Made by a program: the position numbers and the translations under genes. A DNA stretch of 64,000 nucleotides, taken from Phycisphaerae bacterium. Its GTDB lineage: Bacteria; Planctomycetota; Phycisphaerae; UBA1845. The stretch covers positions 1-64,000 of the forward strand of contig JABWBH010000020.1 of NCBI GenBank assembly GCA_013360585.1, read 5' to 3'. Below are positions 1 through 64,000 of the stretch, in pieces (positions within the stretch are counted from its first letter, which is position 1; every line of letters starts with the position of its first letter). Below the pieces are notes generated by a model that made no database searches, was not told where the DNA came from, and saw nothing but the letters and a program-made list of their open reading frames with translations.

Positions 1-381
1 GCCGTTGTCGGCGTAGATGGCCACGAACGAGCCGTTCGCCGGCGCGGCGTTGCCCAGGAAGCCGACGTAGTCGCGGATCATGTCGCCGAGGCAGCAATCT
101 GACTCGAACGTCACGTCATCCACGCACTGCAGGTCATAGATCGCGCCGAACGCGCCGAGACCCGACCACGCGTCACCGTTACCGTTGACGTAGGCCTGGT
201 TGTCGGTGATGTCGAGGCGATTGTAGATCTCATCGCCCGGGTTGAGCTGCTCGGTCGGGATGTTGATCGTCCCGAGCACCTTGCCGCCCTGCGCCGGACC
301 GATCTGCGCCGGCGACGGCGTGTCGGCGAACGCGCCGACGCACAGAGAAAGAGCCAAAACAGCAGACAGGAGAGTTCTCAT
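1..381 (-). CDS. Exported hypothetical protein, C-terminus outside window
   Basis: The reading frame is open from an ATG at 381 to the window edge (127 codons, no stop), so the C-terminus is missing. A strong ribosome binding site (GAGGAGG) lies 8 bases upstream of the ATG and fixes the start. The N-terminus (MRTLLSAVLALSLCVGAFA) is a typical Sec signal peptide, followed by a Pro/Gly-rich stretch and an Asp/Asn-rich region with a Cys-Cys pair (ESDCCLGDM). I recognise no domain. Composition resembles the exported beta-rich proteins elsewhere in the window. Function is unknown. Confidence 0.75.
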   Translation of the reverse strand, partial: MRTLLSAVLALSLCVGAFADTPSPAQIGPAQGGKVLGTINIPTEQLNPGDEIYNRLDITDNQAYVNGNGDAWSGLGAFGAIYDLQCVDDVTFESDCCLGDMIRDYVGFLGNAAPANGSFVAIYADNG

Positions 382-899
382 GCCGAAATCCTCCTCAAAA
401 GAAAAAAAGAACCCCAAAAAACGCCAGACTACCGAAACCGGTTCTGAACGAACCGAACGAAAGGACATCGCTTGCCAACCTCTTCCCGAAAACGCCGAGC
501 GGGTCGTCTCCCCGTACTCCCCTCGCCCGCACGGCAGCGGTGATATGAATTGCTTCCCCTTCCTCACCGCTCGTTGGTGAAGTTACACGGATCGCCCCCC
601 TGAAGTCAAGCGCTTTCCCGATGAAAAGTTTCCCAGATCACGATTATTCACCTGCACGTCCCATAAGAGAAAGAATACGCCCATTCAATCTGAATTAATC
701 ACGGAACAGCCTTGGCATCGGTTCCTCCTCATCTTCAGATCCCACGTCCTGATACCCTCGACGTTGCAAAATCTTCGAGCCGGCTCATCGCAGGTTTACC
801 CCTGCGCCCTTGTCCGTAGAATGCCTGAAGCGCCTAAGTCCGCTCCCGGTTTCATGCCGGGACTCGCGACCGCGCCAGTTCAGAACCAGGGAGACCCAC
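382..899. other. 518-base intergenic region
   Basis: Divergent promoter region between the exported protein (leftward) and the DUF1844 gene (rightward). Short open frames here lack ribosome binding sites and coding-like composition. A weak leftward promoter candidate (TTGACT, 18 bases, TAACTT on the minus strand, 609 to 581) is visible but not convincing. I see no RNA gene. Confidence 0.5.
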
Positions 900-1328
900 G
901 TGCCCGATCAACCGGACCAGAAACTCATCATCGACTCCGACTGGAAAGCCGAGGCTCAACGGGAGAAGGAACGCCTCGCCGAGGCGGAGCGCAAGACCTC
1001 GCAATCCGGCGGTGGGGCGCACGAACCACGCTTCGCCGACCTGCTCAATCTTCTGGTCATGCAGGTGATGGCTTCGCTGGGCGGGATGGTCGGTCCCGGG
1101 GGACAGGCAATGCCGCCGGACCTCGCCGCCGCGCGCTATTTCATCGACCTGGTCGAGTATCTGGGCCGCAAGACCCAGGGCAACCTCTCCCCGGAGGAAA
1201 AGAACCTTCTGGATCAGGTGCTCTACGAGCTTCGGATGGAGTTCGTGCGCCTGACCGGGATGATGGCGCCGGCGGCGACGGCGCCGCAGGGCGCCGCGAA
1301 ACCGGGCGGATTCGCTGCCGATCGCTGA
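900..1328 (+). CDS. DUF1844 family protein
   Basis: A 142-residue soluble protein. The N-terminus is Lys/Glu/Arg-rich and helical (residues 8-38). The DUF1844 core follows: FADLLNLLVMQVMASLGGM, then a helical pair around ARYFIDLVEYLGRKTQGNLS and EEKNLLDQVLYELRMEFV, and an Ala/Pro-rich tail. The GTG at 900 was chosen because it has a GGGAGA site just upstream and because the residues before it (from a possible ATG at 810) look non-homologous. Members of this family are uncharacterised and common in Planctomycetota and Acidobacteria. The next gene, 62 bases on, is a rhomboid protein on the same strand, so they may be co-transcribed. Biochemical function is unknown. Confidence 0.8.
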   Translation: MPDQPDQKLIIDSDWKAEAQREKERLAEAERKTSQSGGGAHEPRFADLLNLLVMQVMASLGGMVGPGGQAMPPDLAAARYFIDLVEYLGRKTQGNLSPEEKNLLDQVLYELRMEFVRLTGMMAPAATAPQGAAKPGGFAADR

Positions 1329-1390
1329 ACCTCCGCACAATACGGGCGCGGCGGACCCGCCCCTCGCGCCGGTGACCGGGCGTCGCATTC

Positions 1391-2611
1391 ATGCCGCTGA
1401 TACCGATCCGAACCGAGTCGCCCGTCAAGCGCAAACCGTGGGCCAACATCGCCCTGATCGCGCTGAACGCCTTCGTGTTCGCCGTGCATGTCCTGCCGCT
1501 GGGGGGATGGACCGACCGCGTCGAGCGCGCCATGGCGCTTCAGACGCTCGCCCCCGCGACCTATCAGTTTCTCACTTATCAATTCGCCCACGCCAACCTG
1601 ACGCATCTGCTCGGCAATCTGGTATTCCTCTGGGTCTTCGGCAACAGCGTCAACGGAAAACTCGGACACGGACCGTATGTCCTGTTTTATCTGGCCGGCG
1701 GAGTGTTTGCCGCGTTGGGTTACGCTTTCCTCGACGATCAGGGAACCGTGCTGATCGGCGCCTCCGGAGCGATCGCCGCGGTGACCACGGCCTACCTCGT
1801 GCTGTTTCCGCGCAGTCACGTGCTCATCCTGTCGCTGGTGGTCCTGATCGGCGTGTTCCGCATCCCGGCGATGATCCTGATCCTGGTCAAGATCATCCTC
1901 TGGGACAACGTCGTCGCGCAGTGGCTGGACCCGGATACGAGGGTTGCGCATGAGGCGCACCTGGCGGGGTATCTTTTCGGATTCGTCGCCGGGCTGGCGC
2001 TGCTGGCGGCGCGGGCCGTGGCTCGGGATCATTACGATCTGCTGTCGTTGTGGGATCGCGCGCACCGGCGGTTCGTCTGGCGCAAGGCCGTCGCGGAGTT
2101 CTCCGCTCCGCAGCGGGGGCTGGACGGTCGGATCATCCCCAAGGCCGTCGCCCACGCGCGATCCCCCGAGGCATCGGCCGCGCTGGACCGGATCGCCGAG
2201 GTTCGCGAACGCATCCGGGAGAAACTGGCGTCGGGTGACGTGACGGGCGCTTGTGACGCGCATCAGAGGCTCGTGTCGATCGACCCGCAGCAATGCCTGT
2301 CCGAGCGCGAGCAGCTTCTGATCGCGCGAGGCTACTACGCCCAGGGGCGGATGGCGCAGGCCGTCGCGGCCTTCGAGCGCTTCCTCGCCACCTATCGCGA
2401 CTCCTCCGAAGCGCCGGGCGTGGCGCTCCTGCTGGGGATCATCCAGGCTCGTGATCTGGCGAACTGGACGGCGGCGCGGAACCTCCTGTCGGCGTGGGCC
2501 GAGCGCATGCCCGACGCCGCCCGCGAAGCCCAGCTCCGGACCTGGCTCACCGAAGCCCGCCGCCGCCTCAACGACCCGGACGACGCCCACCCCTCGGCCC
2601 CGCGCCCGTAA
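1391..2611 (+). CDS. Rhomboid family intramembrane serine protease with C-terminal TPR-like domain
   Basis: A 406-residue protein. Residues 18-215 form the six-helix rhomboid domain: an HxxxN motif in NLTHLLGN (His72, Asn76), the catalytic serine in GASGAI (Ser125) and the catalytic histidine in the last helix (HEAHLAGYLFGF, His190). Rhomboids cleave substrate transmembrane helices within the membrane. After the membrane domain comes a ~170-residue soluble tail with helical pairs resembling tetratricopeptide repeats (for example ARGYYAQGRMAQAVAAFERF), perhaps for substrate or partner binding. It sits directly downstream of DUF1844. Rhomboid relatives act as sorting proteases for some C-terminal signals (GlyGly-CTERM, MYXO-CTERM), but nothing here ties this one to such substrates. 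Confidence 0.9.
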   Translation: MPLIPIRTESPVKRKPWANIALIALNAFVFAVHVLPLGGWTDRVERAMALQTLAPATYQFLTYQFAHANLTHLLGNLVFLWVFGNSVNGKLGHGPYVLFYLAGGVFAALGYAFLDDQGTVLIGASGAIAAVTTAYLVLFPRSHVLILSLVVLIGVFRIPAMILILVKIILWDNVVAQWLDPDTRVAHEAHLAGYLFGFVAGLALLAARAVARDHYDLLSLWDRAHRRFVWRKAVAEFSAPQRGLDGRIIPKAVAHARSPEASAALDRIAEVRERIREKLASGDVTGACDAHQRLVSIDPQQCLSEREQLLIARGYYAQGRMAQAVAAFERFLATYRDSSEAPGVALLLGIIQARDLANWTAARNLLSAWAERMPDAAREAQLRTWLTEARRRLNDPDDAHPSAPRP

Positions 2612-2778
2612 TCAAGGTTGATCGCCTTGAGCATCGGATGAGCCTTCCGGAACCGCCGCCGCTCCGCAGACGCCGGCGATCCGAAGACCTTCCGCCTCTG
2701 CCTCTCTGTGCCGCTGCGGATCATGCGGCGCCGGTACGATCGGCTCAACAACCCGCTGGATTGCGCATCCGCAGCGTC

Positions 2779-4179
2779 TCAGCCGGACTGGGGCGCCTTC
2801 GTCGCCTCTTTTCGAGCCTTGATCGCCTCGTGCGCGAGTTGGGCGGCACGTTCCAAGGCCTCGTCGGCGGACGTCGCCACATCCGGTTGGACACCGCTCT
2901 CTTCCCAGTTCGTCCCGGTGATCGGGTTCCTGGCCCGCATGAACGGAACGCCCACCACGACGCGGTCGCTGACGCGCACGCCGCGCACCGGATGAGCCCC
3001 GCCGCCGGTTTTTTCGCCGACCACCGTGCCGCGCTTGAGGTTCTGGAGGTTGTAACTGAACTCCTCCGCGCCGGAGAACGTGTATGCGCTGGTCAGGATG
3101 AACACGGGCAGACCCGGCGCCAACCTCCGACCCGGCACTGATTCCAGCGTTCGGAACTCCTCCACGACCCTGCCTGACCGGTCCACCATGTCGTTCAGGT
3201 GCGTCGGGGCGTCGAACAGGTAACTGGTGATAAACCGGATGGACTCAGGGTCGCCGCCGCCGTTATGCCGCAGGTCGAAGATGAGCGCGTCGCAATGCTC
3301 GAGAAACCCCAGCGCCGCCGTCGCCGTCCTGAAAGCCTGCTCCGACTTCACGAAGGCGTCGAACCGGAGGTACCCGATGTTCCCCGGGAGAATCTCGACC
3401 TTGCGGAAGCCGGAGTTGTCGCCCGCGATCTCATCGACGCCGGGTCCGTCGCCGCGGTTGGCGGCGCGCGGTTCCGGTCGGACGCCCAGATGGCGATCGT
3501 TGTTGACGGCGCGGAGGTCGTCCGTGAGCTGCCGGCAAAGCGAGGCGTCATCCTTGAGGGCGTCGTACGCGCCGGACTTCAGCTTCGCGCGGACGGCCTC
3601 GGCCATCTTCACCCCGATCTCGGGATAGACGTAGTGATCGCTGACGGCGCGGGCGACGGCCTCGACGAGTTCTTCCCGCGTCGCCTCGGACAGGGGCGCC
3701 GCCGGTCCGGAAGGGGCCGGTCCGAGCGAGATCCGGATTCCGTCGAGCTTGCGGTCCTGTGCGGTGTCAAAGAGGAACTGCAATTCGACGGCGTCGCCGC
3801 GTTCATTGGTCGTTACGATCGTGACGGCGTCGTCGTCGGCGCTGGACACCTCGGTGAGCGTCAGCTTGCCCATCCGATCCCGGATTTCGCGCGCCCGGCG
3901 TACGCGTTCATCCATCGGAACCTCGCTGAGGCGCTTCGCCGAGCGGTGCTTCAATTCGAACGCCTCGACGCGCGGGGGCGTCGGGTCCGCGATCATGTCG
4001 AGAAAAGCCCGCACACAACGTCCCTGATTCGTGTCCGGCAGGGCCGTCTTGCCTCCGGGGGCGTCCTGCGGCGCCGCCTCCGGAGTTGTCACCGGCACGG
4101 GAGTCGCGCCGGTCGCCGGCGCCGTCAGCCCGGCCACCCACGCGAAAACAACGGACGTGAGATTCAACCTGACCCGCAT
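2779..4179 (-). CDS. S41 family (IRBP/tricorn-like) secreted peptidase
   Basis: A 466-residue protein with an N-terminal signal peptide (residues 1-24) and a Pro/Ala-rich linker. The S41 domain (about 165-455) shows IGYLRFDAF, DALIFDLRHNGGG and the nucleophile region TSAYTFSGAEEF (Ser369), then VVGEKTGGGAHP. The lysine found in Prc/CtpA-type members aligns with a glycine, as is usual in the IRBP-like branch. It probably hydrolyses peptides outside the cytoplasm. The start is fixed by AAAGGAGGA 6 bases before the ATG. It is transcribed away from a PadR regulator, and a perfect palindrome sits at its probable transcription start, so PadR repression is likely. The C-terminus (about 450-466) is Lys/Ala-rich. 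Confidence 0.9.
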   Translation of the reverse strand: MRVRLNLTSVVFAWVAGLTAPATGATPVPVTTPEAAPQDAPGGKTALPDTNQGRCVRAFLDMIADPTPPRVEAFELKHRSAKRLSEVPMDERVRRAREIRDRMGKLTLTEVSSADDDAVTIVTTNERGDAVELQFLFDTAQDRKLDGIRISLGPAPSGPAAPLSEATREELVEAVARAVSDHYVYPEIGVKMAEAVRAKLKSGAYDALKDDASLCRQLTDDLRAVNNDRHLGVRPEPRAANRGDGPGVDEIAGDNSGFRKVEILPGNIGYLRFDAFVKSEQAFRTATAALGFLEHCDALIFDLRHNGGGDPESIRFITSYLFDAPTHLNDMVDRSGRVVEEFRTLESVPGRRLAPGLPVFILTSAYTFSGAEEFSYNLQNLKRGTVVGEKTGGGAHPVRGVRVSDRVVVGVPFMRARNPITGTNWEESGVQPDVATSADEALERAAQLAHEAIKARKEATKAPQSG

Positions 4180-4194
4180 ACGCGTCCTCCTTTG

Positions 4195-4213
4195 ATAGTA
4201 CGATTCGTACTAT
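4195..4213. promoter_or_regulatory. Palindromic operator between the S41 peptidase and padR-like genes
   Basis: ATAGTACGATTCGTACTAT is a perfect inverted repeat with 9-base arms around one central T. It lies 15 bases upstream of the S41 start codon, overlapping that gene's ribosome-binding leader and a leftward -10-like TATATAGT. It also fills the spacer of a rightward -35/-10-like pair (TTGATA at 4192, 17 bases, TATGAC at 4215). Position and symmetry fit an operator for the divergent PadR repressor; this is inference. Confidence 0.7.
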
Positions 4214-4372
4214 ATATGACGCCCGCCGCCGCCGCCGCCTGTCAGGCGCGCCGTCGGAACCCGGCGCCCGGGGAAGGAGGCGCTGGCGGGACTGGTTTCC
4301 CGCCGTTTCGGCGGCTAACGTGGCGCCGGGGGTTCGTCCGGCGGGCGCCCCCCCGCAACGGAGCGGTCCGGC

Positions 4373-4915
4373 ATGAGCAAGCGTGGTTCAAGCGAGCTGG
4401 AGTGTTTCGTGCTCGGACTGGTCTGGCAGCTCGGTCCGATCAGCGCGTACGACGTTCGCGCGCATATGCGCCGGTCGCCGTCGACGCAGTGGAGCGGCAG
4501 CGCCGGGGCGATCTACCCCTTGATGAGCCGTCTGCATCGCCGTCACTGGCTTGCCGCAACACGGGAAAGCGTCGGGCGGCGGAGGCGAACGCGGTATCGG
4601 ATCACGGCCGCGGGACGCCGCGCGCTGAGGGCGTGGATCGGTCCGCCGTTTTCGCCCGACGTGATGACCGTCTCCTACGACCCGCTTCGATCCCGGGCCC
4701 GCTTCCTCGGGGCGCTTTCGCCGCGTGAACGCCAGCGATGGATCCAAGGCGCCGAGGCGGCGCTGCACCACATCGAAGCCCTGATCCGAACCTGGCATGA
4801 CGAGCACGCCCGGGGTTCGGATGGGTTCCGCGCTCTGCTCACGATCCACGGTCAACTCGAAACCCGCGCTCGACGCGCCTGGCTGCGCCGCGTGGCGGAG
4901 TTCGTCGCGTCTTAA
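4373..4915 (+). CDS. PadR family transcriptional regulator
   Basis: A 180-residue protein. The N-terminal winged helix spans residues 5-85: ELECFVLGLVWQLGPISAYDVR, a serine-rich turn, AGAIYPLMSRLHRRHWLA (recognition helix) and a basic wing (GRRRRTRYRITAAGRRAL). The C-terminal half is a PadR-like helical dimerisation domain. PadR proteins are usually repressors of adjacent or divergent operons, relieved by small ligands. It is divergent from the S41 peptidase gene with the 19-base palindrome between them. The leader of ~150 bases is long. The ligand cannot be read from the sequence. Confidence 0.88.
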   Translation: MSKRGSSELECFVLGLVWQLGPISAYDVRAHMRRSPSTQWSGSAGAIYPLMSRLHRRHWLAATRESVGRRRRTRYRITAAGRRALRAWIGPPFSPDVMTVSYDPLRSRARFLGALSPRERQRWIQGAEAALHHIEALIRTWHDEHARGSDGFRALLTIHGQLETRARRAWLRRVAEFVAS

Positions 4916-5739
4916 GGCTGGTTCAACAATCAAACCGCGCCCGCGGACGATCGTTTTCCCCTCTGCCCTTGAGGCAGTGAACTGACGTCCGAAGCGGAGT
5001 ACGTCTGAATGTTCATCGCATTCAAATCCCGGCGCCGAGGGCGGCTCCGTCCGTGCCGACCGGACATCCGCGATCCGAATCAGGCGACGAGCCTGCATGC
5101 ATGATGCGCCGACGACCCCGCCGAAGTTTGCCTCACCTGCGACGCTCCACGAACCCACCCTTCCTAACTCTTCGCTCGCCTGCGGCGAGTCTTTCGTGAT
5201 GGGCATGCTGCGCCTGCAGTTGTTTCAAGAAACCCGGCGATGGTTTGTACGATGAGGTCGTGAACGCCGGGGGTTTTGACCCGATGCCGAACCCGGATCA
5301 CCTGCAACTTGGTTGATCTGCCCCGGCGGCGACAAGTAAGCATTGCTTTGAGGATTGAATCGACGCTGCTGGTGAAGTCTTCCCAGGCGGCGCTATCGAG
5401 AGTATCCACGTATTCGTCAAGATTTGACGCCGCGTTTTCGACTCCGGAGAAGCCACCTGCAGCGCAACGGGCGGCGGATCGTAAACTGGTTGAGCGGAAC
5501 CGTTGGGGAGCTGAACTGGCGATACCCGTCGCCTTCAGCTAGAATCCACAGCCCGAGAGACGCCGCTGCCACGAAGAGCGGCGGTTTCGCGGCAGCCGGT
5601 GGCGCGGATTCGTTCGAGCGTTGCCAGGGACGCGACCGATGTGAGATAGAGGGAAAGTCCCTCGGTTACTGGTCAGCGGCGTGCAAGGGACGATCGAGCG
5701 TACAAAGCGGCGGTCAAGTGCTCCGGGAGTGTTCCGCAA
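4916..5739. other. 824-base region without a confident gene
   Basis: The stretch between the PadR gene and the DUF1571 gene contains only one marginal minus-strand reading frame (5164-5409). A short GAGGG/CCCTC hairpin lies near 5647-5661 but lacks a T-tract. Composition drifts from clearly coding to mixed, suggesting decayed sequence. I see no tRNA, rRNA or mobile element. Confidence 0.4.
5164..5409 (-). CDS. Possible small hypothetical protein or gene remnant
   Basis: An 81-codon frame from GTG at 5409 that stays open further upstream without an ATG or a ribosome binding site. The product begins with a plausible amphipathic segment (WEDFTSSVDSILKAML), then becomes basic, ending in an Arg/Lys cluster. 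I recognise no family. It may be the 3' remnant of a decayed gene or simply a chance frame in GC-rich DNA. Confidence 0.22.
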   Translation of the reverse strand: MDTLDSAAWEDFTSSVDSILKAMLTCRRRGRSTKLQVIRVRHRVKTPGVHDLIVQTIAGFLETTAGAACPSRKTRRRRAKS

Positions 5740-6624
5740 TTGCGAAGAATCAGACGACGTCCGGTGCTCGCCCGGCTTCTGCTGCGCGTCGGCCAGGCGC
5801 TGCCGATCCTGTGCCTTGGCGGGGTCATTCAGTGTCGTCAGGCGCCGCGCTCGCTGAATCTGATCACGGCGCCGTCGGACAGCGGCGTGTCGGAGACGGT
5901 CTCGCCGGAAACGCTGTCGCTGATCAACCTTGCGGCGGACGATCCGCTCGGGTTTCTTCGCTTCTGCCGTGAGTCATGCGCGAAGAACGTCCGCGCCTAC
6001 CGATGCATTTTCCTGAAGCAGGAGCGGATCCGCGGAGTCCTGGGCGCGGAGCAGGAGATTGAAGTCGTCTTCCGCGAGGAGCCTTTCAGCGTCCACATGA
6101 AGTGGCTGCGAAACCCCGGCGGGGCCGAGGAGGCGGTTTACGTCGCCGGCGAACTGCGCGACGAGGAAGGCCGGGAGCTGGGCCGGTTCAAGCCGGCGGG
6201 GGTCATCGGGCTTCTCGTGGACGAGGTGACGCTTCCGATCGAGGGAGAAGAGGCGCGGAAGGACTCGCGGCGCACGCTCAATCAATTCGGGTTTCGCAAC
6301 ACCCTGGACCTGATCGTCAAGTACTGCGACGCGGCCCTGACGTCGCCGGAGTATTCCCTGAAGTTCACCGGAGTCGGGAAGATCGGCGGTCGGTCCACGC
6401 TGACGTTCGAGCGGAGGCTTCCGTATTCGGGAGAGGACGGCGCGTACCCGGACCGCCTGCTGACGGTGCATATCGACCAGGAGTGGCTGGTGCCCCTCGG
6501 TTGCTTCGCCTACGCGGACGACCTCAAGGAACGTTTGCTCGGCAGCTACGTGTTCACGGACGTGGAGCTGAATCCGAAGGGCGCGTGGCCCGCCGCGGAT
6601 CGGCTCGCCGTCAGCGATCCTTGA
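5740..6624 (+). CDS. DUF1571 domain exported protein
   Basis: A 294-residue protein starting at TTG (no better in-frame start nearby). The N-terminus is highly basic, then a hydrophobic segment (LPILCLGGVIQC) that could be a signal peptide or a non-canonical lipobox. The body from ~residue 55 matches the planctomycete DUF1571 pattern: a short helix (FLRFCRESCAKNVRAYRCIFLKQ), EIEVVFREEPFSVHMKWL and a beta-rich second half with HIDQEWLVPLGCFAYAD. DUF1571 resembles LolA/LppX-type half-barrels, so lipid or lipoprotein handling in the periplasm is possible but unproven. It is not in an obvious operon. Confidence 0.75.
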   Translation: MRRIRRRPVLARLLLRVGQALPILCLGGVIQCRQAPRSLNLITAPSDSGVSETVSPETLSLINLAADDPLGFLRFCRESCAKNVRAYRCIFLKQERIRGVLGAEQEIEVVFREEPFSVHMKWLRNPGGAEEAVYVAGELRDEEGRELGRFKPAGVIGLLVDEVTLPIEGEEARKDSRRTLNQFGFRNTLDLIVKYCDAALTSPEYSLKFTGVGKIGGRSTLTFERRLPYSGEDGAYPDRLLTVHIDQEWLVPLGCFAYADDLKERLLGSYVFTDVELNPKGAWPAADRLAVSDP

Positions 6625-6748
6625 GCGTGTGCGGCCTTCCCACACCTCCGTCGGACGCACGCCCGGGTTCCCGCGTCATCGCCGCCGCCTGACGGACCGC
6701 GCCTCTCGCGTCACGGGGGGGCAACGCTTCGCGGGCATCGGTCCAGGA

Positions 6749-7201
6749 TTACAGGTCTTCCTCGTCGTCGTCGCCGAGGTCTTCCTCGTCGTCGTCGTCG
6801 TCGAAGTCGTCGAAGTCCTCGTCTTCGAAATCGTCGTCCTCGTCGTCGTCGAAGTCGTCGTCCTCTTCCTCTTCGAAGTCAAAGTCTTCTTCTTCATCGC
6901 CGGCGGCGATCGGCTCAAGGTCGCCGGCCAGCTCCGAAACGCGCCCGGCCAGGAGTTCGGACGCCTGCATCTCGAACTCCTGGGGAACGAGGATCTCGAC
7001 CAATGAACTCGGCTGCGTAGTCCGCGTGGCGCCTTCCGTCCACTCCACCGCAATCTGGGCCTCGATGCCGGATTGCGAAAGAAGCCGGACGTACCGTTCC
7101 GCTTCCCCGGCGTCCGCGGCGAAAGCGATCGACGACCAAGCCGGCGAGGAATCCGCGTCGAGATGCACCGCGCTGTTCGTTTCCTTGTCGAGTAACGCCA
7201 T
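6749..7201 (-). CDS. DUF2007-like protein with a long acidic tail
   Basis: A 150-residue protein. The second of two adjacent ATGs (7201) was chosen because GGAGG lies 7 bases before it. Residues 15-95 form a small alpha/beta domain (SSIAFAADAGEAERYVRLLSQ, AQIAVEWTEG, SSLVEILVPQEFEMQASELL) like DUF2007, a possible signal-transducing domain. The last ~50 residues are nearly all Asp/Glu with a few Phe and Gly. The tail is encoded by GAC/GAA/GAG triplets and is the most biased protein segment in the window. It could be a metal- or protein-binding mimic of nucleic acid, or a slippage expansion. Confidence 0.7.
   Translation of the reverse strand: MALLDKETNSAVHLDADSSPAWSSIAFAADAGEAERYVRLLSQSGIEAQIAVEWTEGATRTTQPSSLVEILVPQEFEMQASELLAGRVSELAGDLEPIAAGDEEEDFDFEEEEDDDFDDDEDDDFEDEDFDDFDDDDDEEDLGDDDEEDL
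6752..6900 (-). repeat. Imperfect GAC/GAA/GAG triplet tract encoding the acidic tail
   Basis: On the plus strand this reads as imperfect runs of GTC, TTC and CTC triplets. Interruptions by phenylalanine codons are frequent, so it is not a pure microsatellite, but runs of up to five identical triplets occur. Confidence 0.65.
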
Positions 7202-7544
7202 CTTCATACCTCCCAGTATCCGCCGCGCCGGGATCGGCGGGTCGCCGAATCCGGATCGGTGATTCCGCTGACTCCGCATCCGCACACACCGCATTTCCGC
7301 CGGAATCGGGCAGCAGTGTAGTAGCCGACCTTCACTGGTCAAGCGGTCTTACCGCCCTTTCCGACTCCTGCCTCGGGTGACTTACGCCGTCCTTGAAACG
7401 ACGTCAAGATTCGGTCAATATCCACCCCCGGAAGCCCGAATATATGACACGGCGGATCCGCACAGCGGGCGCAATCATCCCCGGAACCCACCGGTTTCCG
7501 GAGAGGTGTTCCCCCCGGAACCGCTACTACCGGAGTAACTGCAC
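7202..7544. other. 343-base divergent intergenic region
   Basis: Separates the acid-tailed protein (leftward) from the PH-domain protein (rightward). No coding frame, RNA gene or repeat is convincing. Promoters for both genes must lie here, but I cannot pick clear -35/-10 elements. Confidence 0.4.
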
Positions 7545-8147
7545 ATGTCCAGTTCGATGACGCAAGGCCCGCAGGGTCCGCCGCCTGAAGGCGTTCGCTC
7601 TGCTGCCGACCCGGGTGCGGCGCAGCGCGGCGGATCGGAACCCGCCGGTGAATTGCCGAAAGAAACTCCGATCTGGAGCGGACGGACGCACTGGAAATAC
7701 TTCCTTCCCGGTGTCTCGCTGTGGGTGGTGGGCATGTTGGCGGTGAGCTGGCTGCTGCTGAAGGCGTTCTCCTCGGCGGAGTCCACCTGGGTCGGGACGT
7801 TGCTGACGGTGTTGTGGCTGGGCGGCGCGGTGGTGGTCTTCGGGCGCATTGCGATCCGGATCATCGGGCAGCGTTACCGCCTCACCACGCAGCGCCTCTT
7901 CATCGAGAAGGGGATCCTGTCGCAGACGATCGATCAGACCGAACTGCTCCGGGTGGACGACGTGCGGCTGCATCGGACGGTCGTCGACCGGATGTTCGGA
8001 CTGGGGACCGTCGAGGTCATGTCCACCGACTCGACGAACCCGCGCATCCGGATCGTCGGGATTGCCGCGCCGGACACCGTGGCGGAGCACATCCGGATGA
8101 ACATGCGCGTCATGCGCAAGAAGGCGCTTTTCGTCGAGAACCTGTAA
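7545..8147 (+). CDS. Bacterial PH-domain (bPH2/DUF304) membrane protein
   Basis: A 200-residue protein. Residues 1-45 are a disordered Pro/Gly/Ala-rich cytoplasmic stretch. Two transmembrane helices follow (about 55-75 and 86-110), then the bPH2 domain: RYRLTTQRLFIEKGILSQ, IDQTELLRVDDVRLHRTVVDRMFGLGTVEV and a C-terminal helix. This is the standard architecture of the family, which occurs widely in membrane proteins of unknown role. GGAG lies 9 bases upstream of the ATG. It is 180 bases upstream of fliS on the same strand but not obviously linked. Confidence 0.82.
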   Translation: MSSSMTQGPQGPPPEGVRSAADPGAAQRGGSEPAGELPKETPIWSGRTHWKYFLPGVSLWVVGMLAVSWLLLKAFSSAESTWVGTLLTVLWLGGAVVVFGRIAIRIIGQRYRLTTQRLFIEKGILSQTIDQTELLRVDDVRLHRTVVDRMFGLGTVEVMSTDSTNPRIRIVGIAAPDTVAEHIRMNMRVMRKKALFVENL

Positions 8148-8327
8148 CCCCGTCTCGACGCCCTGTTGTGCCCCTTTCGAGCGGGGGTGAGGGTGTGCCG
8201 GGGCGAAACCCGCTTCGGGTTGCCTCCGAACCGCGGGCGCTGCGCAGAATCCGCCGGCTGCCCGATAACGACCGCCCGTCGGTCGCGCAAGTTCACCCGC
8301 GCCGGGCGCCGACCGATACTTCGGGAA

Positions 8328-8774
8328 ATGTCCACCGCGACGGTCGCAAATCCTTATCTGCGCGAGGCTGTGCTCACGGCGTCTCCCGAGCAGCTTCAGC
8401 TCATGCTCTATGACGGAGCGATCCGCTTCACGATGCAGGGACGGGAGGCGCTGCTGAAGAAGGACTTCGAGGCGGTTTACAACGCCTTGACGCGGGCGCA
8501 GAAGATCGTGCTGGAGATGCACGCCGGATTGCGCCCCGAGGTGAACCCGACGTTGTGCGAGCGCGTCGGCGCGCTGTACATGTTCGTCTATCACAAGCTG
8601 GTGGACGGTTCAGCGCACCACGACGTGCAGGCGCTGGACGACGCCCTCAAGATCCTCCGGCTGGAGCGGGAGACCTGGCAGCTTTTGTGTGACCGGGTGG
8701 CGACGGACCGCGGCGGCGATCTTGTCGCGAGCGATTCTGAACCCGAGCCCGGGACGCTGTCCGTCGAAGTCTGA
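8328..8774 (+). CDS. fliS: Flagellar export chaperone FliS
   Basis: A 148-residue protein. Recognised by the N-terminal NPYLREAVLTASPEQLQLMLYDGAIRF block (continuous helix-turn-helix of FliS) and the helical bundle up to ~residue 125, followed by an acidic tail. FliS binds the C-terminus of flagellin in the cytoplasm and prevents premature polymerisation before export. The ATG at 8328 places NPYL near residue 8, as in the family; the longer frame upstream is rejected. No flagellin or fliD is adjacent, so this is a stand-alone copy. Its presence implies a flagellated organism. Confidence 0.88.
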   Translation: MSTATVANPYLREAVLTASPEQLQLMLYDGAIRFTMQGREALLKKDFEAVYNALTRAQKIVLEMHAGLRPEVNPTLCERVGALYMFVYHKLVDGSAHHDVQALDDALKILRLERETWQLLCDRVATDRGGDLVASDSEPEPGTLSVEV

Positions 8775-8899
8775 CGCCGCCGCAATTGCGCGCCCTCTTT
8801 CCGATCATCCCGGAGATTCAGAGGCGGCGCCACGACCGATCCCCTTTCCGAAAACCGGGCGCTTCCTGACCCGCGCAGCTCGAAAAGTGACGGAAAAAG

Positions 8900-8939
8900 A
8901 ACCGGCGACGAGGCGCTTTCACGCGCCGCGTCGCCGGTT
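8900..8939 (-). terminator. Rho-independent terminator
   Basis: A 17-base stem with one mismatch (AACCGGCGACG.GGCGC) and a 6-base loop, followed on the minus strand by CTTTTTCCG. It lies between two convergent genes. The T-run is on the side that ends the leftward Cys-rich exported-protein gene; the stem may also stop fliS transcription. Confidence 0.85.
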
Positions 8940-8968
8940 GCATTACCTCTTACTGATAGCGGCAGGTG

Positions 8969-9877
8969 TTACGGGCAGACCGCGCCCGCTTCAAGTCCGC
9001 AGGCCGGAACGCGGACCGTCCCCGACGCGCTGGGGCACTCCTTCGCTTTCGCCTTGCCGCGAGAGTTTGCGACAGACTGGATGCACGTCCCGCCGGGCAT
9101 CGCGAAGCCGTAAGAATTGCCCGGGGTTCCGTTCTTGAGGACTGCCTTGGCGAAGCACCCGCATCCCTTGGCGCGGGTCTTGACCTTCAGCAACTCCCCG
9201 CCCGCACAACCGTCGCTCGGGCAGGCCACGCCGTAGGTGTGATCATTGAGGATCGGGCTCCACGACCAGTTGGCGTGCGTCAGGCGGACGCTGCCGATGC
9301 CTGCGGCGTGCTCAAACCCGATGAACAGGGGCGACGCGTCGCCGGGAATCGTCACCGTCATCGTGCCGATGTTCGCTCCGGCGGAATCGAAAACTTCCAC
9401 GACCGCGCTGTCGCCGTATCCGCTGAACGCCAGCACGTCCACGCCCATCGCGGTGGTGAAGGTGTCGTACCGGATGACGATCTGCCGATCTCCGGAGTTG
9501 CTCAGGATCGTCCGGGTGGGAAGGCTGAAGTAGTTGTGGCCGTTCCACTGCAGGTTGCTCGACGTCAGGTAGCTGGCCCCGTCATTGACGAGTCCCGGAC
9601 CTTGCCCCTCATACACGGTGTTCTCGTCAAGAACCGTGTTCCCGCTGCTGACGGCTCCGCCGTCGGAGATGTTGAACGCCTCGAAATTATCCGTCGTGCC
9701 CCCGCCGCCGAGCAGGTTGTTCAGGTCCGTGCGGCTGGCGATGAACCCAGCCGGGTAGATCTCTCCGTCCTTTGGCGGAACATTGAACACATTTCCCTCG
9801 CCGAAAGGTGCGGTGTGCTGAGCCAACGCCGGGAGACAAAGCCCCGCGATCCACATCGAACCAAGAATCCGCTTCAT
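8969..9877 (-). CDS. Exported protein with Cys-rich C-terminus
   Basis: A 302-residue protein from ATG 9877, which follows GAGGAGGGAATC. The N-terminus is a signal peptide (MKRILGSMWIAGLCLPALAQ). The central part is beta-rich and Asn/Gly/Asp-rich with no transmembrane segment. The last ~90 residues hold about a dozen cysteines in a pattern unlike zinc fingers (VACPSDGC, KGCGC, CPSASGTV, PACGLEAGAVCP), suggesting a disulphide-bonded module. No known domain is evident. A similar Asn-rich secreted style is seen at 1-381. It is transcribed alone and ends at a strong terminator. Confidence 0.75.
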   Translation of the reverse strand: MKRILGSMWIAGLCLPALAQHTAPFGEGNVFNVPPKDGEIYPAGFIASRTDLNNLLGGGGTTDNFEAFNISDGGAVSSGNTVLDENTVYEGQGPGLVNDGASYLTSSNLQWNGHNYFSLPTRTILSNSGDRQIVIRYDTFTTAMGVDVLAFSGYGDSAVVEVFDSAGANIGTMTVTIPGDASPLFIGFEHAAGIGSVRLTHANWSWSPILNDHTYGVACPSDGCAGGELLKVKTRAKGCGCFAKAVLKNGTPGNSYGFAMPGGTCIQSVANSRGKAKAKECPSASGTVRVPACGLEAGAVCP

Positions 9878-10186
9878 GATTCCCTCCTCCTCGGAGTCAT
9901 ACCGGCGGCGCCGTTGCTCCGGACGACATCGTTCGGTCAAACCGCGCGGGCACCTCTCATACAAACCGGCTTGCCCCCGGGGCAGTTTATCCGCCCGCCC
10001 CCGCCGATTACAATTCGGAAAAGGTCAATAATTGAGAAACCCCCTGCTTGCGACTTATCCGCCCGTATTCAAAAGAGGCGGTTCTCACGCGAGAGGGAGC
10101 ACCGCGGCAAGCATCGCCGCGACGCTGACGCGCCCGCTGGCCGTTCCTGTCAACTGCCGCGGCACATTCGAATTGAGCAACCTGAA
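9878..10186. other. 309-base divergent intergenic region
   Basis: Lies between the Cys-rich exported protein (leftward) and the WaaP-like kinase (rightward). A CCCCGG-centred palindrome (TTGCCCCCGGGGCAG near 9971) is visible; no gene or RNA is. Promoter elements are not clear. Confidence 0.4.
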
Positions 10187-11038
10187 ATGACGGCGTCTGA
10201 CGCAAACCAACGTCCTCTCTGGCTTTGCGCTCTGGGGCGTCGGCCGCTTCCCGGCGAACTCTCGGTTGCAGGTGCGCGTTACGGTCTTGCGCAGGTCTAC
10301 AAAAACGATTTCTTCGCGGTGACCGCCCGGTATGACCGCTTGTCTGCGGAAGGCGCGGCGGCGCCGGCGTCGGTGGTGCTGAAGCTGAACCGTCAGGCGC
10401 CCGCGCTGATTCCGCTGCGTTTTGTCGGACGGGTGCTCGCGTGGCGCGAGTCCGGTGCGTTCGAGCGCGTCGGGATATTGCCGGGGATTCCGCGATGTCT
10501 CGGGCGGTTCGAGGACACGGGCGTGATACATGAGTTCATCCCGGGCCACGCGATGCGCAAGGGCGAGCGCGTTCCCGATGACTTTCACGACCGCCTGCGC
10601 GAGTTGATCGCCGGGATTCACGCGAGAGACGTGGCGTACGTCGATCTTGAAAAATGCGAGAACGTCCTCGTGGGCGACGACGGGCGGCCTTACCTGGTGG
10701 ATTTTCAGATCGCCTTTTACTGGCCGTGGCGTTTCGGCGGTCGGAGTTTTCCGGTACGATGGCTGCTTCGGCGGTTTCAGAGCGCCGACCGGTATCATCT
10801 GGTGAAGCTTCATCGGCGGACGCGTCGGGACCAGTTGTCGCCGGAGGCGCTGGCGGCGTCGTACCGGCGTCCGTGGTACGTGCGGCTGCACGGGCTGCTG
10901 ATGCGGCCGCTGACGTTACTGCGCCGGCGGATCCTCGAGCGGCTGGATCCGCGGCGCGGGGAAGGCGAGCGCGGGCGGGTGGGCGCGGACGGATCGACGC
11001 TTCGCGCGGGGGGCGCGGATCGGACGGACGCGGCGTGA
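10187..11038 (+). CDS. Lipopolysaccharide kinase (Kdo/WaaP)-like protein
   Basis: A 283-residue protein-kinase-fold protein. An N-lobe lysine is likely in ASVVLKLNRQ, and the C-lobe has DLEKCENVLVGDDGRPYLVDFQ, which corresponds to the catalytic HRD-N and DFG regions of small WaaP/RIO-type kinases. WaaP-type enzymes phosphorylate sugar in the lipopolysaccharide inner core; the planctomycete relatives have no proven substrate. The ATG at 10187 was chosen because upstream codons are antisense to the neighbouring gene. The C-terminus is Arg-rich (residues 225-283). The next gene follows after ~90 bases and may be co-transcribed. Confidence 0.78.
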   Translation: MTASDANQRPLWLCALGRRPLPGELSVAGARYGLAQVYKNDFFAVTARYDRLSAEGAAAPASVVLKLNRQAPALIPLRFVGRVLAWRESGAFERVGILPGIPRCLGRFEDTGVIHEFIPGHAMRKGERVPDDFHDRLRELIAGIHARDVAYVDLEKCENVLVGDDGRPYLVDFQIAFYWPWRFGGRSFPVRWLLRRFQSADRYHLVKLHRRTRRDQLSPEALAASYRRPWYVRLHGLLMRPLTLLRRRILERLDPRRGEGERGRVGADGSTLRAGGADRTDAA

Positions 11039-11127
11039 GGGCGCCGCATGATCTGCCGCCGATCGATCCGAGTTGTTGCACGGGACGAAACCGCCGGGAC
11101 GGCGGAGGCAAAGGAGCACAGGTTGCG

Positions 11128-11619
11128 ATGGCCTTGACGCAAGCGGACATTGAAATCATCAACGCCTACCGCGCCTGGATTGAGCGTCGCGTGGCGGAGA
11201 GCGGTTATTACGGGCCCTGCGAGCGACATGACCGCTCCGACGGCTCGACGCTGCTTTCTCGCTTTGACGCCGGCGGGCGCATCTGGCTGGAGGTTGGGTT
11301 GCGACCTTTCATTCCGCAGGTCCGGACCGCAATCGTCACCGATGACCGCTGGAAGAGCGAGGAACTCGAGGAGGCGATCGAGTCCACCGGGGACACGATG
11401 AGCGAGTTCCTCGAGGCAGGCTTCGATGAGGCGGACCTCGACTGGCGCGAGCCGCCCGTCGAGCATTACCGTGACGGCGGGAAGTACTTTTACTTCGCGA
11501 CGCCGCTGGAGCTGTCGTCCTTGTCGGATCTGACGCGCGACGACGTTCGCACGAAGACGTTCAAAATGCTCGAAGGCTACCGCATCGCATTCGGACCCTC
11601 GCTGACGCGCCGTTCCTGA
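11128..11619 (+). CDS. Hypothetical soluble protein
   Basis: A 163-residue acidic protein with no signal peptide or transmembrane helix. It mixes helices (ALTQADIEIINAYRAWIERRVAES) with a beta-rich middle (GRIWLEVGLRPFIPQVRTAIVTDD) and ends in an amphipathic helix. The ATG at 11128 is preceded by AAGGAG, with long spacing. I do not recognise a family. It lies downstream of the WaaP-like kinase on the same strand, which suggests but does not show a shared transcript. Confidence 0.65.
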   Translation: MALTQADIEIINAYRAWIERRVAESGYYGPCERHDRSDGSTLLSRFDAGGRIWLEVGLRPFIPQVRTAIVTDDRWKSEELEEAIESTGDTMSEFLEAGFDEADLDWREPPVEHYRDGGKYFYFATPLELSSLSDLTRDDVRTKTFKMLEGYRIAFGPSLTRRS

Positions 11620-11658
11620 CGCAACGAAGATCGCGCCGGGCGTCAGGTGAGCGGCGCA

Positions 11659-12507
11659 TCAGTAATCGACCGGTATCGCGTCAAGGACGGCCGGCAGATC
11701 CGTCGTTTCGTCCAACGTGCTGACGATGCACATGCAGAGGTTGTCGCTGTCGCGGTGAAGGAGGCGCAAGGGACCGACGTGGACGGCGTGGTTCGCCCCG
11801 GCGTTGAGCTTGCAGGGGAGGCACTCCTCGTTTCCGTAATTTTTGCGCACCCCGGCGGGACATTGAAGCAGCAGCAATTGTCCGCGCGGACCGGTGAAGT
11901 GAAACGCGAGCGATCGGTGGCGTGTGCCCATCTTGAGCAGATACATCCCTGCGAGCTTCATCTCGGCCGGGAGAACCGCCGGCGGATGAATCCGAACCGT
12001 CATGATCTGCTCGGCCTCCTTCCGGGTGATGCTGCGGCCTCCGTGAGCGCGGACGAGGGCGTCGATCCCCGCGCCGATGTCGCCGTCCGCCTGCTCGAGA
12101 AGGGGTCGGAAGTCGATGCCGGCGGCGACCGCCCGACCCCCGAGCACGCCCTCGTTCCAGAGAATGACGCCAGTGATGACCAGTGCAAGGAACGCCGCGG
12201 CAACGGCGAAGACCCTCGGACGGTAAACCGGACGTCTTACCTCGGCTCCTTGCTTCGATCGCACCGGCGCTTCGCCGTCTGCCAGCCGGGACTCGATCGC
12301 GGTCCAGAGCTGCGGCGGCGCGGTCACGGCGGTGAGCGTCGCCAGCCGCGACGTCAGCGACGTCAACGCGCGGGCCTCCTGCGCACACCGGTCGCAGTGC
12401 GCGACATGCGCGCGGACGCTTTCCGCCAGGTCAGGCGCGAGTTCCGCGTCCGCCCACGCTCCCAGCACGGATTGAACTTCATCACACGTCATATGTTCAG
12501 GCTTCAT
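11659..12507 (-). CDS. Anti-sigma factor (zf-HC2 family), membrane-anchored
   Basis: A 282-residue protein. The N-terminal anti-sigma zinc finger has the H-x3-C-x2-C pattern (RAHVAHCDRC; His34, Cys38, Cys41). One transmembrane helix spans about 98-117 (VFAVAAAFLALVITGVILW). The C-terminal ~160 residues are extracytoplasmic and contain cysteines in two clusters (LLLLQCPAG, EECLPCK, NLCMCIV), perhaps a redox- or metal-sensing domain. It is 24 bases downstream of the ECF sigma gene, the usual order, so it probably holds that sigma factor at the membrane until a signal arrives. Confidence 0.88.
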   Translation of the reverse strand: MKPEHMTCDEVQSVLGAWADAELAPDLAESVRAHVAHCDRCAQEARALTSLTSRLATLTAVTAPPQLWTAIESRLADGEAPVRSKQGAEVRRPVYRPRVFAVAAAFLALVITGVILWNEGVLGGRAVAAGIDFRPLLEQADGDIGAGIDALVRAHGGRSITRKEAEQIMTVRIHPPAVLPAEMKLAGMYLLKMGTRHRSLAFHFTGPRGQLLLLQCPAGVRKNYGNEECLPCKLNAGANHAVHVGPLRLLHRDSDNLCMCIVSTLDETTDLPAVLDAIPVDY

Positions 12508-12531
12508 GACCGGTGCAAAAGCGCACCCCTG

Positions 12532-13101
12532 TCACCCCCTTGAGGTTGGATGTCTGACGCGGCGCGGTTCTTCCCCGGCTTCACGAGCTTCCAGCGCGCG
12601 GCGCAATTCGGCTCGGGCCCGGTTCAGCCTCGACGCGACCGTCCCGGGGGCGCAATCCAGGACTTCGGCGATCTCGGCGTAGTCCAGCCCGGTCTGATAT
12701 TTCAAGATGAGGATGACACGGTGTTCGAGGCTGAGGTCCGCGAGGGCGGCGGCTACGTCTGTCTCGGCGGGCGCGGCCGTGCCGTCGTCCGTCCGTCCGG
12801 TTGCTTCGGGTCGAGAGGCTTCAAGGCGTGTCCGCTCCCGGTCCCGGCGGCGGAAGAACTGGAGGGTCTCGTTGACGGCGATGCGGTAGAGCCAGGTTCC
12901 CGCGGCCGCGCGGGCGTCGAAGTTTGCGAACTGCTGAAATGCGCGGAGGAACGTATCCTGCGTCAGGTCGAAGGCATCTTCCGGACGGTCGGTCATGCGG
13001 AGGGTCAGGGCGTAAATGCGGTCGGCGTGCTGCTCATAAAACACCCGCTGAGCGGCGCGGTCGCCGCGCCGACACCCTTCGACCACCGCGGCTTCGTCCA
13101 T
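12532..13101 (-). CDS. ECF RNA polymerase sigma factor
   Basis: A 189-residue protein. Region 2 is clear (FYEQHADRIYALTLRMTDRPEDAFDLTQDTFLRAFQ, with -10-binding WLYRIAVNETLQFFRRR) and region 4 has DYAEIAEVLDCAPGTVASRLNRARAEL. There is no long N-terminal domain. It directs transcription of an unknown regulon and probably its own operon. The anti-sigma gene follows after 24 bases. No clear autoregulatory promoter can be picked in the 128 bases to the divergent glycosyltransferase gene. Confidence 0.93.
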   Translation of the reverse strand: MDEAAVVEGCRRGDRAAQRVFYEQHADRIYALTLRMTDRPEDAFDLTQDTFLRAFQQFANFDARAAAGTWLYRIAVNETLQFFRRRDRERTRLEASRPEATGRTDDGTAAPAETDVAAALADLSLEHRVILILKYQTGLDYAEIAEVLDCAPGTVASRLNRARAELRRALEAREAGEEPRRVRHPTSRG

Positions 13102-13229
13102 CCGTGAATGTTACGCGAGCCGCGCCACGGTGTCACTGACGGAATCCGGGTGCGTTCGTCCGGGCGATGATGCGTAGATCAGTGTCGGCTTTCCCTCATA
13201 AGCCTCTGCTGCGAAGATGTCCGGCGGGC

Positions 13230-15047
13230 ATGAACGCAACGAACCCAGCGAATCCTTCGTCCAACGTAGACCGAGACCGACCGGCGGTGCTTCAAAGGAG
13301 CGCGCCGGCGCGCCTCCGGTTCTTCGCACGGTGGGTGTTGCCGGTGATCGCCCTGGGGTTGGGGGCGGCTTACCGAGTTGAACTGTCGGTCGGGCTTCCG
13401 GTCGGATACGACGAGGTGTTCGTGATCGCGGTGGGCCTGCTGGAGATGGAGGCGTCGAAGGCGGCGTTCTGGCTGGAAGTTCCGATGCAGCGGAGCAGCG
13501 CGTTGGCGCCGCTGTGGTGGTGGGTCGAATACCTCCCCTTCAAGCTGCTGGGCGACGTGACGCAGGCAGGGGTGCGGATCATGCCGCTGCTTTGCAGTCT
13601 GACGATCCCTGTGCTGGGCTACTTCGCTTCCCGGCGACGCTTCGGGCGGCGTGCGGCGCTGGGGTTCGCCTTGTTTCTTTCGCTTTCGGACGTGCTGGCG
13701 TACTGCACGGTTCGAGCGGAGTTTTTTGAGTCTCTGCTGATGCTGGCGGTGGTTCCCCTGGTGTGCGGCGTCGGGCGTCCGCAGCGCGGAGCGGGCCGTG
13801 GCGTGCTCTGGGCGGCGATGCTGCTGACGTTTTTCGGGAAGGCGTTGTTCATCATCGGGTTGAACGTCGTGGCGGAGGGGGTCGTGCTTGCGTTCGCGCG
13901 CGGGCGTCGCGCGCGACAGGCGGCGTCGCTGCTCGTCTCTCTCGGAATCGCGGCGGCTCCCGTGGCGCTGTGGTTCTTCGCAGCGCACGAGCATTACCAG
14001 CACGGCGTGATCCGTCATGAGGCGATGCCCGCGGCGCGCGGCGTCGGCGAGTTGATCCGCGGGATTACGCTCGGGTACGGCGATGTGAAGCGCCACGTTG
14101 TCGGCAGTTCGGCCGACGCGGCGCTGGTCTACCTGGACGCACGGGTCTGGCCTGTGACGGCGCTGTCTTCCGGACTTCTGGTGCTCGGCCTGGTATGCGG
14201 GGCGTCGAGCGCGCTGCGATCCCTCCGTGCCGGGTGGACGCGCCTGCGGCTGACGCAGACGGGTCTTTCAGTCTGGGCGGCGGGCGGCGCGGCGTACGTG
14301 CTGCTCTCCGGGACGGCGGGTGCGCGGTTTCATCTGATGTACCTTCCGGCGGCGTGGTTGCTGGCGGCGACGTCCGTCACGCGCCTTGCGAAGCTTAAGA
14401 CCGGTCAGAAGTTCATTCTGGCGGTGAGCGTGCTGCTGCTTGCGATCCCCTCGCTGGGGTGGGTGGAGTGGAGTGCGGAGAGTTGGAGTCCGCATCGGGC
14501 AGTCCGGGCGGCGATCGTGCTGGGGGTCGTCCTCGTCGCGCTCGGCGCGCTGGGTCGTGCGACGGCGAAGTGGACGGGAAACTCGTGGGCGCTGCCGGCG
14601 GCGCTGACCGGCGGACTGGTCCTGCTGGTCGCCGGTCCGCTGCGCTGGGGGCCGGCGGCGCTGTTTGAGCCGATGTACTCGGCGGAAGCGGGCGACGCGG
14701 ACCGACCGCCTTATACAGATGCGCTGCTGGCGGTCGATGCCCGGTCCGCCGGACGATCGAAGCGCATTGAGCGGCGGCCTGAGACGCTCGAGGTTCTGCT
14801 CTCGAATTACTTCAGAACGCTTCAGGAGCCGGACGTGACGAACGCGGTGCATTACGCGGACCGGGCCGTCCTGAACAATCCGGAGGATGTGCTGGCGTGG
14901 ACGTACCTCGGTCTGGCGACGGACCTGACGGACACCTCGATCGAGGAGCGGCGGGCGATCTGGAAGAAGGCCCTCGACCTGAAACCGGACAGCGCGTTCC
15001 TGCGCCAGCGGCACGAGGCGGTCATGCGTGAGACGGTCGATGACTGA
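13230..15047 (+). CDS. GT-C type membrane glycosyltransferase with C-terminal TPR
   Basis: A ~605-residue protein (ATG 13230; an alternative ATG lies at 13167). It has ten or more transmembrane helices with large periplasmic loops. The first loop contains an acidic motif (VGYDEVF) typical of GT-C enzymes of the PMT/ArnT kind, which use lipid-linked sugars. The last ~100 residues are soluble, with a TPR-like helix pair (YADRAVLNNPEDVLAWTYLGLA). Its acceptor is unknown. The stop overlaps the start of the RarD-like gene, and FkbM follows, so the three form one transcript. Sugar transfer to a surface polymer is the likely role. Confidence 0.8.
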   Translation: MNATNPANPSSNVDRDRPAVLQRSAPARLRFFARWVLPVIALGLGAAYRVELSVGLPVGYDEVFVIAVGLLEMEASKAAFWLEVPMQRSSALAPLWWWVEYLPFKLLGDVTQAGVRIMPLLCSLTIPVLGYFASRRRFGRRAALGFALFLSLSDVLAYCTVRAEFFESLLMLAVVPLVCGVGRPQRGAGRGVLWAAMLLTFFGKALFIIGLNVVAEGVVLAFARGRRARQAASLLVSLGIAAAPVALWFFAAHEHYQHGVIRHEAMPAARGVGELIRGITLGYGDVKRHVVGSSADAALVYLDARVWPVTALSSGLLVLGLVCGASSALRSLRAGWTRLRLTQTGLSVWAAGGAAYVLLSGTAGARFHLMYLPAAWLLAATSVTRLAKLKTGQKFILAVSVLLLAIPSLGWVEWSAESWSPHRAVRAAIVLGVVLVALGALGRATAKWTGNSWALPAALTGGLVLLVAGPLRWGPAALFEPMYSAEAGDADRPPYTDALLAVDARSAGRSKRIERRPETLEVLLSNYFRTLQEPDVTNAVHYADRAVLNNPEDVLAWTYLGLATDLTDTSIEERRAIWKKALDLKPDSAFLRQRHEAVMRETVDD

Positions 15048-16029
15048 CGCGGCGCAATCGTCGGCCGAGGCTTCCCCCCCCGCCGTCACCGCTCCAGCGG
15101 CGACAGCGGCTTCGCCGGCGGAATCGTCGTCGCTCCAGCGCGCCGGGGTCGCATACGGACTGGCCGCATACGGGATGTGGGGACTGGCGCCCGTGTACTT
15201 CAAGTCGGTGACGAGGTACGCCCCGCCGCGTGAGGTGCTGGCGCACCGGATCCTCTGGTCGGTGGTGCTGCTGGTCATCCTGATGACGGTTCTGCGGCAG
15301 TGGCGGGCGGCGCGGGACGCCCTGCGCAGCGCACGGACGGTCTGGATGCTGGTCGGATCGACGATCCTGGTCGCGGCGAACTGGTACGCGTACATCTGGG
15401 CGACCGCCAACGGGCGGATCGTCGAGGGCAGTCTCGGTTACTTCATCAACCCGCTGGTCAACGTGTTGCTCGGGACGGTGTTTCTCGGCGAGCGTCTGAG
15501 ACCGAAACAGAAGGCGAGCGTCGCGCTGGCGGCCTGCGGCGTGGGGGTGATGACGGTCGGGATGAAGGTCGTGCCTTCGGTGGCGCTTTTCCTCGCGGGG
15601 ACGTTCGCGTTTTACGGATTGCTGCGAAAAAGGGTCGCGGCCGGGGCGCTGGTGGGGTTGACGGTCGAGACCGTATTCCTCGCTCCGCTGGCGCTGGCGT
15701 ACCTGGCGCATCTTTCGTGGAGCGACGCGGGACACTTCGGGACGGTCTCACGGCGGGCGGATGTGCTGCTGGCGTTTTCGGGACTGATGACGTCGATCCC
15801 GCTGCTGTGCTTCGCGGCGGGCGCCCGGCGTCTCCGGCTGGCCACGATGGGCATCCTTCAGTACCTTGCGCCGACGCTTCAATTAATCGTCGGAGTGCTC
15901 CTTTATCATGAACCGTTTACGCGTGTTCACGCGGCGAGCTTCGGATTGATCTGGGCCGGACTGGCGATGTATTCGGTGGATGCGATTCTCGTGCTGCGGC
16001 GATCCCGTCCGGGAGGCGACAGAACATGA
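15040..16029 (+). CDS. EamA/RarD family transporter
   Basis: A 329-residue protein with ten predicted transmembrane helices in two EamA halves. The RarD signature is visible: YGLAAYGMWGLAPVYFKSV, VLAHRILWSVVLL, LVAANWYAYIWATANGRIVEGSLGYFINPLVNVLLG. The N-terminal ~35 residues are Ala/Ser/Pro-rich and cytoplasmic. RarD proteins are thought to export small metabolites; the substrate is not known. The ATG at 15040 overlaps the preceding stop (a GTG at 15028 is an alternative). It is the middle gene of a three-gene operon with the GT-C and FkbM genes. Confidence 0.88.
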   Translation: MTDAAQSSAEASPPAVTAPAATAASPAESSSLQRAGVAYGLAAYGMWGLAPVYFKSVTRYAPPREVLAHRILWSVVLLVILMTVLRQWRAARDALRSARTVWMLVGSTILVAANWYAYIWATANGRIVEGSLGYFINPLVNVLLGTVFLGERLRPKQKASVALAACGVGVMTVGMKVVPSVALFLAGTFAFYGLLRKRVAAGALVGLTVETVFLAPLALAYLAHLSWSDAGHFGTVSRRADVLLAFSGLMTSIPLLCFAAGARRLRLATMGILQYLAPTLQLIVGVLLYHEPFTRVHAASFGLIWAGLAMYSVDAILVLRRSRPGGDRT

Positions 16030-16784
16030 ACGCCTTCCTGCGACGCCTCCTCCGCCGCACATTGAAGGTCGCGCCGGTCCGCGACGCTTACGCCGACATC
16101 GCCAGCCTCCTGTCGAACGAGAAGGTCGAGCAGGTGCTGGACGTGGGCGCGTGCCGGGGGACGGTCAGTCTTCGGCTCGCGCGCCTGTTTCCGACGGCGA
16201 CCGTCCACGCCTTCGAGCCGCACCCGGATTCGTTTGCGCAACTCGAAGCGAATGTCCGGCCTGCGCCGCGCATCCGGTGTTATCCTCTCGCGATCGATGA
16301 CTCACCGGGCGAGACGGTTCTGCGGCTCAACGCGGTTCCCGGAAGCAGCTCGTTGTTGCCGCGCCCGCGCGACGGGCGAACGTATCATAACCCCGAAGCC
16401 CGCACGATCGGCGAGGTGAAGGTTCGCGCGGTGACGCTCGATGCGTGGGCGGCGAGCGAGCGGATCGAGCGCGTAGACGTCATCAAGTTGGACGTTCAAG
16501 GCGCGGAATTGCGCGTCCTGCAGGGCGGCGAGCGCGTGCTGCGTCACGTCAAGCTCGTGTACACCGAGGCGCAGTGGCACCCCACGTACGAAGGCGCGGC
16601 GCTGCTCTGCGACGTCTGGGCGCACCTCCGCCGGTTCGGGTTCAGCTTATTTCACTTTTACAACACCTGGGGCGGCGAGGACGGACAGGTGGTGCAGGGC
16701 GACGCGCTTTTCATCCGCGCCGAGCTTCGCGCCCGCGCGCTGGGCGCCTCCGGCACGGTTCGGGCGCAGTCCTTCGGCGCGTGA
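16026..16784 (+). CDS. FkbM family methyltransferase
   Basis: A 252-residue SAM-dependent methyltransferase. Motif I is VLDVGACRGTVSLRLARLFP, followed by the acidic end of strand 2 (VHAFEPHPDSFAQLEAN), a central SSLLPRP segment, and the family's second half VIKLDVQGAELRVLQGG with LVYTEAQWHPTY. FkbM enzymes O-methylate sugars and other small molecules. ATGA overlap with the RarD stop implies translational coupling. With the GT-C enzyme upstream, methylation of a glycan is plausible. Confidence 0.9.
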   Translation: MNAFLRRLLRRTLKVAPVRDAYADIASLLSNEKVEQVLDVGACRGTVSLRLARLFPTATVHAFEPHPDSFAQLEANVRPAPRIRCYPLAIDDSPGETVLRLNAVPGSSSLLPRPRDGRTYHNPEARTIGEVKVRAVTLDAWAASERIERVDVIKLDVQGAELRVLQGGERVLRHVKLVYTEAQWHPTYEGAALLCDVWAHLRRFGFSLFHFYNTWGGEDGQVVQGDALFIRAELRARALGASGTVRAQSFGA

Positions 16785-16804
16785 GCGGGGTCCGGTCTCC
16801 CCAC

Positions 16805-16834
16805 GCCGCAGGTGGACGCGCCGCACCCTGCGGC
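16805..16834. terminator. Possible bidirectional hairpin between convergent genes
   Basis: An 8-base perfect stem (GCCGCAGG / CCTGCGGC) with a 14-base loop lies exactly between the convergent fkbM-like gene and the coiled-coil ATPase gene. It lacks a T-tract, so it may be a weak or factor-assisted terminator. Confidence 0.4.
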
Positions 16835-16835
16835 C

Positions 16836-19800
16836 TCAGACCCCGGCGGGAGACCCGGTGGCCTCCTGCGCCTCGCGCAACAATTCACTGATCTGCTCGG
16901 CGCGGCTTCGCGGTTTGCGCGGCTTCTCGGAAACCGTCGCGGCGACGGGCGTGTCCATGTCGCTGTCGGCCGGTTGCGGCGGACGCGGGAAGCGGCTCGC
17001 GGGGACCGAGACGATCCGCCCCGCTTCCGGCGCGGCCAGCCGCTGCAACGTCTGCGTCGGGTGGGTCGATCCGATGCCCGGTGTTTTCGCCAGCGTCGCG
17101 GCGAGGCGCGACTGCGCGCGGATCGCCTCCTCAACCCACTCCTTCAAAGTTCGCGCGGCTTCGTCCGTATCATGCGCGAGCCGCTCCAGCCGCGTGTCCG
17201 CCTCGCGGCTGGTTTTGCGGAACTCCTCGATCCGCTGGTTGGCTTCGAGACTGACCTTCGACAATCCCGCGAAGACCTTCTGCACGGCTTTGCACACTTT
17301 GTCGAGCTGCTCCGCCTGCTGCCGCGCGTCCTTGACCAGCGTCTGCGGTTCGATGCACAGGTCAGCGACCTGGCGCTCAATCTGGCCGGTCCGGGCATGT
17401 AAATCCTTCAGCGACTCGGCCAGCTTCTGCGCCTGCGCGACGAACTCGCGGAGGATGCGCTCCCCCGACTCGGCGGAGCGCTCGCGGTCCTCGATCGCGG
17501 CGAGCAGATCTTCGGCGCGAGTCACGACGAGACGTCCGCACTCCGTCGCCTCGCGGAGGCGCTGAGCGGTCTGCTCGGCGTCGTGCGATCCCTGCGCCAC
17601 CTGCGTCATGCGCTCCTGCGCCTGCCGCGTGGCGGCGTCGAGCCGGTCGGCCGCGGACTGCGCGTGCTCAAGCACCTGGCGATGCTCGCCGAGCGCGATG
17701 CGGGCTTCGGCCTGCTCGTTGCGGACGCGCTCCGCGTTGGCGGCGAGATCCTGAACCGCCGCCTCGGCGCTGCGCTGCACGGAAGTTCCCTGCTCGATCA
17801 GCGCGGTCAGCGCGTCACGTACCGCCGTCCCCGATTGCAGCGCCTGCGTGATGTTCGAGAGGCGCTCGGTCAGGGTTCTGGCCCCTGCGCCGGCGGCTCG
17901 GAGCGATTCGAGCGTCTGTTTCGCATTCGTGTCCGACTCCGCAAGCGCGTCGCGGTGCTGCGCGGCGTCCGCCTGTTGCGCCGACAGCGCCTCGATCAGA
18001 GCGTCCAGCTCCCTGCGGCGATCGTTGAGCGCCTCACGCTGGGCGTCCGACGCCTCGGTCAGGGTGCGCAGGTCTGCGATCAACGTCTGAAGATGGGCTC
18101 TCGTCGTCTCGGATTCGGCACGCGCCGACTGCCAGGCGGTGACGTCCTCCCGGCTGACGCGGTGCAGGTCCGCAAGCTCGCTGATGATCTGGCGGGCGGC
18201 GGCGACATGAGAGGCCAGCGCCTGCTCGCGTCGTTCCGCCGTGGCGGTCTCCGTCCGGATGCGCATCCCAAGGTCTTCGGATTTCGCCGTCAGAGACTCG
18301 ATCGTCGCTTCAGCGGCGCCCAGCCTGGAAATGCCGGACTCCGCCCGCTCACAGGCGGCGCCGAGCAGGAACAGGCGGTCGGTCGTCTGCTGATCCGCCG
18401 CAGCCAGTTTCTGTGCCGTCTCCGCCAGCCGCGCATGCAGCGCCTCGCCGGACACCGACGCCGTTTCAAGCGCCTCGTTCGCCCGCTCGGCACGCGCGGA
18501 CGCCTGCTCGATCGTCCGGGTCTTGAACTGGGCGGTCTCAAGGGACTGCTGAACCTTCGCCACGGCGGTATCGGCGGACTGAAGGTTCTCCCGGGCGGTT
18601 CGGTTCGACTCGGCCAGGGTCTCCTGCAAACGGTCGCCCGCGGCGAGGATCTCCTTGATCTGCCGCCGCTCGCGCTCGGCCTGGCTGAAGAGCGCCTGCA
18701 GCGTCGTGCGACACTTGCTCACCTGTCGCTCGGACGCTTTCTCGATCTGCTCCCAGCGACGCGCCTGCCGCTCGATCGCCGACAGGGACTCTTCCGCGCG
18801 GGTGATGCGCTCCGGAAGCTCCCGCTGGAGCGGAGCGCTGCGCTGCAACAGGGCTTCCAGCGCCGCCGCCAGATCCTGCCCGTCCTTCATTGTGCGTTGA
18901 AGCTCGGTCACGGTCGCCTGCGTCTGCGATCGATTCTGATCGAGACGCTGCGCCTGATCTGCCGCCTGCTTCGCCAGCAGTTCTTCACGCGTCTCGACCT
19001 GCTGAAGCAACGCCTGAAGGCGCATGACCAGCTCCCGCCCGGACTCGACCGCGGCGGACGTCTCCGTCGCCCGCTGCCGCGTCGCGCGCTCGCTCTCCGT
19101 CAGGTTCTCCTGAAGCTGCGTCAACCGACGTTCCGTCTCGCGTGTCTCCCGGGTGATCGCGTCGGCGCGTTCGATCTGCGTCGTCAGATGTTTCGAAAGC
19201 GACTGCGCGTTTTCGGTGCGCGCCATCATCAGGCGCGCCGTGCTCTGGTACGCCGTCGCCGCTTTCGTCGCCTGCGCCTCGGCTTCTTCGATCGTGCGCA
19301 TCACGCGATCCCCGGCCTCCCCGAGGCGCTGGAGGAGTCGTTCCGCCCGGCTAAGGTGCTCGAGCAACCGGGCTTCAACGGCTGGCGCATAACCTTGCGC
19401 CGCTCGGGGAAGCGTCGGGTCCGGTCCCAGCGACTCTTCAAGTCGCGCCAGCAGCGCCTCTCCGTTGGCGATCAATGCATCCACGGATGGACTCCCTTCT
19501 TGATGACCGGTTGATGCCCGCTCTCGCGGGATCGCGGGACGAATGCGGGTTGAATGTTCAACGCGCCCGGCGCCGGGGACTGACGACTCGGTTCCGGGGG
19601 TTGCAGGGTCGAGTCGAGGATCATTCCGGAAGTCTTCGACCTCCGCGGAAAGGTTCGCGCCGATCCCCGTGTCCAGCGCCGCCGACCGCTCAACCTCATC
19701 CCGAGGCCTCGTCGATTCCGCCAGCAACACCGTCTTCGAGCCCGCGCCGGATTCGTGGGCCGGGCTCGCCGGATCCTCCGGCGCAGGAGCCGACAGCGCC

Positions 19801-20618
19801 CGGGCGACGGCGTCGATCACCGCCGCCGTGACCGCGCCGCTTTCCTGCTTGTCCGCCGCCGCCAGCCCGGCTGCGCAAAGCCGGTTGATCCTTCGGGGAA
19901 GCCCGCGCGAGATTTCGTACACGCGATCGATGGCCGCAACGTCAAAGCGTTCGAATGTTCCCGCAGCGCCCGTGATGCGAAGGCGGTGGGCGATGTACGC
20001 CTCTGTCTCCTCGCGCGACAGCGGCGCGAGCGTGACGACGCCGTTGATGCGGGCGCGGAGGGGGCGGCCGTCATCGCACAGCAGCGCCTGCGCCTCCGAC
20101 CGGCCGAAAAGCAGGAGGGAAACCCCCTGAACGCCGCCGCCGTCGCGCCGCGTCAGCGCGGCGAGGGTCTCGATCGTCGCTGCGGAGAGATGCTCCGCCT
20201 GATCAATGACGACCAGGAACGACCCGCGGTCCTTCGCACGCTGGCGCAGCGCCTGCCGGACGCGCAGCAAACCGCGCATCGACTTCACGTCCGACGACGA
20301 CGCCACGCCGATGCCGCGAAAGAGCGCCTCGTGAAACGCCGTGTCCTCGCCCGGTCTTGCCGTCAGCAGCGTGCAGCGCTCCGGCGCGGGGAAGCGAGCG
20401 ATCACCTGTCGCGCCGCCATCGTCTTGCCCGATCCCGCGACGCCGAACACGCAGAACACGCCGCCGGTGGGTGCGGACCAGGTCTGCACGTCCTGCAGCA
20501 CCTTCTCCGTCCCCGACGACGGATAATAAAGCTCCAACTGCGGCAGATCTTCAAAGGGCGCCAACTGCGGCGGCTGCACGGGTTGTTTCATGACGCTTGT
20601 CCCACCACGAACCGACAA
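16836..20618 (-). CDS. ExeA-like AAA ATPase fused to a giant coiled coil
   Basis: A 1260-residue protein. Residues 40-290 are an AAA_22/ExeA-type ATPase: Walker A GVAGSGKT (59-66), a Walker-B-like FLVVIDQAEHLS (Asp139 followed by Gln, not Glu), sensor SLLLFGRSE, and RGLPRRINRLC. A disordered Pro/Ser/Glu linker follows (290-400), then ~770 residues of Glu/Gln/Arg/Ala heptad sequence with no transmembrane helix, and a basic Pro-rich C-terminus. The TTG at 20618 was chosen because AAGGAG lies 7 bases before it; ATG 20591 is possible. ExeA/GspA and the PEP-CTERM-locus ATPase TIGR03015 share the ATPase type, so an envelope or secretion role is possible; an SMC-like cytoskeletal or DNA role is the alternative. 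Confidence 0.82.
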   Translation of the reverse strand: MSVRGGTSVMKQPVQPPQLAPFEDLPQLELYYPSSGTEKVLQDVQTWSAPTGGVFCVFGVAGSGKTMAARQVIARFPAPERCTLLTARPGEDTAFHEALFRGIGVASSSDVKSMRGLLRVRQALRQRAKDRGSFLVVIDQAEHLSAATIETLAALTRRDGGGVQGVSLLLFGRSEAQALLCDDGRPLRARINGVVTLAPLSREETEAYIAHRLRITGAAGTFERFDVAAIDRVYEISRGLPRRINRLCAAGLAAADKQESGAVTAAVIDAVARALSAPAPEDPASPAHESGAGSKTVLLAESTRPRDEVERSAALDTGIGANLSAEVEDFRNDPRLDPATPGTESSVPGAGRVEHSTRIRPAIPRERASTGHQEGSPSVDALIANGEALLARLEESLGPDPTLPRAAQGYAPAVEARLLEHLSRAERLLQRLGEAGDRVMRTIEEAEAQATKAATAYQSTARLMMARTENAQSLSKHLTTQIERADAITRETRETERRLTQLQENLTESERATRQRATETSAAVESGRELVMRLQALLQQVETREELLAKQAADQAQRLDQNRSQTQATVTELQRTMKDGQDLAAALEALLQRSAPLQRELPERITRAEESLSAIERQARRWEQIEKASERQVSKCRTTLQALFSQAERERRQIKEILAAGDRLQETLAESNRTARENLQSADTAVAKVQQSLETAQFKTRTIEQASARAERANEALETASVSGEALHARLAETAQKLAAADQQTTDRLFLLGAACERAESGISRLGAAEATIESLTAKSEDLGMRIRTETATAERREQALASHVAAARQIISELADLHRVSREDVTAWQSARAESETTRAHLQTLIADLRTLTEASDAQREALNDRRRELDALIEALSAQQADAAQHRDALAESDTNAKQTLESLRAAGAGARTLTERLSNITQALQSGTAVRDALTALIEQGTSVQRSAEAAVQDLAANAERVRNEQAEARIALGEHRQVLEHAQSAADRLDAATRQAQERMTQVAQGSHDAEQTAQRLREATECGRLVVTRAEDLLAAIEDRERSAESGERILREFVAQAQKLAESLKDLHARTGQIERQVADLCIEPQTLVKDARQQAEQLDKVCKAVQKVFAGLSKVSLEANQRIEEFRKTSREADTRLERLAHDTDEAARTLKEWVEEAIRAQSRLAATLAKTPGIGSTHPTQTLQRLAAPEAGRIVSVPASRFPRPPQPADSDMDTPVAATVSEKPRKPRSRAEQISELLREAQEATGSPAGV

Positions 20619-21106
20619 CGCAACGCTCCTTCATCGCGATGAACGCCGCGCGAACGATCGCGCATCGGCTCGGCGCGATCCCTGCGCCTTGCCGGCATCC
20701 GAGGACGGTTCTTGCCGGATACATCGACACCCTGCGTTTTTTTCTGAAGTTATCGGGCAGCTCCGCCGGAGGGCGGATCAAGGGAAGCGGAGATTCAGGA
20801 TCAAGAACGTCGGAGGAATCTGCCGATGCAATGCTTCGCCGGGATTCCGCAGGACTTGAGCACGAACGCAATACCCCAGTCCCTGGATCAGCCTCGGGCG
20901 CCGCAACCGCGTCCGGTGGCCGCAAAGCGCACCGCGCTCAAACCGCACCCTACCTTGATGGACTGGCTCCTCGTTCAAAGTCCGGCCGCCCGCCGCCGCA
21001 AACCCGCCTCCGTCCCGACATCCGCAGGTTGAGGTGCTTATTTCCGTCCAACCCCTCGGATGAGGTTGACCGTGGCGCAAGAAAAGCGCGGCTCGTCCCG
21101 TGCGGT
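20619..21106. other. 488-base region without a confident gene
   Basis: Lies between the ATPase-coiled-coil start and the arfB stop; both genes read leftward. Reading frames on both strands here have atypical composition and no ribosome binding sites. No terminator with a T-tract is evident after arfB. It probably holds the promoter of the ATPase gene. Confidence 0.4.
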
Positions 21107-21523
21107 TCAGTCTCCGGTATCGGCGGATCCGCGCCTTTGCGAAAGCACGCGACTCCGTCGGACCTTCTCCGCGCGACGACGGCGACGCGAACCCGCCGTC
21201 GGTTTCGTCGCATGACGAACCTTTGTCGGGAGTAGCGCGTCGGTCAGAAGCTCGATCAGCCGCTCCTCGGCCGCGCGGCGGTTTGCGGATTGCGTCCGAT
21301 GGCGCTGAGAGGAAATGCGGATCCGGCCGTCGCGGTCGATGCGAGACGCAAGGCGTCGCGCAATCAGAAGACGGCCTTCCGGCGGAATATCCGCGCAATC
21401 GTGAAGGTCGAAGCGAAGAATGACCCGAGTGCTGACTTTGTTGACGTTCTGCCCGCCGGGTCCGGTGCTGCGACAGAACTCGACCTCGATCCAACGCCGC
21501 AATTGATCGACGGTCAGTTGCAC
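21107..21523 (-). CDS. arfB: ArfB-type peptidyl-tRNA hydrolase (class I release factor domain)
   Basis: A ~138-residue protein with the catalytic GGQ loop (CRSTGPGGQNVNKVSTRV) and a basic C-terminal tail (SRRRRRAEKVRRSR). ArfB releases nascent peptide from ribosomes stalled without a stop codon; the basic tail enters the empty mRNA channel. Unlike RF1/RF2 there is no codon-recognition domain. The GTG at 21523 puts GGQ near residue 23, as in the family. An upstream ATG at 21598 gives 163 residues but overlaps the last base of tRNA-Leu, so 3' processing of that tRNA would remove its leader. Confidence 0.85.
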   Translation of the reverse strand: MQLTVDQLRRWIEVEFCRSTGPGGQNVNKVSTRVILRFDLHDCADIPPEGRLLIARRLASRIDRDGRIRISSQRHRTQSANRRAAEERLIELLTDALLPTKVRHATKPTAGSRRRRRAEKVRRSRVLSQRRGSADTGD

Positions 21524-21597
21524 CGGACAAAGTCCGTCAGAAGGGTCGCTGCGACCGGTCGAGAGGCCTGCGCCCGCCGCCCCGCCTGAGGACGGCA

Positions 21598-21681
21598 TGC
21601 GGATGAGAGGAGTCGAACCTCCACGGAGTTACCCCCACTGGTACCTGAAACCAGCGCGTCTGCCAATTCCGCCACATCCGC
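21598..21681 (-). tRNA. tRNA-Leu (anticodon CAG)
   Basis: Read on the minus strand, it folds into an 84-base class II tRNA. The acceptor stem is GCGGATG/CATCCGC, the anticodon stem is CTGGT/ACCAG around loop TTCAGGT (anticodon CAG), a long variable arm is present and the T-loop is GGTTCGACTCC. The 3' CCA is not encoded. It lies between the small exported protein gene and arfB on the same strand. Confidence 0.95.
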
Positions 21682-21862
21682 GGGACGTCACACGGCGTAG
21701 CCCTGCCGCCCGTGACTCCGAGGCAGCATCGTACCGGCACACACGCCGCTGTCCAGCGAAGCGCACCGACAAAGAAACCGAACTCGCACAGGCACGCCAC
21801 CCGCGCCGCCCCCGATCCGACGTCTCTGAGTCGGCCGTCCGAAACGGCAAGACCGGGCACCG

Positions 21863-22060
21863 TCACTCCTCAACGTCGCCGTCGAGATTCAGCCAGTCCG
21901 CGACGCGTTCGGGGTCGAAAAGAGAAACGAACGTGCTTTTTGTCGCGTCAATGAAGGCGTCATGAGCGATCACTTCGCACTTGCCCGGCAGAATCATCCC
22001 GCTGGTCAGCACGACCAGCGCCATCTTCCACCGTGACGCCGCAGACCGGTAATTCTTCAC
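21863..22060 (-). CDS. Small exported or membrane protein (65 residues)
   Basis: Starts at GTG 22060 with GGAG 7 bases upstream. The product has a basic N-terminus, a hydrophobic segment (WKMALVVLTSGMILPGKC) that may be a signal peptide or membrane anchor, and a C-terminal acidic helix (TFVSLFDPERVADWLNLD). The frame stays open far upstream, but that part is antisense-like to the lipoprotein gene and lacks a start signal. It follows the lipoprotein gene by 83 bases on the same strand and may share its transcript. I recognise no family. Confidence 0.6.
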   Translation of the reverse strand: MKNYRSAASRWKMALVVLTSGMILPGKCEVIAHDAFIDATKSTFVSLFDPERVADWLNLDGDVEE

Positions 22061-22143
22061 ACTCGTTCTCCGCGCCGACTCCACCTCTCCCGCCTCAACA
22101 CCCGGCGGACGCCGAAGCGAAAGCCCTCGCCGGCATCCTCCCG

Positions 22144-22833
22144 TCACGGATTTTCGCCGACCTGAGACTCGATGACCGCCTCGAGCGTTCCGAACGTGTC
22201 CGGACCGGCGCAACACTCCGGCTGCGAGCGCCACGGAAGCACGAACGACTCGACGCGCACCCCGCCCGGCTGTCCCTGCGACTCGATCGCCCGGAAGATG
22301 ATCGTGTCGCCGCACTCGAAGTTCCCGTCCGCCCGCACCAGCGGGTTCAAACCAGCTTCGACCCCGAACCCCGGAACATCCGCGACTTCGAACCCGATGA
22401 ACAAACCCTGATCCGTCGACTGAAGGTTTTCTCCGAGTCCGACACGCTCGACGGCTGTGCTGGAGCACGAGAATACGTGCCCAAGTTCATTCGCCTGGGC
22501 AAAGGGGAACGTGTTCAGCCGGACCGTCTTGAGCACACGCTCGGTCACGATGTTGCCGTCCACGTCAAACTGCGGATTGCCTTCCGCGTCGCGCACCGCC
22601 TGTGTAATCTCGGCGGTGACGACGAACTGCACGCTGGTCCCGGTGCTGTTGACGCAGCGGACAAGCACCATCGGAGCGCTCGGACCGGGCGTCTGCGGCA
22701 CGATTCCGCCGGAAACGTAGTTCAGAAACGAGTCATTGAAAATCAGCGCGTTCGGATTCCCGCACCCGAACATCAACCCGACGCCCATCGCGCAGGTCCA
22801 AGTGAAGCGCTGAAGCGATCGATGCCTTCTCAT
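22144..22833 (-). CDS. Putative lipoprotein
   Basis: A 229-residue protein from ATG 22833, with GGAG 8 bases upstream. The signal peptide ends in a lipobox-like GLMFGC (Cys at about residue 23), so the mature protein is probably lipid-anchored. The rest is beta-rich, Val/Asn/Thr-rich, with cysteine pairs (VLVRCVNST, VFSCSST, ECCAGPD). It resembles the neighbouring lipoprotein in layout: both use long strands and describe no catalytic motif. The next gene upstream ends 73 bases away on the same strand, so these are probably a duplicated or co-functional pair. Confidence 0.72.
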   Translation of the reverse strand: MRRHRSLQRFTWTCAMGVGLMFGCGNPNALIFNDSFLNYVSGGIVPQTPGPSAPMVLVRCVNSTGTSVQFVVTAEITQAVRDAEGNPQFDVDGNIVTERVLKTVRLNTFPFAQANELGHVFSCSSTAVERVGLGENLQSTDQGLFIGFEVADVPGFGVEAGLNPLVRADGNFECGDTIIFRAIESQGQPGGVRVESFVLPWRSQPECCAGPDTFGTLEAVIESQVGENP

Positions 22834-22905
22834 GCGTCTATCTCCACGCCCGCCGAACCGCCTTTCCAGGCGAAACGGGCTGATTACGTAGCTCTCTGAC
22901 ACTCG

Positions 22906-23754
22906 TCAATTCACCTGCACCCGGACCGCAAACCGACCCCCCACGCGGGCCAGCGCCACCGCGTCATCCAGCCGGACGCTGGGGTCGTTACTCGAAAAAA
23001 TCGGCGTCGTCAGGAACGGAACCGCCAGCGTCCCGGTCACCGTGAACGACACGACCGACCCGCAACGCGGACCGTCCACCGGAACCGGGACATCGCGAAG
23101 TCCGATGTTCTGTTGAAGAATGATGTTCCCGTCCTGATCCACGAGATCCACTTCAAGCGGAATAAACCGAAGGGACTCCTCCAGAAACTCTGTGAAGACG
23201 AAGGTCGCCGGGCGATTGTCGTCCGCCTCCTGGAACTGGTATCCGGCGATCGCCACCGGCATGAAAACCTCGATCGGCCCCTCGATCGCCACCCGCAGGA
23301 CGTCGCACACCACAATCGCGTTCGTCAACTCGTTCTCGATCAGGTCCGGCTCAGCCGTCGCGTCAAAACGCGTGTCCACCAGCTTCACCGACCCGTCAAC
23401 AAACTCGAAGACGTTGACCCCGCCGTTCACAAAATCCACCCGCACCCGGAACCGGATGCGCGGCCGGAGCGTGCGACGTTCGTAGGGCGTCAGATCCACC
23501 CCGCCGCCGTCTGGAAGGTCGGCCTCGAGATAGTTGAGCAGGCGCTCGTCCACATCGGCGTTGTTGATGAACGTGATCGCCACGTATCCCGGCGCGTTCT
23601 CGACCGATGCCGACCCCCCCGTCGGGTCGAGCAGATCCACAAATGCCGGATTCAGCGCCGAACATCCGCTGATGCTCAACAGCAGCGCCAACCCCAGCCC
23701 CCCACGCGCCAGGCTCTTTCTGCATCCGCTGACAGCTTCAAAGTCTCGGTACAC
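22906..23754 (-). CDS. Putative lipoprotein
   Basis: A 282-residue protein starting at GTG 23754; no in-frame ATG precedes the signal peptide. The lipobox is LSISGC (Cys at about residue 31). The mature part is beta-rich (YVAITFINNADVDERLL, RIRFRVRVDFVNGG, FRLI-type strands) without transmembrane segments or recognisable domain. It precedes the second lipoprotein and the 65-residue gene on the minus strand; the three likely form one operon of surface proteins. A 19-base tandem duplication lies in its upstream region. Confidence 0.72.
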   Translation of the reverse strand: MYRDFEAVSGCRKSLARGGLGLALLLSISGCSALNPAFVDLLDPTGGSASVENAPGYVAITFINNADVDERLLNYLEADLPDGGGVDLTPYERRTLRPRIRFRVRVDFVNGGVNVFEFVDGSVKLVDTRFDATAEPDLIENELTNAIVVCDVLRVAIEGPIEVFMPVAIAGYQFQEADDNRPATFVFTEFLEESLRFIPLEVDLVDQDGNIILQQNIGLRDVPVPVDGPRCGSVVSFTVTGTLAVPFLTTPIFSSNDPSVRLDDAVALARVGGRFAVRVQVN

Positions 23755-23833
23755 AAGCCTTAATCCCGTAATGAACTCGTTCTCAGCCGATGTCCGCCAA
23801 CCTGAGAGACATTATGAACGTTTTGTGGACCAG

Positions 23834-23871
23834 CGCAATCCAGCCCAACCTTCGCAATCCAGCCCAACCTT
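23834..23871. repeat. Perfect 19-base tandem duplication
   Basis: CGCAATCCAGCCCAACCTT occurs twice with no spacer and no mismatch, in the 260-base region between the divergent lipoprotein and SPOR-like genes. It could be a recent replication slippage or a pair of regulator-binding sites. Confidence 0.85.
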
Positions 23872-24014
23872 GAAGTATTCTGAGTGTCACGTGACCCGTC
23901 AAGGGTCGGGCGGCGGTAGCGGTCCGTGCCTTCCGGGGACACCGGTTGAAGTGCGGCGCAGTTCCGGTATCCTTGCCGCATTCTTCTCCCGTGGATTAGC
24001 GGAGACCTACCCTG

Positions 24015-24869
24015 ATGGCGCGGCGGACTGGACAACTCCTCTTTGACAAGCTTCGGGACGCGCCTGGCGGCGGAAGTGAACTACCTCCGCGCGAGTTCAG
24101 AGCGGGAGATACATTGCAGTCGCCTATCACGGATCGCCCGGTTCTGTCACAGAATCCGGTTCGTTCAGATTCGGTGGCCAGACCTGCTGAGCACCTTTCT
24201 TCGCAAACCTCCCCCTGGGTGGCGGTCAGGGGACGTTCGCTCGTCCTGACCCTCAGCAGTACTTCGGCAGGGATTGCGGTGTTTCTCGCGCTCCTGCTTC
24301 TGTCCGGCGCATATCTCATCGGGTCATCTGTCGGGGAGCGCCGAGGGCAGGAGCGAGGATTCAAGCTGGGAAGAGATTCGTACACCTCTAGTACAATTGA
24401 TGAGATCGAGAAGGCCCGCCAGCTACCGCCAAGCCCGCAGCTCCTGGGCGGTTTGCTGAGGGATGAACCCGTTGCGACACCGGAACGATCCGGGAATTCG
24501 AGCGTTTTACCGGAAACGAGCGACGAAGCGTCGGTTCCCGAAGCTCTGCCTGAATCCGGGATTGCGTGGGTTGGGGGGTACAATTATATTGTCGCGCAGG
24601 AATTCGACGGGCAAGCGTCTCAGGAGGCGGAAAGCGCCCGGCTTTTTCTCTCGGAGAATGAGGTTCCCGCCGCGGTGGTTCGCCTGCGCAGCGGGAAGCT
24701 GGCGACGGTCGTGCTCGAGGGTTTCAACCTGAAGGAACCGACTCAGCGCAGACGGGCGGACCTTTTGAAGGAAAAGGTGGCGCGGTTGGGGTCGAAGTAT
24801 TTCTCTGCCGGCGGACGGTACAAGTTGGAAGGTTATTTCGCCGCGTACAAGAGCGGCGCGTGGGAGTGA
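24015..24869 (+). CDS. SPOR-like domain membrane protein
   Basis: A 284-residue protein. Residues 1-78 are cytoplasmic and disordered, a single transmembrane helix follows (about 80-103, SAGIAVFLALLLLSGAYLIG), then an acidic linker. The C-terminal ~110 residues (WVGGYNYIVAQEFDGQASQEAESARLFL, LATVVLEGFNL, LARLGSKYF-like, GRYKLEGYFAAYKSG) have the alternating strand-helix layout of SPOR-like peptidoglycan-binding domains; the match is structural and uncertain. The gene is followed 9 bases later by the small basic protein, so they are co-transcribed. A role in the cell envelope or division is possible. Confidence 0.65.
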   Translation: MARRTGQLLFDKLRDAPGGGSELPPREFRAGDTLQSPITDRPVLSQNPVRSDSVARPAEHLSSQTSPWVAVRGRSLVLTLSSTSAGIAVFLALLLLSGAYLIGSSVGERRGQERGFKLGRDSYTSSTIDEIEKARQLPPSPQLLGGLLRDEPVATPERSGNSSVLPETSDEASVPEALPESGIAWVGGYNYIVAQEFDGQASQEAESARLFLSENEVPAAVVRLRSGKLATVVLEGFNLKEPTQRRRADLLKEKVARLGSKYFSAGGRYKLEGYFAAYKSGAWE

Positions 24870-24878
24870 AGGTCGCAG

Positions 24879-25115
24879 ATGTCACGTGACAAGTCCTTGA
24901 AATCTCGAAGCACGCTCGCCCGGCACCGGAACGTCTTATCCCGCGAGGAGCGGATCAAGACTCTGCAGGAGCTGGACCGCTGGGAGGAAGGTCGCTCGCC
25001 GCTTTACCTGCCGAAGGTCGCGCACCGCAAGGTCGCGGTCGGCGGCAAGGAAAAGAAGAAGAAGGAAGAAGGCGCTGAAACGAAAGAAGGCGCCGCCGCG
25101 ACGCCGGCTTCCTGA
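24879..25115 (+). CDS. Small basic protein, TIGR04137 family (PVC group)
   Basis: A 78-residue protein whose first ~55 residues match the conserved small basic protein of Planctomycetes, Verrucomicrobia and Chlamydiae: SLKSRSTLARHRNVLSREER, LQELDRWEEG, PLYLPKVAHRKV. The C-terminal third is a Lys/Glu-rich extension. The family is constitutive and of unknown function, possibly ribosome-associated. It is a useful lineage marker here. It starts 9 bases after the SPOR-like gene. Confidence 0.88.
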   Translation: MSRDKSLKSRSTLARHRNVLSREERIKTLQELDRWEEGRSPLYLPKVAHRKVAVGGKEKKKKEEGAETKEGAAATPAS

Positions 25116-25159
25116 TCCGGGCGTCCGGCTTCCGCATCATTCGTCTGCAAACCGATCGC

Positions 25160-25190
25160 CGCCGCCGGCCGAGTCCGGCGGCGTTGTGTT
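25160..25190 (+). terminator. Likely Rho-independent terminator
   Basis: A perfect 9-base stem (CGCCGCCGG / CCGGCGGCG, 25160-25183) with a 6-base loop, followed by TTGTGTT. It lies just after the small basic protein gene and before mreC. Confidence 0.7.
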
Positions 25191-25237
25191 ATTGCGGCGA
25201 TTTCGCGCGGGTGGCGCGACGGTATTCTGGGGGAGCG

Positions 25238-26182
25238 ATGACTTCAAGGGACCGCGCAACCCGCCTGCGTCGCTGGACCGTGCCGCGCGTTCTCAAGCTG
25301 CTCACCATCATTCTCCTCGCCGGGCTGGTGTTGCCGACGTCCTGGACCGGGTGGGTCAAGTCCTTCGTTCAGGGAATCCTGCCCTTCCAGCGTGCGGCAC
25401 AGACGGGCCTGAATACGATCGCCCCCCGCGGCGAAGACATCCCCGAGTCGATCCGGGCCGACGAGTTGCGCGCCTTGATCGAAGAGCGCGATCGTTACGA
25501 ACGCGTCGCGGCCGCGCTTCAGTCCCGCGTGGCGCAGCTTGAGGAGGAGAACGCGACGCTGCTGGCCTCCCGGTTGGACATCGTGGGCGCGGAAGGCTCG
25601 CTGATCCCTGCCGCACTGCTCGCAGAGGATCCGGCGCGCTGGCGCGAACACGTTCTGCTCGATCAAGGCTCCCGGTCGGGAGTGACGCGCGGCGCGCCGG
25701 TTACGACGCAAGCCACGTTGCTCGATGTGGGCAGCGCGGAAGGCGTGGCGCCCGCGATGGCGGTGATGCTCGGCACGTCGCTGATCGGAGTCGTCGAAGA
25801 GGCTCATCGGCTGACCTCGCGCGTTCGTCTTGTCACCGATCCCCGCACGCAGTTGAAGGTCCGGCTGGTGCGCCCGCCGGGGTCAGGCCCGGGGGCGCAG
25901 GAGGGGGAAGTGAGTGACGCGACGTACTGGCTGGAGGGGGCCGGCGACGCGGGCATGATCGTGCGCGAGGCGGTGCGCGCGGACGTGGAGGGCGGTTTGA
26001 TCCGCGTCGGTGACCTTGTCGTGGCACATCCGGTGGAATGCGCGCTGCCCGCGCCGATCCCGGTCGGACGCGTGGCGCGGATCGACCCTGACCTGAAGAA
26101 CCCGTTGCTGGCGACGCTGATTGTTCATTCTCTTGTGGATCCGCGGCCACCGCTGAAGGTGTACGTTTTCAAGCCTTTCTGA
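25238..26182 (+). CDS. mreC: Rod shape-determining protein MreC-like
   Basis: A 314-residue protein. A transmembrane helix (about 16-36) is followed by a coiled coil (DELRALIEERDRYERVAAALQSRVAQLEEEN) and the two six-stranded beta-barrel domains of MreC, ending in HSLVDPRPPLKVYVFKPF. MreC sits in the periplasm, links the elongasome to the membrane and organises peptidoglycan synthesis. ATG 25238 has GGGGGAG upstream. No mreB or mreD is adjacent, so the gene is alone; planctomycete cell shape genes are scattered and often partial. Confidence 0.85.
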   Translation: MTSRDRATRLRRWTVPRVLKLLTIILLAGLVLPTSWTGWVKSFVQGILPFQRAAQTGLNTIAPRGEDIPESIRADELRALIEERDRYERVAAALQSRVAQLEEENATLLASRLDIVGAEGSLIPAALLAEDPARWREHVLLDQGSRSGVTRGAPVTTQATLLDVGSAEGVAPAMAVMLGTSLIGVVEEAHRLTSRVRLVTDPRTQLKVRLVRPPGSGPGAQEGEVSDATYWLEGAGDAGMIVREAVRADVEGGLIRVGDLVVAHPVECALPAPIPVGRVARIDPDLKNPLLATLIVHSLVDPRPPLKVYVFKPF

Positions 26183-26244
26183 CGTCGCAGGCGGTTGCGG
26201 AATGCGGCGAGGGCGTTGTGCTTCTGCGGGGGGGGGCGGGGCGG

Positions 26245-26273
26245 TTGACAGAAGACGTAGTTCGTACTATGTT
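26245..26273 (+). promoter_or_regulatory. Consensus-like sigma-70 promoter with an operator half-site
   Basis: TTGACA at 26245-26250, a 17-base spacer and TATGTT at 26268-26273, 34 bases upstream of the GTG of the sigma-like gene. The spacer and -10 contain TTCGTACTAT, identical to the right half of the S41/PadR palindrome, but the left half is not conserved. Confidence 0.65.
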
Positions 26274-26306
26274 AGGTATCTGACGCCGCAAGAGGAGGAA
26301 CGCCCG

Positions 26307-27650
26307 GTGAACCCCGAAATCCAGAGCGCCGCTCAAAACCTGACCGATCGAGAAAACCTTCCTGCCGCCGATGCGGCCGCCCCGCCGGTCACGCTGCGCG
26401 CGGACGTCGACAGGAGACGGGCGGCTGCGCGGTCCGATCCGAGAGGTCCGCTTTCGGCGGAACGCAAGCGCCTGGTCGAAGACAATCTCGGACTGGTGGG
26501 CGTTCACCTGAAGCGTTTTGTCCCTCCGCGGTCGCGGCCGGATTGCGATCGAGAGGACTTGTACCAGGAGGGATGCCTCGGGTTGATCGAAGCCGGCGGA
26601 CGTTATGATCCGGGTTCGGCTATCCCTTTCGCGTCGTATGCGCTGGCGCGGATTCACCGCTCGGTCAGCGCCGCGATGCATGAGGAGCCGGGACTGATCC
26701 GCACGCCTGATCCGCGACGACGCCGACGCCGCAGTCGGGCGGACGCTTCCGCGCAGGACATCGCCGCTCCTCGGACAAGGCCGGTCGTTCAGTCGCTCGA
26801 TGACGGTGCGGATTCGATCAAGATCAGAGAATCGCTGGCGGCGGAGACTGATGCGGATGAGAACGCGACCGCGGCGCTTGGCGCGACGATCCGCGAGCGG
26901 ATCCGGGACAAGCATCAGCGAGCGCTGCGCGCCGCGGCGGAGGCGCTGTTGCGCAGCGGGGGCGCTCCGGCATCGCGTCCGCAGTTGCTGCGTCGCCTCG
27001 TTGAGGAGCGCCGTCTCGTCGCGCGGGAGAGCCACCGGACGCCGCTTCGTCAGCTCGCGCGCGAGACGGAATGCTCGTTCTCGCTCGTGAACCGTTGCGA
27101 TCAGGCGCTGGAGTCGCGCGCGTGCGCGATGCTGGCGGGCGATCCGGAGTTCGGGGAATTGCGGCGCCGTGCCTTGTCCTCAGAGGCGGGGTTGGACGCG
27201 GCGGTCGACGGGGATCTTGAACGCGCGGTCGTGACGGTCGGCGCGGCGGCGCTGAAGGACCGGGTTGACGCCGCGAGCGGTCCGGATCTGGCTGCACTTC
27301 TCGCGGCGATCCTTGAGACCCTCGACCGGACCGTCCTGGCGACGTGGATCGCCGACCTCTACGAAACCCTGGACGCCACGGCTCGGGAGTCGATCTGGCG
27401 CACCCTTTCGAATCCGTCCTCGCCGGTCACGGAGGCACCGCGCCGGCATCGAGAAGGGCGAAGCATTTCTTGCTTGTCGGATGAAGCCGGCCGGCTAGCC
27501 GATGCCGAAAACCTCCAACGCTGTTCAGACGGATACCCGGACAGGGTTCTCGCGCGGCGAACCCGTCACGCGGTCCCGCGAGCGAGTCGGCGTCGAAGCG
27601 GGCGCGCGTCACAGCGCCGGTCCGAGCGATTGCGATCGCCGCTGGGTTGA
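26307..27650 (+). CDS. Sigma-70 family protein with long, divergent C-terminus
   Basis: A 447-residue protein from GTG 26307 (GAGGAGG upstream). Region 2 is recognisable: LVEDNLGLVGVHLKRFVP, DREDLYQEGCLGLIEAGGRYDPGSAIPFASYALARIHRSVSAAM. A basic Arg/Asp linker follows, then a helical segment with an HTH-like TPLRQLARETECSFSLVNRC, resembling region 3/4 only loosely. The last ~70 residues (from about 375) are Arg-rich, low-complexity and look non-homologous, so the true stop may be earlier or the frame shifted. It has its own consensus promoter. It may be a group 3-like sigma or a degenerate regulator. Confidence 0.7.
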   Translation: MNPEIQSAAQNLTDRENLPAADAAAPPVTLRADVDRRRAAARSDPRGPLSAERKRLVEDNLGLVGVHLKRFVPPRSRPDCDREDLYQEGCLGLIEAGGRYDPGSAIPFASYALARIHRSVSAAMHEEPGLIRTPDPRRRRRRSRADASAQDIAAPRTRPVVQSLDDGADSIKIRESLAAETDADENATAALGATIRERIRDKHQRALRAAAEALLRSGGAPASRPQLLRRLVEERRLVARESHRTPLRQLARETECSFSLVNRCDQALESRACAMLAGDPEFGELRRRALSSEAGLDAAVDGDLERAVVTVGAAALKDRVDAASGPDLAALLAAILETLDRTVLATWIADLYETLDATARESIWRTLSNPSSPVTEAPRRHREGRSISCLSDEAGRLADAENLQRCSDGYPDRVLARRTRHAVPRASRRRSGRASQRRSERLRSPLG

Positions 27651-27764
27651 ATCCCGACGCGGAGCGTGGCGTGCTCCGGACGCACTCTCAAGCCGGCGTG
27701 AAGTCGGATCGGGATGCTTTCGGATGCGGAGTTTCAGGCGGATCCGACGTCTGCGGCGAGCGCG

Positions 27765-28028
27765 TCAGGCGGTGGCATCCTGCGGCTTCCACTGCCGCTT
27801 GACGGGCTTGACGACCAAGCCGTCCCGGATGGCGCGGGTGGAGACGCGGATGCGGCACACCTTTCCGTCGATGATGGCGCGGACCGTCTGAATGTTCGGT
27901 TTGAAACGACGGCGGGTGACGCCGGTCGTCTTCTTACCGACGCCGCCGAGATACTTGGCCTTGCCGCGCCGGGCGATCTGGTTGCCGACGCGGGTCCGCT
28001 TTCCGGTGAACTTGCATACACGAGGCAT
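27765..28028 (-). CDS. rpmB: 50S ribosomal protein L28
   Basis: An 87-residue protein starting MPRVCKFTGKRTRVGNQIARRG, with the L28 core VTRRRFKPNIQTVRAIIDGKVCRIRVSTRAIRDGLV. It is a component of the large ribosomal subunit. The long open frame before ATG 28028 is not conserved. A strong extended -10 promoter lies 80 bases upstream. The gene stands alone, without the rpmG partner seen in many bacteria. Confidence 0.93.
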   Translation of the reverse strand: MPRVCKFTGKRTRVGNQIARRGKAKYLGGVGKKTTGVTRRRFKPNIQTVRAIIDGKVCRIRVSTRAIRDGLVVKPVKRQWKPQDATA

Positions 28029-28351
28029 CGCACTGATCCTTTTGCCATCGACGGGCGCCCCGCCCGCCACAAAACCCGATCGCATCGCCACGAAGCGCGA
28101 GCCGGGTAGTATAACATTCTCGGGTCGGATGACAAGTTGTCGGAGCATCCTGAATCCTGGGCGACTTCGGAGAACCCCGCTCAAACGCCAAAGCTCTGTG
28201 ATCGCCGACAACAAAATCAGACGAACGCGCCTTGTCCGCGACGAAGCGGCGTGGTTACGATGCAGGAGTCCCTGCGAGTCAAAGGACCGGATCGCGGCGA
28301 ACCGCCTCTCCAGGCCAGTAAGTCTTGCAGGATTTATTAAAAAGGTGATTT
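28029..28351. other. 323-base intergenic region between divergent genes
   Basis: Contains the rpmB promoter on the minus strand. The A+T-rich stretch just before the LolA-like gene (ATTTATTAAAAAGGTGATTT) carries that gene's ribosome binding site. No other gene or RNA is convincing. Confidence 0.5.
28108..28135 (-). promoter_or_regulatory. rpmB promoter (extended -10)
   Basis: On the minus strand, TTGTCA (28135-28130), a 16-base spacer and TATACT (28113-28108) preceded by TG at the extended -10 position. Spacing and consensus are good. It lies 80 bases upstream of the L28 start. Confidence 0.7.
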
Positions 28352-29239
28352 ATGATTAGTGCTACGTCGTTGAGAGGTCGGAAAAGTCTGGCCGGTTGGG
28401 GGTTGGCGGTCGGATTGTTGATCGGTGGGGTCAGTGTGCGGGGTCAGGAAGGGGGAACCGCGCCGCCCGCGCCTTCGGCTCCCCAGGCGGAACCCAAAAA
28501 AGACCTTCCCGCGGGGAAGGAGATCGTCGAAAGGCATCTGAAAGCGGTAGGCGGGCGCGAGGCGATCATGAAGCACACCTCGCGTGTTCTGAAAGCGACG
28601 ATGTCGTCGCCGATGATGCCGGGGGAGATGCAACTCGAGATGATCGGCGCCAAGCCGAACAAACTCGTTCAGAAGGTTTCGACGCCGCAGGGAGACATGA
28701 CCGCCGGGTTTGACGGGAAGGTGGCGTGGGCGAACAACGCGATGATGGGCCCGATGCTGCTTGAAGGCGATCAGGCCGAGGGGTTGAAGCAGCAGGCGGA
28801 CTTTTATGACGACGCGAAGGATCTGAGCCGGTTCAAGAGCGTGGAAACCGTGGATCTCGTCGATTTCGAGGGCCGCAAGTGCTACAAGGTCCGCCTGATT
28901 GAAGGCGAGAACGACGAAACGATCGAGTACTACGACGCGGAGACGGGCATGCAGGCGGGTCAGGTGGCGAAGCAGACCGGGATGGCCGGCGAGATGGAAG
29001 TCACGATGGTGCTCCAGGAGTACAAGGAGTTCGGCGGCGTCAAGAGTCCGACGAAGTTGATCGTCCGCGCGATGGGGATGGAGCAGGTTCTGACGGTCAA
29101 CTCGATCGAGTACGACAAGGTGGAGCCGTCGGTGTTCGATCTTCCCGAGGAGATCAAGGCGCTTCTGAAGGAGAAGGAAGCGACCGACAAGCCCGTAAGC
29201 GGCGAGACGAAGCCGGCGGAACCGAAGCCCCAGCCTTAA
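28352..29239 (+). CDS. LolA-like exported protein
   Basis: A 295-residue protein with a signal peptide (residues 1-31, ending VRGQ), then a Pro/Ala-rich linker. The rest has the layout of LolA/LppX-like half-barrels and MucB/RseB N-domains: EIVERHLKAVGGREAIMKHTSRVLKATM, GEMQLEMIGAKPNKLVQKVS, GFDGKVAWANN, a loop rich in Met, and EYYDAETGMQAGQVAKQ. Proteins with this pattern carry lipid or lipoprotein in the periplasm. ATG 28352 has AAAGGTG 5 bases before it. A C-terminal Lys/Glu/Pro tail and a terminator follow. It appears monocistronic. Confidence 0.75.
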   Translation: MISATSLRGRKSLAGWGLAVGLLIGGVSVRGQEGGTAPPAPSAPQAEPKKDLPAGKEIVERHLKAVGGREAIMKHTSRVLKATMSSPMMPGEMQLEMIGAKPNKLVQKVSTPQGDMTAGFDGKVAWANNAMMGPMLLEGDQAEGLKQQADFYDDAKDLSRFKSVETVDLVDFEGRKCYKVRLIEGENDETIEYYDAETGMQAGQVAKQTGMAGEMEVTMVLQEYKEFGGVKSPTKLIVRAMGMEQVLTVNSIEYDKVEPSVFDLPEEIKALLKEKEATDKPVSGETKPAEPKPQP

Positions 29240-29275
29240 TCGCGCTGAACGCCCGCCGCAATCTGGTCATTGAGC

Positions 29276-29305
29276 GCCCTTCGGAAGTGATTCCGGAGGG
29301 CTTTT
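29276..29305 (+). terminator. Rho-independent terminator
   Basis: Stem GCCCTTCGGA / TCCGGAGGGC (10 pairs, one G-T) with a 6-base loop and TTTT directly after it. It ends the LolA-like gene transcript 40 bases past its stop. Confidence 0.85.
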
Positions 29306-29391
29306 CATTGCGCGGTATTCCGACGACGGGGGCTCGAGGTTACGCTCCTTGTGTCGGAGCGGATCACGCTTTCTGCGCCAGGGAGAACCGG

Positions 29392-31890
29392 ATGAGCGGT
29401 GAAACACATGCGGATGCGGAGGTGATTGAGCTGAAAGCAGCGACTTCTCCGGACCCGCTGGCGGCGGACCGGCTTCGCTGGCGCTGCGACCCGGCGTGGC
29501 TGACGTTCGACTCGACGGCGGAGCTGGAGCCGATCGAGGGGGTCATCGGTCAGGAATCCGCGATCGATGCGTTACAGTTCGGTCTGGAGGTGGCGGCGGC
29601 CGGGCAGAATATTTTCGTTAGAGGGCTGACCGGGACGGGGCGTCTGACGCTGATCCGGCGGATGTTGACGCAGATCCGGCTGGCGTGCCCGACGGCGCGG
29701 GACCGATGCTACGTTCACAATTTCACGTCGCCGGAGCGACCGCGGCTTGTGACGCTTCCGCGAGGACAGGCGCCGGCGTTCCGGCGTGCGATGGAGGAGC
29801 TGTCCGAATTCATTCGCGTCGATCTGCCCGGGGTGCTGCGCAGCGAGGCGTTCGAAGCGAAGAAGACCGCGTTGGAGCAAGCGTCGCAGCGGGAGGCGGC
29901 GGCGCTGATCGCGCCGTTCGAGCAGGCGCTGAAGGACAGCGGGCTGGCGCTGGTGACAGTGATGGTGGGTCCGGTGTCGCAGGCGGCGCTGTTTCCGATC
30001 GTCGAGGGGCGTCCGGTTCCGCCGGAGCAGTGGCAGGAATTGCGGCAATCCGGTCGCGTCTCGGACGCCGAGGCGGCGGAATTTCAGAAGAAGCACGACG
30101 CCTTTCAGGCGCAGCTTGCGACGGTGATGGAGCAGGTCAGCGCGGCGCGTTCACGACAGGCTCAGGCGCTGGCGCAACTGCGCGAGCAGCAGGTCCGCGA
30201 TGTTCTGAAGTCCTACGTCTCGCGAATTCTCGGATGTTTTGAGGATCCGAACGTCGGCGTGTTCCTCGGCGAGGTGGTGGACGACGCGGTGCGCCGCCTT
30301 GCACGTCCGCGCGAAGAGGAGGAGGACTTCACGCAGCTTTACCGCGTGAACGTGTTGATCTCGCGCGGCGGCGACGACGGGTGCGAGATCGTCGTCGAGA
30401 CGGTGCCGACGATGTCAAACCTGCTGGGGGTGATTGAGCGTCGTTTCGACCGGGAAGGCGTGGGGCGGACGAATCACATGCTGATCCGGGCCGGATCGCT
30501 GCTACGGGCGGACGGCGGCTACCTGATTCTCGAAGCGCGGGACATTCTCAGCGAGCCGGGGGCGTGGCGGGTGCTGCTGCGGACGCTGAAGACGGGGCGT
30601 CTCGAGATCGTCCCGCCGGAGGTGACGCTGCCGTGGTGGGGTCCGTCGATGCAGCCCGAGCCGATCGACGTGGCGGTGAAAGTGATCCTGCTGGGCGACG
30701 CGGAGATCTACGCCCTGCTGGACGCCTACGACGCCGATTTTCCGAACCTTTTCAAGGTGCTGGCGGATTTCGACACGGTCATCGCGCGATCGAAAGACAG
30801 CGCGATGCAATACGGGCGCGTTCTGGCGCGGATCGCGCGTGAGGAGGGTCTCCCGCCGTTTGAGCGCGGGGCGGTAGCGGCGCTCGTTGAGCACGGGGCG
30901 CGGATCGCCGGCCAGGGCGGGAAGCTGACGACGCGGTTCGGGCGGCTGGCGGACATCGCCCGTGAGGCCGCGTTCGTGGCGGGCAAGAGCGGACGTACTT
31001 CCGTGTCGGACGGGCACGTCGGGGAGGCGGTGCGGCGGACGAAGCGTCGGGCGGAGATGCCGTCCCGGCGGTTCCGGGAGGCGATCGCGGAGGGCACGAT
31101 CAAGATCGCGGTGTCGGGCAGCGCCGTCGGGCAGATCAACGGACTGGCGGTCATGCAGGCGGGGCCGCTCACTTACGGATTTCCCGCGCGCATCACCGCG
31201 ACGATCGGACCGGGGTCGGCGGGGGTGATCAACATCGACCGGGAGGCGGATCTGTCGGGCGCGATTCATACGAAGGGTTTTTACATTCTCGGCGGACTGC
31301 TGCGGACGCTGCTGCGCACGCATCACCCGCTGGCGTTCAACGCTTCGATCGCGTTCGAGCAGAGCTACGGCGGGATCGACGGGGATTCGGCGTCGGGGGC
31401 GGAGATCTGCTGCCTGCTGAGCGCGCTGACGGACATTCCGCTTCGTCAGGATCTGGCGATGACGGGGGCGATCGACCAGGTGGGGAACATTCTGACGATC
31501 GGCGCGGCGAACGAGAAGATCGAGGGGTTCTTTGACGCCTGCCGGGATCTGGGGCTGACGGGAACCCAGGGCGTCATCATTCCGGCGTCGAACGCGCCGG
31601 ACCTGATGCTGCGACCGGACGTCGTCGAGACGTGCCGCGCGGGGAAGTTTCACGTCTACGCGGTGGACCACGTGCGGACGGCGCTGGGACTTCTGACGGG
31701 CATCGAGGCCGGAGAACCGGACGAACTGGGTTTGTATCCGGATGAGACGTTGCTGGGGGTTGCGGTGGGCCGGGCGTACGAATACTGGATCAAGGCGTCG
31801 CAGAACGCGCCGCAGTTTGCGCCGATGCCCGACGAGGCGGAGGGCGTCGGGTCCGCGGGGCAAACCCCCGCCGCGGCGGAACCGTCATGA
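29392..31890 (+). CDS. Lon-like ATP-dependent protease (AAA_32 and Lon proteolytic domain)
   Basis: An 832-residue protein from ATG 29392 (AGGGAG upstream). An N-terminal AAA_32 ATPase has a P-loop with Arg in place of the usual Lys (FVRGLTGTGRLTL), as is common in this family, and a Walker-B-like GGYLILEARDIL. A coiled insert spans about 130-300. The C-terminal Lon protease domain has the dyad Ser666 (GIDGDSASG) and Lys709 (AANEKIEGFF), 43 residues apart as in Lon. It degrades cytoplasmic proteins; substrates are unknown. No chaperone or other protease is adjacent. It is distinct from Lon itself, which has a LAN domain missing here. Confidence 0.92.
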   Translation: MSGETHADAEVIELKAATSPDPLAADRLRWRCDPAWLTFDSTAELEPIEGVIGQESAIDALQFGLEVAAAGQNIFVRGLTGTGRLTLIRRMLTQIRLACPTARDRCYVHNFTSPERPRLVTLPRGQAPAFRRAMEELSEFIRVDLPGVLRSEAFEAKKTALEQASQREAAALIAPFEQALKDSGLALVTVMVGPVSQAALFPIVEGRPVPPEQWQELRQSGRVSDAEAAEFQKKHDAFQAQLATVMEQVSAARSRQAQALAQLREQQVRDVLKSYVSRILGCFEDPNVGVFLGEVVDDAVRRLARPREEEEDFTQLYRVNVLISRGGDDGCEIVVETVPTMSNLLGVIERRFDREGVGRTNHMLIRAGSLLRADGGYLILEARDILSEPGAWRVLLRTLKTGRLEIVPPEVTLPWWGPSMQPEPIDVAVKVILLGDAEIYALLDAYDADFPNLFKVLADFDTVIARSKDSAMQYGRVLARIAREEGLPPFERGAVAALVEHGARIAGQGGKLTTRFGRLADIAREAAFVAGKSGRTSVSDGHVGEAVRRTKRRAEMPSRRFREAIAEGTIKIAVSGSAVGQINGLAVMQAGPLTYGFPARITATIGPGSAGVINIDREADLSGAIHTKGFYILGGLLRTLLRTHHPLAFNASIAFEQSYGGIDGDSASGAEICCLLSALTDIPLRQDLAMTGAIDQVGNILTIGAANEKIEGFFDACRDLGLTGTQGVIIPASNAPDLMLRPDVVETCRAGKFHVYAVDHVRTALGLLTGIEAGEPDELGLYPDETLLGVAVGRAYEYWIKASQNAPQFAPMPDEAEGVGSAGQTPAAAEPS

Positions 31891-31909
31891 AGCCGCCGGC
31901 CCGCGGCGC

Positions 31910-32857
31910 TCAGCGGGGGGCGCCCGGAGCGGGGACGGGCCGGTCATCCACGACGAGCTTCGAAAGCAGCCAGAGTTCGCCGACCAGCAGGACGACGGCA
32001 ACCGGCATCATCGCGTAGCCCGCGAAATCATGAAAGTACTTCTCGACCGCGCGGCTGCCGTCGGTGGCGAGGAGGAGCCACGCCGTGGCGACGACGCGGA
32101 CGACGTTGCAGGCGATCGCCACGGGAACGCTGGATATCACGAGGACGATCTTCTGCCACGCGGGACGGCGGATTGAGAGGGCGAGGAAGGCTGCAACGAT
32201 CAGAAACGTGGTCATCATGCGCAATCCGCTGCACGCCTCGACCACGCCGACCTGCACGCGGTCGTTGAGCGTGAGGATGTTGCCCTCGCGGCGGACGACG
32301 ATGCCCGCCAGGTCGAGCACGAAGTTGGCGGCGGTGGTGGCTTGCGCCTGAAGCGGGTTCGAGATCGCGTTGTGGATGCGTCCCGGGAGGGGAACCATCA
32401 AAAACAGAAACGCGAGGATCCAGAAGACGCGCCGGAACAGCGCGCCGCCGCCGATCCACCACACCAGGCCGATGACCTCAAGCACGAATGCGTAGCGCTC
32501 GACGGACTGCCGCAAGTCGAGCAGGCCTTTGTAGCGCGCGGCCTCGGCCGCGAGGACGATCAACGCCGCGGGCCAGAACGGACGGACCTCCTGCGTTCTC
32601 AGCAGCGATCGCTTTTCCCACAGCAGGTAGATCGCGACAAGGGGCACGAAGGCCCCCGCCGAGTAATCCTCGCTGGACTTCCAGTCCCGGGCGAGTTCCG
32701 TAAGCGTCGTCCAGTACGACGCCGTCAAAGCGCCGAGCAGCACGATCAGCGCGGTCAGCGCGGCTCGCGCGGTCTGCGGAGGGGCGGGGATTCCGGCCTC
32801 GCTGCCGATCTGCGTGGGACCGCCCTGCGTGACGGTCGGGTCCGGTGCGAGACTCAC
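31910..32857 (-). CDS. Exosortase
   Basis: A 315-residue membrane protein with about eight transmembrane helices. The catalytic triad positions are present: Cys209 in VVEACSGLRMM, Arg254 in ACNVVRVV and His276 in KYFHDFAGYAMM. Exosortases cleave and transfer proteins bearing C-terminal PEP-CTERM-type signals, and are usually encoded in exopolysaccharide clusters. The start overlaps the EpsI gene by 4 bases, so the two are translationally coupled. The C-terminus ends in a Pro-rich cytoplasmic tail. The exact exosortase subtype cannot be named from sequence alone. Confidence 0.92.
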   Translation of the reverse strand: MSLAPDPTVTQGGPTQIGSEAGIPAPPQTARAALTALIVLLGALTASYWTTLTELARDWKSSEDYSAGAFVPLVAIYLLWEKRSLLRTQEVRPFWPAALIVLAAEAARYKGLLDLRQSVERYAFVLEVIGLVWWIGGGALFRRVFWILAFLFLMVPLPGRIHNAISNPLQAQATTAANFVLDLAGIVVRREGNILTLNDRVQVGVVEACSGLRMMTTFLIVAAFLALSIRRPAWQKIVLVISSVPVAIACNVVRVVATAWLLLATDGSRAVEKYFHDFAGYAMMPVAVVLLVGELWLLSKLVVDDRPVPAPGAPR

Positions 32858-33600
32858 GGCGCGTCTCCGGGGTGGACGGACGGAAGCGAGGCTTCGTGGG
32901 GCATGAGGTCGAGGATCGGCCCGGCGGTCGCGATCGCGAGGCGCCGCACGGATTCGACGGATTGCTCCGCACCGCCCGGGCCTTCCGGAACGTCAGCGTC
33001 GATCAGAACCCGCGCCGCGTAGCGGGCGCCGCGGTCGCCCCTCAACGCGGTGCGGATCAGCCACGACACGTCGGGACCGCGCGCGCCGTCGGCGATGTAG
33101 TAATGAAGCACGGCTTTGAACACCGGTTTGAGGTCGCCCTGACGGAAGAAAAACATCTGGCAGGGAAGCTCCTGACCGTCCGGCAGGGGCAGCAGCGTGG
33201 AGTCGACGCGGACCTGGGTCCAGCCCTGTCCGACATAGCAGACTTCGGGGCGATGCGGCGTGAGGTCGCGGAGATTCAGCCCGTAACCGACAAAAAGCGA
33301 GGCGCGGGGTAGCCCATCAGAGGATGCGTAGATGCGACACACGTGATCCGACGTGTCGGTGGCGCGTGCCAGCAACTCGTCGAGGACGAACGCCGTTCCG
33401 GTCCAGCCGGGAAGTTCGAGAGGAAGGTTCTCAAGGGCTCCCTTCGGAAGGGGCGCGCTTTCGAGCAGGCGTCCGTACCTGGCGGAGGCGTGGCGGAAAT
33501 GCAGGCCTCCCGCCGCAACGACGATCAAGGCTGCCGCGACCGGCAGCCGCAACGACCGGGCGGTCTGAACCGCGGCAGGTTTCGCTTCCGCAAGAGTCAT
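32854..33600 (-). CDS. Exosortase-associated EpsI family protein (DUF3485)
   Basis: A 248-residue protein with one N-terminal transmembrane helix (about 19-36) and a periplasmic DUF3485 domain: LPLELPGWTG, DELLARATDTSDHVCRIYAS, LFVGYGLNLRDLTPHRPEVCYVGQGW and QMFFFRQGD. EpsI domains accompany exosortases, either as separate genes or fused. It lies directly upstream of the exosortase with a 4-base overlap. The divergent beta-helix lipoprotein gene shares its 5' intergenic region. Its biochemical role is unknown. Confidence 0.9.
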   Translation of the reverse strand: MTLAEAKPAAVQTARSLRLPVAAALIVVAAGGLHFRHASARYGRLLESAPLPKGALENLPLELPGWTGTAFVLDELLARATDTSDHVCRIYASSDGLPRASLFVGYGLNLRDLTPHRPEVCYVGQGWTQVRVDSTLLPLPDGQELPCQMFFFRQGDLKPVFKAVLHYYIADGARGPDVSWLIRTALRGDRGARYAARVLIDADVPEGPGGAEQSVESVRRLAIATAGPILDLMPHEASLPSVHPGDAP

Positions 33601-33723
33601 TGCGCTTTTCCGAGGGCTGTCGCATTATCGCGCCTCCGACACGGGAAGGCGAGTCCGCGGTAACGACATCGGCAGGATGGCGCCTAGGGCTTTTGCCGGT
33701 TCCGTCAAGATCAACGTCCTACT

Positions 33724-33742
33724 TTAACGTTTGTTAACGTTT
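33724..33742. repeat. TTAACGTTT direct repeat, one helical turn apart
   Basis: TTAACGTTT-G-TTAACGTTT places two copies 10 bases apart, each containing the palindrome AACGTT. It lies in the shared 218-base promoter region of epsI and the beta-helix lipoprotein, and may be a tandem regulator-binding site. Confidence 0.55.
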
Positions 33743-33818
33743 TCGGATGATTGCAAATCCTACATTCCTTCCGGTAGGGTGCGAAGCTCGGCAATTCTCG
33801 AAGGATGGGGAAAGAAGC

Positions 33819-36800
33819 ATGTACTCGGTCCGAAGGATTTTCGCGCTAGCGGTTCTGCCGCTGTTTTTTGTCGGTCTCCTGGGTCTTCTGCTCGGATGCG
33901 GCGCCAGCCCCTCCGATTTCGACCCGCCGGGCGATGTTCCGCAGCAGCCGGACTCTGATGATCCGCCTCGTGATGACGACGACGATCCGCCTCCGCCGGA
34001 TGACGACCCTGATCTGAACGATCCGCAGGAGGATGACTTGAACCAGCCTCCGCTGGCGAACGCGGGAACCGACCGCTACGTGTACGAGGGGGAGTCGGTT
34101 CCGCTTGACGGAACTCGCAGTCTCGACCCGGAGGGCGAGCCGCTGACGTACTCGTGGACTCAGGTGTCGGGGCCGAAAGGCACGTTGCGCAACGCGACAT
34201 CGGACCTCTGCACGTTTGACGCGCCGGAGGTTGATGCGGATTCGGTGGTGGTCATCCAGTTGGAAGTGTCCGACGGGTACGACACGGACACCGACACGGT
34301 CGCGGTAACGGTCCTGAACCTGACGGACGGACAGTCAAGCGGTCCGGTGGCGGATGCGGGACCGGATCAGGTCGTCGGGGCCGGAGACGTGGTCGTGCTG
34401 GATGCCAGCGCGAGTCGGGGCGACGGATACGGATCCCTCGGGTTTGAGTGGACGCAGATCGACGGGCTTGAGGTGACGCTGGATGATCCCTTCCGAGCGA
34501 CAACCACGTTCGTCGCGCCCACCGTAGCGCAAGAGGTGGAGCTGATCTTTGAGGTGCGTGTGACTCAGAACGGGAAGTCGGCGGTGGATCAGACGCACGT
34601 GACGGTGGTTCCCGACGGGTCCGGGGGCGGCGGAGGCGGAGGCGGAGGCGGCGGGAACGGGAGCGGAAACTCGCCGCCGACGGTGTCGGATCAGAACGCT
34701 TCGACCGAGCGCGGGGTCGGTCTGACCCTAACGCTGCGCGGGCGTGACGCGGACGGCGACGACCTGACGTTTGAGATCGTAAGCGCGCCGACCGGCGGCG
34801 TTCTCGGTGCGCTGGACAACTCCCGGCGGTCGACGGCGACGGTGGCGTATACCCCTGACGACGACTTCACAGGCACGGACTCCTTCACCTTTCGTGCCAA
34901 CGACGGGACGGACGACTCAAACACGGCGACGTTCTTCATCTCCGTGTCGGGCGGGCCGCTCGTGTCCGATCAGGATGAGTACACACTGGAAAGCACGGGC
35001 GTTCAGATCACACTGGAGGGCAGCGACCCGGAAGGTGACAACCTGACGTTCTTCATCGAGTCCGGTCCGCGCGACGGTCTGCTGGGCGCTCTCGACAACA
35101 GCGCCCCGTCGTCGGCGACGGTGACGTACACGCCGCGAGCGAACTTCAGCGGGACGGATTTGTTCACGTTTTATGCGTCGGACGGGTCGGAGGAATCCGT
35201 GTCGGCGACGGTTGAGGTGACCGTGTACCCGACGGTGGAGTTCACGATCAACCCGATCGAGGGGCAGCGTCCGCTGAACGTGACGGGTGCGGCGCGCACG
35301 CGGAACGGCGCCCCCTTGCCGGAAGGGACGTATACGTGGACATTCGACGGGGCGAAGGACTCGGGCTCAATGAACACGCACAAGCAGCGCACGCGCACGT
35401 TTTCGACGGCGGGCGTGCATACGATCGCGCTGTCGATCGCCCTGACGGGGATCGTGGGCGAAGTGGCCTGTCATGAGGCGCAGACGGGACGCGCGCAGGC
35501 CGAGGCGACGGTCCGTCCGACGGTGCAGGGTTACGTCCGCAACGGAAGCGGCCAGCCGGTCAGCGGTGTGACGGTCTCCGCCAACAACGGCGGATCGACG
35601 AGCGTGACGGACGGGAGCGGACAGTACATCGTGCATGTGCCGTATCAGTGGTCGGGCACGGTGACGCCGGAGCGCTCCGGGACCACGTTCAACCCCACGT
35701 CGCGAACCTTCGGAACCACGACGGCGGACCGCTCGAACGAGAACTTCACCGCAAGCGGCGACAACGTGGCTCCGGACGCGGATGCGGGGCCGGATCAATA
35801 CGTCCTGGACGCGGACGGAAACGGATCGGAGTCAGTGCGCCTCGACGGTCGCGGCAGCCGGGACTCGGACGGCACGATCGTCAGTTATGAGTGGTTCGAC
35901 AACGGGAACCGGATTGCAACCGGGCAGCGTCCGAACGTCACGCTGGCGGTCGGGCGGTACACGATCCGGCTGACGGTGACTGATGATCGCGGGGCGACGG
36001 ACTCGGACACGGTGAGCATCGAGGTTGCGGCGCCGGGCGCCGGGTCGCGGTACTTCGTAGACGGCGACGATGTCAACGCTTCGGACAGCAATCCGGGGAC
36101 GGAGGGAAGCCCCTTCAAGACGATCCAGCGGGCGGCCGATCTGGTGAACCCCGGCGACACGGTGGTCATCAAGGCGGCGACGTACCCGGTTCCGTCGGGG
36201 CGCAACTACGTGGTGTACCTGACGCGCAGCGGGATCAGCGGCGCACCGATCACCTTCGAGGCGTTCGGCGACGGCGAGGTCATTCTTGACGGAACCGGCG
36301 GAAGCGGGACGGTGTTCTACGTGGACGGCAACAGCCGATCGGTGGATCACCTGGTGATCCGCGGGCTGACGGTGACGAAGGGCAACCTGCACGGGTTGTA
36401 TCTGCGCAACTGCAATTACGTTCTGGTGGAGCGATGCCGGTTCACGTACAACCGCGGCCACGGCGTGGCGATCTTCAGCGGCGGGTACGCCTCCGGCGGG
36501 TCGTATCAGACGGTGCAGCGGTGCGAGATCGCGTACAACGTGCTCTCGGGCATCCGGGCGGGGAACAACCTGACGCACGCGATGCCGCATCACGTGACGA
36601 TCCAGTACAACCACATTCATCACAACGTGAACGAGGACACGCCGGGCAACACGGACGGGATCGGCTGCTCGGGCACGGGGAATGATTACTCGGTCGTGCG
36701 CGGCAACGTCATTCACGACAACAGCGACGACGGGATCGACATCGGTCAGGGCGCGAAGTTCCACCTGGTCGAGGGGAACGTGATTTACAATCACAATTAT

Positions 36801-37493
36801 CCGGGCGGCGACGGAAGCGGCCTGAAGATGGGCACGTACGAGTCGAACCTGACGCCGGGCGGCGGGCACACCGTCCGTTACAACGTGATCTTCGGGAACA
36901 AGAACCGGGCGTTCGACCTGGCGGGAAATTACCGCGAGACCAGTGCGAAGCCCGAGCCGATCGTGTTGTACAACAACACCACGTTCGATCATCCGAAAGA
37001 TCTGATTTACATGGAGGAGGGGGACCTCATCCTGCGCAACAACATCGCGTGGGACGTCGACAACGGGACGTACTGGAGCTGCCGCCTGCGCGGGCACGAG
37101 GGGAACAAGCCCGAGGCGGATTCGGATTACAACCTCTGGAAGGACCGGTACATCAAGGACTGGGACCAGCGTCTGCGCACCGATCTGGACGGACGCTCGA
37201 CGGACCGGAATCCGCAGTTCCGCGATTCGGGGAACCTGACGGTAGAGACGGACCTGGACAGTCCGGAGTTCGGGCGCGTGCAGGGGCTGGAGCTGCTTCA
37301 GGGATCGCCCGCGATCGACGCCGGGGTGGAGATGCACGCGGAGTTGCAGCGTCTGCTGGATGCGGCGCAGCGCGCGGGCAAGCAGACCTGGGTGGACGCG
37401 CTGACCGCGGCGCTTCAATATCTGCCGGGGCCGATGTCCTTTAACGGTAGCGCGCCGGACATCGGGGCGCTGGAGTCCAACGGAATCAACTAG
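33819..37493 (+). CDS. Large multidomain PKD/cadherin-like/beta-helix lipoprotein
   Basis: A 1224-residue protein. The lipobox is LLGLLLGCG (Cys about residue 27), followed by an Asp/Pro-rich linker. Two Ig/PKD-like domains (about 72-270), a Gly-rich hinge, two cadherin-like Big_9 units (SATVTYTP, FSGTDLFTFYASDG), a PKD unit, a carboxypeptidase-regulatory-like unit (VRNGSGQPVSGVTVSANNGG), another PKD and a right-handed parallel beta-helix (about 750-1170: YFVDGDDVNASD, SGIRAGNNLTHAMPHH, NTDGIGCSGTGNDYS) follow. The helix resembles polysaccharide lyases or epimerases; active-site residues cannot be confirmed. It is divergent from the exosortase pair and lacks a C-terminal sorting tail. Confidence 0.85.
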   Translation: MYSVRRIFALAVLPLFFVGLLGLLLGCGASPSDFDPPGDVPQQPDSDDPPRDDDDDPPPPDDDPDLNDPQEDDLNQPPLANAGTDRYVYEGESVPLDGTRSLDPEGEPLTYSWTQVSGPKGTLRNATSDLCTFDAPEVDADSVVVIQLEVSDGYDTDTDTVAVTVLNLTDGQSSGPVADAGPDQVVGAGDVVVLDASASRGDGYGSLGFEWTQIDGLEVTLDDPFRATTTFVAPTVAQEVELIFEVRVTQNGKSAVDQTHVTVVPDGSGGGGGGGGGGGNGSGNSPPTVSDQNASTERGVGLTLTLRGRDADGDDLTFEIVSAPTGGVLGALDNSRRSTATVAYTPDDDFTGTDSFTFRANDGTDDSNTATFFISVSGGPLVSDQDEYTLESTGVQITLEGSDPEGDNLTFFIESGPRDGLLGALDNSAPSSATVTYTPRANFSGTDLFTFYASDGSEESVSATVEVTVYPTVEFTINPIEGQRPLNVTGAARTRNGAPLPEGTYTWTFDGAKDSGSMNTHKQRTRTFSTAGVHTIALSIALTGIVGEVACHEAQTGRAQAEATVRPTVQGYVRNGSGQPVSGVTVSANNGGSTSVTDGSGQYIVHVPYQWSGTVTPERSGTTFNPTSRTFGTTTADRSNENFTASGDNVAPDADAGPDQYVLDADGNGSESVRLDGRGSRDSDGTIVSYEWFDNGNRIATGQRPNVTLAVGRYTIRLTVTDDRGATDSDTVSIEVAAPGAGSRYFVDGDDVNASDSNPGTEGSPFKTIQRAADLVNPGDTVVIKAATYPVPSGRNYVVYLTRSGISGAPITFEAFGDGEVILDGTGGSGTVFYVDGNSRSVDHLVIRGLTVTKGNLHGLYLRNCNYVLVERCRFTYNRGHGVAIFSGGYASGGSYQTVQRCEIAYNVLSGIRAGNNLTHAMPHHVTIQYNHIHHNVNEDTPGNTDGIGCSGTGNDYSVVRGNVIHDNSDDGIDIGQGAKFHLVEGNVIYNHNYPGGDGSGLKMGTYESNLTPGGGHTVRYNVIFGNKNRAFDLAGNYRETSAKPEPIVLYNNTTFDHPKDLIYMEEGDLILRNNIAWDVDNGTYWSCRLRGHEGNKPEADSDYNLWKDRYIKDWDQRLRTDLDGRSTDRNPQFRDSGNLTVETDLDSPEFGRVQGLELLQGSPAIDAGVEMHAELQRLLDAAQRAGKQTWVDALTAALQYLPGPMSFNGSAPDIGALESNGIN

Positions 37494-37524
37494 CGTCATG
37501 ATGGCGAAGCCTGCGGCGCAGGAC

Positions 37525-37548
37525 GGATCGCAGACCTCCGGTCCGCAT
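37525..37548. repeat. Dispersed palindromic repeat, copy A
   Basis: One of four near-identical intergenic copies around the core GACCTCCGGTCCGC, preceded by GGATCG. This copy has AGACCT in place of GGACCT. It lies between the beta-helix lipoprotein and the deacetylase gene. Confidence 0.65.
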
Positions 37549-37582
37549 CCCGGTTTTCCGTCGCAGGGCGGACATGACTTAT

Positions 37583-37605
37583 GTGCGGGCCGGAGGTCCG
37601 CGATC
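37583..37605. repeat. Dispersed palindromic repeat, copy B (inverted)
   Basis: Inverted copy (CCGGAGGTCCGCGATCC) 35 bases from copy A, so the pair could form a large hairpin. It overlaps the spurious first codons of the deacetylase frame and is the reason for choosing the downstream start. Confidence 0.65.
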
Positions 37606-37619
37606 CGGAGGCGGCGGGC

Positions 37620-38564
37620 GTGAAGGAGCAGGTCTGGTCGCTGGTCTCTGAATTGATCTGGCGAATGCGTCGCGGGCCGTGCCTGGCGGTGCTGACGCTG
37701 CACCGGGTCGGGGCGGACCTGACGATCCAGCCGGACGCGGTGGCGCGGATGTTCGCGTACCTGCGGCGTCATTTCCGGATGATGCTGCCGTCGCAGTGGA
37801 CGGGGGGGGTGTCCGAGCCCTCAGCGATGATCACGATCGACGACGGGCACGAGGATGCGCACGACGTCATTTACCCGCTGGCGCGGCGCGAGGGCGTTCC
37901 GCTGGTGATCTGCGTCCCGACGGATTATTTCCTGCGCGATCGGTGGTTGTGGTTCGACCGGCTGAACTGGGCGATCGCGCAATGCCGCGGGACGCCGCAA
38001 GTCCGCGTCGGAGGCGAGACGTTTTTCCCGGATCACCGCCCGAGCGTCGTCGCGTTCAAGATGCACGTGAAGTCGCTCTCCCGGTCCGAGCGGGATGCGA
38101 TCGTTGAGGATCTGATCCGCATCGTCGGACGAGAGCCGCCGGCGGTCATGCCGAAGGAATACCGCCCCGTCCCGCGGGAGGCGATGCGCGGCATGCTGGC
38201 GACGGGGACAGTCGAACTTTGCGCGCACAGCGTCACCCATCCGGTCATGACGCGCCTCGAAGACGCGGAGCTGCGCGAGGAGCTGGCGCGCGGTCGTGCG
38301 GAGCTGGAGGCGTTTTCCGGAAGGCCCGTCGTCGCGTTCTGCTACCCGCACGGGCAAGCCGGGACGTTCGACGATCGAACGCAGGCGGCGGTGGCGCAAG
38401 CCGGTTACCGGATCGCGTTCACGAGCGTGCCGGGCGTCAACCGTCCACGATCGTTCGATCCGCTGCGCCTGAGGCGCATTCACGTTCATCCGCGACTTAG
38501 CATGTTCACGCGCGAGCTGGCGGGGCTGGGCGGTTGGCGGCGGCGGCTGGCAGGGGCGGATTGA
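37620..38564 (+). CDS. Polysaccharide deacetylase (NodB domain)
   Basis: A ~314-residue protein from GTG 37620; the ATG at 37581 lies inside a dispersed repeat and is not preferred. NodB motifs are present: TIDDGHEDA (Asp-Asp pair), HSVTHP (metal-binding His pair) and CYPHG. It removes N- or O-acetyl groups from polysaccharide, likely an exported polymer. There is no obvious signal peptide; the N-terminus is short and hydrophobic. It is convergent with the sulfotransferase and acyltransferase genes and close to the exosortase pair, as in XrtA-type exopolysaccharide loci. Confidence 0.88.
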   Translation: MKEQVWSLVSELIWRMRRGPCLAVLTLHRVGADLTIQPDAVARMFAYLRRHFRMMLPSQWTGGVSEPSAMITIDDGHEDAHDVIYPLARREGVPLVICVPTDYFLRDRWLWFDRLNWAIAQCRGTPQVRVGGETFFPDHRPSVVAFKMHVKSLSRSERDAIVEDLIRIVGREPPAVMPKEYRPVPREAMRGMLATGTVELCAHSVTHPVMTRLEDAELREELARGRAELEAFSGRPVVAFCYPHGQAGTFDDRTQAAVAQAGYRIAFTSVPGVNRPRSFDPLRLRRIHVHPRLSMFTRELAGLGGWRRRLAGAD

Positions 38565-38647
38565 CGCGGGAAGTCCACGTCACATCGGGCGTGAGAAACT
38601 CGCCCCCATCAGCGCGCTTGCGCGGGTGGAAGCCCGCGGCTGGGCGG

Positions 38648-39493
38648 TCAGGGTTTGCCGGCGGCTTCGGCGCGGCGGCGGCGTTCGCCTTCGCGGCGAT
38701 GTTCGGGAAACGCCCACTCCAGCAGGCGCTGCGGCACGAGGCGTCTGACGAGCGGTTTGACCCAGCCGAGCGCGCCATCCTCGAAGGCGTCGCGCACGCG
38801 CGTCAGGACGCGGTCGCGGAACGTGTCATGATTGAGTTCGGCGCGGACGCGCAGATCTTTCGCGGAGAGAGGGAACCCGACGAACTGCGCCAGTTCCGCG
38901 GCGACGGCGTCGGGCTGCTGAACGCATCGCTCGTAATGCAGCTCGAAAGGTGTCACGCCGCACTCGGCGAGGGCGGCGCGAGCCGCGTCGAGGTGGTCGC
39001 GTGCGAGGCCGGCGATCGCGGCCGGCGACAATTCACCGAGAATCTTGCTGTGATTGCGGACGATGCTGTGATAGATGCCCTCACTGCGGCGGTGAACCAG
39101 GATGAACCGGGTCGTCGCGCGGTCGAGCAGCGGCAGCCAGAAGGGCAGCGTGAAGCAAAGACGCACGTCTTTCCAGACCCACGGCGAACGCTCGTTGTAG
39201 AACGCGAGGAAGCGGCGATGGCGCTCCTCCGGGACGATCGTCCGGATCCGCTCGCGCACCTCCGGCGTCACCGGCTCGTAGCGCCAGGTGTTGTGATGCG
39301 GAAAGCCGGCGCGGCGGAGGAGATCGACGTTCAGGTCGAGCAGGTCGCGGGCTTCGAAGTAACCGAGCGGGTTGGCGTCGCTGGCGGGGGCGGCCTGCTC
39401 GCCGACGAAGTACCCCTGTCCGGCGAAGATGCCGGCGGTCATGCTCGTTCCGGAGCGCGCCATGCCGGTGATGATGACGTTCGGTCGGTTCAT
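38648..39493 (-). CDS. Sulfotransferase
   Basis: A 281-residue protein. The PAPS-binding P-loop is GMARSGTSMTA near the N-terminus, and the 3'-phosphate-binding region is FILVHRRSEGIYHSIVRNHSK. It transfers sulfate from PAPS to an acceptor such as a sugar. The C-terminus is Arg/Glu-rich. The start overlaps the end of the acyltransferase gene by 4 bases. Sulfated surface glycans are frequent in Planctomycetota, which fits the setting. The acceptor is unknown. Confidence 0.9.
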   Translation of the reverse strand: MNRPNVIITGMARSGTSMTAGIFAGQGYFVGEQAAPASDANPLGYFEARDLLDLNVDLLRRAGFPHHNTWRYEPVTPEVRERIRTIVPEERHRRFLAFYNERSPWVWKDVRLCFTLPFWLPLLDRATTRFILVHRRSEGIYHSIVRNHSKILGELSPAAIAGLARDHLDAARAALAECGVTPFELHYERCVQQPDAVAAELAQFVGFPLSAKDLRVRAELNHDTFRDRVLTRVRDAFEDGALGWVKPLVRRLVPQRLLEWAFPEHRREGERRRRAEAAGKP

Positions 39494-40785
39494 GCTTCCC
39501 CCGTCTCCGTGGGTTCCGGGGGCGGCGGATCATGACGCACATCGTCCGGGTCGCGCAGGAATCGCCCCGTCGGCCAGACCGGACGCGTGAAAAGCAGGCG
39601 GTTCTTCAGTGTTGGTCTGCCGAGCAGGAGATCGCAACCGGCGCGCGGCTCCGCAAGCCAGCGGCGCTTGTGCTCCGTCAGGCCTCCGAGGAAGTCGTAG
39701 GTTCGGACGCCTTCCTCGATCAGGCGCTCGATCGACCACTGCCGCAGGGCGTTGCCGACGCCTCGGGGGGCGGAAGGGTCGAAGCCCTCCTGCATCTGGT
39801 GGTAGACGCCGTCGTACACGTATCCGAGCTGGACCGCGGCGACCTGTCCGGCGAGCCGCGCAGCGTACATCCGCAGCCAGCCCCTGTTCCGCGCCCGCGG
39901 AGCAAACTCACGGTAGAAGTCCGCCTCCTTCGGTTTCCGCACAAAGGAACCGCGCAGCCCCGCTGCCGACCAGCGCAGGTCGTTGAGGCGGAAGAGCGTC
40001 TCCAGCGCTTCCGGAAGCGGCGTGGTATCACAATACCTCTCAAACTGGACCCCAGCGGTGGTCAACTGCTTCATCCGCCGCCGCAGCATTGATCGCGCGT
40101 TGCTCGACAACCGGGCGAAGAACGCCTCGAACGTGTCCGGCAGGGGAACGCACGAAAACGTTCGCTCGCGGGATTGCACGCGCCAGCCGAGGTTGTCCGC
40201 GCCCTCTCGGATACGCTCCGCCGCGCCGGTCCACCCGGCAAGCTTCGTCAGCCACATCACATCCCAGCGATCGCCGCGCACCTCAAGGGCTTGCAGAAGT
40301 CCGGCTCCTGTGCCCTCGCATCCGCGCCGCACGATTACATCCGGGTATTCCGCGCCGCAGAACGTGTCTCCCAGAACGCGCAGACATCGGAAACGAACGA
40401 GATTGACCAGCCGCATCGACGCCACGTAGAAGGGCGCCAGCCCGACAAGGCGTCCGCAGGCGTCTCGCGCCGCGACCGCCAGCACGTGCGCTTCGGGCCG
40501 CACCGTGCGCATCCACGATCGAACCCAGTCCGGAGTCAGAAACAACGTGCGGGAGGGGGAGTCGGAAAGCAGGTCGTCCCACTCCGCCGCGATCGCTTCG
40601 AGGACTGCGGCGCTCTCGATCACGTCGCACGATGGCGCCGCGGCGCCACCGCGGGTCCGCACGTCGTTCGGCGGGATTGCCTGTGCATCCGGATTCAAAC
40701 GACCTGACACGGTTGTAGCCTGCGCATCCACGCCCGTGATATTACACCTTCCGACCTGAGGTCCGTCCAACATCGCCTGGCGCAT
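39490..40785 (-). CDS. GNAT-fold acyltransferase (CelD/BcsL/FemAB-like)
   Basis: A 431-residue protein. Residues 1-60 are low-complexity; from about 65 two GNAT-like domains run, with the FemAB/CelD pattern TLFLTPDWVRSWMRT, ARLSSNARSMLRRRMKQL, NDLRWSAAGLRG and HQMQEGFDPSAPRGVGNALRQWSIERLIEEGVRTYDFLGG. CelD-like proteins acylate polysaccharides; FemAB-related ones occur in PEP-CTERM exopolysaccharide loci. The start is uncertain (ATG 40773 is an alternative). It overlaps the sulfotransferase gene by 4 bases. I infer acylation of the polymer handled by the neighbouring genes. Confidence 0.85.
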   Translation of the reverse strand: MRQAMLDGPQVGRCNITGVDAQATTVSGRLNPDAQAIPPNDVRTRGGAAAPSCDVIESAAVLEAIAAEWDDLLSDSPSRTLFLTPDWVRSWMRTVRPEAHVLAVAARDACGRLVGLAPFYVASMRLVNLVRFRCLRVLGDTFCGAEYPDVIVRRGCEGTGAGLLQALEVRGDRWDVMWLTKLAGWTGAAERIREGADNLGWRVQSRERTFSCVPLPDTFEAFFARLSSNARSMLRRRMKQLTTAGVQFERYCDTTPLPEALETLFRLNDLRWSAAGLRGSFVRKPKEADFYREFAPRARNRGWLRMYAARLAGQVAAVQLGYVYDGVYHQMQEGFDPSAPRGVGNALRQWSIERLIEEGVRTYDFLGGLTEHKRRWLAEPRAGCDLLLGRPTLKNRLLFTRPVWPTGRFLRDPDDVRHDPPPPEPTETGEA

Positions 40786-41000
40786 CGACGCCGTGCGACG
40801 GGGTATCTATCGGTCAGCATCAGGACGGACAGGCGCGGCGCACGGTCCGTTGCGGCCTCGAGGACGGACCTGCCGGCGGACCGCGCAGATTCCGCCCGAC
40901 CGCCGTCGAAAGACCGCTCGCGCCCCAACCGATAACGCTGGTGGTCGGACCGCGCCTCTCGGCGGGTCCGTCAGGACAGGATTCCCGGAGGAACCCGCAG

Positions 41001-42500
41001 ATGAAACTTGCAATGTGGCGCGTGGCGACGGCCGGTCTGATCGTCGGGGCGTTGGCGACGGGGTGCGGCTGGAACGCCTCCGATCTCTTCGCGGACGGCG
41101 GCGGGGGCGACTTTCTCGTCACCGGGCGGACGCTTTCTCACTTCGAGGCCGTCCAGGTGGACCCGCGCTCTGAGGACTCGGCCGGTCCCTTGTTCGTAAA
41201 ATCCGCGGACCTCGACGGCGACGGGCGACTCGACCTGGTGACGGCGTGGGCGCAGTCTCAGCCGGTTCAGATTCACCTTCAGCGCGTCGGCGACGACGGC
41301 GAAGTCGGATTTCAGACCACGACGCTTGCGGGCAACATCCCGGTCACGATGACGGCGGATCTCGCCGTCTCGGACCTGGACGGCGACGACCGCCCGGACG
41401 TCATTTTGATGGCGAAGAGCCGCAACCTCGACGACACGGCGCAGGCGACGCTCGACGGAGCGATCCTTGTTTTCTTCGGACCGGAGGACGCCGCCGCGCT
41501 GACCGACCCTCTGCAGTGGCAGGAGGTGTTGCTGACGACTACGGCGCTGACCGGCGCCGGATCGCTCGATCCGACCGACCCCGAGACCGGCGGTTACACC
41601 GCGATGGATGTGGGCGACGTGGACCTGGACGGCGATCTGGACATCGTCGCCGCGCTGAACAGCGAGGCCGAGGAGGACGAGGAAGAGGCGTCGGGGCGGG
41701 TCGAGCTTTTCTCGAATCCGGGCGTCGCGCGGGCGCGGCGCGGGGGGGAGTGGGCGCGGTTCCGGCATACCGGGACGGGGGAGTTGTCGCTGGAGGTCCG
41801 GCAGAGCACCGTGAAGGACGTGATGCTGCTGGACGCGGACCGTGACGGCGACCTTGACGTCGTGCTGACGCGGCCGGACGCGGCGAGCCTGAACGTCCGC
41901 TGGTTGAGCAATCCGGTCATCCGACTTGAGGGATTCCCGGCGGAGTGGGCGACGAACACGATCGGACAGGTGGCGACCTCGGCGGATGTGCTGGCGTCGG
42001 GCGATCTCGACGGCGACGGCATCGCGGACGTGATTGTGCGGTCGAACGCGGGACGGGTCATACAGTGGTTCCGCGGTCCGCGCACGCCGTCGATCTCGCG
42101 CAACGTTCCGTGGCAGGTGTACACGCTGGCTGAGTTCCGCGAGCGCACCCCGCAGGGCATGACCGTGGCGGACGTCGATCTGGACGGGCGTCCGGAGGTT
42201 GTCATCGCCGCGGAAGGGGGGATCGCGTACTTCGAGCCGGGGGACTCCGCGTTCGAGCAGTGGCGCGAGCGCCTCGTTGTGGATGACCTGGCGGGCGAGG
42301 GCAACCCCGACGCGCCGCCGACGACCGATCCGCTGGTGGAGCCTGGCGACGTCGCGGGCGCGACGCTGACGCGTTCGATCCACGCGGCCGACCTGGACGG
42401 CGACGGAGCGGTGGACTTCATCGCCACGCTCGACCGCAGCGGCCTGTCCGGACTGACCAACGACGCCCTGGTCTGGTTCCGCAGCACGCTGAACCCGTAA
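41001..42500 (+). CDS. FG-GAP/VCBS repeat lipoprotein
   Basis: A 499-residue protein from ATG 41001 (GGAGG upstream). Lipobox LATGCG. Six or more Ca-binding-type Asp-rich repeats follow (SADLDGDGRLDLVTAW, VSDLDGDDRPDVI, DVDLDGDLDIVAAL, DADRDGDLDVVLT, GDLDGDGIADVIV, DVDLDGRPEVVIA, ADLDGDGAVDFIA), expected to form a seven-bladed beta-propeller. Such proteins are extracellular or surface-bound and bind other proteins or carbohydrate. It is divergent from the acyltransferase gene. No enzymatic motif is visible. Confidence 0.85.
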   Translation: MKLAMWRVATAGLIVGALATGCGWNASDLFADGGGGDFLVTGRTLSHFEAVQVDPRSEDSAGPLFVKSADLDGDGRLDLVTAWAQSQPVQIHLQRVGDDGEVGFQTTTLAGNIPVTMTADLAVSDLDGDDRPDVILMAKSRNLDDTAQATLDGAILVFFGPEDAAALTDPLQWQEVLLTTTALTGAGSLDPTDPETGGYTAMDVGDVDLDGDLDIVAALNSEAEEDEEEASGRVELFSNPGVARARRGGEWARFRHTGTGELSLEVRQSTVKDVMLLDADRDGDLDVVLTRPDAASLNVRWLSNPVIRLEGFPAEWATNTIGQVATSADVLASGDLDGDGIADVIVRSNAGRVIQWFRGPRTPSISRNVPWQVYTLAEFRERTPQGMTVADVDLDGRPEVVIAAEGGIAYFEPGDSAFEQWRERLVVDDLAGEGNPDAPPTTDPLVEPGDVAGATLTRSIHAADLDGDGAVDFIATLDRSGLSGLTNDALVWFRSTLNP

Positions 42501-42568
42501 CCTCCGACCCGCGGGCGTGAACGTCTCCGGATTGAGCGGCGCCGGTTCTGGCGCACAATGCCACGCGA

Positions 42569-44872
42569 ATGAGCCTTCTACCAGGATGTGCGGGCGCCGG
42601 TGCGGAAGCCCCGCGCCCGATCCGCGCCTTTTCCGCAGAGGCCGAGAGCATCGACCTGTGCCTCTTCGACGCCTCTGACCCGAACCGGCAGACCGACGTC
42701 ATTCCGATGACGCGGCGCGGACCGTGGGAGTGGACGGGGGACGGTGTGCGGTCCGGGGTGATGTACGCGTTTCGCGCCGGCGGACCGTGGGATCCGCGCC
42801 GGGGTCTGACATTCAATGCGAACAAGCTGCTGCTCGATCCGCTGGCGCCCGCGATCGTCGGAAACGTGCGGTGGGATGACGCGACCTTCGGTTATCGCAC
42901 GGGCGAAGGCGGCTGGGATGGCGCGGCGGATGCGCGAGACAGTGCGGCGTTTGTGCCGCGTGGGTTGATCGTCGAGGAGGCGTTTGACTGGGGCGAGGAT
43001 CACCCTCCGGCGACGCCTTGGCGCGACACGTTCATTTATGAGTGCCACGTCAAAGGCGCCACGATCCTGCATCCCGACGTGCCTGAGCGTGACCGGGGCC
43101 GCTACCTCGGTCTTGCGTCCGAAGCCTTCCTCGATCACGTGCAGTCGCTAGGCGTCACGGCGTTGGAGCTGATGCCGGTGCAGGCGAGCCTGACGCGGCG
43201 CTGGCTGACGGAGAAAGGGCTGACGAATTACTGGGGGTATGACCCGGTGTCGTTCGTCGCCCCGGACGCACGCTTCGCCACCGGGGACCGGGGCGAGCAG
43301 GTCGTCGAGTTCAAGCGGATGATCAAGGCGCTGCACGCGCGAGGTCTCGAGGTCATTCTCGACGTGGTGTTCAATCACACGGTCGAGGGCGACGAGCGCG
43401 GGCCGACGCTGTCGCTGCGCGGGCTGGATTCCCGCGCGTATTACCGGCTGGATGCGGAGGGGCGCTGCGTTGACTGCACCGGTTGCGGAAACACGATCAA
43501 TACGGATCACCCGCTGACGCGGCGGATGATCCTCGACGCGCTGCGGACGTGGGTGACGCGGATGCACGTGGACGGGTTCCGGCTGGACCTGGCGTCCACG
43601 CTGGGGCGTCGCGGGAGCGGCGGATTCGACCCGGAGCATCCGCTGATCGTCGAGATGCGCGAGGATCCGGTGCTTGCGCGGGTGAAGATCATCGCCGAAC
43701 CGTGGGATGCGCGGGCGGACGGATACGCGCTGGGGCGCTTCCCGCGCGGCTGGCCGGAGTGGAACGACCGGTACCGGGATCGCGTGCGCCGTTTCTGGCG
43801 CGGCGACGGCGGGCAGGTCGGGGCGATCGCGTCCGCCGTCGCGGGCAGCAGCGACCTGCTTTCCCAGAAACGAAGTCCGCTGGGCGGCGTCAACTTCGTT
43901 GCCTGCCACGACGGGTTCACGCTGCGCGATCTGACGATGTACGAGCGTCGTCAGAATGACGCCAACGGCGAGCAGGGACGCGACGGTCACGCGGACAATC
44001 TCAGTCGCAACTGGGGCGTCGAAGGTTCGACCGACGACCCGCGCGTTCTGCAACTCCGCGAGCGCGCGCAGCGCAATCTCCTCGCGACCGTGGCGTTGTC
44101 GATCGGCGTTCCGATGATCACCGCCGGGGACGAATTCGGACGAACGCAAGGCGGGAACAACAACGCCTACTGCCAGGATAATGTCATCTCGTGGCTGCGC
44201 TGGTCGGTGGAAAGCCGTGCCGCGGACGCAAGGCGCCGGGTTCCGGGAACCCGCTCCCTCACGGCCGCGGCTCGGTTCGATCGTCGGGGGGAGCGCGCGG
44301 GGTTGCGGGCCTTGTCGATCGGGGACGGGACGGGTGCTCCGTCGTTTCTGATGTTCGCTCGGAACGTGTTCGCCTTGCGCCGAGCGTTCGGCGTATTCCG
44401 CGCGGATCGGTTCCTGACGGGGGCCGTGCAATGTCCTTGCGGAATCGAGGACGTGTCGTGGCGACGTCCGGACGGAGCGCAGATGTCGCACGAGACGTGG
44501 CACGAGCCCGAGCGACGCGCCTTGCTGATGCTGCGGCACGGACACCACGACGCCGGCGCGAGCGGGGGGTCGGAAGCGACGGATATCGCCGCGTCCCGCG
44601 GTTACACCGTCGCCTGTCTCCTGAACGCCGGCGCGGAGACGACGTGGTTTACGCTGCCGCGGCTGCCGCTCCCCGGGTGTTGGATCCGCGTGCTCAGCAC
44701 GCTGCGCGATGTGACGGTTGCGAAGGTGGTCCGGTCCGGACGGATGCGCGTGCCGCCGCATTCGCTGGCGGTTCTGAGGTTTGCATCGGACGAAGACGGG
44801 GGGCCGGTGGTCGGGGATGCGGCGACCGGGGGCTCGGAGCATGCGCTGCTCTGCGGCGACCTTCTGCCTTGA
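42569..44872 (+). CDS. glgX: Glycogen debranching enzyme GlgX
   Basis: A 767-residue GH13 protein. An N-terminal CBM48-like domain (about 1-150) precedes the catalytic barrel: VVFNHTVEG, GFRLDLA (nucleophile Asp340), KIIAEPWD (acid/base Glu377) and CHDGFTLRD (Asp448). The barrel also carries the GlgX signature TNYWGYDP. It hydrolyses alpha-1,6 branches of glycogen or limit dextrin. The ATG at 42569 gives a family-typical N-terminus. It has no glg neighbours, so it is a stand-alone glycogen gene. The C-terminal domain (about 640-767) is beta-rich as expected. Confidence 0.92.
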   Translation: MSLLPGCAGAGAEAPRPIRAFSAEAESIDLCLFDASDPNRQTDVIPMTRRGPWEWTGDGVRSGVMYAFRAGGPWDPRRGLTFNANKLLLDPLAPAIVGNVRWDDATFGYRTGEGGWDGAADARDSAAFVPRGLIVEEAFDWGEDHPPATPWRDTFIYECHVKGATILHPDVPERDRGRYLGLASEAFLDHVQSLGVTALELMPVQASLTRRWLTEKGLTNYWGYDPVSFVAPDARFATGDRGEQVVEFKRMIKALHARGLEVILDVVFNHTVEGDERGPTLSLRGLDSRAYYRLDAEGRCVDCTGCGNTINTDHPLTRRMILDALRTWVTRMHVDGFRLDLASTLGRRGSGGFDPEHPLIVEMREDPVLARVKIIAEPWDARADGYALGRFPRGWPEWNDRYRDRVRRFWRGDGGQVGAIASAVAGSSDLLSQKRSPLGGVNFVACHDGFTLRDLTMYERRQNDANGEQGRDGHADNLSRNWGVEGSTDDPRVLQLRERAQRNLLATVALSIGVPMITAGDEFGRTQGGNNNAYCQDNVISWLRWSVESRAADARRRVPGTRSLTAAARFDRRGERAGLRALSIGDGTGAPSFLMFARNVFALRRAFGVFRADRFLTGAVQCPCGIEDVSWRRPDGAQMSHETWHEPERRALLMLRHGHHDAGASGGSEATDIAASRGYTVACLLNAGAETTWFTLPRLPLPGCWIRVLSTLRDVTVAKVVRSGRMRVPPHSLAVLRFASDEDGGPVVGDAATGGSEHALLCGDLLP

Positions 44873-44946
44873 CGTTTTGATGCCTCGCGGCCTTTGTCCG
44901 TCGTTATCAGGTTGCCCGGAATCGCGCCGTCAGGCTGGGGTGCGCA

Positions 44947-45030
44947 TGCCGGAGGTGGGAATCGAACCCACACTCTGTTGCCAGAACGGGATTTTGAATC
45001 CCGCGCGTCTGCCAGTTCCGCCACTCCGGC
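44947..45030 (-). tRNA. tRNA-Leu (anticodon CAA)
   Basis: An 84-base class II tRNA on the minus strand: acceptor stem GCCGGAG/CTCCGGC, anticodon stem CGGGA/TCCCG around TTCAAAA (anticodon CAA), a long variable arm and T-loop GGTTCGATTCC. The CCA is not encoded. It lies between convergent glgX and pntB. Confidence 0.95.
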
Positions 45031-45152
45031 GCAGGAAGGCCTGCACAGGATACTCGCGCCCGCCGGGCACGCAAGGACGCCGCCGCGGGATCGCCTCGCT
45101 TTCGCGTGAGCGCCGTCCCGTCCCCCCACGTTTAAGCAATCGCCACCCTCGA

Positions 45153-46556
45153 TCAATGCAGCCCGCCGCCGGAGAACTGCTTGACGAGATCGCCGACGAC
45201 GGCCTTGGCGTCGCCGAAGAGCATGTACGTGTGCTCGCCGAAGTACAACTCGTTGTCGATGCCGGCGAAGCCCGGGTTTTTGCTGCGTTTGATGGCGAAG
45301 ACGGTCTTGGCGCGGTCGGCGTCGATGATCGGCATGCCGGAGATCGGGCTGCCGGAATGCCTGGCCGCGGGATTGACCACGTCGTTAGCGCCGATGACGA
45401 GGCAGACGTCGGCCTGCGGCATGTCGGGGTTGATCGAATCCATCTCGACGAGGTCGTCGTAGGGGATTTCGGCCTCGGCGAGGACGACGTTCATGTGTCC
45501 GGGCATGCGTCCGGCGACGGGGTGGATCGCGAACTTGCAGGAGATTCCGCGTTTCTTGAGCTGGTCGTACAACTCACGGACTTTGTGCTGCGCCTGGGCG
45601 ACGGCCATCCCGTAACCGGGAACAATGACGACGAGGTTCGCCTGCTCAAGCACCTGCGCTGCGCCCTCGATCGTCTCGGGTTTGTACATCTTCTGCTCGC
45701 CGGTTGCGGCGGTCTGTTGCACCTGTCCGAAGGCGCCGAAGAGCACGTTGAAGAACGAGCGGTTCATCGCCTTGCACATGATGATCGAGAGGATCAGACC
45801 GCTGGAGCCGTCGAGGGCGCCGGCGGTGATGAGCAGCTTGTTGTCGAGGACGAAACCCATCGCGACGGCGGAAAGCCCGGCGTAGGAATTAAGGATCGAG
45901 ATGACGGTCGGCATGTCCGCGCCGCCGATCGGCATGACGAGCATCCACCCGAAGTTCAGGGAAAGAATGATGACGAGGGCGAAAAGCCACGGCGCCGCGG
46001 CGCTGGCGGGATACATCATCAGAACGACGCCGAGGATCAGCGCCAGCGCCAACGCCCCGAGGTTCACGAGCTTCTGCCCGTGATACACCCACGGTCGCTG
46101 GGGAATCCACTTGATTTCCTGGAGCTTGCCGGCGGCGATGAGACTGCCGGTGAACGTCAGGTATCCCAGAATGATCTCCACGACGATCGCCAGCATTCGG
46201 AACCCGGTCAGCATCTCGGGTTCGTGCGCATACCAGTAGGCGTACTTGGCGGTGCCGACCAGGCCCGCCGCCAGACCGCCGAACGCGTGCGAGAAGGCGG
46301 TCCGCTGCGGCACGGCCGTGAGAGGAACCATCGCCAGCCAGATGCCGGGAATGATCGCCAGAAGGATCGGCCAGGCGACCCACCAGAACCGCGCGACCTC
46401 CGGCTTGGCCCAGGTGGCGAGCACGGCGACGAGCATCGCCGCGACGCCACCGAATACCCCGCGCCGCGCGGTCTTCGGGTCGCTCATCCAATGCAGGGAG
46501 AGGATGAAAAACGCCGTGGAGAGAAGGTAGGCCGTTTCCACCGCGTAGCGGCTCAT
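45153..46556 (-). CDS. pntB: NAD(P) transhydrogenase beta subunit
   Basis: A 467-residue protein. The N-terminal half has about nine transmembrane helices (dII); the C-terminal half is the NADP-binding dIII with VIVPGYGMAVAQAQ, ISCKFAIHPVAGRMPGHMNVVLAEAEIPYD and VCLVIGANDVVNPAARHS. With the alpha subunits it couples hydride transfer between NADH and NADP+ to proton flow across the membrane. It overlaps pntAB by 4 bases and is the last gene of the operon. Length and motifs match the family. Confidence 0.95.
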   Translation of the reverse strand: MSRYAVETAYLLSTAFFILSLHWMSDPKTARRGVFGGVAAMLVAVLATWAKPEVARFWWVAWPILLAIIPGIWLAMVPLTAVPQRTAFSHAFGGLAAGLVGTAKYAYWYAHEPEMLTGFRMLAIVVEIILGYLTFTGSLIAAGKLQEIKWIPQRPWVYHGQKLVNLGALALALILGVVLMMYPASAAAPWLFALVIILSLNFGWMLVMPIGGADMPTVISILNSYAGLSAVAMGFVLDNKLLITAGALDGSSGLILSIIMCKAMNRSFFNVLFGAFGQVQQTAATGEQKMYKPETIEGAAQVLEQANLVVIVPGYGMAVAQAQHKVRELYDQLKKRGISCKFAIHPVAGRMPGHMNVVLAEAEIPYDDLVEMDSINPDMPQADVCLVIGANDVVNPAARHSGSPISGMPIIDADRAKTVFAIKRSKNPGFAGIDNELYFGEHTYMLFGDAKAVVGDLVKQFSGGGLH

Positions 46557-47062
46557 GACTTCCCTCCTTCACGGGTCTTGAACATCTTGAGCATCCGGTC
46601 CGTGATGAGGAACCCGCTGATGATGTTGGTCATCGAGGCGAAGATCGCGATGCTGCCGAGGATGCGGATGCTCAGCGGGTAGTCCTGTCCTCCTGAGACG
46701 ATGATCGCCCCGACCACGGCGATCGCCGAGATCGCGTTGGTCAGCGACATCAGAGGCGTGTGCAGCAGGCGCGAGACGCGACGGATGACGCCGATGCCGA
46801 TGAAGGTGGCGAGCATGAAGACGAACACCATCGACATGTAGTCCAGCGGCGCGTCATGCGCGTTGGCCTTCGCGTCGCCTTCGGGCGCTCCGCCGGGTTC
46901 CGACGTGGTTCCCGCGCCGGGCGGCTCGACCTTGTCGGATTCCGCCGGGGCCGTCCCCGAGGCCGATTCCGGTGGTGTCTGCGGCTCGCCTCCGCACCCC
47001 CCGATCCACGTCAGCGCCGCAAGCGCCGTCGCCGCGATCAACATCGTTCGTCGGTTCAACAT
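46553..47062 (-). CDS. pntAB: NAD(P) transhydrogenase alpha2 subunit with lipoprotein-like N-terminus
   Basis: A 169-residue protein from ATG 47062. Residues 75-169 are the usual three-helix membrane domain: FVFMLATFIGIGV, LLHTPLMSLTNAISAIAVVG and IASMTNIISGFLITDRML. Residues 1-75 are an unusual extension: a signal-peptide-like stretch with a lipobox (TWIGGCG) and an acidic Pro/Ala/Gly-rich linker. Ordinary alpha2 subunits start just before the first helix. The extension could anchor the N-terminus to the membrane or substitute for the helix missing from the split alpha chain. It overlaps pntB by 4 bases. Confidence 0.88.
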   Translation of the reverse strand: MLNRRTMLIAATALAALTWIGGCGGEPQTPPESASGTAPAESDKVEPPGAGTTSEPGGAPEGDAKANAHDAPLDYMSMVFVFMLATFIGIGVIRRVSRLLHTPLMSLTNAISAIAVVGAIIVSGGQDYPLSIRILGSIAIFASMTNIISGFLITDRMLKMFKTREGGKS

Positions 47063-47120
47063 CGTCAGCTTCCCCAGCACTCGCTCCGTTTCGATTCCGT
47101 ATCCGCCCCGCGCCTCCGCG

Positions 47121-48269
47121 CTAGCCGCGCTTGCCTGCCGCTTCCTTCGTCTTTGCATGTACGATTTCGCCGTTGTGCGTGATGACGGCGCCTTTGAGGA
47201 TCTCGTCGTTCAGGTCGAGATTGAACTTCCCGTCCTTCCAGAACGCGAGGATGAAATTCGTCAGGTTGCGCGAAAAAAGCACGCTCGCGTGGTTCGACAT
47301 GCTCGACGGAAGATTGAGGGGGGCGAGGATCGTCACCCCGCTTTCCACCACCGTCTGTCCCGGTTTCGACAGCTCGCAGTTCCCGCCGCCTTCCGCCGCC
47401 AGATCCACGATCACGGTTCCGGGGCGCATCGAGCGCACCATCTCGGCCGAGATGAGCTTCGGGGCGAAGACGCCGCCGATCAGCGCCGTGGTGATGACGA
47501 CGTCCACCGTCGCGCAATGTTCGACGAGGAGCTCCCGCTGGCGCTTCTTGTCCTCTTCCGAAAGCTCGCCGGCGTAACCGCCGCCCGCGGAGGCGCTTTG
47601 CTTCAACTCGATCCCGATATACTTCGCCCCGACGCTTTGAATCTGCTCCTTCACCTCGGGGCGCACGTCGGTCGCGGTGACCTGCGCGCCGAGGCGCTTC
47701 GCCGTGGCGATCGCCTGCAATCCCGCCACGCCCGCGCCGATGACAAAGACCTTCGCCGCGAAGGTCGTCCCCGCGGCGGTCATGAACATCGGGAAGTAGC
47801 GCGGCAGGGCGTCGGCCGCAAGCAGCACCCCCTTGTATCCGGCGATGTTGGCCATGCTGGACAGGGTGTCCATCGCCTGCGCGCGGGTGGTGCGGGGAAT
47901 GCAATCCGTCGAGAACGCGGTGACGCGGCGGGCGGCGAGTTTTTGCATGATCTCGGCGTTGCGCGTCGGGTAGAGACTGCCCAGCAGCATCGCCCCCTCG
48001 CAGATCATGTCCGCCTCATGCCGACCGCCGGATGTCCCCGGCGGCTGGACCTTCACCACAAAATCCCCCGAGGCATAAAGCGCGAGCGCGTCGGCGACGA
48101 GTTCGGCGCCGGCCTCCTTGAATTCCGCATCCGGTATGAACGACGCCTGTCCCGCGCCGCTCTGCACGCGCACGGACACGCCAGCCTTGACCAGCTTTTT
48201 GATGGACTCGGGAACCAGCGCCACCCGGCGCTCTCCCGGCGCGATTTCGCCCGGTACCGCGACGATCAT
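47121..48269 (-). CDS. pntAA: NAD(P) transhydrogenase alpha1 subunit
   Basis: A 382-residue protein matching the dI NAD-binding chain: EIAPGERRVALVPES, IPRTTRAQAMDTLSSMANIAGYKG, KVFVIGAGVAGLQAIATAKRLGAQVTATDVR and VIVDLAAEGGGNCE. It binds NADH in the cytoplasm and passes hydride to dIII. The ATG at 48269 was chosen because GAGG lies 5 bases upstream; the GTG at 48275 overlaps that site. It is the first gene of the pntAA-pntAB-pntB operon and is divergent from nadE. Confidence 0.95.
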   Translation of the reverse strand: MIVAVPGEIAPGERRVALVPESIKKLVKAGVSVRVQSGAGQASFIPDAEFKEAGAELVADALALYASGDFVVKVQPPGTSGGRHEADMICEGAMLLGSLYPTRNAEIMQKLAARRVTAFSTDCIPRTTRAQAMDTLSSMANIAGYKGVLLAADALPRYFPMFMTAAGTTFAAKVFVIGAGVAGLQAIATAKRLGAQVTATDVRPEVKEQIQSVGAKYIGIELKQSASAGGGYAGELSEEDKKRQRELLVEHCATVDVVITTALIGGVFAPKLISAEMVRSMRPGTVIVDLAAEGGGNCELSKPGQTVVESGVTILAPLNLPSSMSNHASVLFSRNLTNFILAFWKDGKFNLDLNDEILKGAVITHNGEIVHAKTKEAAGKRG

Positions 48270-48565
48270 GTTCACCTCAATCTTTGTTCCGCTTCACGGC
48301 GCAGACCGCAGCGCCGACCGGCGGTTTCGACGATCGGCTGGGTCCGCCGTCCTTGACCCGGACCGCCGACGCACCACGCCTTGACGTCCTGCACGGTCCG
48401 TTCCAGAGCCGAGATTCGGTTCAGTGTCGCCGGACCGCCGCCCTTGCATCCGGCGCGAATCTTACCAACCCTTCCTCACAACGCGAGGGGTGTCATGTGA
48501 TCCGGTGGTCCCGCGTTCCGACTTGTGACGCCTCGCGCTTGCGTCGAGCGCAGCAGACGCTGACG

Positions 48566-50254
48566 ATGCTCCGGATGAGGGTTCTCCTGGGGCAGATCAA
48601 CCCGGTTGTCGGGGACATCGAGGGCAACGCCCGTCGCGCGCTGGAAGTGATCGACGAGGGACGTCGCGGCGGCGCCGGACTCGTGCTCCTGCCCGAGCTT
48701 TGCGTCATCGGTTACCCGCCGAAAGATCTGGTTCTTCGCAAAGACTTCGTTCGCCGCAACGTCGAGGCGGTCCAGCGGATCGCGGAGGCCTGCCGGGGGA
48801 TCACGGCGGTCGTCGGGTTCGTGCAGCCGGTCGAGGGCGGGTCGGGGACGGGGATACACAACGCGGCGGCGGTGTGCGGCGAGGGGCGGATCCTCCAGAC
48901 TTATGCGAAGTTCCTCCTGCCCACGTATGACGTGTTCGACGAGTCGCGGTACTTCACGCCGGGCCGGGAGGTCCGCCTGGCGACCGTCCCCGCGCAAGGC
49001 GGCGGAAGCGGGCGATCGACCGTCGGAGCGGGCGTCTGCGTCGGGCTGACGATCTGTGAAGATCTCTGGAACGACGAGCAGTTCGGCGGCCGGCCCTTTT
49101 ACGGGCGCGACCCGGTCGAGCAGACGGTGCGGGCGGGGGCGCAAGTTCTCATCAACATCTCCGCCTCGCCCTTCGTGGTCGGCAAGCACCTGCAACGCGA
49201 GGCGCTTTTCTCGCGGCAGGTCCGCGAGCACGGCGTGCCGCTTCTGTATTGCGCGCAGATCGGCGGCAATGACGATCTCCTCTTTGACGGCGTCAGTCTG
49301 GCTTTCAACGCGCGCGGGGAGTTGATCGCCCGGGCAAGACCTTTTGAGGAGGATCTGCTTTTTGTGGATCTCGGGTCCGCAGCGCCGGGGCGGATCGAGG
49401 CGTACCCGGACGAGGTCGAAAGCCTCTGGCGCGCGGTGGTGTTGGGAACGCGGGACTACGTTCGCAAGTGCGGCTTCCGGCAGGTCGTCGTGGGTCTGTC
49501 GGGCGGGATCGACTCGGCGGTGGTCGCGGCGATCGCGGTGGACGCGCTCGGCGCGGAGAACGTTCACGGCGTGGCGATGCCCTCGCGCTTCAGCAGCCGT
49601 CACAGCGTCGAGGACGCGGAGGCGCTGGCGAAGAATCTCGGAGTGGACTTCCGCGTCATCCGGATCCACGAGGCCCACGCGGCGCTGGAGGCGTCGCTGG
49701 CGGAGAGCTTCGCGGGACGTGCGGCGGACGTCGCGGAGGAGAACCTTCAGGCCCGCATCCGCGGGAACGTTCTGATGGCGCTGTCGAACAAGTTCGGCTG
49801 GCTGCTCCTGACGACGGGGAACAAGTCGGAACTGGGCGTCGGATACTGCACGCTTTACGGCGACATGTGCGGCGGGTTCGCACCGATCAGCGACGTGCCG
49901 AAGACGCTGGTCTACCGGATGGCGCAGTGGCGCAATGCGCAGTCGGCGCGTCCGGTGATCCCGGAACGTACGCTGACGAAGCCGCCGTCGGCGGAACTGC
50001 GCGAGAATCAGACGGATCAGGACTCGCTGCCGCCTTATGAGACGCTGGACGCGATCCTCGAAAGATACGTCGAGGAGGATCAGAGTGCGGACGAGATCGT
50101 CGCCGCGGGGTTCGATCGCCCGACGGTGGAGCGGGTCATCCGGCTGATCGCCGCCAGCGAGCACAAGCGCAACCAGGCCGCCCTGGGGATCAAAGTGACC
50201 TCCCGGGCGTTCGGCACGGGCCGGCGCATGCCGATTGCGGCAAAGCTGACGTGA
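48566..50254 (+). CDS. nadE: Glutamine-dependent NAD+ synthetase
   Basis: A 562-residue two-domain enzyme. The N-terminal nitrilase domain has Glu in LPELCVIGYPPKDL, Lys in AKFLLPTYDVFDE and Cys in LTICEDLW; it releases ammonia from glutamine. The C-terminal ATP-PPase domain has SGGIDSAVVAAIA and TTGNKSELGVGYCTLYGD, adenylating nicotinate adenine dinucleotide and amidating it to NAD+. The ATG at 48566 is used; a Met nine bases downstream is equally plausible. It is divergent from the transhydrogenase operon, an NAD(P)-related neighbourhood. Confidence 0.95.
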   Translation: MLRMRVLLGQINPVVGDIEGNARRALEVIDEGRRGGAGLVLLPELCVIGYPPKDLVLRKDFVRRNVEAVQRIAEACRGITAVVGFVQPVEGGSGTGIHNAAAVCGEGRILQTYAKFLLPTYDVFDESRYFTPGREVRLATVPAQGGGSGRSTVGAGVCVGLTICEDLWNDEQFGGRPFYGRDPVEQTVRAGAQVLINISASPFVVGKHLQREALFSRQVREHGVPLLYCAQIGGNDDLLFDGVSLAFNARGELIARARPFEEDLLFVDLGSAAPGRIEAYPDEVESLWRAVVLGTRDYVRKCGFRQVVVGLSGGIDSAVVAAIAVDALGAENVHGVAMPSRFSSRHSVEDAEALAKNLGVDFRVIRIHEAHAALEASLAESFAGRAADVAEENLQARIRGNVLMALSNKFGWLLLTTGNKSELGVGYCTLYGDMCGGFAPISDVPKTLVYRMAQWRNAQSARPVIPERTLTKPPSAELRENQTDQDSLPPYETLDAILERYVEEDQSADEIVAAGFDRPTVERVIRLIAASEHKRNQAALGIKVTSRAFGTGRRMPIAAKLT

Positions 50255-50347
50255 GACGGGGCGCGCCAGCCAAGTTCGGCGGATGCCCCGGGTCGCCGTC
50301 CGCCCGTTACTGCGAACCTCGGGAGCCCCGCAAACGTCTGATGGGGT

Positions 50348-50602
50348 ATGATCGGACGTTCCGTTACGTCGAAGCCGTGGTTGACGCGCGTGAGCGTCAA
50401 GGTCGCCGTGATCGCCTTCGCGATCGGTCTAATCCCGGTCGCACTCCCGTGGCGCATCAGTTTTTTCCTCCATCCGGGCACGTGGATCGAGGTAGGGATG
50501 TGGAGCGGCTCGTTTTCGCTCGTCCGCATTGATGACGAGGGCTTCCCGTCTTTCGCGTCGTTCATGAAGACGGTGGACGACGGGCGGCGGCGGTTGATCT
50601 GA
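50348..50602 (+). CDS. N-terminal fragment of a zinc-ribbon membrane protein gene
   Basis: An 84-residue frame with one transmembrane helix (VAVIAFAIGLIPVALPW), ending at TGA 50602. The same reading frame continues open after this stop into the zinc-ribbon protein, with matching composition. It is therefore probably the 5' part of one gene interrupted by a single in-frame stop. The start is uncertain (no clear ribosome binding site; TTG 50381 is an alternative). Treat it as a candidate pseudogene or readthrough product. Confidence 0.5.
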   Translation: MIGRSVTSKPWLTRVSVKVAVIAFAIGLIPVALPWRISFFLHPGTWIEVGMWSGSFSLVRIDDEGFPSFASFMKTVDDGRRRLI

Positions 50603-50662
50603 GCGCCTCGGTGTCTGCCGGATGCGAACTGGCTGAAGCGGGCGGTTCCCACCGGCGTCGGC

Positions 50663-50971
50663 GTGAGCGGTTTCCGGGTTTCTCTGCTCGCGATTCCGAT
50701 CGTCGCCGGAGGTTATCTGGCGATCTTAGCGGCCCTGACGGCGCTGCGGTTCGCCCGCTCTCTGATCATGAACCCCTGGACCGTCGAGGAGCTGCGGCGT
50801 CAGCGCGGCGTGTGCGTCGTCTGCGAGTACGACCTGACGGGCAATGTTTCGGGCGTGTGCCCGGAGTGCGGAACCGCAATCGCCGGCGGTCCGAGCCGGG
50901 ATCCTCAGGCGGTTCAGGAGCTGCCGGGCCGTAGCGCTCCGCGCCTTTATCAATCGCGCCGGATCATCTAA
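50663..50971 (+). CDS. Zinc-ribbon membrane protein, downstream part of a split gene
   Basis: A 102-residue frame from GTG 50663. A transmembrane helix (about 7-28) is followed by a Cys4 zinc ribbon: CVVCEYDLTGNVSGVCPECG. That exact CxxCxYDLTGNxSGxCPECGT style is widespread in planctomycete membrane proteins of unknown function. The frame is open upstream back to 50603, directly after the TGA that ends the preceding frame. In intact relatives a transmembrane N-terminus and this ribbon sit in one protein. Confidence 0.65.
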   Translation: MSGFRVSLLAIPIVAGGYLAILAALTALRFARSLIMNPWTVEELRRQRGVCVVCEYDLTGNVSGVCPECGTAIAGGPSRDPQAVQELPGRSAPRLYQSRRII

Positions 50972-51105
50972 GGTAGGGCTTGGCGGGAGATCGTCTTGAT
51001 CCTGCCACGTCGTAAGGGGGCGCTTGTGCCCAACGCACGGAGCATCCGCTTCCTGACGGGCGCGGCTCGGTGGGGCAGCGGCGCCTTTAAGGAATTTCAA
51101 CCGTC

Positions 51106-52440
51106 ATGCCGCTTCCCGTCGTCGCTATCGTGGGTCGTCCGAACGTGGGGAAAAGCTCGCTTTTCAACGCGTTGGCGGGCGAGCGGATCAGCATCGTCGA
51201 TCCGATGCCGGGGGTGACGCGGGACCGGGTCAGCGCGATCGTGGAGTGGCGCGATCGTTACCTGGAGCTGGTGGACACGGGCGGGTGGGGGATCGTGGAC
51301 CGCGACGACCTGACCGAGGACGTGCAGCGGCAGATCCGCTTCGCGATCGACCGGGCGGACCTCGTCTTGTTCGTCGTGGACGCCCGCGAGGGGCTTAACC
51401 CGCTGGACGCCGAGACGGCCCGCCAACTGACGCGGCATCATGAGAAGACGATCCTTGTCGCCAACAAGGTGGACGAGCCGAAGCTCGAGCCGCAGGCGGC
51501 GGAGTTTCTGCGTCTCGGGTTCGGCGAGCCTCTGCTGGTGAGCGCGACGAACAACGCCGGTCAGAGCGATCTGAAGGACGCGGTGCTTTCGGCGCTGGAG
51601 CACCGCGCGGGAGAAGCACCGCCGTCGCCGGTGATGAAGATCGCGCTGGTCGGGCGGCGTAACGTGGGCAAGAGCACGTTCATCAACGCCCTCGCGCAGG
51701 AGGAGCGGGTGATCGTCAGCGAGATTCCCGGGACGACGCGGGACAGCGTCGACGTCGTGATCGAGAAGGACGGGCGGTCGCTGGTGGTGATCGACACCGC
51801 CGGGGTCCGCAAGGTGGGGAAGATGGTGGACCCGGTTGAGTACTACGGGTACACGCGGGCGACGCGGTCGATCGAGCGGGCGGACGTCGTACTGTTTCTG
51901 ATCGACGCGACGTCGCCGGTGGGTCAGGTGGACAAGAAGCTGGGCGGGTTGATCGTCGACGCACACAAGCCGGTCATTCTGGTGATTAATAAGTGGGATC
52001 TGGCGCGGGACCGGGTGGACGTGGAGACGTACCGGGACTACCTGGACAAGACGCTGCCGGCGCTGAACTTTGCCCCGGTGGCGTTTACGACGGCCCGCGA
52101 CGCGCGGAACACGGCGTCGGTGATCGACCTTGCCGCGGTGTTGCACAAGCAGGCGCACAGTCGCGTGGCGACCGCGCGGCTGAACGAGATTCTTCATGCG
52201 GCGATGCAGGAGCGGGCGCCTCGGGCGAAGCGTGGGACGCGGGCGCCGAAGTTTCTTTATGCGACGCAGATCGCGGTGGCGCCGCCGACGTTCGTCCTTT
52301 TCGTGGACCGCCCCGCGCTGGTCACGCCCGCGTTTCAGCGGTTTGTGTTGAACCGTCTGCGGGAAAACTTGCCAACCGAGGAAGTCCCCCTACGATTAAT
52401 CTTCCGGGCGCGCACGCGGAAACCGGCGGCCCAGCGCTAG
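51106..52440 (+). CDS. der: GTPase Der (EngA)
   Basis: A 444-residue protein with two consecutive GTPase domains and a C-terminal KH-like domain. G1 motifs are GRPNVGKSSLFN and GRRNVGKSTFIN; G3 motifs are DTGGWG and DTAGVR; G4 motifs are NKVD and NKWD. The KH-like domain ends in LRLIFRARTRKPA. Der is essential for 50S ribosomal subunit assembly. The two domains are the family hallmark and no other GTPase has them. It appears to be transcribed alone. Confidence 0.96.
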   Translation: MPLPVVAIVGRPNVGKSSLFNALAGERISIVDPMPGVTRDRVSAIVEWRDRYLELVDTGGWGIVDRDDLTEDVQRQIRFAIDRADLVLFVVDAREGLNPLDAETARQLTRHHEKTILVANKVDEPKLEPQAAEFLRLGFGEPLLVSATNNAGQSDLKDAVLSALEHRAGEAPPSPVMKIALVGRRNVGKSTFINALAQEERVIVSEIPGTTRDSVDVVIEKDGRSLVVIDTAGVRKVGKMVDPVEYYGYTRATRSIERADVVLFLIDATSPVGQVDKKLGGLIVDAHKPVILVINKWDLARDRVDVETYRDYLDKTLPALNFAPVAFTTARDARNTASVIDLAAVLHKQAHSRVATARLNEILHAAMQERAPRAKRGTRAPKFLYATQIAVAPPTFVLFVDRPALVTPAFQRFVLNRLRENLPTEEVPLRLIFRARTRKPAAQR

Positions 52441-52519
52441 CGCCGCCCCCGCGGCGCGCGTCTCAGGATGCGGGAGTCGGACGCCGATCCTGAAGCGGCG
52501 GTTTTCCAAGGAGCTGGCG

Positions 52520-53065
52520 ATGGCGATCGAGATTCACTGTCCCGCGTGCAGCAAGGGGATCCGCGCTCCGGACGACGCCGGAGGCAAGCGCGGCAAGTGT
52601 CCGTATTGCGGTGCGAGCGTCTACATTCCGATGCCGGCTGCCGAGGTGGAGGATATTCCGCTGGCGCCGGTGGATCCGCGGGCGGAGCGGGAGCGGGAGC
52701 GTCTGCGTCAGGAGTCGATCTTGTACGCGGCGCAGGTGGATCATGATGAGCCGCCGAAGTACGACGTCGGCGCGTCAGCCCGGTCGGCGGGCGGCAGCGG
52801 CGCGGCGCCGCGCGGGCGGGAGCGGTCCGCCGCGGATGATGAGCCGATCGACGTTCATGATCTTGTGCAGAAGTTCGTGCTGGCGATGCGCGACAGCAAC
52901 CTGGTCGAGGCCGACCGGATCGCCGGGCGTCTGCGCCGCCGCCGGGAGCAGACGGACGAGTACGTGCAGGGGCTGCTGCTGGATCAGATGGGTCTGAGCG
53001 TCAAAGGCGTTCCGCAGGCGGTGGTCAACGGTTTTCTGAAGAATCTGCTCGAGCGGATCGCGTAG
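52520..53065 (+). CDS. Zinc-ribbon protein of unknown function
   Basis: A 181-residue protein. A Cys4 ribbon (IHCPACSKGIRAPDDAGGKR, KCPYCGASVYIP) opens it, then an acidic/basic charged linker (RAERERERLRQES), a Gly/Ser/Ala hinge and a C-terminal helical domain (VHDLVQKFVLAMRDSNLVEAD, LLLDQMGLSVKGV). The ribbon resembles the planctomycete double zinc-ribbon proteins. There is no transmembrane helix. I recognise no catalytic motif. It follows der on the same strand at ~80 bases. Confidence 0.7.
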   Translation: MAIEIHCPACSKGIRAPDDAGGKRGKCPYCGASVYIPMPAAEVEDIPLAPVDPRAERERERLRQESILYAAQVDHDEPPKYDVGASARSAGGSGAAPRGRERSAADDEPIDVHDLVQKFVLAMRDSNLVEADRIAGRLRRRREQTDEYVQGLLLDQMGLSVKGVPQAVVNGFLKNLLERIA

Positions 53066-53366
53066 GTTCTGGATTGAAGGTTCGCCGCAGGAATGTGGAA
53101 TGCGGACCGGAGGTCCGCGATCCTTCCAGAACGCGCGGAGCTGAGGGGTGCGATCTGGAGCGAACGTAAAGCGGTCTCGGCGTTGGCCGATCCGGAGGTT
53201 GTCGGTTTCCGCGGGTTGCCGCATAATTCGGGCGGGTCTTACCTGGACGCGGTTTCAAGGTTTCGGAGGAAGGCGTAGAAAAAACTTCCTTACCTTGATA
53301 TTGCTGCGCGACTTCAAGGGCGGGCGCGGCTCGGCGATGAAACGGCGTCTTATCCCGGAGCAGATC
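53066..53366. other. 301-base intergenic region with a dispersed repeat
   Basis: Contains one copy of the dispersed palindromic repeat (53101-53123). I see no gene or RNA in the remainder; the receiver gene's promoter should lie here. Confidence 0.45.
53101..53123. repeat. Dispersed palindromic repeat, copy C (inverted)
   Basis: TGCGGACCGGAGGTCCGC followed by GATCC; the same orientation as copy B and identical over the core. It lies between the zinc-ribbon gene and the response regulator gene. Confidence 0.7.
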
Positions 53367-53774
53367 ATGAGCATATCGAAGCCGTCGGACGGGGCGGTGC
53401 GCATCCTTCTGGTGGACGACAATCCGCAGAATCTCGAGCTGCTCGAGGTTTACATGGAGGCGCTGCCGGAGGCGGAAGTCATGACCGCCACCAACGGACA
53501 GGAGGCGATGGAGAAGGTGGCGGCGTCCCCGCCGGACCTGATCCTTCTGGACATCATGATGCCGAAGACGTCGGGATTCGAAGTGTGCAAGCGGATCAAG
53601 GCCGATCCGAAGACGCGGGACATCATTGTGGTGATGGTGACGGCGTTGAGCGAGACGGGGGACGTGGAGCGGGCGGCGGAATGCGGGGCGGACGACTACG
53701 TGACAAAACCGCTGGACCGCAAGGCGCTGATCGAACTGATCCGGGGGCTGCTGGCGGCGCGGGCCCGAGGTTGA
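53367..53774 (+). CDS. Receiver-only response regulator
   Basis: A 135-residue single-domain receiver with the conserved acidic pair (LLVDDNPQNLEL), phospho-acceptor Asp (LILLDIMMPKTSGFEV), Thr (VMVTALSE) and Lys (DYVTKPLD). It has no output domain, so it acts by protein contact, like CheY or a phosphorelay intermediate. The ATG at 53367 has GGAG upstream; ATG 53337 is an alternative. No histidine kinase is adjacent. Confidence 0.9.
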   Translation: MSISKPSDGAVRILLVDDNPQNLELLEVYMEALPEAEVMTATNGQEAMEKVAASPPDLILLDIMMPKTSGFEVCKRIKADPKTRDIIVVMVTALSETGDVERAAECGADDYVTKPLDRKALIELIRGLLAARARG

Positions 53775-53888
53775 ACGTTGGCGGGAGCGGCGTCGGGCGG
53801 CGTTTGACATCAGGTCGGGCGGGAGGGTACGTTGCGCGGCGCCTCGACGGGAGCACGTCCAACATGCAAGGGATAGGGTCGAAACGCG

Positions 53889-54383
53889 ATGCGCTGCCCC
53901 GCATGTAGAGCCGACAGCGACCGGGTCATCGACTCGCGCCCGACGGAAGGCGGCGCCGGCGTGCGTCGCCGCCGCGAATGTCTGTCCTGCGGACGCCGCT
54001 ACACCACCCGCGAACGCGTCGAAGACGAGCTGCGCCTCGTTGTCATCAAGAGCAACGGCAGCCGCATGCCGTATCAGCGGGAGAAGATTCAGGACGGACT
54101 GGAGCGGGCCTGCACGAAGCTGCCGATCACCGAGGCTCAGATCGAGCAGATCGTCGACCGCGTCGAGGAAGACCTTTTCCGGGCGCATGACCGCGAGGTT
54201 TCGTCGGAGCAGATCGGACGGCTGGTCACCCGTCACTTAAGGCCCGTCAACGCGGTCGCGTATGTCCGGTTCATGAGTGTGTACCGGAAGTTCTCGACGA
54301 TCCAGGAATTCATCGACGAGATTCAGGATGTACGCGACCGCGTGGCGTTGGAGTCGCCGCAGCAGCGTCCGCTGTTCGACTAG
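53889..54383 (+). CDS. nrdR: Transcriptional repressor NrdR
   Basis: A 164-residue protein with the N-terminal zinc ribbon (Cys3, Cys6, Cys31, Cys34) and the ATP-cone domain (RLVVIKSNGSRMPYQREKIQDGL, VRFMSVYRKF). NrdR binds ATP/dATP and represses ribonucleotide reductase genes at NrdR boxes. The start at 53889 gives the typical MRCP N-terminus. No nrd genes are adjacent, which is common. Confidence 0.95.
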   Translation: MRCPACRADSDRVIDSRPTEGGAGVRRRRECLSCGRRYTTRERVEDELRLVVIKSNGSRMPYQREKIQDGLERACTKLPITEAQIEQIVDRVEEDLFRAHDREVSSEQIGRLVTRHLRPVNAVAYVRFMSVYRKFSTIQEFIDEIQDVRDRVALESPQQRPLFD

Positions 54384-54417
54384 CGTCGTCCCCAGGGGAA
54401 GTTCGTCGCAATGCCTC

Positions 54418-54440
54418 GGATCGTGGACCTCCGGTCCGCT
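54418..54440. repeat. Dispersed palindromic repeat, copy D
   Basis: GGATCGTGGACCTCCGGTCC followed by GCT; the same orientation as copy A. Degenerate partial copies follow at about 54501-54517 and 54550-54575, so this 230-base region between nrdR and the SIMPL gene is repeat-rich. Confidence 0.65.
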
Positions 54441-54617
54441 AGGCCCCTGCGAACCGCTGCGCCCCCGAACGCACAAACCGGTCGAAGGGAACCGGCTACG
54501 CGCAGACCGGAGGTTTGCTCAGGTGCGGATCAAAGGGTTACTCTCCGGGAATGCGGAGCGGACCGGTGATCCGCGGTCTCTGTCGCGCCGCGGACCACCG
54601 GTCCTGAACACGATCCG

Positions 54618-55364
54618 CTACTCCAGTTCAAAGGTGACGCTGACCGTGGCGGTCAGTTCGACGCGGCCGAGGTGCGGAGTCTTTGAGCTCTGGTTCGGGT
54701 CGATGACCTTGCGGTTGGGCAGCTCGCCGCCGCTCCAGCTTACGTAGCCCCAGCCGGCGTTGTATGAGCAATACGAGCCGAACTGCGCCTCACTGACCGA
54801 AAACACCCGCGCGATCTTGACGCCCAGCAGCGAGCTCAGGGTCTGCGCCCGGCGCGTCGCATCCTCGACCGCCATCATTCTCGCCTCCTCCTGAAGTTGG
54901 ACGGCGCGTGTTGAGCGGAAGTTCACGCCCTGGATGTTATTCGCGCCGGACTCGATCGCGGCGCTCATCAGCGCCTCGAACCGGTCCAGGTCCGTCAAGG
55001 TCAGTTCGACGCTTCTGCGCACGAAATAACCGGTCAGATCCTTGCGGCCGTCGCGGTCCTGATACGACGGCTGAACACGGACGGGATCCACGCGGACGCT
55101 CTGCTCGGCGACGTTGAACTGCGGCGCCAGCTCCAGCAACTTCCGGATTCTCGCGTCGTTGTCGGCCTTCGCCCCGGTCAGGTCGGCGTTGAAGGTCTCG
55201 ACTCCCAGCGCGACGACGACCTCGTCGGGGGGGACGCTGATCTGCCCCTGTCCTGCGACGTTGACCAGCCGCCGATCCACCGTCTGCTGCGCCGCAAGCG
55301 GCGTCGCGCCGACCAGCACGATGCAACCCACCGCAATCCCGATCCATCGATTCTGTCCGAACAT
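54618..55364 (-). CDS. SIMPL (DUF541) domain exported protein
   Basis: A 248-residue protein with a signal peptide (residues 1-25) and a SIMPL/DUF541 domain: VNVAGQGQISVPPDEVVVALGVETF, YFVRRSVELTLTDLDRFEALM, NNIQGVNF and ATRRAQTLSSLLGV. SIMPL proteins are periplasmic and of uncertain role, implicated in stress or signal responses. The AAAGGGAG leader fixes the ATG at 55364. It is divergent from queC and transcribed alone. Confidence 0.9.
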   Translation of the reverse strand: MFGQNRWIGIAVGCIVLVGATPLAAQQTVDRRLVNVAGQGQISVPPDEVVVALGVETFNADLTGAKADNDARIRKLLELAPQFNVAEQSVRVDPVRVQPSYQDRDGRKDLTGYFVRRSVELTLTDLDRFEALMSAAIESGANNIQGVNFRSTRAVQLQEEARMMAVEDATRRAQTLSSLLGVKIARVFSVSEAQFGSYCSYNAGWGYVSWSGGELPNRKVIDPNQSSKTPHLGRVELTATVSVTFELE

Positions 55365-55666
55365 CGTAATTCTCCCTTTTCCCTTGATTGTTCACGGGGA
55401 GACCAAGGCTTGCGCCCGCGCGCCGCCATCGCCGTCCCGCCGAAATTTAACTTACCGCGAGATTGCGACACGTGCTGTCACGTGATCGTCACAATGCGCT
55501 TTGCGCGAACGCGGCCTTTCACGGCGCACGGCGACCCGTGATTGACGGACGCCGCAACCGGGCACAGACTCGACGACGGGAGGCCCCGAAGAAGAAGAAG
55601 AAGAAGAAGAAGAAGAAGAGGAAGAGGCGGATTCCGTCACGCCACGGTCACAGCGATGCGACGCCT
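55365..55666. other. 302-base divergent region with a GAA tract
   Basis: Lies between the SIMPL gene (leftward) and queC (rightward). It holds a pure (GAA)10 run (55588-55617). Apart from that, no feature is convincing. The tract could alter queC expression or, if translated from an upstream start, add a polylysine leader. Confidence 0.5.
55588..55626. repeat. (GAA)10 microsatellite followed by GAG-GAA-GAG
   Basis: Ten uninterrupted GAA triplets (55588-55617) followed by a GAG/GAA/GAG interruption. In the queC frame the run reads as AAG (lysine) codons. Such pure tracts are unusual in this GC-rich DNA. The queC start lies 49 bases past the pure run. Confidence 0.85.
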
Positions 55667-56365
55667 ATGACGACGACATCCCAACCTGCGGTCGTGCTGT
55701 TGTCCGGCGGGCTGGACTCCGCGGTGACGTGCGCGCTGGCCGCGGAGCAGGGGTTCCGCATCCACGCTCTGACCGTCGATTACGGCCAGCGCCACGACGT
55801 CGAGATCGCCGCAGCGCGGCGGGTGGCGACGGCGATGCGCGTCGCGCGCCACGTGACGCAGCGGATCGACCTTCGCGCCTTCGGAGGATCGGCGCTGACG
55901 GCGGACCTCCCGGTGCCGGCGCACCGGACGGGGGGGGCGAGTCCTGACCCGGACGTTCCGGTGACGTACGTACCCGCGAGAAATACGATCCTGCTCTCGT
56001 TTGCGCTGGCGTTTGCGGAAGTGACCGGAGCCTCCGACATTTTCATCGGCGTGAACGCGGTGGACTACTCCGGGTATCCCGACTGCCGTCCGGCCTTCAT
56101 CGAGCAGTTCGAGCGTCTTGCGCGGGTGGCGACGCGCGCGGGCATTGAAGGTCGCGCGCTTTGCATTCGGGCGCCCCTGATGCACCTGAACAAGGCGCAG
56201 ATCGTGCTGGAGGGAGTCCGGCTGGGGGTGGACCTGGGCATGACGCACAGTTGTTACGACCCGGACGCGCAGGGGCGCGCCTGCGGGCGGTGCGACAGTT
56301 GTCATTACCGGCGTGAGGGCTTCCTCCAGGCTGGCGTTGTGGATCCGACGGTCTACCGGTCGTAG
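55667..56365 (+). CDS. queC: 7-cyano-7-deazaguanine synthase
   Basis: A 232-residue ATP-PPase enzyme with SGGLDSAV at residues 13-20 and the C-terminal zinc site (Cys196, Cys206, Cys209, Cys212). It converts 7-carboxy-7-deazaguanine to preQ0 with ammonia and ATP in queuosine biosynthesis. The ATG at 55667 gives the family-typical N-terminus; a longer frame would add a polylysine run. No other que gene is adjacent. Confidence 0.95.
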   Translation: MTTTSQPAVVLLSGGLDSAVTCALAAEQGFRIHALTVDYGQRHDVEIAAARRVATAMRVARHVTQRIDLRAFGGSALTADLPVPAHRTGGASPDPDVPVTYVPARNTILLSFALAFAEVTGASDIFIGVNAVDYSGYPDCRPAFIEQFERLARVATRAGIEGRALCIRAPLMHLNKAQIVLEGVRLGVDLGMTHSCYDPDAQGRACGRCDSCHYRREGFLQAGVVDPTVYRS

Positions 56366-59300
56366 TCCGCGGCGGGGCGGCGAGGTTTGAGGCGGCGGAG
56401 GGCGGAGAATGCCGCGCTGAGTGAAGCAAGATTAAGGAGCTGGAAGGCGCCGCAGGGCGTCACGGGAGCGCGCGGCGGGGGCGGCACTTCGGGCTCGACG
56501 ACGCAAAGAAGCGTGTCTTCCGCGTGCCGCCCGGTGTCGTCGAACACGCGGAGCGTCACGCGGTAGGTTCCCGGGCGGGTGTAGACGTGTTCGACGACGG
56601 CGCCCGCGCGGTCGAAGTCGAATCCGTCGGCGGCGTCCACATCCCACGCGAGGATCGTGATGGACGGCACGTCGGCGCCGAACCCTTCCTCGATGTCGAC
56701 GCGGCTGGCGGAGCCGTCGAACCGGGCGGTCTCCCCCGCGAAAACCGTGATGTCCGGACCTGCATCGGCGATCAGCGTTGTGACCGGTTCGTCGTCATCC
56801 GGGGGCGGATCGTCGTCCGGCGGAGGATCGTCATCGGGCGGATCGGGGCCGGTGTCGTCGTCGGGCGGCAGGACGATGAAGGTCACGCGGATCGGCCCGC
56901 TTCCGGCAAGACCGTCATGAAGTTCGTAGACGAGGGCATCCGTTCCGGTGAATCCTTCATCGGGCGTGTACGTCAGGTTCGGAACGTCGCCGGTGAGCGA
57001 GCCGTGCGCCGGGATCGTGGTGATGTCGATCGTGACCACGTCACCCGTGTCGGGGTCATGCGCGTCGAGGATCACGTTTGCAGATTCCCCGGCTTTGAGG
57101 GTGATTTCCTGCGGGAGCCCGGCGGGCGGGTCGTTAACCGGGCGCACCTCGATCGAGATGTACGCAAGGTCACTGCTGGTGTCGTCGTTCGCGACAATGA
57201 ACGCGAAGATGTCGTCTCCGAAGAAGTCAGGGGCGGGGACGTAGGTGACCTCGGGCGGATCGCCGATGACGGTGCCGTGCGCCGGCGCCTCGACGACAAA
57301 GAAGCGCGGATGCTGTCCGGTGTTGCCGGTTGCGGTCAGCGTCAGGTCCAGCGGCACGTCCTCATCCGTAACGAGGCTCTGATCCAGCGCGACCGGACGG
57401 TTTTCGCCGCCGCCTCCCCCGCCTCCGCCTCCTCCCCCACCGCCGCCGGAGCTGTCGTTGTCGCTGACCTGCGCCACGACGTCCGGGACGGCGATGCCGT
57501 TGTAGTTGCCGTCGCTGCTGACGGCGGTGTGTGTGATCGTCGAGGTATGCGCGCCCTCGACCAGAGCGTCATCCACGGCGGTGACGGTGACGGTCTGCGC
57601 GACGTTCCAGTTTCCGGTGGTGAAGGTGAGAATGATCGCTCCGCCCGCCCCGGCGCCCACGTCGGACTGAACATCAGGCTCGACGATGATCGAGACGCTG
57701 GCGGTCGGCGGGCTGTTGAGGAGCAGGGTGTACGTGTCGGACGTGGGTCCGGTTTCATCGACGACGGTATTGCCGCCGGACTCGGCGACGGCCACGCCGG
57801 CGACGTCGGTGACGGTGGCGACGACGCTGGTGACGGCGATGCCGTTGTAGTTGGAGTCGGCGCTGGAAGCGGAGTGGGTGATCGTCGAGGTGTGCGTACC
57901 TTCGACGACGCCGTCGTTGACGGCGGTGACGGTGATCGTTTGCGCGACGTTCCAGTTGGCGGTCGTGAAGGTGCGGTTGATCGCGCCGCCCGCGCCGTTG
58001 CCGACGTTCGTCTGCACATCCGGGTCGATCGTGATGGTGACGTTGGCGGTCGGCTGGCTGGTCAGGACGAGCGTGTACGTGTCGGAGGTCGGACCGACCT
58101 CGCTGACCAAGGTGAAACCACCGGATTCGGCGACGGTGACGCCGGCGGCGTCGTTGTCGGTGATGTTGGCGACGACGTTGGGGACGGCTAGTCCGTTGTA
58201 GTTGCCGTCACTGCTCGCAACCGTGTGCGTGATCGTCGAGGTATGCGGGCCTTCGGCGACGCTGTCGTTGACGGCGGTGACGGTGACGGTCTGGGCGACG
58301 CTCCAGTTGCCGCTGGTGAACGTGCGCGTGACGGGGGCGCCGGCGCCCGAGCCGAGGTTCGTCTGCGTGTCCGGATCGACGGTGATCGTGACGTTGGCGG
58401 TGGGCTGGCTGGTGAGGACGAGCGTATACGTGTCGGAGGTGGGACCGGCTTCGCTGACGTCGGTCGATCCGCCCGATTGCGTGAGCGTGATCCCGGCGGT
58501 GTCGTTGTCGGTGACGCTGGCCACGACGCTGCCGATGCTGATGCCGTTGTAGAAGCCGTCGCCGCTGGAGGCGGCGTGGGTGATCGTCGAGTTGTGCGCG
58601 CCTTCCGCGATGCTGTCGTCCACGGCGGTGACGGTGACGGTCTGAGCGACGTTCCAGTTCCCGCTGGTGAAGGTCAGGTTGACCGGGTTGCCCGCGCCCG
58701 CGCCGACGGTCGTCTGCGTGTCCGGGTCGACGGTGATCGTGACGTTGGCGGTGGGCTGCGTATTCAGAACGACGGTGTACGTGTCGGACGTGGGACCGGT
58801 CTCGCTCACGCTGGTCGATCCGCCGGACTGCGTGACGGTGACACCGGCGGTGTCGTTGTCGGTGACGGCGGCGACGACGTTGTTGATGCTGATGCCGTTG
58901 TAGCCTCCGTCGCCGCTGGCGGCGGTGTGTGTGATCGTTGAATTGTGTGCACCCTCGGCGATGAGATCGTTGACCGCAGTGACGGTGACGGTCTGGGCGA
59001 CGTTCCAGTTTCCCGCGGTGAAGGTCAGTTGGATCGCCGCTCCGGCGCCGGCTCCGACGTCGGTCTGTGCGTCAGGATCGACCGTGATCACGACGTCCGC
59101 GGTGGGCAGACTGCAAAGCACGACGGTGTACGTATCCGAGGTCGGGCCGGTTTCGCTGACCGAGGTGGCGCCGCCGGACTCGGTGATCGTGACGCCGGGG
59201 GCGTCATTGTCAGCGACGTTGGCGACGACGTTGCTGATGCTGATGCCGTTGTAGCCTCCGTCGCCGCTGGCGGCGGCGTGCGTGATCGTCGAGGTGTGCG

Positions 59301-62097
59301 CGCCTTCCGGGATGGCGTCATCGATCGCGGTGACGGTGACGGTCTGGGCGACATTCCAGTTTCCGGTGGTGAACGCCAGGTTGATCGGATTGCCCGCGCC
59401 CGCGCCGACGGTCGTCTGCGTGTCAGGGTCCACCGTGATCGTGACGTTCGCGGTGGGCTGGCTTGTCAGCACCACCGTGTACGTGTCGGAGGTCGGTCCC
59501 TGCTCGTTGACGTCGGTGGATCCGCCGGACTGGGTGATCGTGACGCCCGCGGTGTCGTTGTCCGTGACGTTGGCGACGACGTTGGCGATCGCGATGCCGT
59601 TGTAGTTGCCGTCTCCGCTGGCGGCGGAATGTGTGATCGTCGAGGTGTGCGCGCCCTCGGCGACGGCGTCGTTGACGGCGGTGACAAGGACGGTCTGCGC
59701 CGTGTCCCAGTTTCCCGGCGTAAACGTCAGGTTGACGGCGACACCCGGCCCGCCGCCGAGGTCAGTCTGCGTGTCAGGGTCCACCGTGATCGTCACGGGG
59801 TTCCCGGGACGTGAGGCGAGCACGATGTTGTAGCTGTCGGTCGTCGGACCGGTCTCGCTGACGTTCGTGGAGCCTCCCGACTGGGTGATCGTGACGCCGG
59901 GCAGATCGTCGTCGGTTACGTTGGCGACGACGTTGGGAACCGTCAGGGCGTTGAAGTTTGTGTCTCCGCTGGCGGTGGCGTGGGTGATCGTCGAGGTGTG
60001 CGGGCCTTCCTGATTCGTGTCGTCGACGGCGGTGACCACGACGGTCTGCGGCGTGCTCCAGTTTCCGTTGGTGAAGGTGAACTGGACGGCGACACCGGCA
60101 CCCGAGCCGAGATCCGTCTGCACGTCCGGATCGACCGTCAGCGTGACGTTCGCGTTCGGCTGGGCGGTGAGCACGACGGTGTACGTGTCCGAGGTGGGTC
60201 CGTTTTCACTGACGTCGGTGGATCCCCCGGATGGCGTGATCGTGACGGCGGCGACATCGTTGTCCGTCACGTTGGCGACGACGTTGCTGATGCTGATGCC
60301 GTTGTACGTGCCGTCGCCGCTGGAGGCCGCGTGCGTGATCGTCGAGGTGTGATTGCCCTCGACGGTGTTGTCGTTGACGGCGGTGACGGTCACGGATTGC
60401 GCCGTGCTCCAGTTGGCGGTGGTGAAGGTGCGCGTGACGGCGACGCCGGGGCCGGAGCCGAGGTCCGTCTGTCCGTCCGGGTCGGCCGTGATGGTGACGG
60501 TCGCAGTCGGTTGTGACGTGAGCACAAGCGTGTACGTGTCCGATGTCGGGCCGGCCTCGGCGACCTGGGTCGAGTCTCCGCTCTGCGTAACACTGACGGA
60601 GGCTACGTCATTGTCGGTGATCGCGGCGACGACGTTGGCGATGGCGAGGCCGTTGTAGTTTCCGTCGCTGCTGCTGGCGGAATGCGTGATCGTCGAGGAA
60701 TGATTGCCTTCGGCGATGCTGTCATTGACGGCGGTGACCGTGATGGTGCGCGGCGAGTTCCAGTTCACGGACGTGAACGTTCGAAGGATCGCCACGCCCG
60801 GACCGCTGCCGAGGTCGGTCTGCGTGTCGGGATCGATTGTGACGACGACGTTTGAGGACGGAGCGGATCCGAGCACGATGGTGTAGGTGTCAGACGTCGG
60901 CCCCTGCTCGGCGACGGCGGTGTTGCCGCCGGACTCCGTGATGATGACCGCCGCTACGTCATTATCCGTGATGTTGACGGTCAGGTTCGGCACGGCGATG
61001 CCGTTGTAGGCGCCGTCGCCGCTGCTGACGGCGTGCGTGATGGTCGAGGTGTGATTTCCCTCCTGCGTGCTGTCGTTGACGGCGGTGACGGTGACGTTTC
61101 GGGCGACGTTCCAGTTGCTGACCTGAAAGGTCACGTTGATCGCGACCCCCGGTCCGGCGCCCAGATCGGTCTGAGCGTCGGGATCCACGGTGATCGTCAC
61201 ATCGGCGCTCGGCGCCTTGTCGAGCGAGAGCGCGTAGGTGTCGGACGTCGGACCCTGCTCGTTCACGTCGGTCGAGCCGCCCGTCTGACCGATTGTCACG
61301 CCGGGGGCGTCGTTGTCGATGATGTTGGCGACGACGTTGGGGACGGCGAGGCCGTTGTAGTTCGTGTCGCCGCTGGTGAGGGTGTGCGTGAGGGTCGAGG
61401 TGTGAGGCCCCTCGGAATCCGCGTCGTCCACGGCTGTGACGATGACGGTGCGGGCGATGTTCCAGCTCGCGGGGGAGATGACGATGTTCATCGCCACACC
61501 GGGACCGGACCCCACGTCGGTCTCGACGTCGGGATCGACGGTGATCGTGACGCTGGCGGTCGGCTGGGAGTCGAGGACGAGGGTGTAACTGTCCGCGGTG
61601 GGACCGGTCTCGGCGACATCGGTGGATCCGCCGGTTTCGGTGATCGTGACGCCGAAGGCGTCGTTGTCCGTGACCGTTGCGACGACGTTCGGGATACTGA
61701 TACCGTTGTAGTTGCCATCTCCGCTGGTGGCGACGTGAACGATGGTCGAGGTGTGCGCCCCTTCCACGAGAGCGTCGTCCACGGCGGTGACCGTGACGGT
61801 CTGCGCCACATTCCAGTTGGCGGTGGTGAACGTCAGGAGGACGGGCGATCCCGCGCCGGCGCCAAGACTCGTTTGCGCGTCGGGATCCGCAACGATCTGC
61901 ACGTCGGCCGTGGGTGCGGAATTAAGGACGACCGTGTAACTGTCGGAGGTGGGTCCGGTTTCGCTGACGGCGGTGGATCCGCCGGACTGGGTGATGCTGA
62001 CGCCGGCCTGCGCGAGCGCGGAGGAAGCCCACGCCGATCCGAGGATCGACCCGATGACCTTGCACCAGAGTGCGCATCTCGCCGCCAACTTCATCAT
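56353..62097 (-). CDS. Giant exported protein with 13 tandem beta repeats and C-terminal sorting-like tail
   Basis: A 1914-residue protein. A signal peptide (residues 1-30) precedes 13 copies of a ~117-residue repeat (residues 32-1548). Typical motifs are VTITQSGGSTDVSETGPTSD, TANVTITVDPDTQT, NWNVAQTVTVTAVDD and NYNGI..VVANVTDND, resembling Calx-beta-type extracellular repeats. A poly-Gly hinge (~1550-1566), two cadherin-like units, an Asp/Pro linker and a PKD domain follow. The C-terminus is Pro-Cys-Gly, a short hydrophobic stretch (FQLLNLASLSAAFSAL) and an Arg cluster, resembling exosortase or MYXO-CTERM-type sorting signals. It is likely cell-surface and adhesive. The stop overlaps the 3' end of convergent queC. 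Confidence 0.85.
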   Translation of the reverse strand: MMKLAARCALWCKVIGSILGSAWASSALAQAGVSITQSGGSTAVSETGPTSDSYTVVLNSAPTADVQIVADPDAQTSLGAGAGSPVLLTFTTANWNVAQTVTVTAVDDALVEGAHTSTIVHVATSGDGNYNGISIPNVVATVTDNDAFGVTITETGGSTDVAETGPTADSYTLVLDSQPTASVTITVDPDVETDVGSGPGVAMNIVISPASWNIARTVIVTAVDDADSEGPHTSTLTHTLTSGDTNYNGLAVPNVVANIIDNDAPGVTIGQTGGSTDVNEQGPTSDTYALSLDKAPSADVTITVDPDAQTDLGAGPGVAINVTFQVSNWNVARNVTVTAVNDSTQEGNHTSTITHAVSSGDGAYNGIAVPNLTVNITDNDVAAVIITESGGNTAVAEQGPTSDTYTIVLGSAPSSNVVVTIDPDTQTDLGSGPGVAILRTFTSVNWNSPRTITVTAVNDSIAEGNHSSTITHSASSSDGNYNGLAIANVVAAITDNDVASVSVTQSGDSTQVAEAGPTSDTYTLVLTSQPTATVTITADPDGQTDLGSGPGVAVTRTFTTANWSTAQSVTVTAVNDNTVEGNHTSTITHAASSGDGTYNGISISNVVANVTDNDVAAVTITPSGGSTDVSENGPTSDTYTVVLTAQPNANVTLTVDPDVQTDLGSGAGVAVQFTFTNGNWSTPQTVVVTAVDDTNQEGPHTSTITHATASGDTNFNALTVPNVVANVTDDDLPGVTITQSGGSTNVSETGPTTDSYNIVLASRPGNPVTITVDPDTQTDLGGGPGVAVNLTFTPGNWDTAQTVLVTAVNDAVAEGAHTSTITHSAASGDGNYNGIAIANVVANVTDNDTAGVTITQSGGSTDVNEQGPTSDTYTVVLTSQPTANVTITVDPDTQTTVGAGAGNPINLAFTTGNWNVAQTVTVTAIDDAIPEGAHTSTITHAAASGDGGYNGISISNVVANVADNDAPGVTITESGGATSVSETGPTSDTYTVVLCSLPTADVVITVDPDAQTDVGAGAGAAIQLTFTAGNWNVAQTVTVTAVNDLIAEGAHNSTITHTAASGDGGYNGISINNVVAAVTDNDTAGVTVTQSGGSTSVSETGPTSDTYTVVLNTQPTANVTITVDPDTQTTVGAGAGNPVNLTFTSGNWNVAQTVTVTAVDDSIAEGAHNSTITHAASSGDGFYNGISIGSVVASVTDNDTAGITLTQSGGSTDVSEAGPTSDTYTLVLTSQPTANVTITVDPDTQTNLGSGAGAPVTRTFTSGNWSVAQTVTVTAVNDSVAEGPHTSTITHTVASSDGNYNGLAVPNVVANITDNDAAGVTVAESGGFTLVSEVGPTSDTYTLVLTSQPTANVTITIDPDVQTNVGNGAGGAINRTFTTANWNVAQTITVTAVNDGVVEGTHTSTITHSASSADSNYNGIAVTSVVATVTDVAGVAVAESGGNTVVDETGPTSDTYTLLLNSPPTASVSIIVEPDVQSDVGAGAGGAIILTFTTGNWNVAQTVTVTAVDDALVEGAHTSTITHTAVSSDGNYNGIAVPDVVAQVSDNDSSGGGGGGGGGGGGGGENRPVALDQSLVTDEDVPLDLTLTATGNTGQHPRFFVVEAPAHGTVIGDPPEVTYVPAPDFFGDDIFAFIVANDDTSSDLAYISIEVRPVNDPPAGLPQEITLKAGESANVILDAHDPDTGDVVTIDITTIPAHGSLTGDVPNLTYTPDEGFTGTDALVYELHDGLAGSGPIRVTFIVLPPDDDTGPDPPDDDPPPDDDPPPDDDEPVTTLIADAGPDITVFAGETARFDGSASRVDIEEGFGADVPSITILAWDVDAADGFDFDRAGAVVEHVYTRPGTYRVTLRVFDDTGRHAEDTLLCVVEPEVPPPPRAPVTPCGAFQLLNLASLSAAFSALRRLKPRRPAADYDR
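57455..62004 (-). repeat. 13-copy tandem DNA repeat (~350 bases per unit)
   Basis: The repeats in the giant gene have a period of about 348-351 bases. Neighbouring units keep long stretches of nearly identical DNA as well as protein, so the array may recombine in length. The thirteenth unit lacks the usual inter-repeat DND segment at its start (TVTDVAGVAV). Confidence 0.85.
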
Positions 62098-62447
62098 GCC
62101 GTCCGTCGCCTCGTACCTCGAGGCGCAGCACCTCCAGGCCGACCTCCCGATGTGCCGGGAAGCAGCCGTTGCTCGTCAGGGGAGAGTGAAGGGGCGAGAC
62201 TCCGTGCTGCTAGTGCATCGGCAAGTTTTCACGCAGCTTGTTGAATTAAAACGTTTCAATGTCCGTGAATGTGCCGCACTCCGGAGAAAACCTGGCTACC
62301 AGGCAGGTTTCGCCGAGTGTTGCGAACCACCTTCCGCGACGCAGAAGCATGTCCGGTTTCCTCCGGGATCGGGGTTTTGCGAAGGAGTACTCTCCCGATA
62401 AGACACGGTCGCTGGATCAGTTCGGACAGAGGGTCGAAAGAACGAGC
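62098..62447. other. 350-base divergent intergenic region
   Basis: Between the giant gene and the next gene. An A+T-rich stretch near 62225-62260 could hold promoters. Nested inverted repeats at 62288-62310 (CCTGG-CTA-CCAGG inside AAACCTG/CAGGTTT) could form alternative hairpins upstream of the rightward gene. No known riboswitch or gene is recognised. Confidence 0.4.
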
Positions 62448-62924
62448 ATGAAAGCGACTCTCACGAACCCGGCGGCGGTCTCGCCACCTATGTCAGTTCA
62501 ACCGCCCGAGGCGGCGGGGATGGCTGGCGACCAGCAAGAACTGCCGGATCGCCGAAACAGCGTGGTGGACCGGCGCAGCGGCGTGGACCGGCGAGCAGGA
62601 GGGCGGGAGCGCCGCGTCGGGATGGACCGGCGGCGCGGACCGGGACGTCGCCTCGGAGCGCTGCGCCGCGAGGCTGAGGAAGGTCGCCTCGCCGGCGAAC
62701 TGCTCGAATTCATCAACGCGATCGACGAGTACAAGAAGATCAACGACCGTCCGTTTCCGTCGTGGTCGGAGGTCTTCGAGATCATTCACTTCCTCGGCTA
62801 CCGCAAAGTGACGGACAAAGCCGGGCACATCAACGAGGCGTGCGGTCCGGAGACCTACGACGGGTTCCGCAGCAGCGATCCCGACGCCGAAGCCGGTGAG
62901 GATGAGGAGGACGCCGAGAGTTGA
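62448..62924 (+). CDS. Conserved planctomycete protein with Arg-Asp repeats
   Basis: A 158-residue protein. Residues 33-70 are an Arg/Asp repeat (DRRNSVVDRRSGVDRRAGG), often seen near PilZ or signalling domains. The C-terminal half is a helical domain with the conserved block EFINAIDEYKKINDRPFPSWSEVFEIIHFLGYRKV, found in Planctomycetota without known function. The C-terminus is acidic. The ATG at 62448 gives a conserved-looking N-terminus. It precedes the kinase gene by ~130 bases. Confidence 0.65.
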   Translation: MKATLTNPAAVSPPMSVQPPEAAGMAGDQQELPDRRNSVVDRRSGVDRRAGGRERRVGMDRRRGPGRRLGALRREAEEGRLAGELLEFINAIDEYKKINDRPFPSWSEVFEIIHFLGYRKVTDKAGHINEACGPETYDGFRSSDPDAEAGEDEEDAES

Positions 62925-63052
62925 TCGATCCCGCCCTTCCGGACGCTCGGACTCTCGCCCAAGAGTTTCCGGCGAGGTAAGATGCTCTCGCTCGGTCGGA
63001 TCAGCGCAAGGCCTTCGTGGGCGGCGCGGGACCGGGACCGATCGGAGGGCTC

Positions 63053-64000
63053 ATGCGCGACGCATGTCCCAACCCGTCGCTTCTGGCGGAGTATGCAGCC
63101 GGATCGCTGACAGACCCGGCGTGCGCCGCCCTCGAACATCACCTGCTGACCTGCGCCGCCTGCCTGTCGGTTGTCCTGGAGAGACTGCCGCGCGGGACGG
63201 GGACAGGGATCCCGGATGTCCACGTGGTGAGCGAGGTCGGGCGGGGTTCTTCAGGCGTCGTGTACAAGGCGTGGTGGACGCGGGGCGCCGCGAAACTGGT
63301 GGCGTTGAAGGTGCTTTCCGGCGGCGGCGATCTGGCGCCGAACCGTTTTGAACGTGAGATCGCGGTGCTGCGGAGGCTGGACTCGCCCTGGATCGTCAAG
63401 TGCCACGAATCCGGCGGGACAGAGGGCAGCCGCCACTTCGTGATGGACTTTGTCCACGGCCAGCATCTTGACGCCTACTTTGAGCGCCCTCAGGTGGATC
63501 TGGCGACGAAGCTGCGCGTTTTCGAGCGCGTGTGCCGCGGCGTGGCGCACGCACACGCTTTCGGCATCGTTCACCGCGACCTGAAACCTCGCAACATTCT
63601 CGTGGATGACGACGGCGAACCGCACATTCTCGATTTCGGCATCTGCTCGGTCGGGGCGGCGGACTGGACGACGGACCTTCGGGCGACGATCACGCATACC
63701 GGAGCGATCCTCGGCACGATCAAGTACATGTCGCCCGAGCAGGCGTGGGGGGGCGTCGCCGGACCGGTGGATCATCGCAGCGACCTCTGGTCGCTGGGCG
63801 TCCTGCTTCACGAGATCGTCGCCGACGGACGGCATCCGTATCCGCTGACGGGCACGCGCGAGAAGTCGCCCGTCGAGGCGGTGCTGGAGCGGATCCGGCG
63901 GGAGCTGCCTCGTCCGGCGCGACTGGCGCATTTGCCGGGCGGACGTGACCTCGAGATTCTGATCGAGCGCTGCCTGACGCGAGACCCGGCACACCGGCTC
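63053..64000 (+). CDS. Serine/threonine protein kinase with N-terminal zinc finger, truncated by window end
   Basis: The frame runs off the window at 64000 (316 codons seen). An N-terminal zf-HC2-like finger (LEHHLLTCAACLSV) precedes a Hanks-type kinase domain: GRGSSGVVYKAW, VALKVL (Lys86), HRDLKPRN (Asp177), DFGI (Asp195) and GTIKYMSPEQA. This zinc-finger/kinase combination is common in Planctomycetota. The substrate-binding or sensor C-terminus is missing. ATG 63053 has GGAGGG just upstream. It could couple an extracellular signal to regulation, but no partner is visible. Confidence 0.9.
   Translation, partial: MRDACPNPSLLAEYAAGSLTDPACAALEHHLLTCAACLSVVLERLPRGTGTGIPDVHVVSEVGRGSSGVVYKAWWTRGAAKLVALKVLSGGGDLAPNRFEREIAVLRRLDSPWIVKCHESGGTEGSRHFVMDFVHGQHLDAYFERPQVDLATKLRVFERVCRGVAHAHAFGIVHRDLKPRNILVDDDGEPHILDFGICSVGAADWTTDLRATITHTGAILGTIKYMSPEQAWGGVAGPVDHRSDLWSLGVLLHEIVADGRHPYPLTGTREKSPVEAVLERIRRELPRPARLAHLPGGRDLEILIERCLTRDPAHRL

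Follow-up and report, generated by a model that had tools for sequence, protein, structure and literature searches.

The stretch of DNA analysed here (64,000 nucleotides, hereafter the window) comes from contig C42 of a 4.24-Mb, 84-contig planctomycete MAG, whose nearest named relatives in one scan were Phycisphaerae bacterium Bin_14R and Planctomycetota bacterium BroJett003. Gene calls, made with a codon-bias script, confirm all six genes that an earlier sequence-only reading had placed between positions 31910 and 40785. The genes for an exosortase (xrt, 31910..32857, minus strand) and an EpsI-like exosortase partner (epsI, 32854..33600, minus strand; DUF3485/PF11984) overlap by exactly 4 bases (32854-32857), as that reading had it. 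A divergent intergenic region of 218 bp (33601..33818), delimited by the gap and the orientation of its flanking genes and presumed to hold both promoters, separates them from a PKD/Ig-like/right-handed beta-helix lipoprotein of 1224 aa (33819..37493, plus strand; PF22352, PF17963, PF18911 and PF13229). Neither inverted repeats nor a sigma-54-like site were found in this region, and such sites overall numbered 2 against 9 expected. The lipoprotein has a lipobox (LLGC) at residues 24-27, and an in-frame ATG upstream at 33747 would lengthen it to 1248 aa. The modification module follows, with a polysaccharide deacetylase (37581..38564, plus strand; PF01522, 57.8 bits), a sulfotransferase (38648..39493, minus strand; PF13469, 30.1 bits, barely above the cut-off of 27) and a GNAT/FemAB-like acyltransferase (39490..40785, minus strand; PF13480, 92.8 bits), the last two genes overlapping by 4 bases. 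Glycosyltransferase, polymerase and export genes are absent within the cluster, in line with the earlier remark that no glycosyltransferase lies inside it. Just past the end bound of that reading lies an FG-GAP repeat lipoprotein (41013..42500, plus strand; PF13517, 88 bits), whose family recurs near xrt in G017, G006, G098 and the same-genus genomes. Contig C67 of this genome carries a second exosortase gene, flanked by genes for a polysaccharide export protein (SLBB/EpsE type, 60 bits against TIGR03028) and a Wzc-like protein. Elsewhere in the window, a 1251-aa AAA/coiled-coil protein (16836-20591, minus strand) shows weak STAND-like and DUF948 matches and no PADLOC match, and defence models gave no match on three window proteins outside the locus.

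The window exosortase (Xrt) scores above the cut-offs of the exosortase family models PF09721 (206.7 against 25.7 bits) and TIGR02602 (136.7 against 105.55 bits) and passes that of no named subtype, its best score being to XrtD (TIGR04152, 179 against 400 bits); it also falls below the XrtA cut-off (TIGR03109, 147.9 against 208 bits). The EpsI-like protein exceeds the cut-off of PF11984 (46.2 against 26.1 bits) and stays under that of TIGR02914 (29.9 against 42.8 bits). An EpsI neighbour of xrt was found in 46 of 51 related genomes. Among 57 aligned exosortases, the window Xrt included, the predicted catalytic Cys, Arg and His columns are kept in 56, 56 and 55 sequences, respectively. A tree of these sequences places the C67-type exosortases outside class A, which is made up of three clades: A1 (37 sequences including the window Xrt, epsI-xrt order, support 0.92), A2 (9 sequences, xrt-epsI order, mostly amid EPS genes, support 0.92) and F (6 sequences, amid EPS genes, support 0.995). 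Gene order matches the tree exactly in the readable A1 and A2 loci. The window Xrt belongs to an unnamed, XrtD-leaning planctomycete clade. At least one exosortase of clade F is fused to a nucleotidyltransferase/hexapeptide-like part; in L072:8438-10423 the exosortase stands behind this part within an EPS locus, and several family members have similar long open frames (650-740 aa) inside EPS loci. No credible exosortase relative was found among solved structures (best E 0.42), and a search of the open-access literature turned up little on planctomycete exosortases.

Secreted proteins ending in a [VI]PxP[GA]A motif, a helix and RRR are encoded near xrt in six loci (L046, L047, L052, L054, L062 and L064). 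A tail profile was built from 13 such ends, two of them from the window genome, and the tail census was carried out by profile searches in 114 genomes of the order, counting a match to Xrt at E < 1e-40 as class A membership and a profile match at E <= 1e-4 as a tail. Tails were detected in 45 of the 54 genomes that have class A and in 10 of the 60 that lack it (p 5e-13, genomes treated as independent). The association remains when the seven genomes that supplied training tails are removed (38/47 against 10/60) and outside the family of the window (14/20 against 8/43, p 1e-4), and it is also seen within one family (31/34 against 2/17). In genus g3, class A and the tail are both present in G035 and both absent from G005. 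Classical PEP-CTERM counts show no difference between the two groups (medians 18 and 22, p 0.97) and are zero in the 3 genomes lacking any exosortase match. In 6 genomes a tail gene is found no more than 10 kb from xrt, against 0.64 expected.

The earlier reading had proposed scanning the proteome for C-terminal tails matching the exosortase. Three proteins with VPxPGA tails are encoded in the window genome, on contigs C18 (257 aa), C75 (230 aa) and C51 (265 aa), all off the window contig and not near xrt; together with the census, they establish that a co-occurring tail, VPxPGA-helix-RRR, exists. Classical PEPA-type proteins are also present. On C18, the VPVPGA tail gene is followed by a gene for a PEPA-tailed protein and then by one for a 1482-aa PrsT-like TPR protein (212.4 bits, below the cut-off of 312.2), an arrangement repeated in G003 (L167), and TPR proteins related to the latter lie near xrt in many relatives. 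The VPLPA-CTERM model TIGR03370 gives the C75 protein 15.0 bits against a cut-off of 25.35 and matches no other scanned tail protein at E <= 0.1; against PEP-CTERM models, VPxPGA tails score 16-21 bits (cut-off 20.7). A 1914-aa Big_9 protein of the window (56353-62097, minus strand) ends in PCGAFQLLNLASLSAAFSALRRLKPRR, which resembles a sorting tail of a different, Cys-containing kind.

The pairing of class A and the tail is not exclusive, since the tail occurs in 10 genomes in which class A was not detected (G058, G082, G074, G039, G047, G034, G070, G075, G081 and G020), some of them incomplete. One of the ten is G058 (100% complete), with 9 tail matches and a C67-type exosortase as its only exosortase match. 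Another exosortase may serve the tails in these genomes. Many VPxPGA tails were seen in G058, G082 and G074 (L164, L178-L180, L163 and L176), where a class-A exosortase was not found. Conversely, nine class-A genomes, several of them incomplete, have no tail at E <= 1e-4.

Two small protein families were noticed around the relatives' loci. One is an undescribed family of about 190 aa with a signal peptide, a variable spacer, a PxxPGS-hydrophobic-RS segment like a sorting tail and a conserved WYH...APRGPP end (loci including L046:4631-5029, L047:10628-11212, L052:8530-9141, L054:4098-4703 and L062:8302-8874). It has no Pfam or NCBIfam match, occurs in 16 of 60 genomes, is absent from the window genome, and in 25 of 27 places its gene is followed on the same strand by a VPxPGA-type tail gene. 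The other is a protein of about 165 aa, with CxxC-type motifs in pairs and a hydrophobic stretch at its C-terminus, whose gene often directly follows xrt (16 loci: L048:10412-10900, L056:9008-9505, L060:10376-10912, L063:10200-10748 and 12 others); a family search gave no confident match.

The sequence-only reading had considered the large beta-helix protein less usual for such a locus; we find instead that its kind is the most recurrent xrt neighbour after EpsI. The upstream gene could be read in 41 class-A loci, of which 32 show the epsI-xrt order. The first gene that diverges from epsI encodes a PKD/Ig/beta-helix protein in 21 of the 32, compared with 1 of 341 control genes, which come from loci retrieved for different purposes and do not form a random sample. 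Counting only loci of this order with a divergent neighbour, the share is 21 of 24, spread over 18 genera and five families, while the other flank is variable; the remaining three are other genes. Most of these proteins carry an N-terminal lipobox. Among solved structures, the window lipoprotein matches PKD domains and, weakly, beta-helix enzymes, and nothing else; an AlphaFold2 model of the beta-helix part, built from two sequences only, had a mean pLDDT of 33 and was unusable. We also considered the lipoprotein as an exosortase substrate and rejected this, as its C-terminus has no hydrophobic tail. A sorting tail is absent from all complete divergent PKD/beta-helix proteins inspected, the window one included, so that the protein appears as a partner and not a substrate. 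The most fitting view is that of a putative surface partner co-expressed with the exosortase.

The deacetylase shows DD and HSxxH motifs, and its nearest solved relatives are polysaccharide deacetylases. Deacetylases and FemAB-like proteins had been put forward as known companions of XrtA-type loci; this identification does not hold for the window proteins, neither of which is matched by the NCBIfam models TIGR03006 or TIGR03019 at E <= 1e-3. Of 60 genomes, six others (G001, G003, G048, G025, G055 and G035) contain a FemAB homologue at E <= 1e-60. Conserved synteny in related genomes, which had been suggested as a check, is found in G001 and G003 of the same genus, where the genes are 87-98% identical and the neighbourhood is kept, split over two contigs in G001. 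G002, also of this genus and with an Xrt about 70% identical, retains epsI-xrt alone at the locus, and a search of its genome at E <= 1e-10 yielded no FemAB homologue. Farther away, contig C7 of G035 (L171) carries a run of heparinase-like, FemAB, sulfotransferase (40% identity), methyltransferase and deacetylase (44%) genes, with xrt elsewhere on C174. Likewise, a deacetylase and FemAB lie amid EPS genes on C40 of G048 (L169), whose xrt is on C38, and G029 (L173), which is without class A, has a deacetylase-FemAB pair. G055 (L065) is the only genome outside the genus with FemAB near xrt; there, FemAB and a deacetylase-like gene lie within about 9 kb of it. The solitary epsI-xrt of G002 and the position of the modification genes elsewhere, mostly apart from any xrt, mark them as a separate module. 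The modification genes are a separate, movable set, and only epsI-xrt and the lipoprotein are kept as a unit across related planctomycetes.

We consider it somewhat probable that this locus consists of two adjacent conserved units, namely a stand-alone exosortase with its own tail and a lipoprotein partner, and a movable polysaccharide-modification set. In the first unit, Xrt and its EpsI-like partner would recognize secreted proteins by the VPxPGA-hydrophobic helix-RRR tail and cleave them at the inner membrane, as suggested by analogy with known exosortases. The cleaved proteins, likely the three small secreted proteins of C18, C75 and C51, would then be handed on to the cell surface or matrix, where they may help to hold extracellular polymer. 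The divergent lipoprotein would serve as a co-expressed, lipid-anchored surface or matrix-binding partner. The second unit (deacetylase; sulfotransferase-FemAB) would chemically modify surface polysaccharide and probably landed beside the first in the genus of the window.

The sequence-only reading had instead seen one exosortase-linked exopolysaccharide cluster, in which all six genes serve one polymer that undergoes deacetylation, acylation and sulfation and bears the sorted proteins. Its gene content is correct, the genes stay together in G001 and G003, the G055 locus resembles such an arrangement, and exosortases of clades A2 and F do lie amid EPS genes. However, G002 retains epsI-xrt alone, the trio or pair is apart from xrt in G035, G048 and G029, the deacetylase and FemAB-like protein match no XrtA-locus subfamily, and synthesis and export genes are absent, with export genes adjoining the second exosortase on C67 instead. 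The genes therefore stand as described, while their union in a single cluster is unlikely. It is a little less improbable, though still doubtful, that the lipoprotein happens to lie beside epsI as a bystander, belonging to a common type of surface protein and being kept by ordinary synteny. The domain make-up of these proteins differs among loci (some have choice-of-anchor Q-like or DPRDS ends), in three loci with the epsI-xrt order the divergent neighbour is a different gene, and G002 has no lipoprotein. Recurrence in 21 of 24 divergent positions across 18 genera and five families, next to a variable other flank, argues against this.

A further alternative concerns the tail, as both exosortases might process all PEP-CTERM-like proteins alike, with VPxPGA being a regional variant that follows phylogeny and not a cognate signal. 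The tails in genomes without class A are consistent with such shared processing, as are the scores of VPxPGA tails close to the PEP-CTERM cut-off and the adjoining VPVPGA and PEPA proteins on C18. But the association persists inside one family, the tail in genus g3 is limited to the class-A member, and PEP-CTERM counts show no association with class A, which together make shared processing rather unlikely.

Beyond the reading as two adjacent units, we offer only tentatively, as a conjecture with the odds against it, a broader picture in which these planctomycetes run two exosortase lines per cell with separate tails (PEP versus VPxPGA). In the VPxPGA line, a lipid-anchored PKD/beta-helix partner dedicated to it at the outer surface might replace a linked EPS locus, and several relatives might add the WYH...APRGPP protein, whose gene immediately precedes those of the substrates. 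For the questions of how exosortases act on their substrates and how two of them are kept separate in one genome, an exosortase clade and a tail motif form a testable pair, with G005 and G035 as a contrast within one genus. The analysis also brings out a conserved surface lipoprotein partner and, in relatives, a small uncharacterised companion protein, and it splits from the sorting system the polysaccharide-modifying genes that the cluster reading had merged with it.

Sorted proteins have been proposed to hold extracellular polysaccharide to the surface in two genetically tested cases, cyanoexosortase B of Nostoc punctiforme (PMC12188702) and a PEP-CTERM floc protein of Aquincola (PMC9850573); both belong to subtypes different from that of the window system. 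The XrtA loci, with their TIGR03006 deacetylase and TIGR03019 FemAB, resemble the window in having enzymes of these broad classes close to an exosortase, but the window enzymes fall outside these subfamilies at E <= 1e-3 and a sulfotransferase is added. XrtD/VPLPA-CTERM (TIGR04152 and TIGR03370) resembles the window system in that XrtD gives the window Xrt its best NCBIfam score and VPxPG resembles VPLPA. However, XrtD is a single protein with an EpsI-like C-terminal part where the window has two genes, and the scores are far lower than the cut-offs (179 of 400 bits for Xrt, 15 of 25.35 bits for the tail). With the PEP-CTERM/EpsH (exosortase) system described by Haft et al. 2006 (PMC1569441), the window system shares an exosortase with Cys/Arg/His, an EpsI-like partner and tripartite C-terminal tails on secreted proteins, and its genome also holds a PrsT-like TPR protein, scoring under the cut-off. 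In contrast to that system, and to the exosortases of clades A2 and F and of C67, the window epsI-xrt does not lie amid EPS synthesis genes but stands alone beside a lipoprotein, and VPxPGA takes the place of PEP in its tail.
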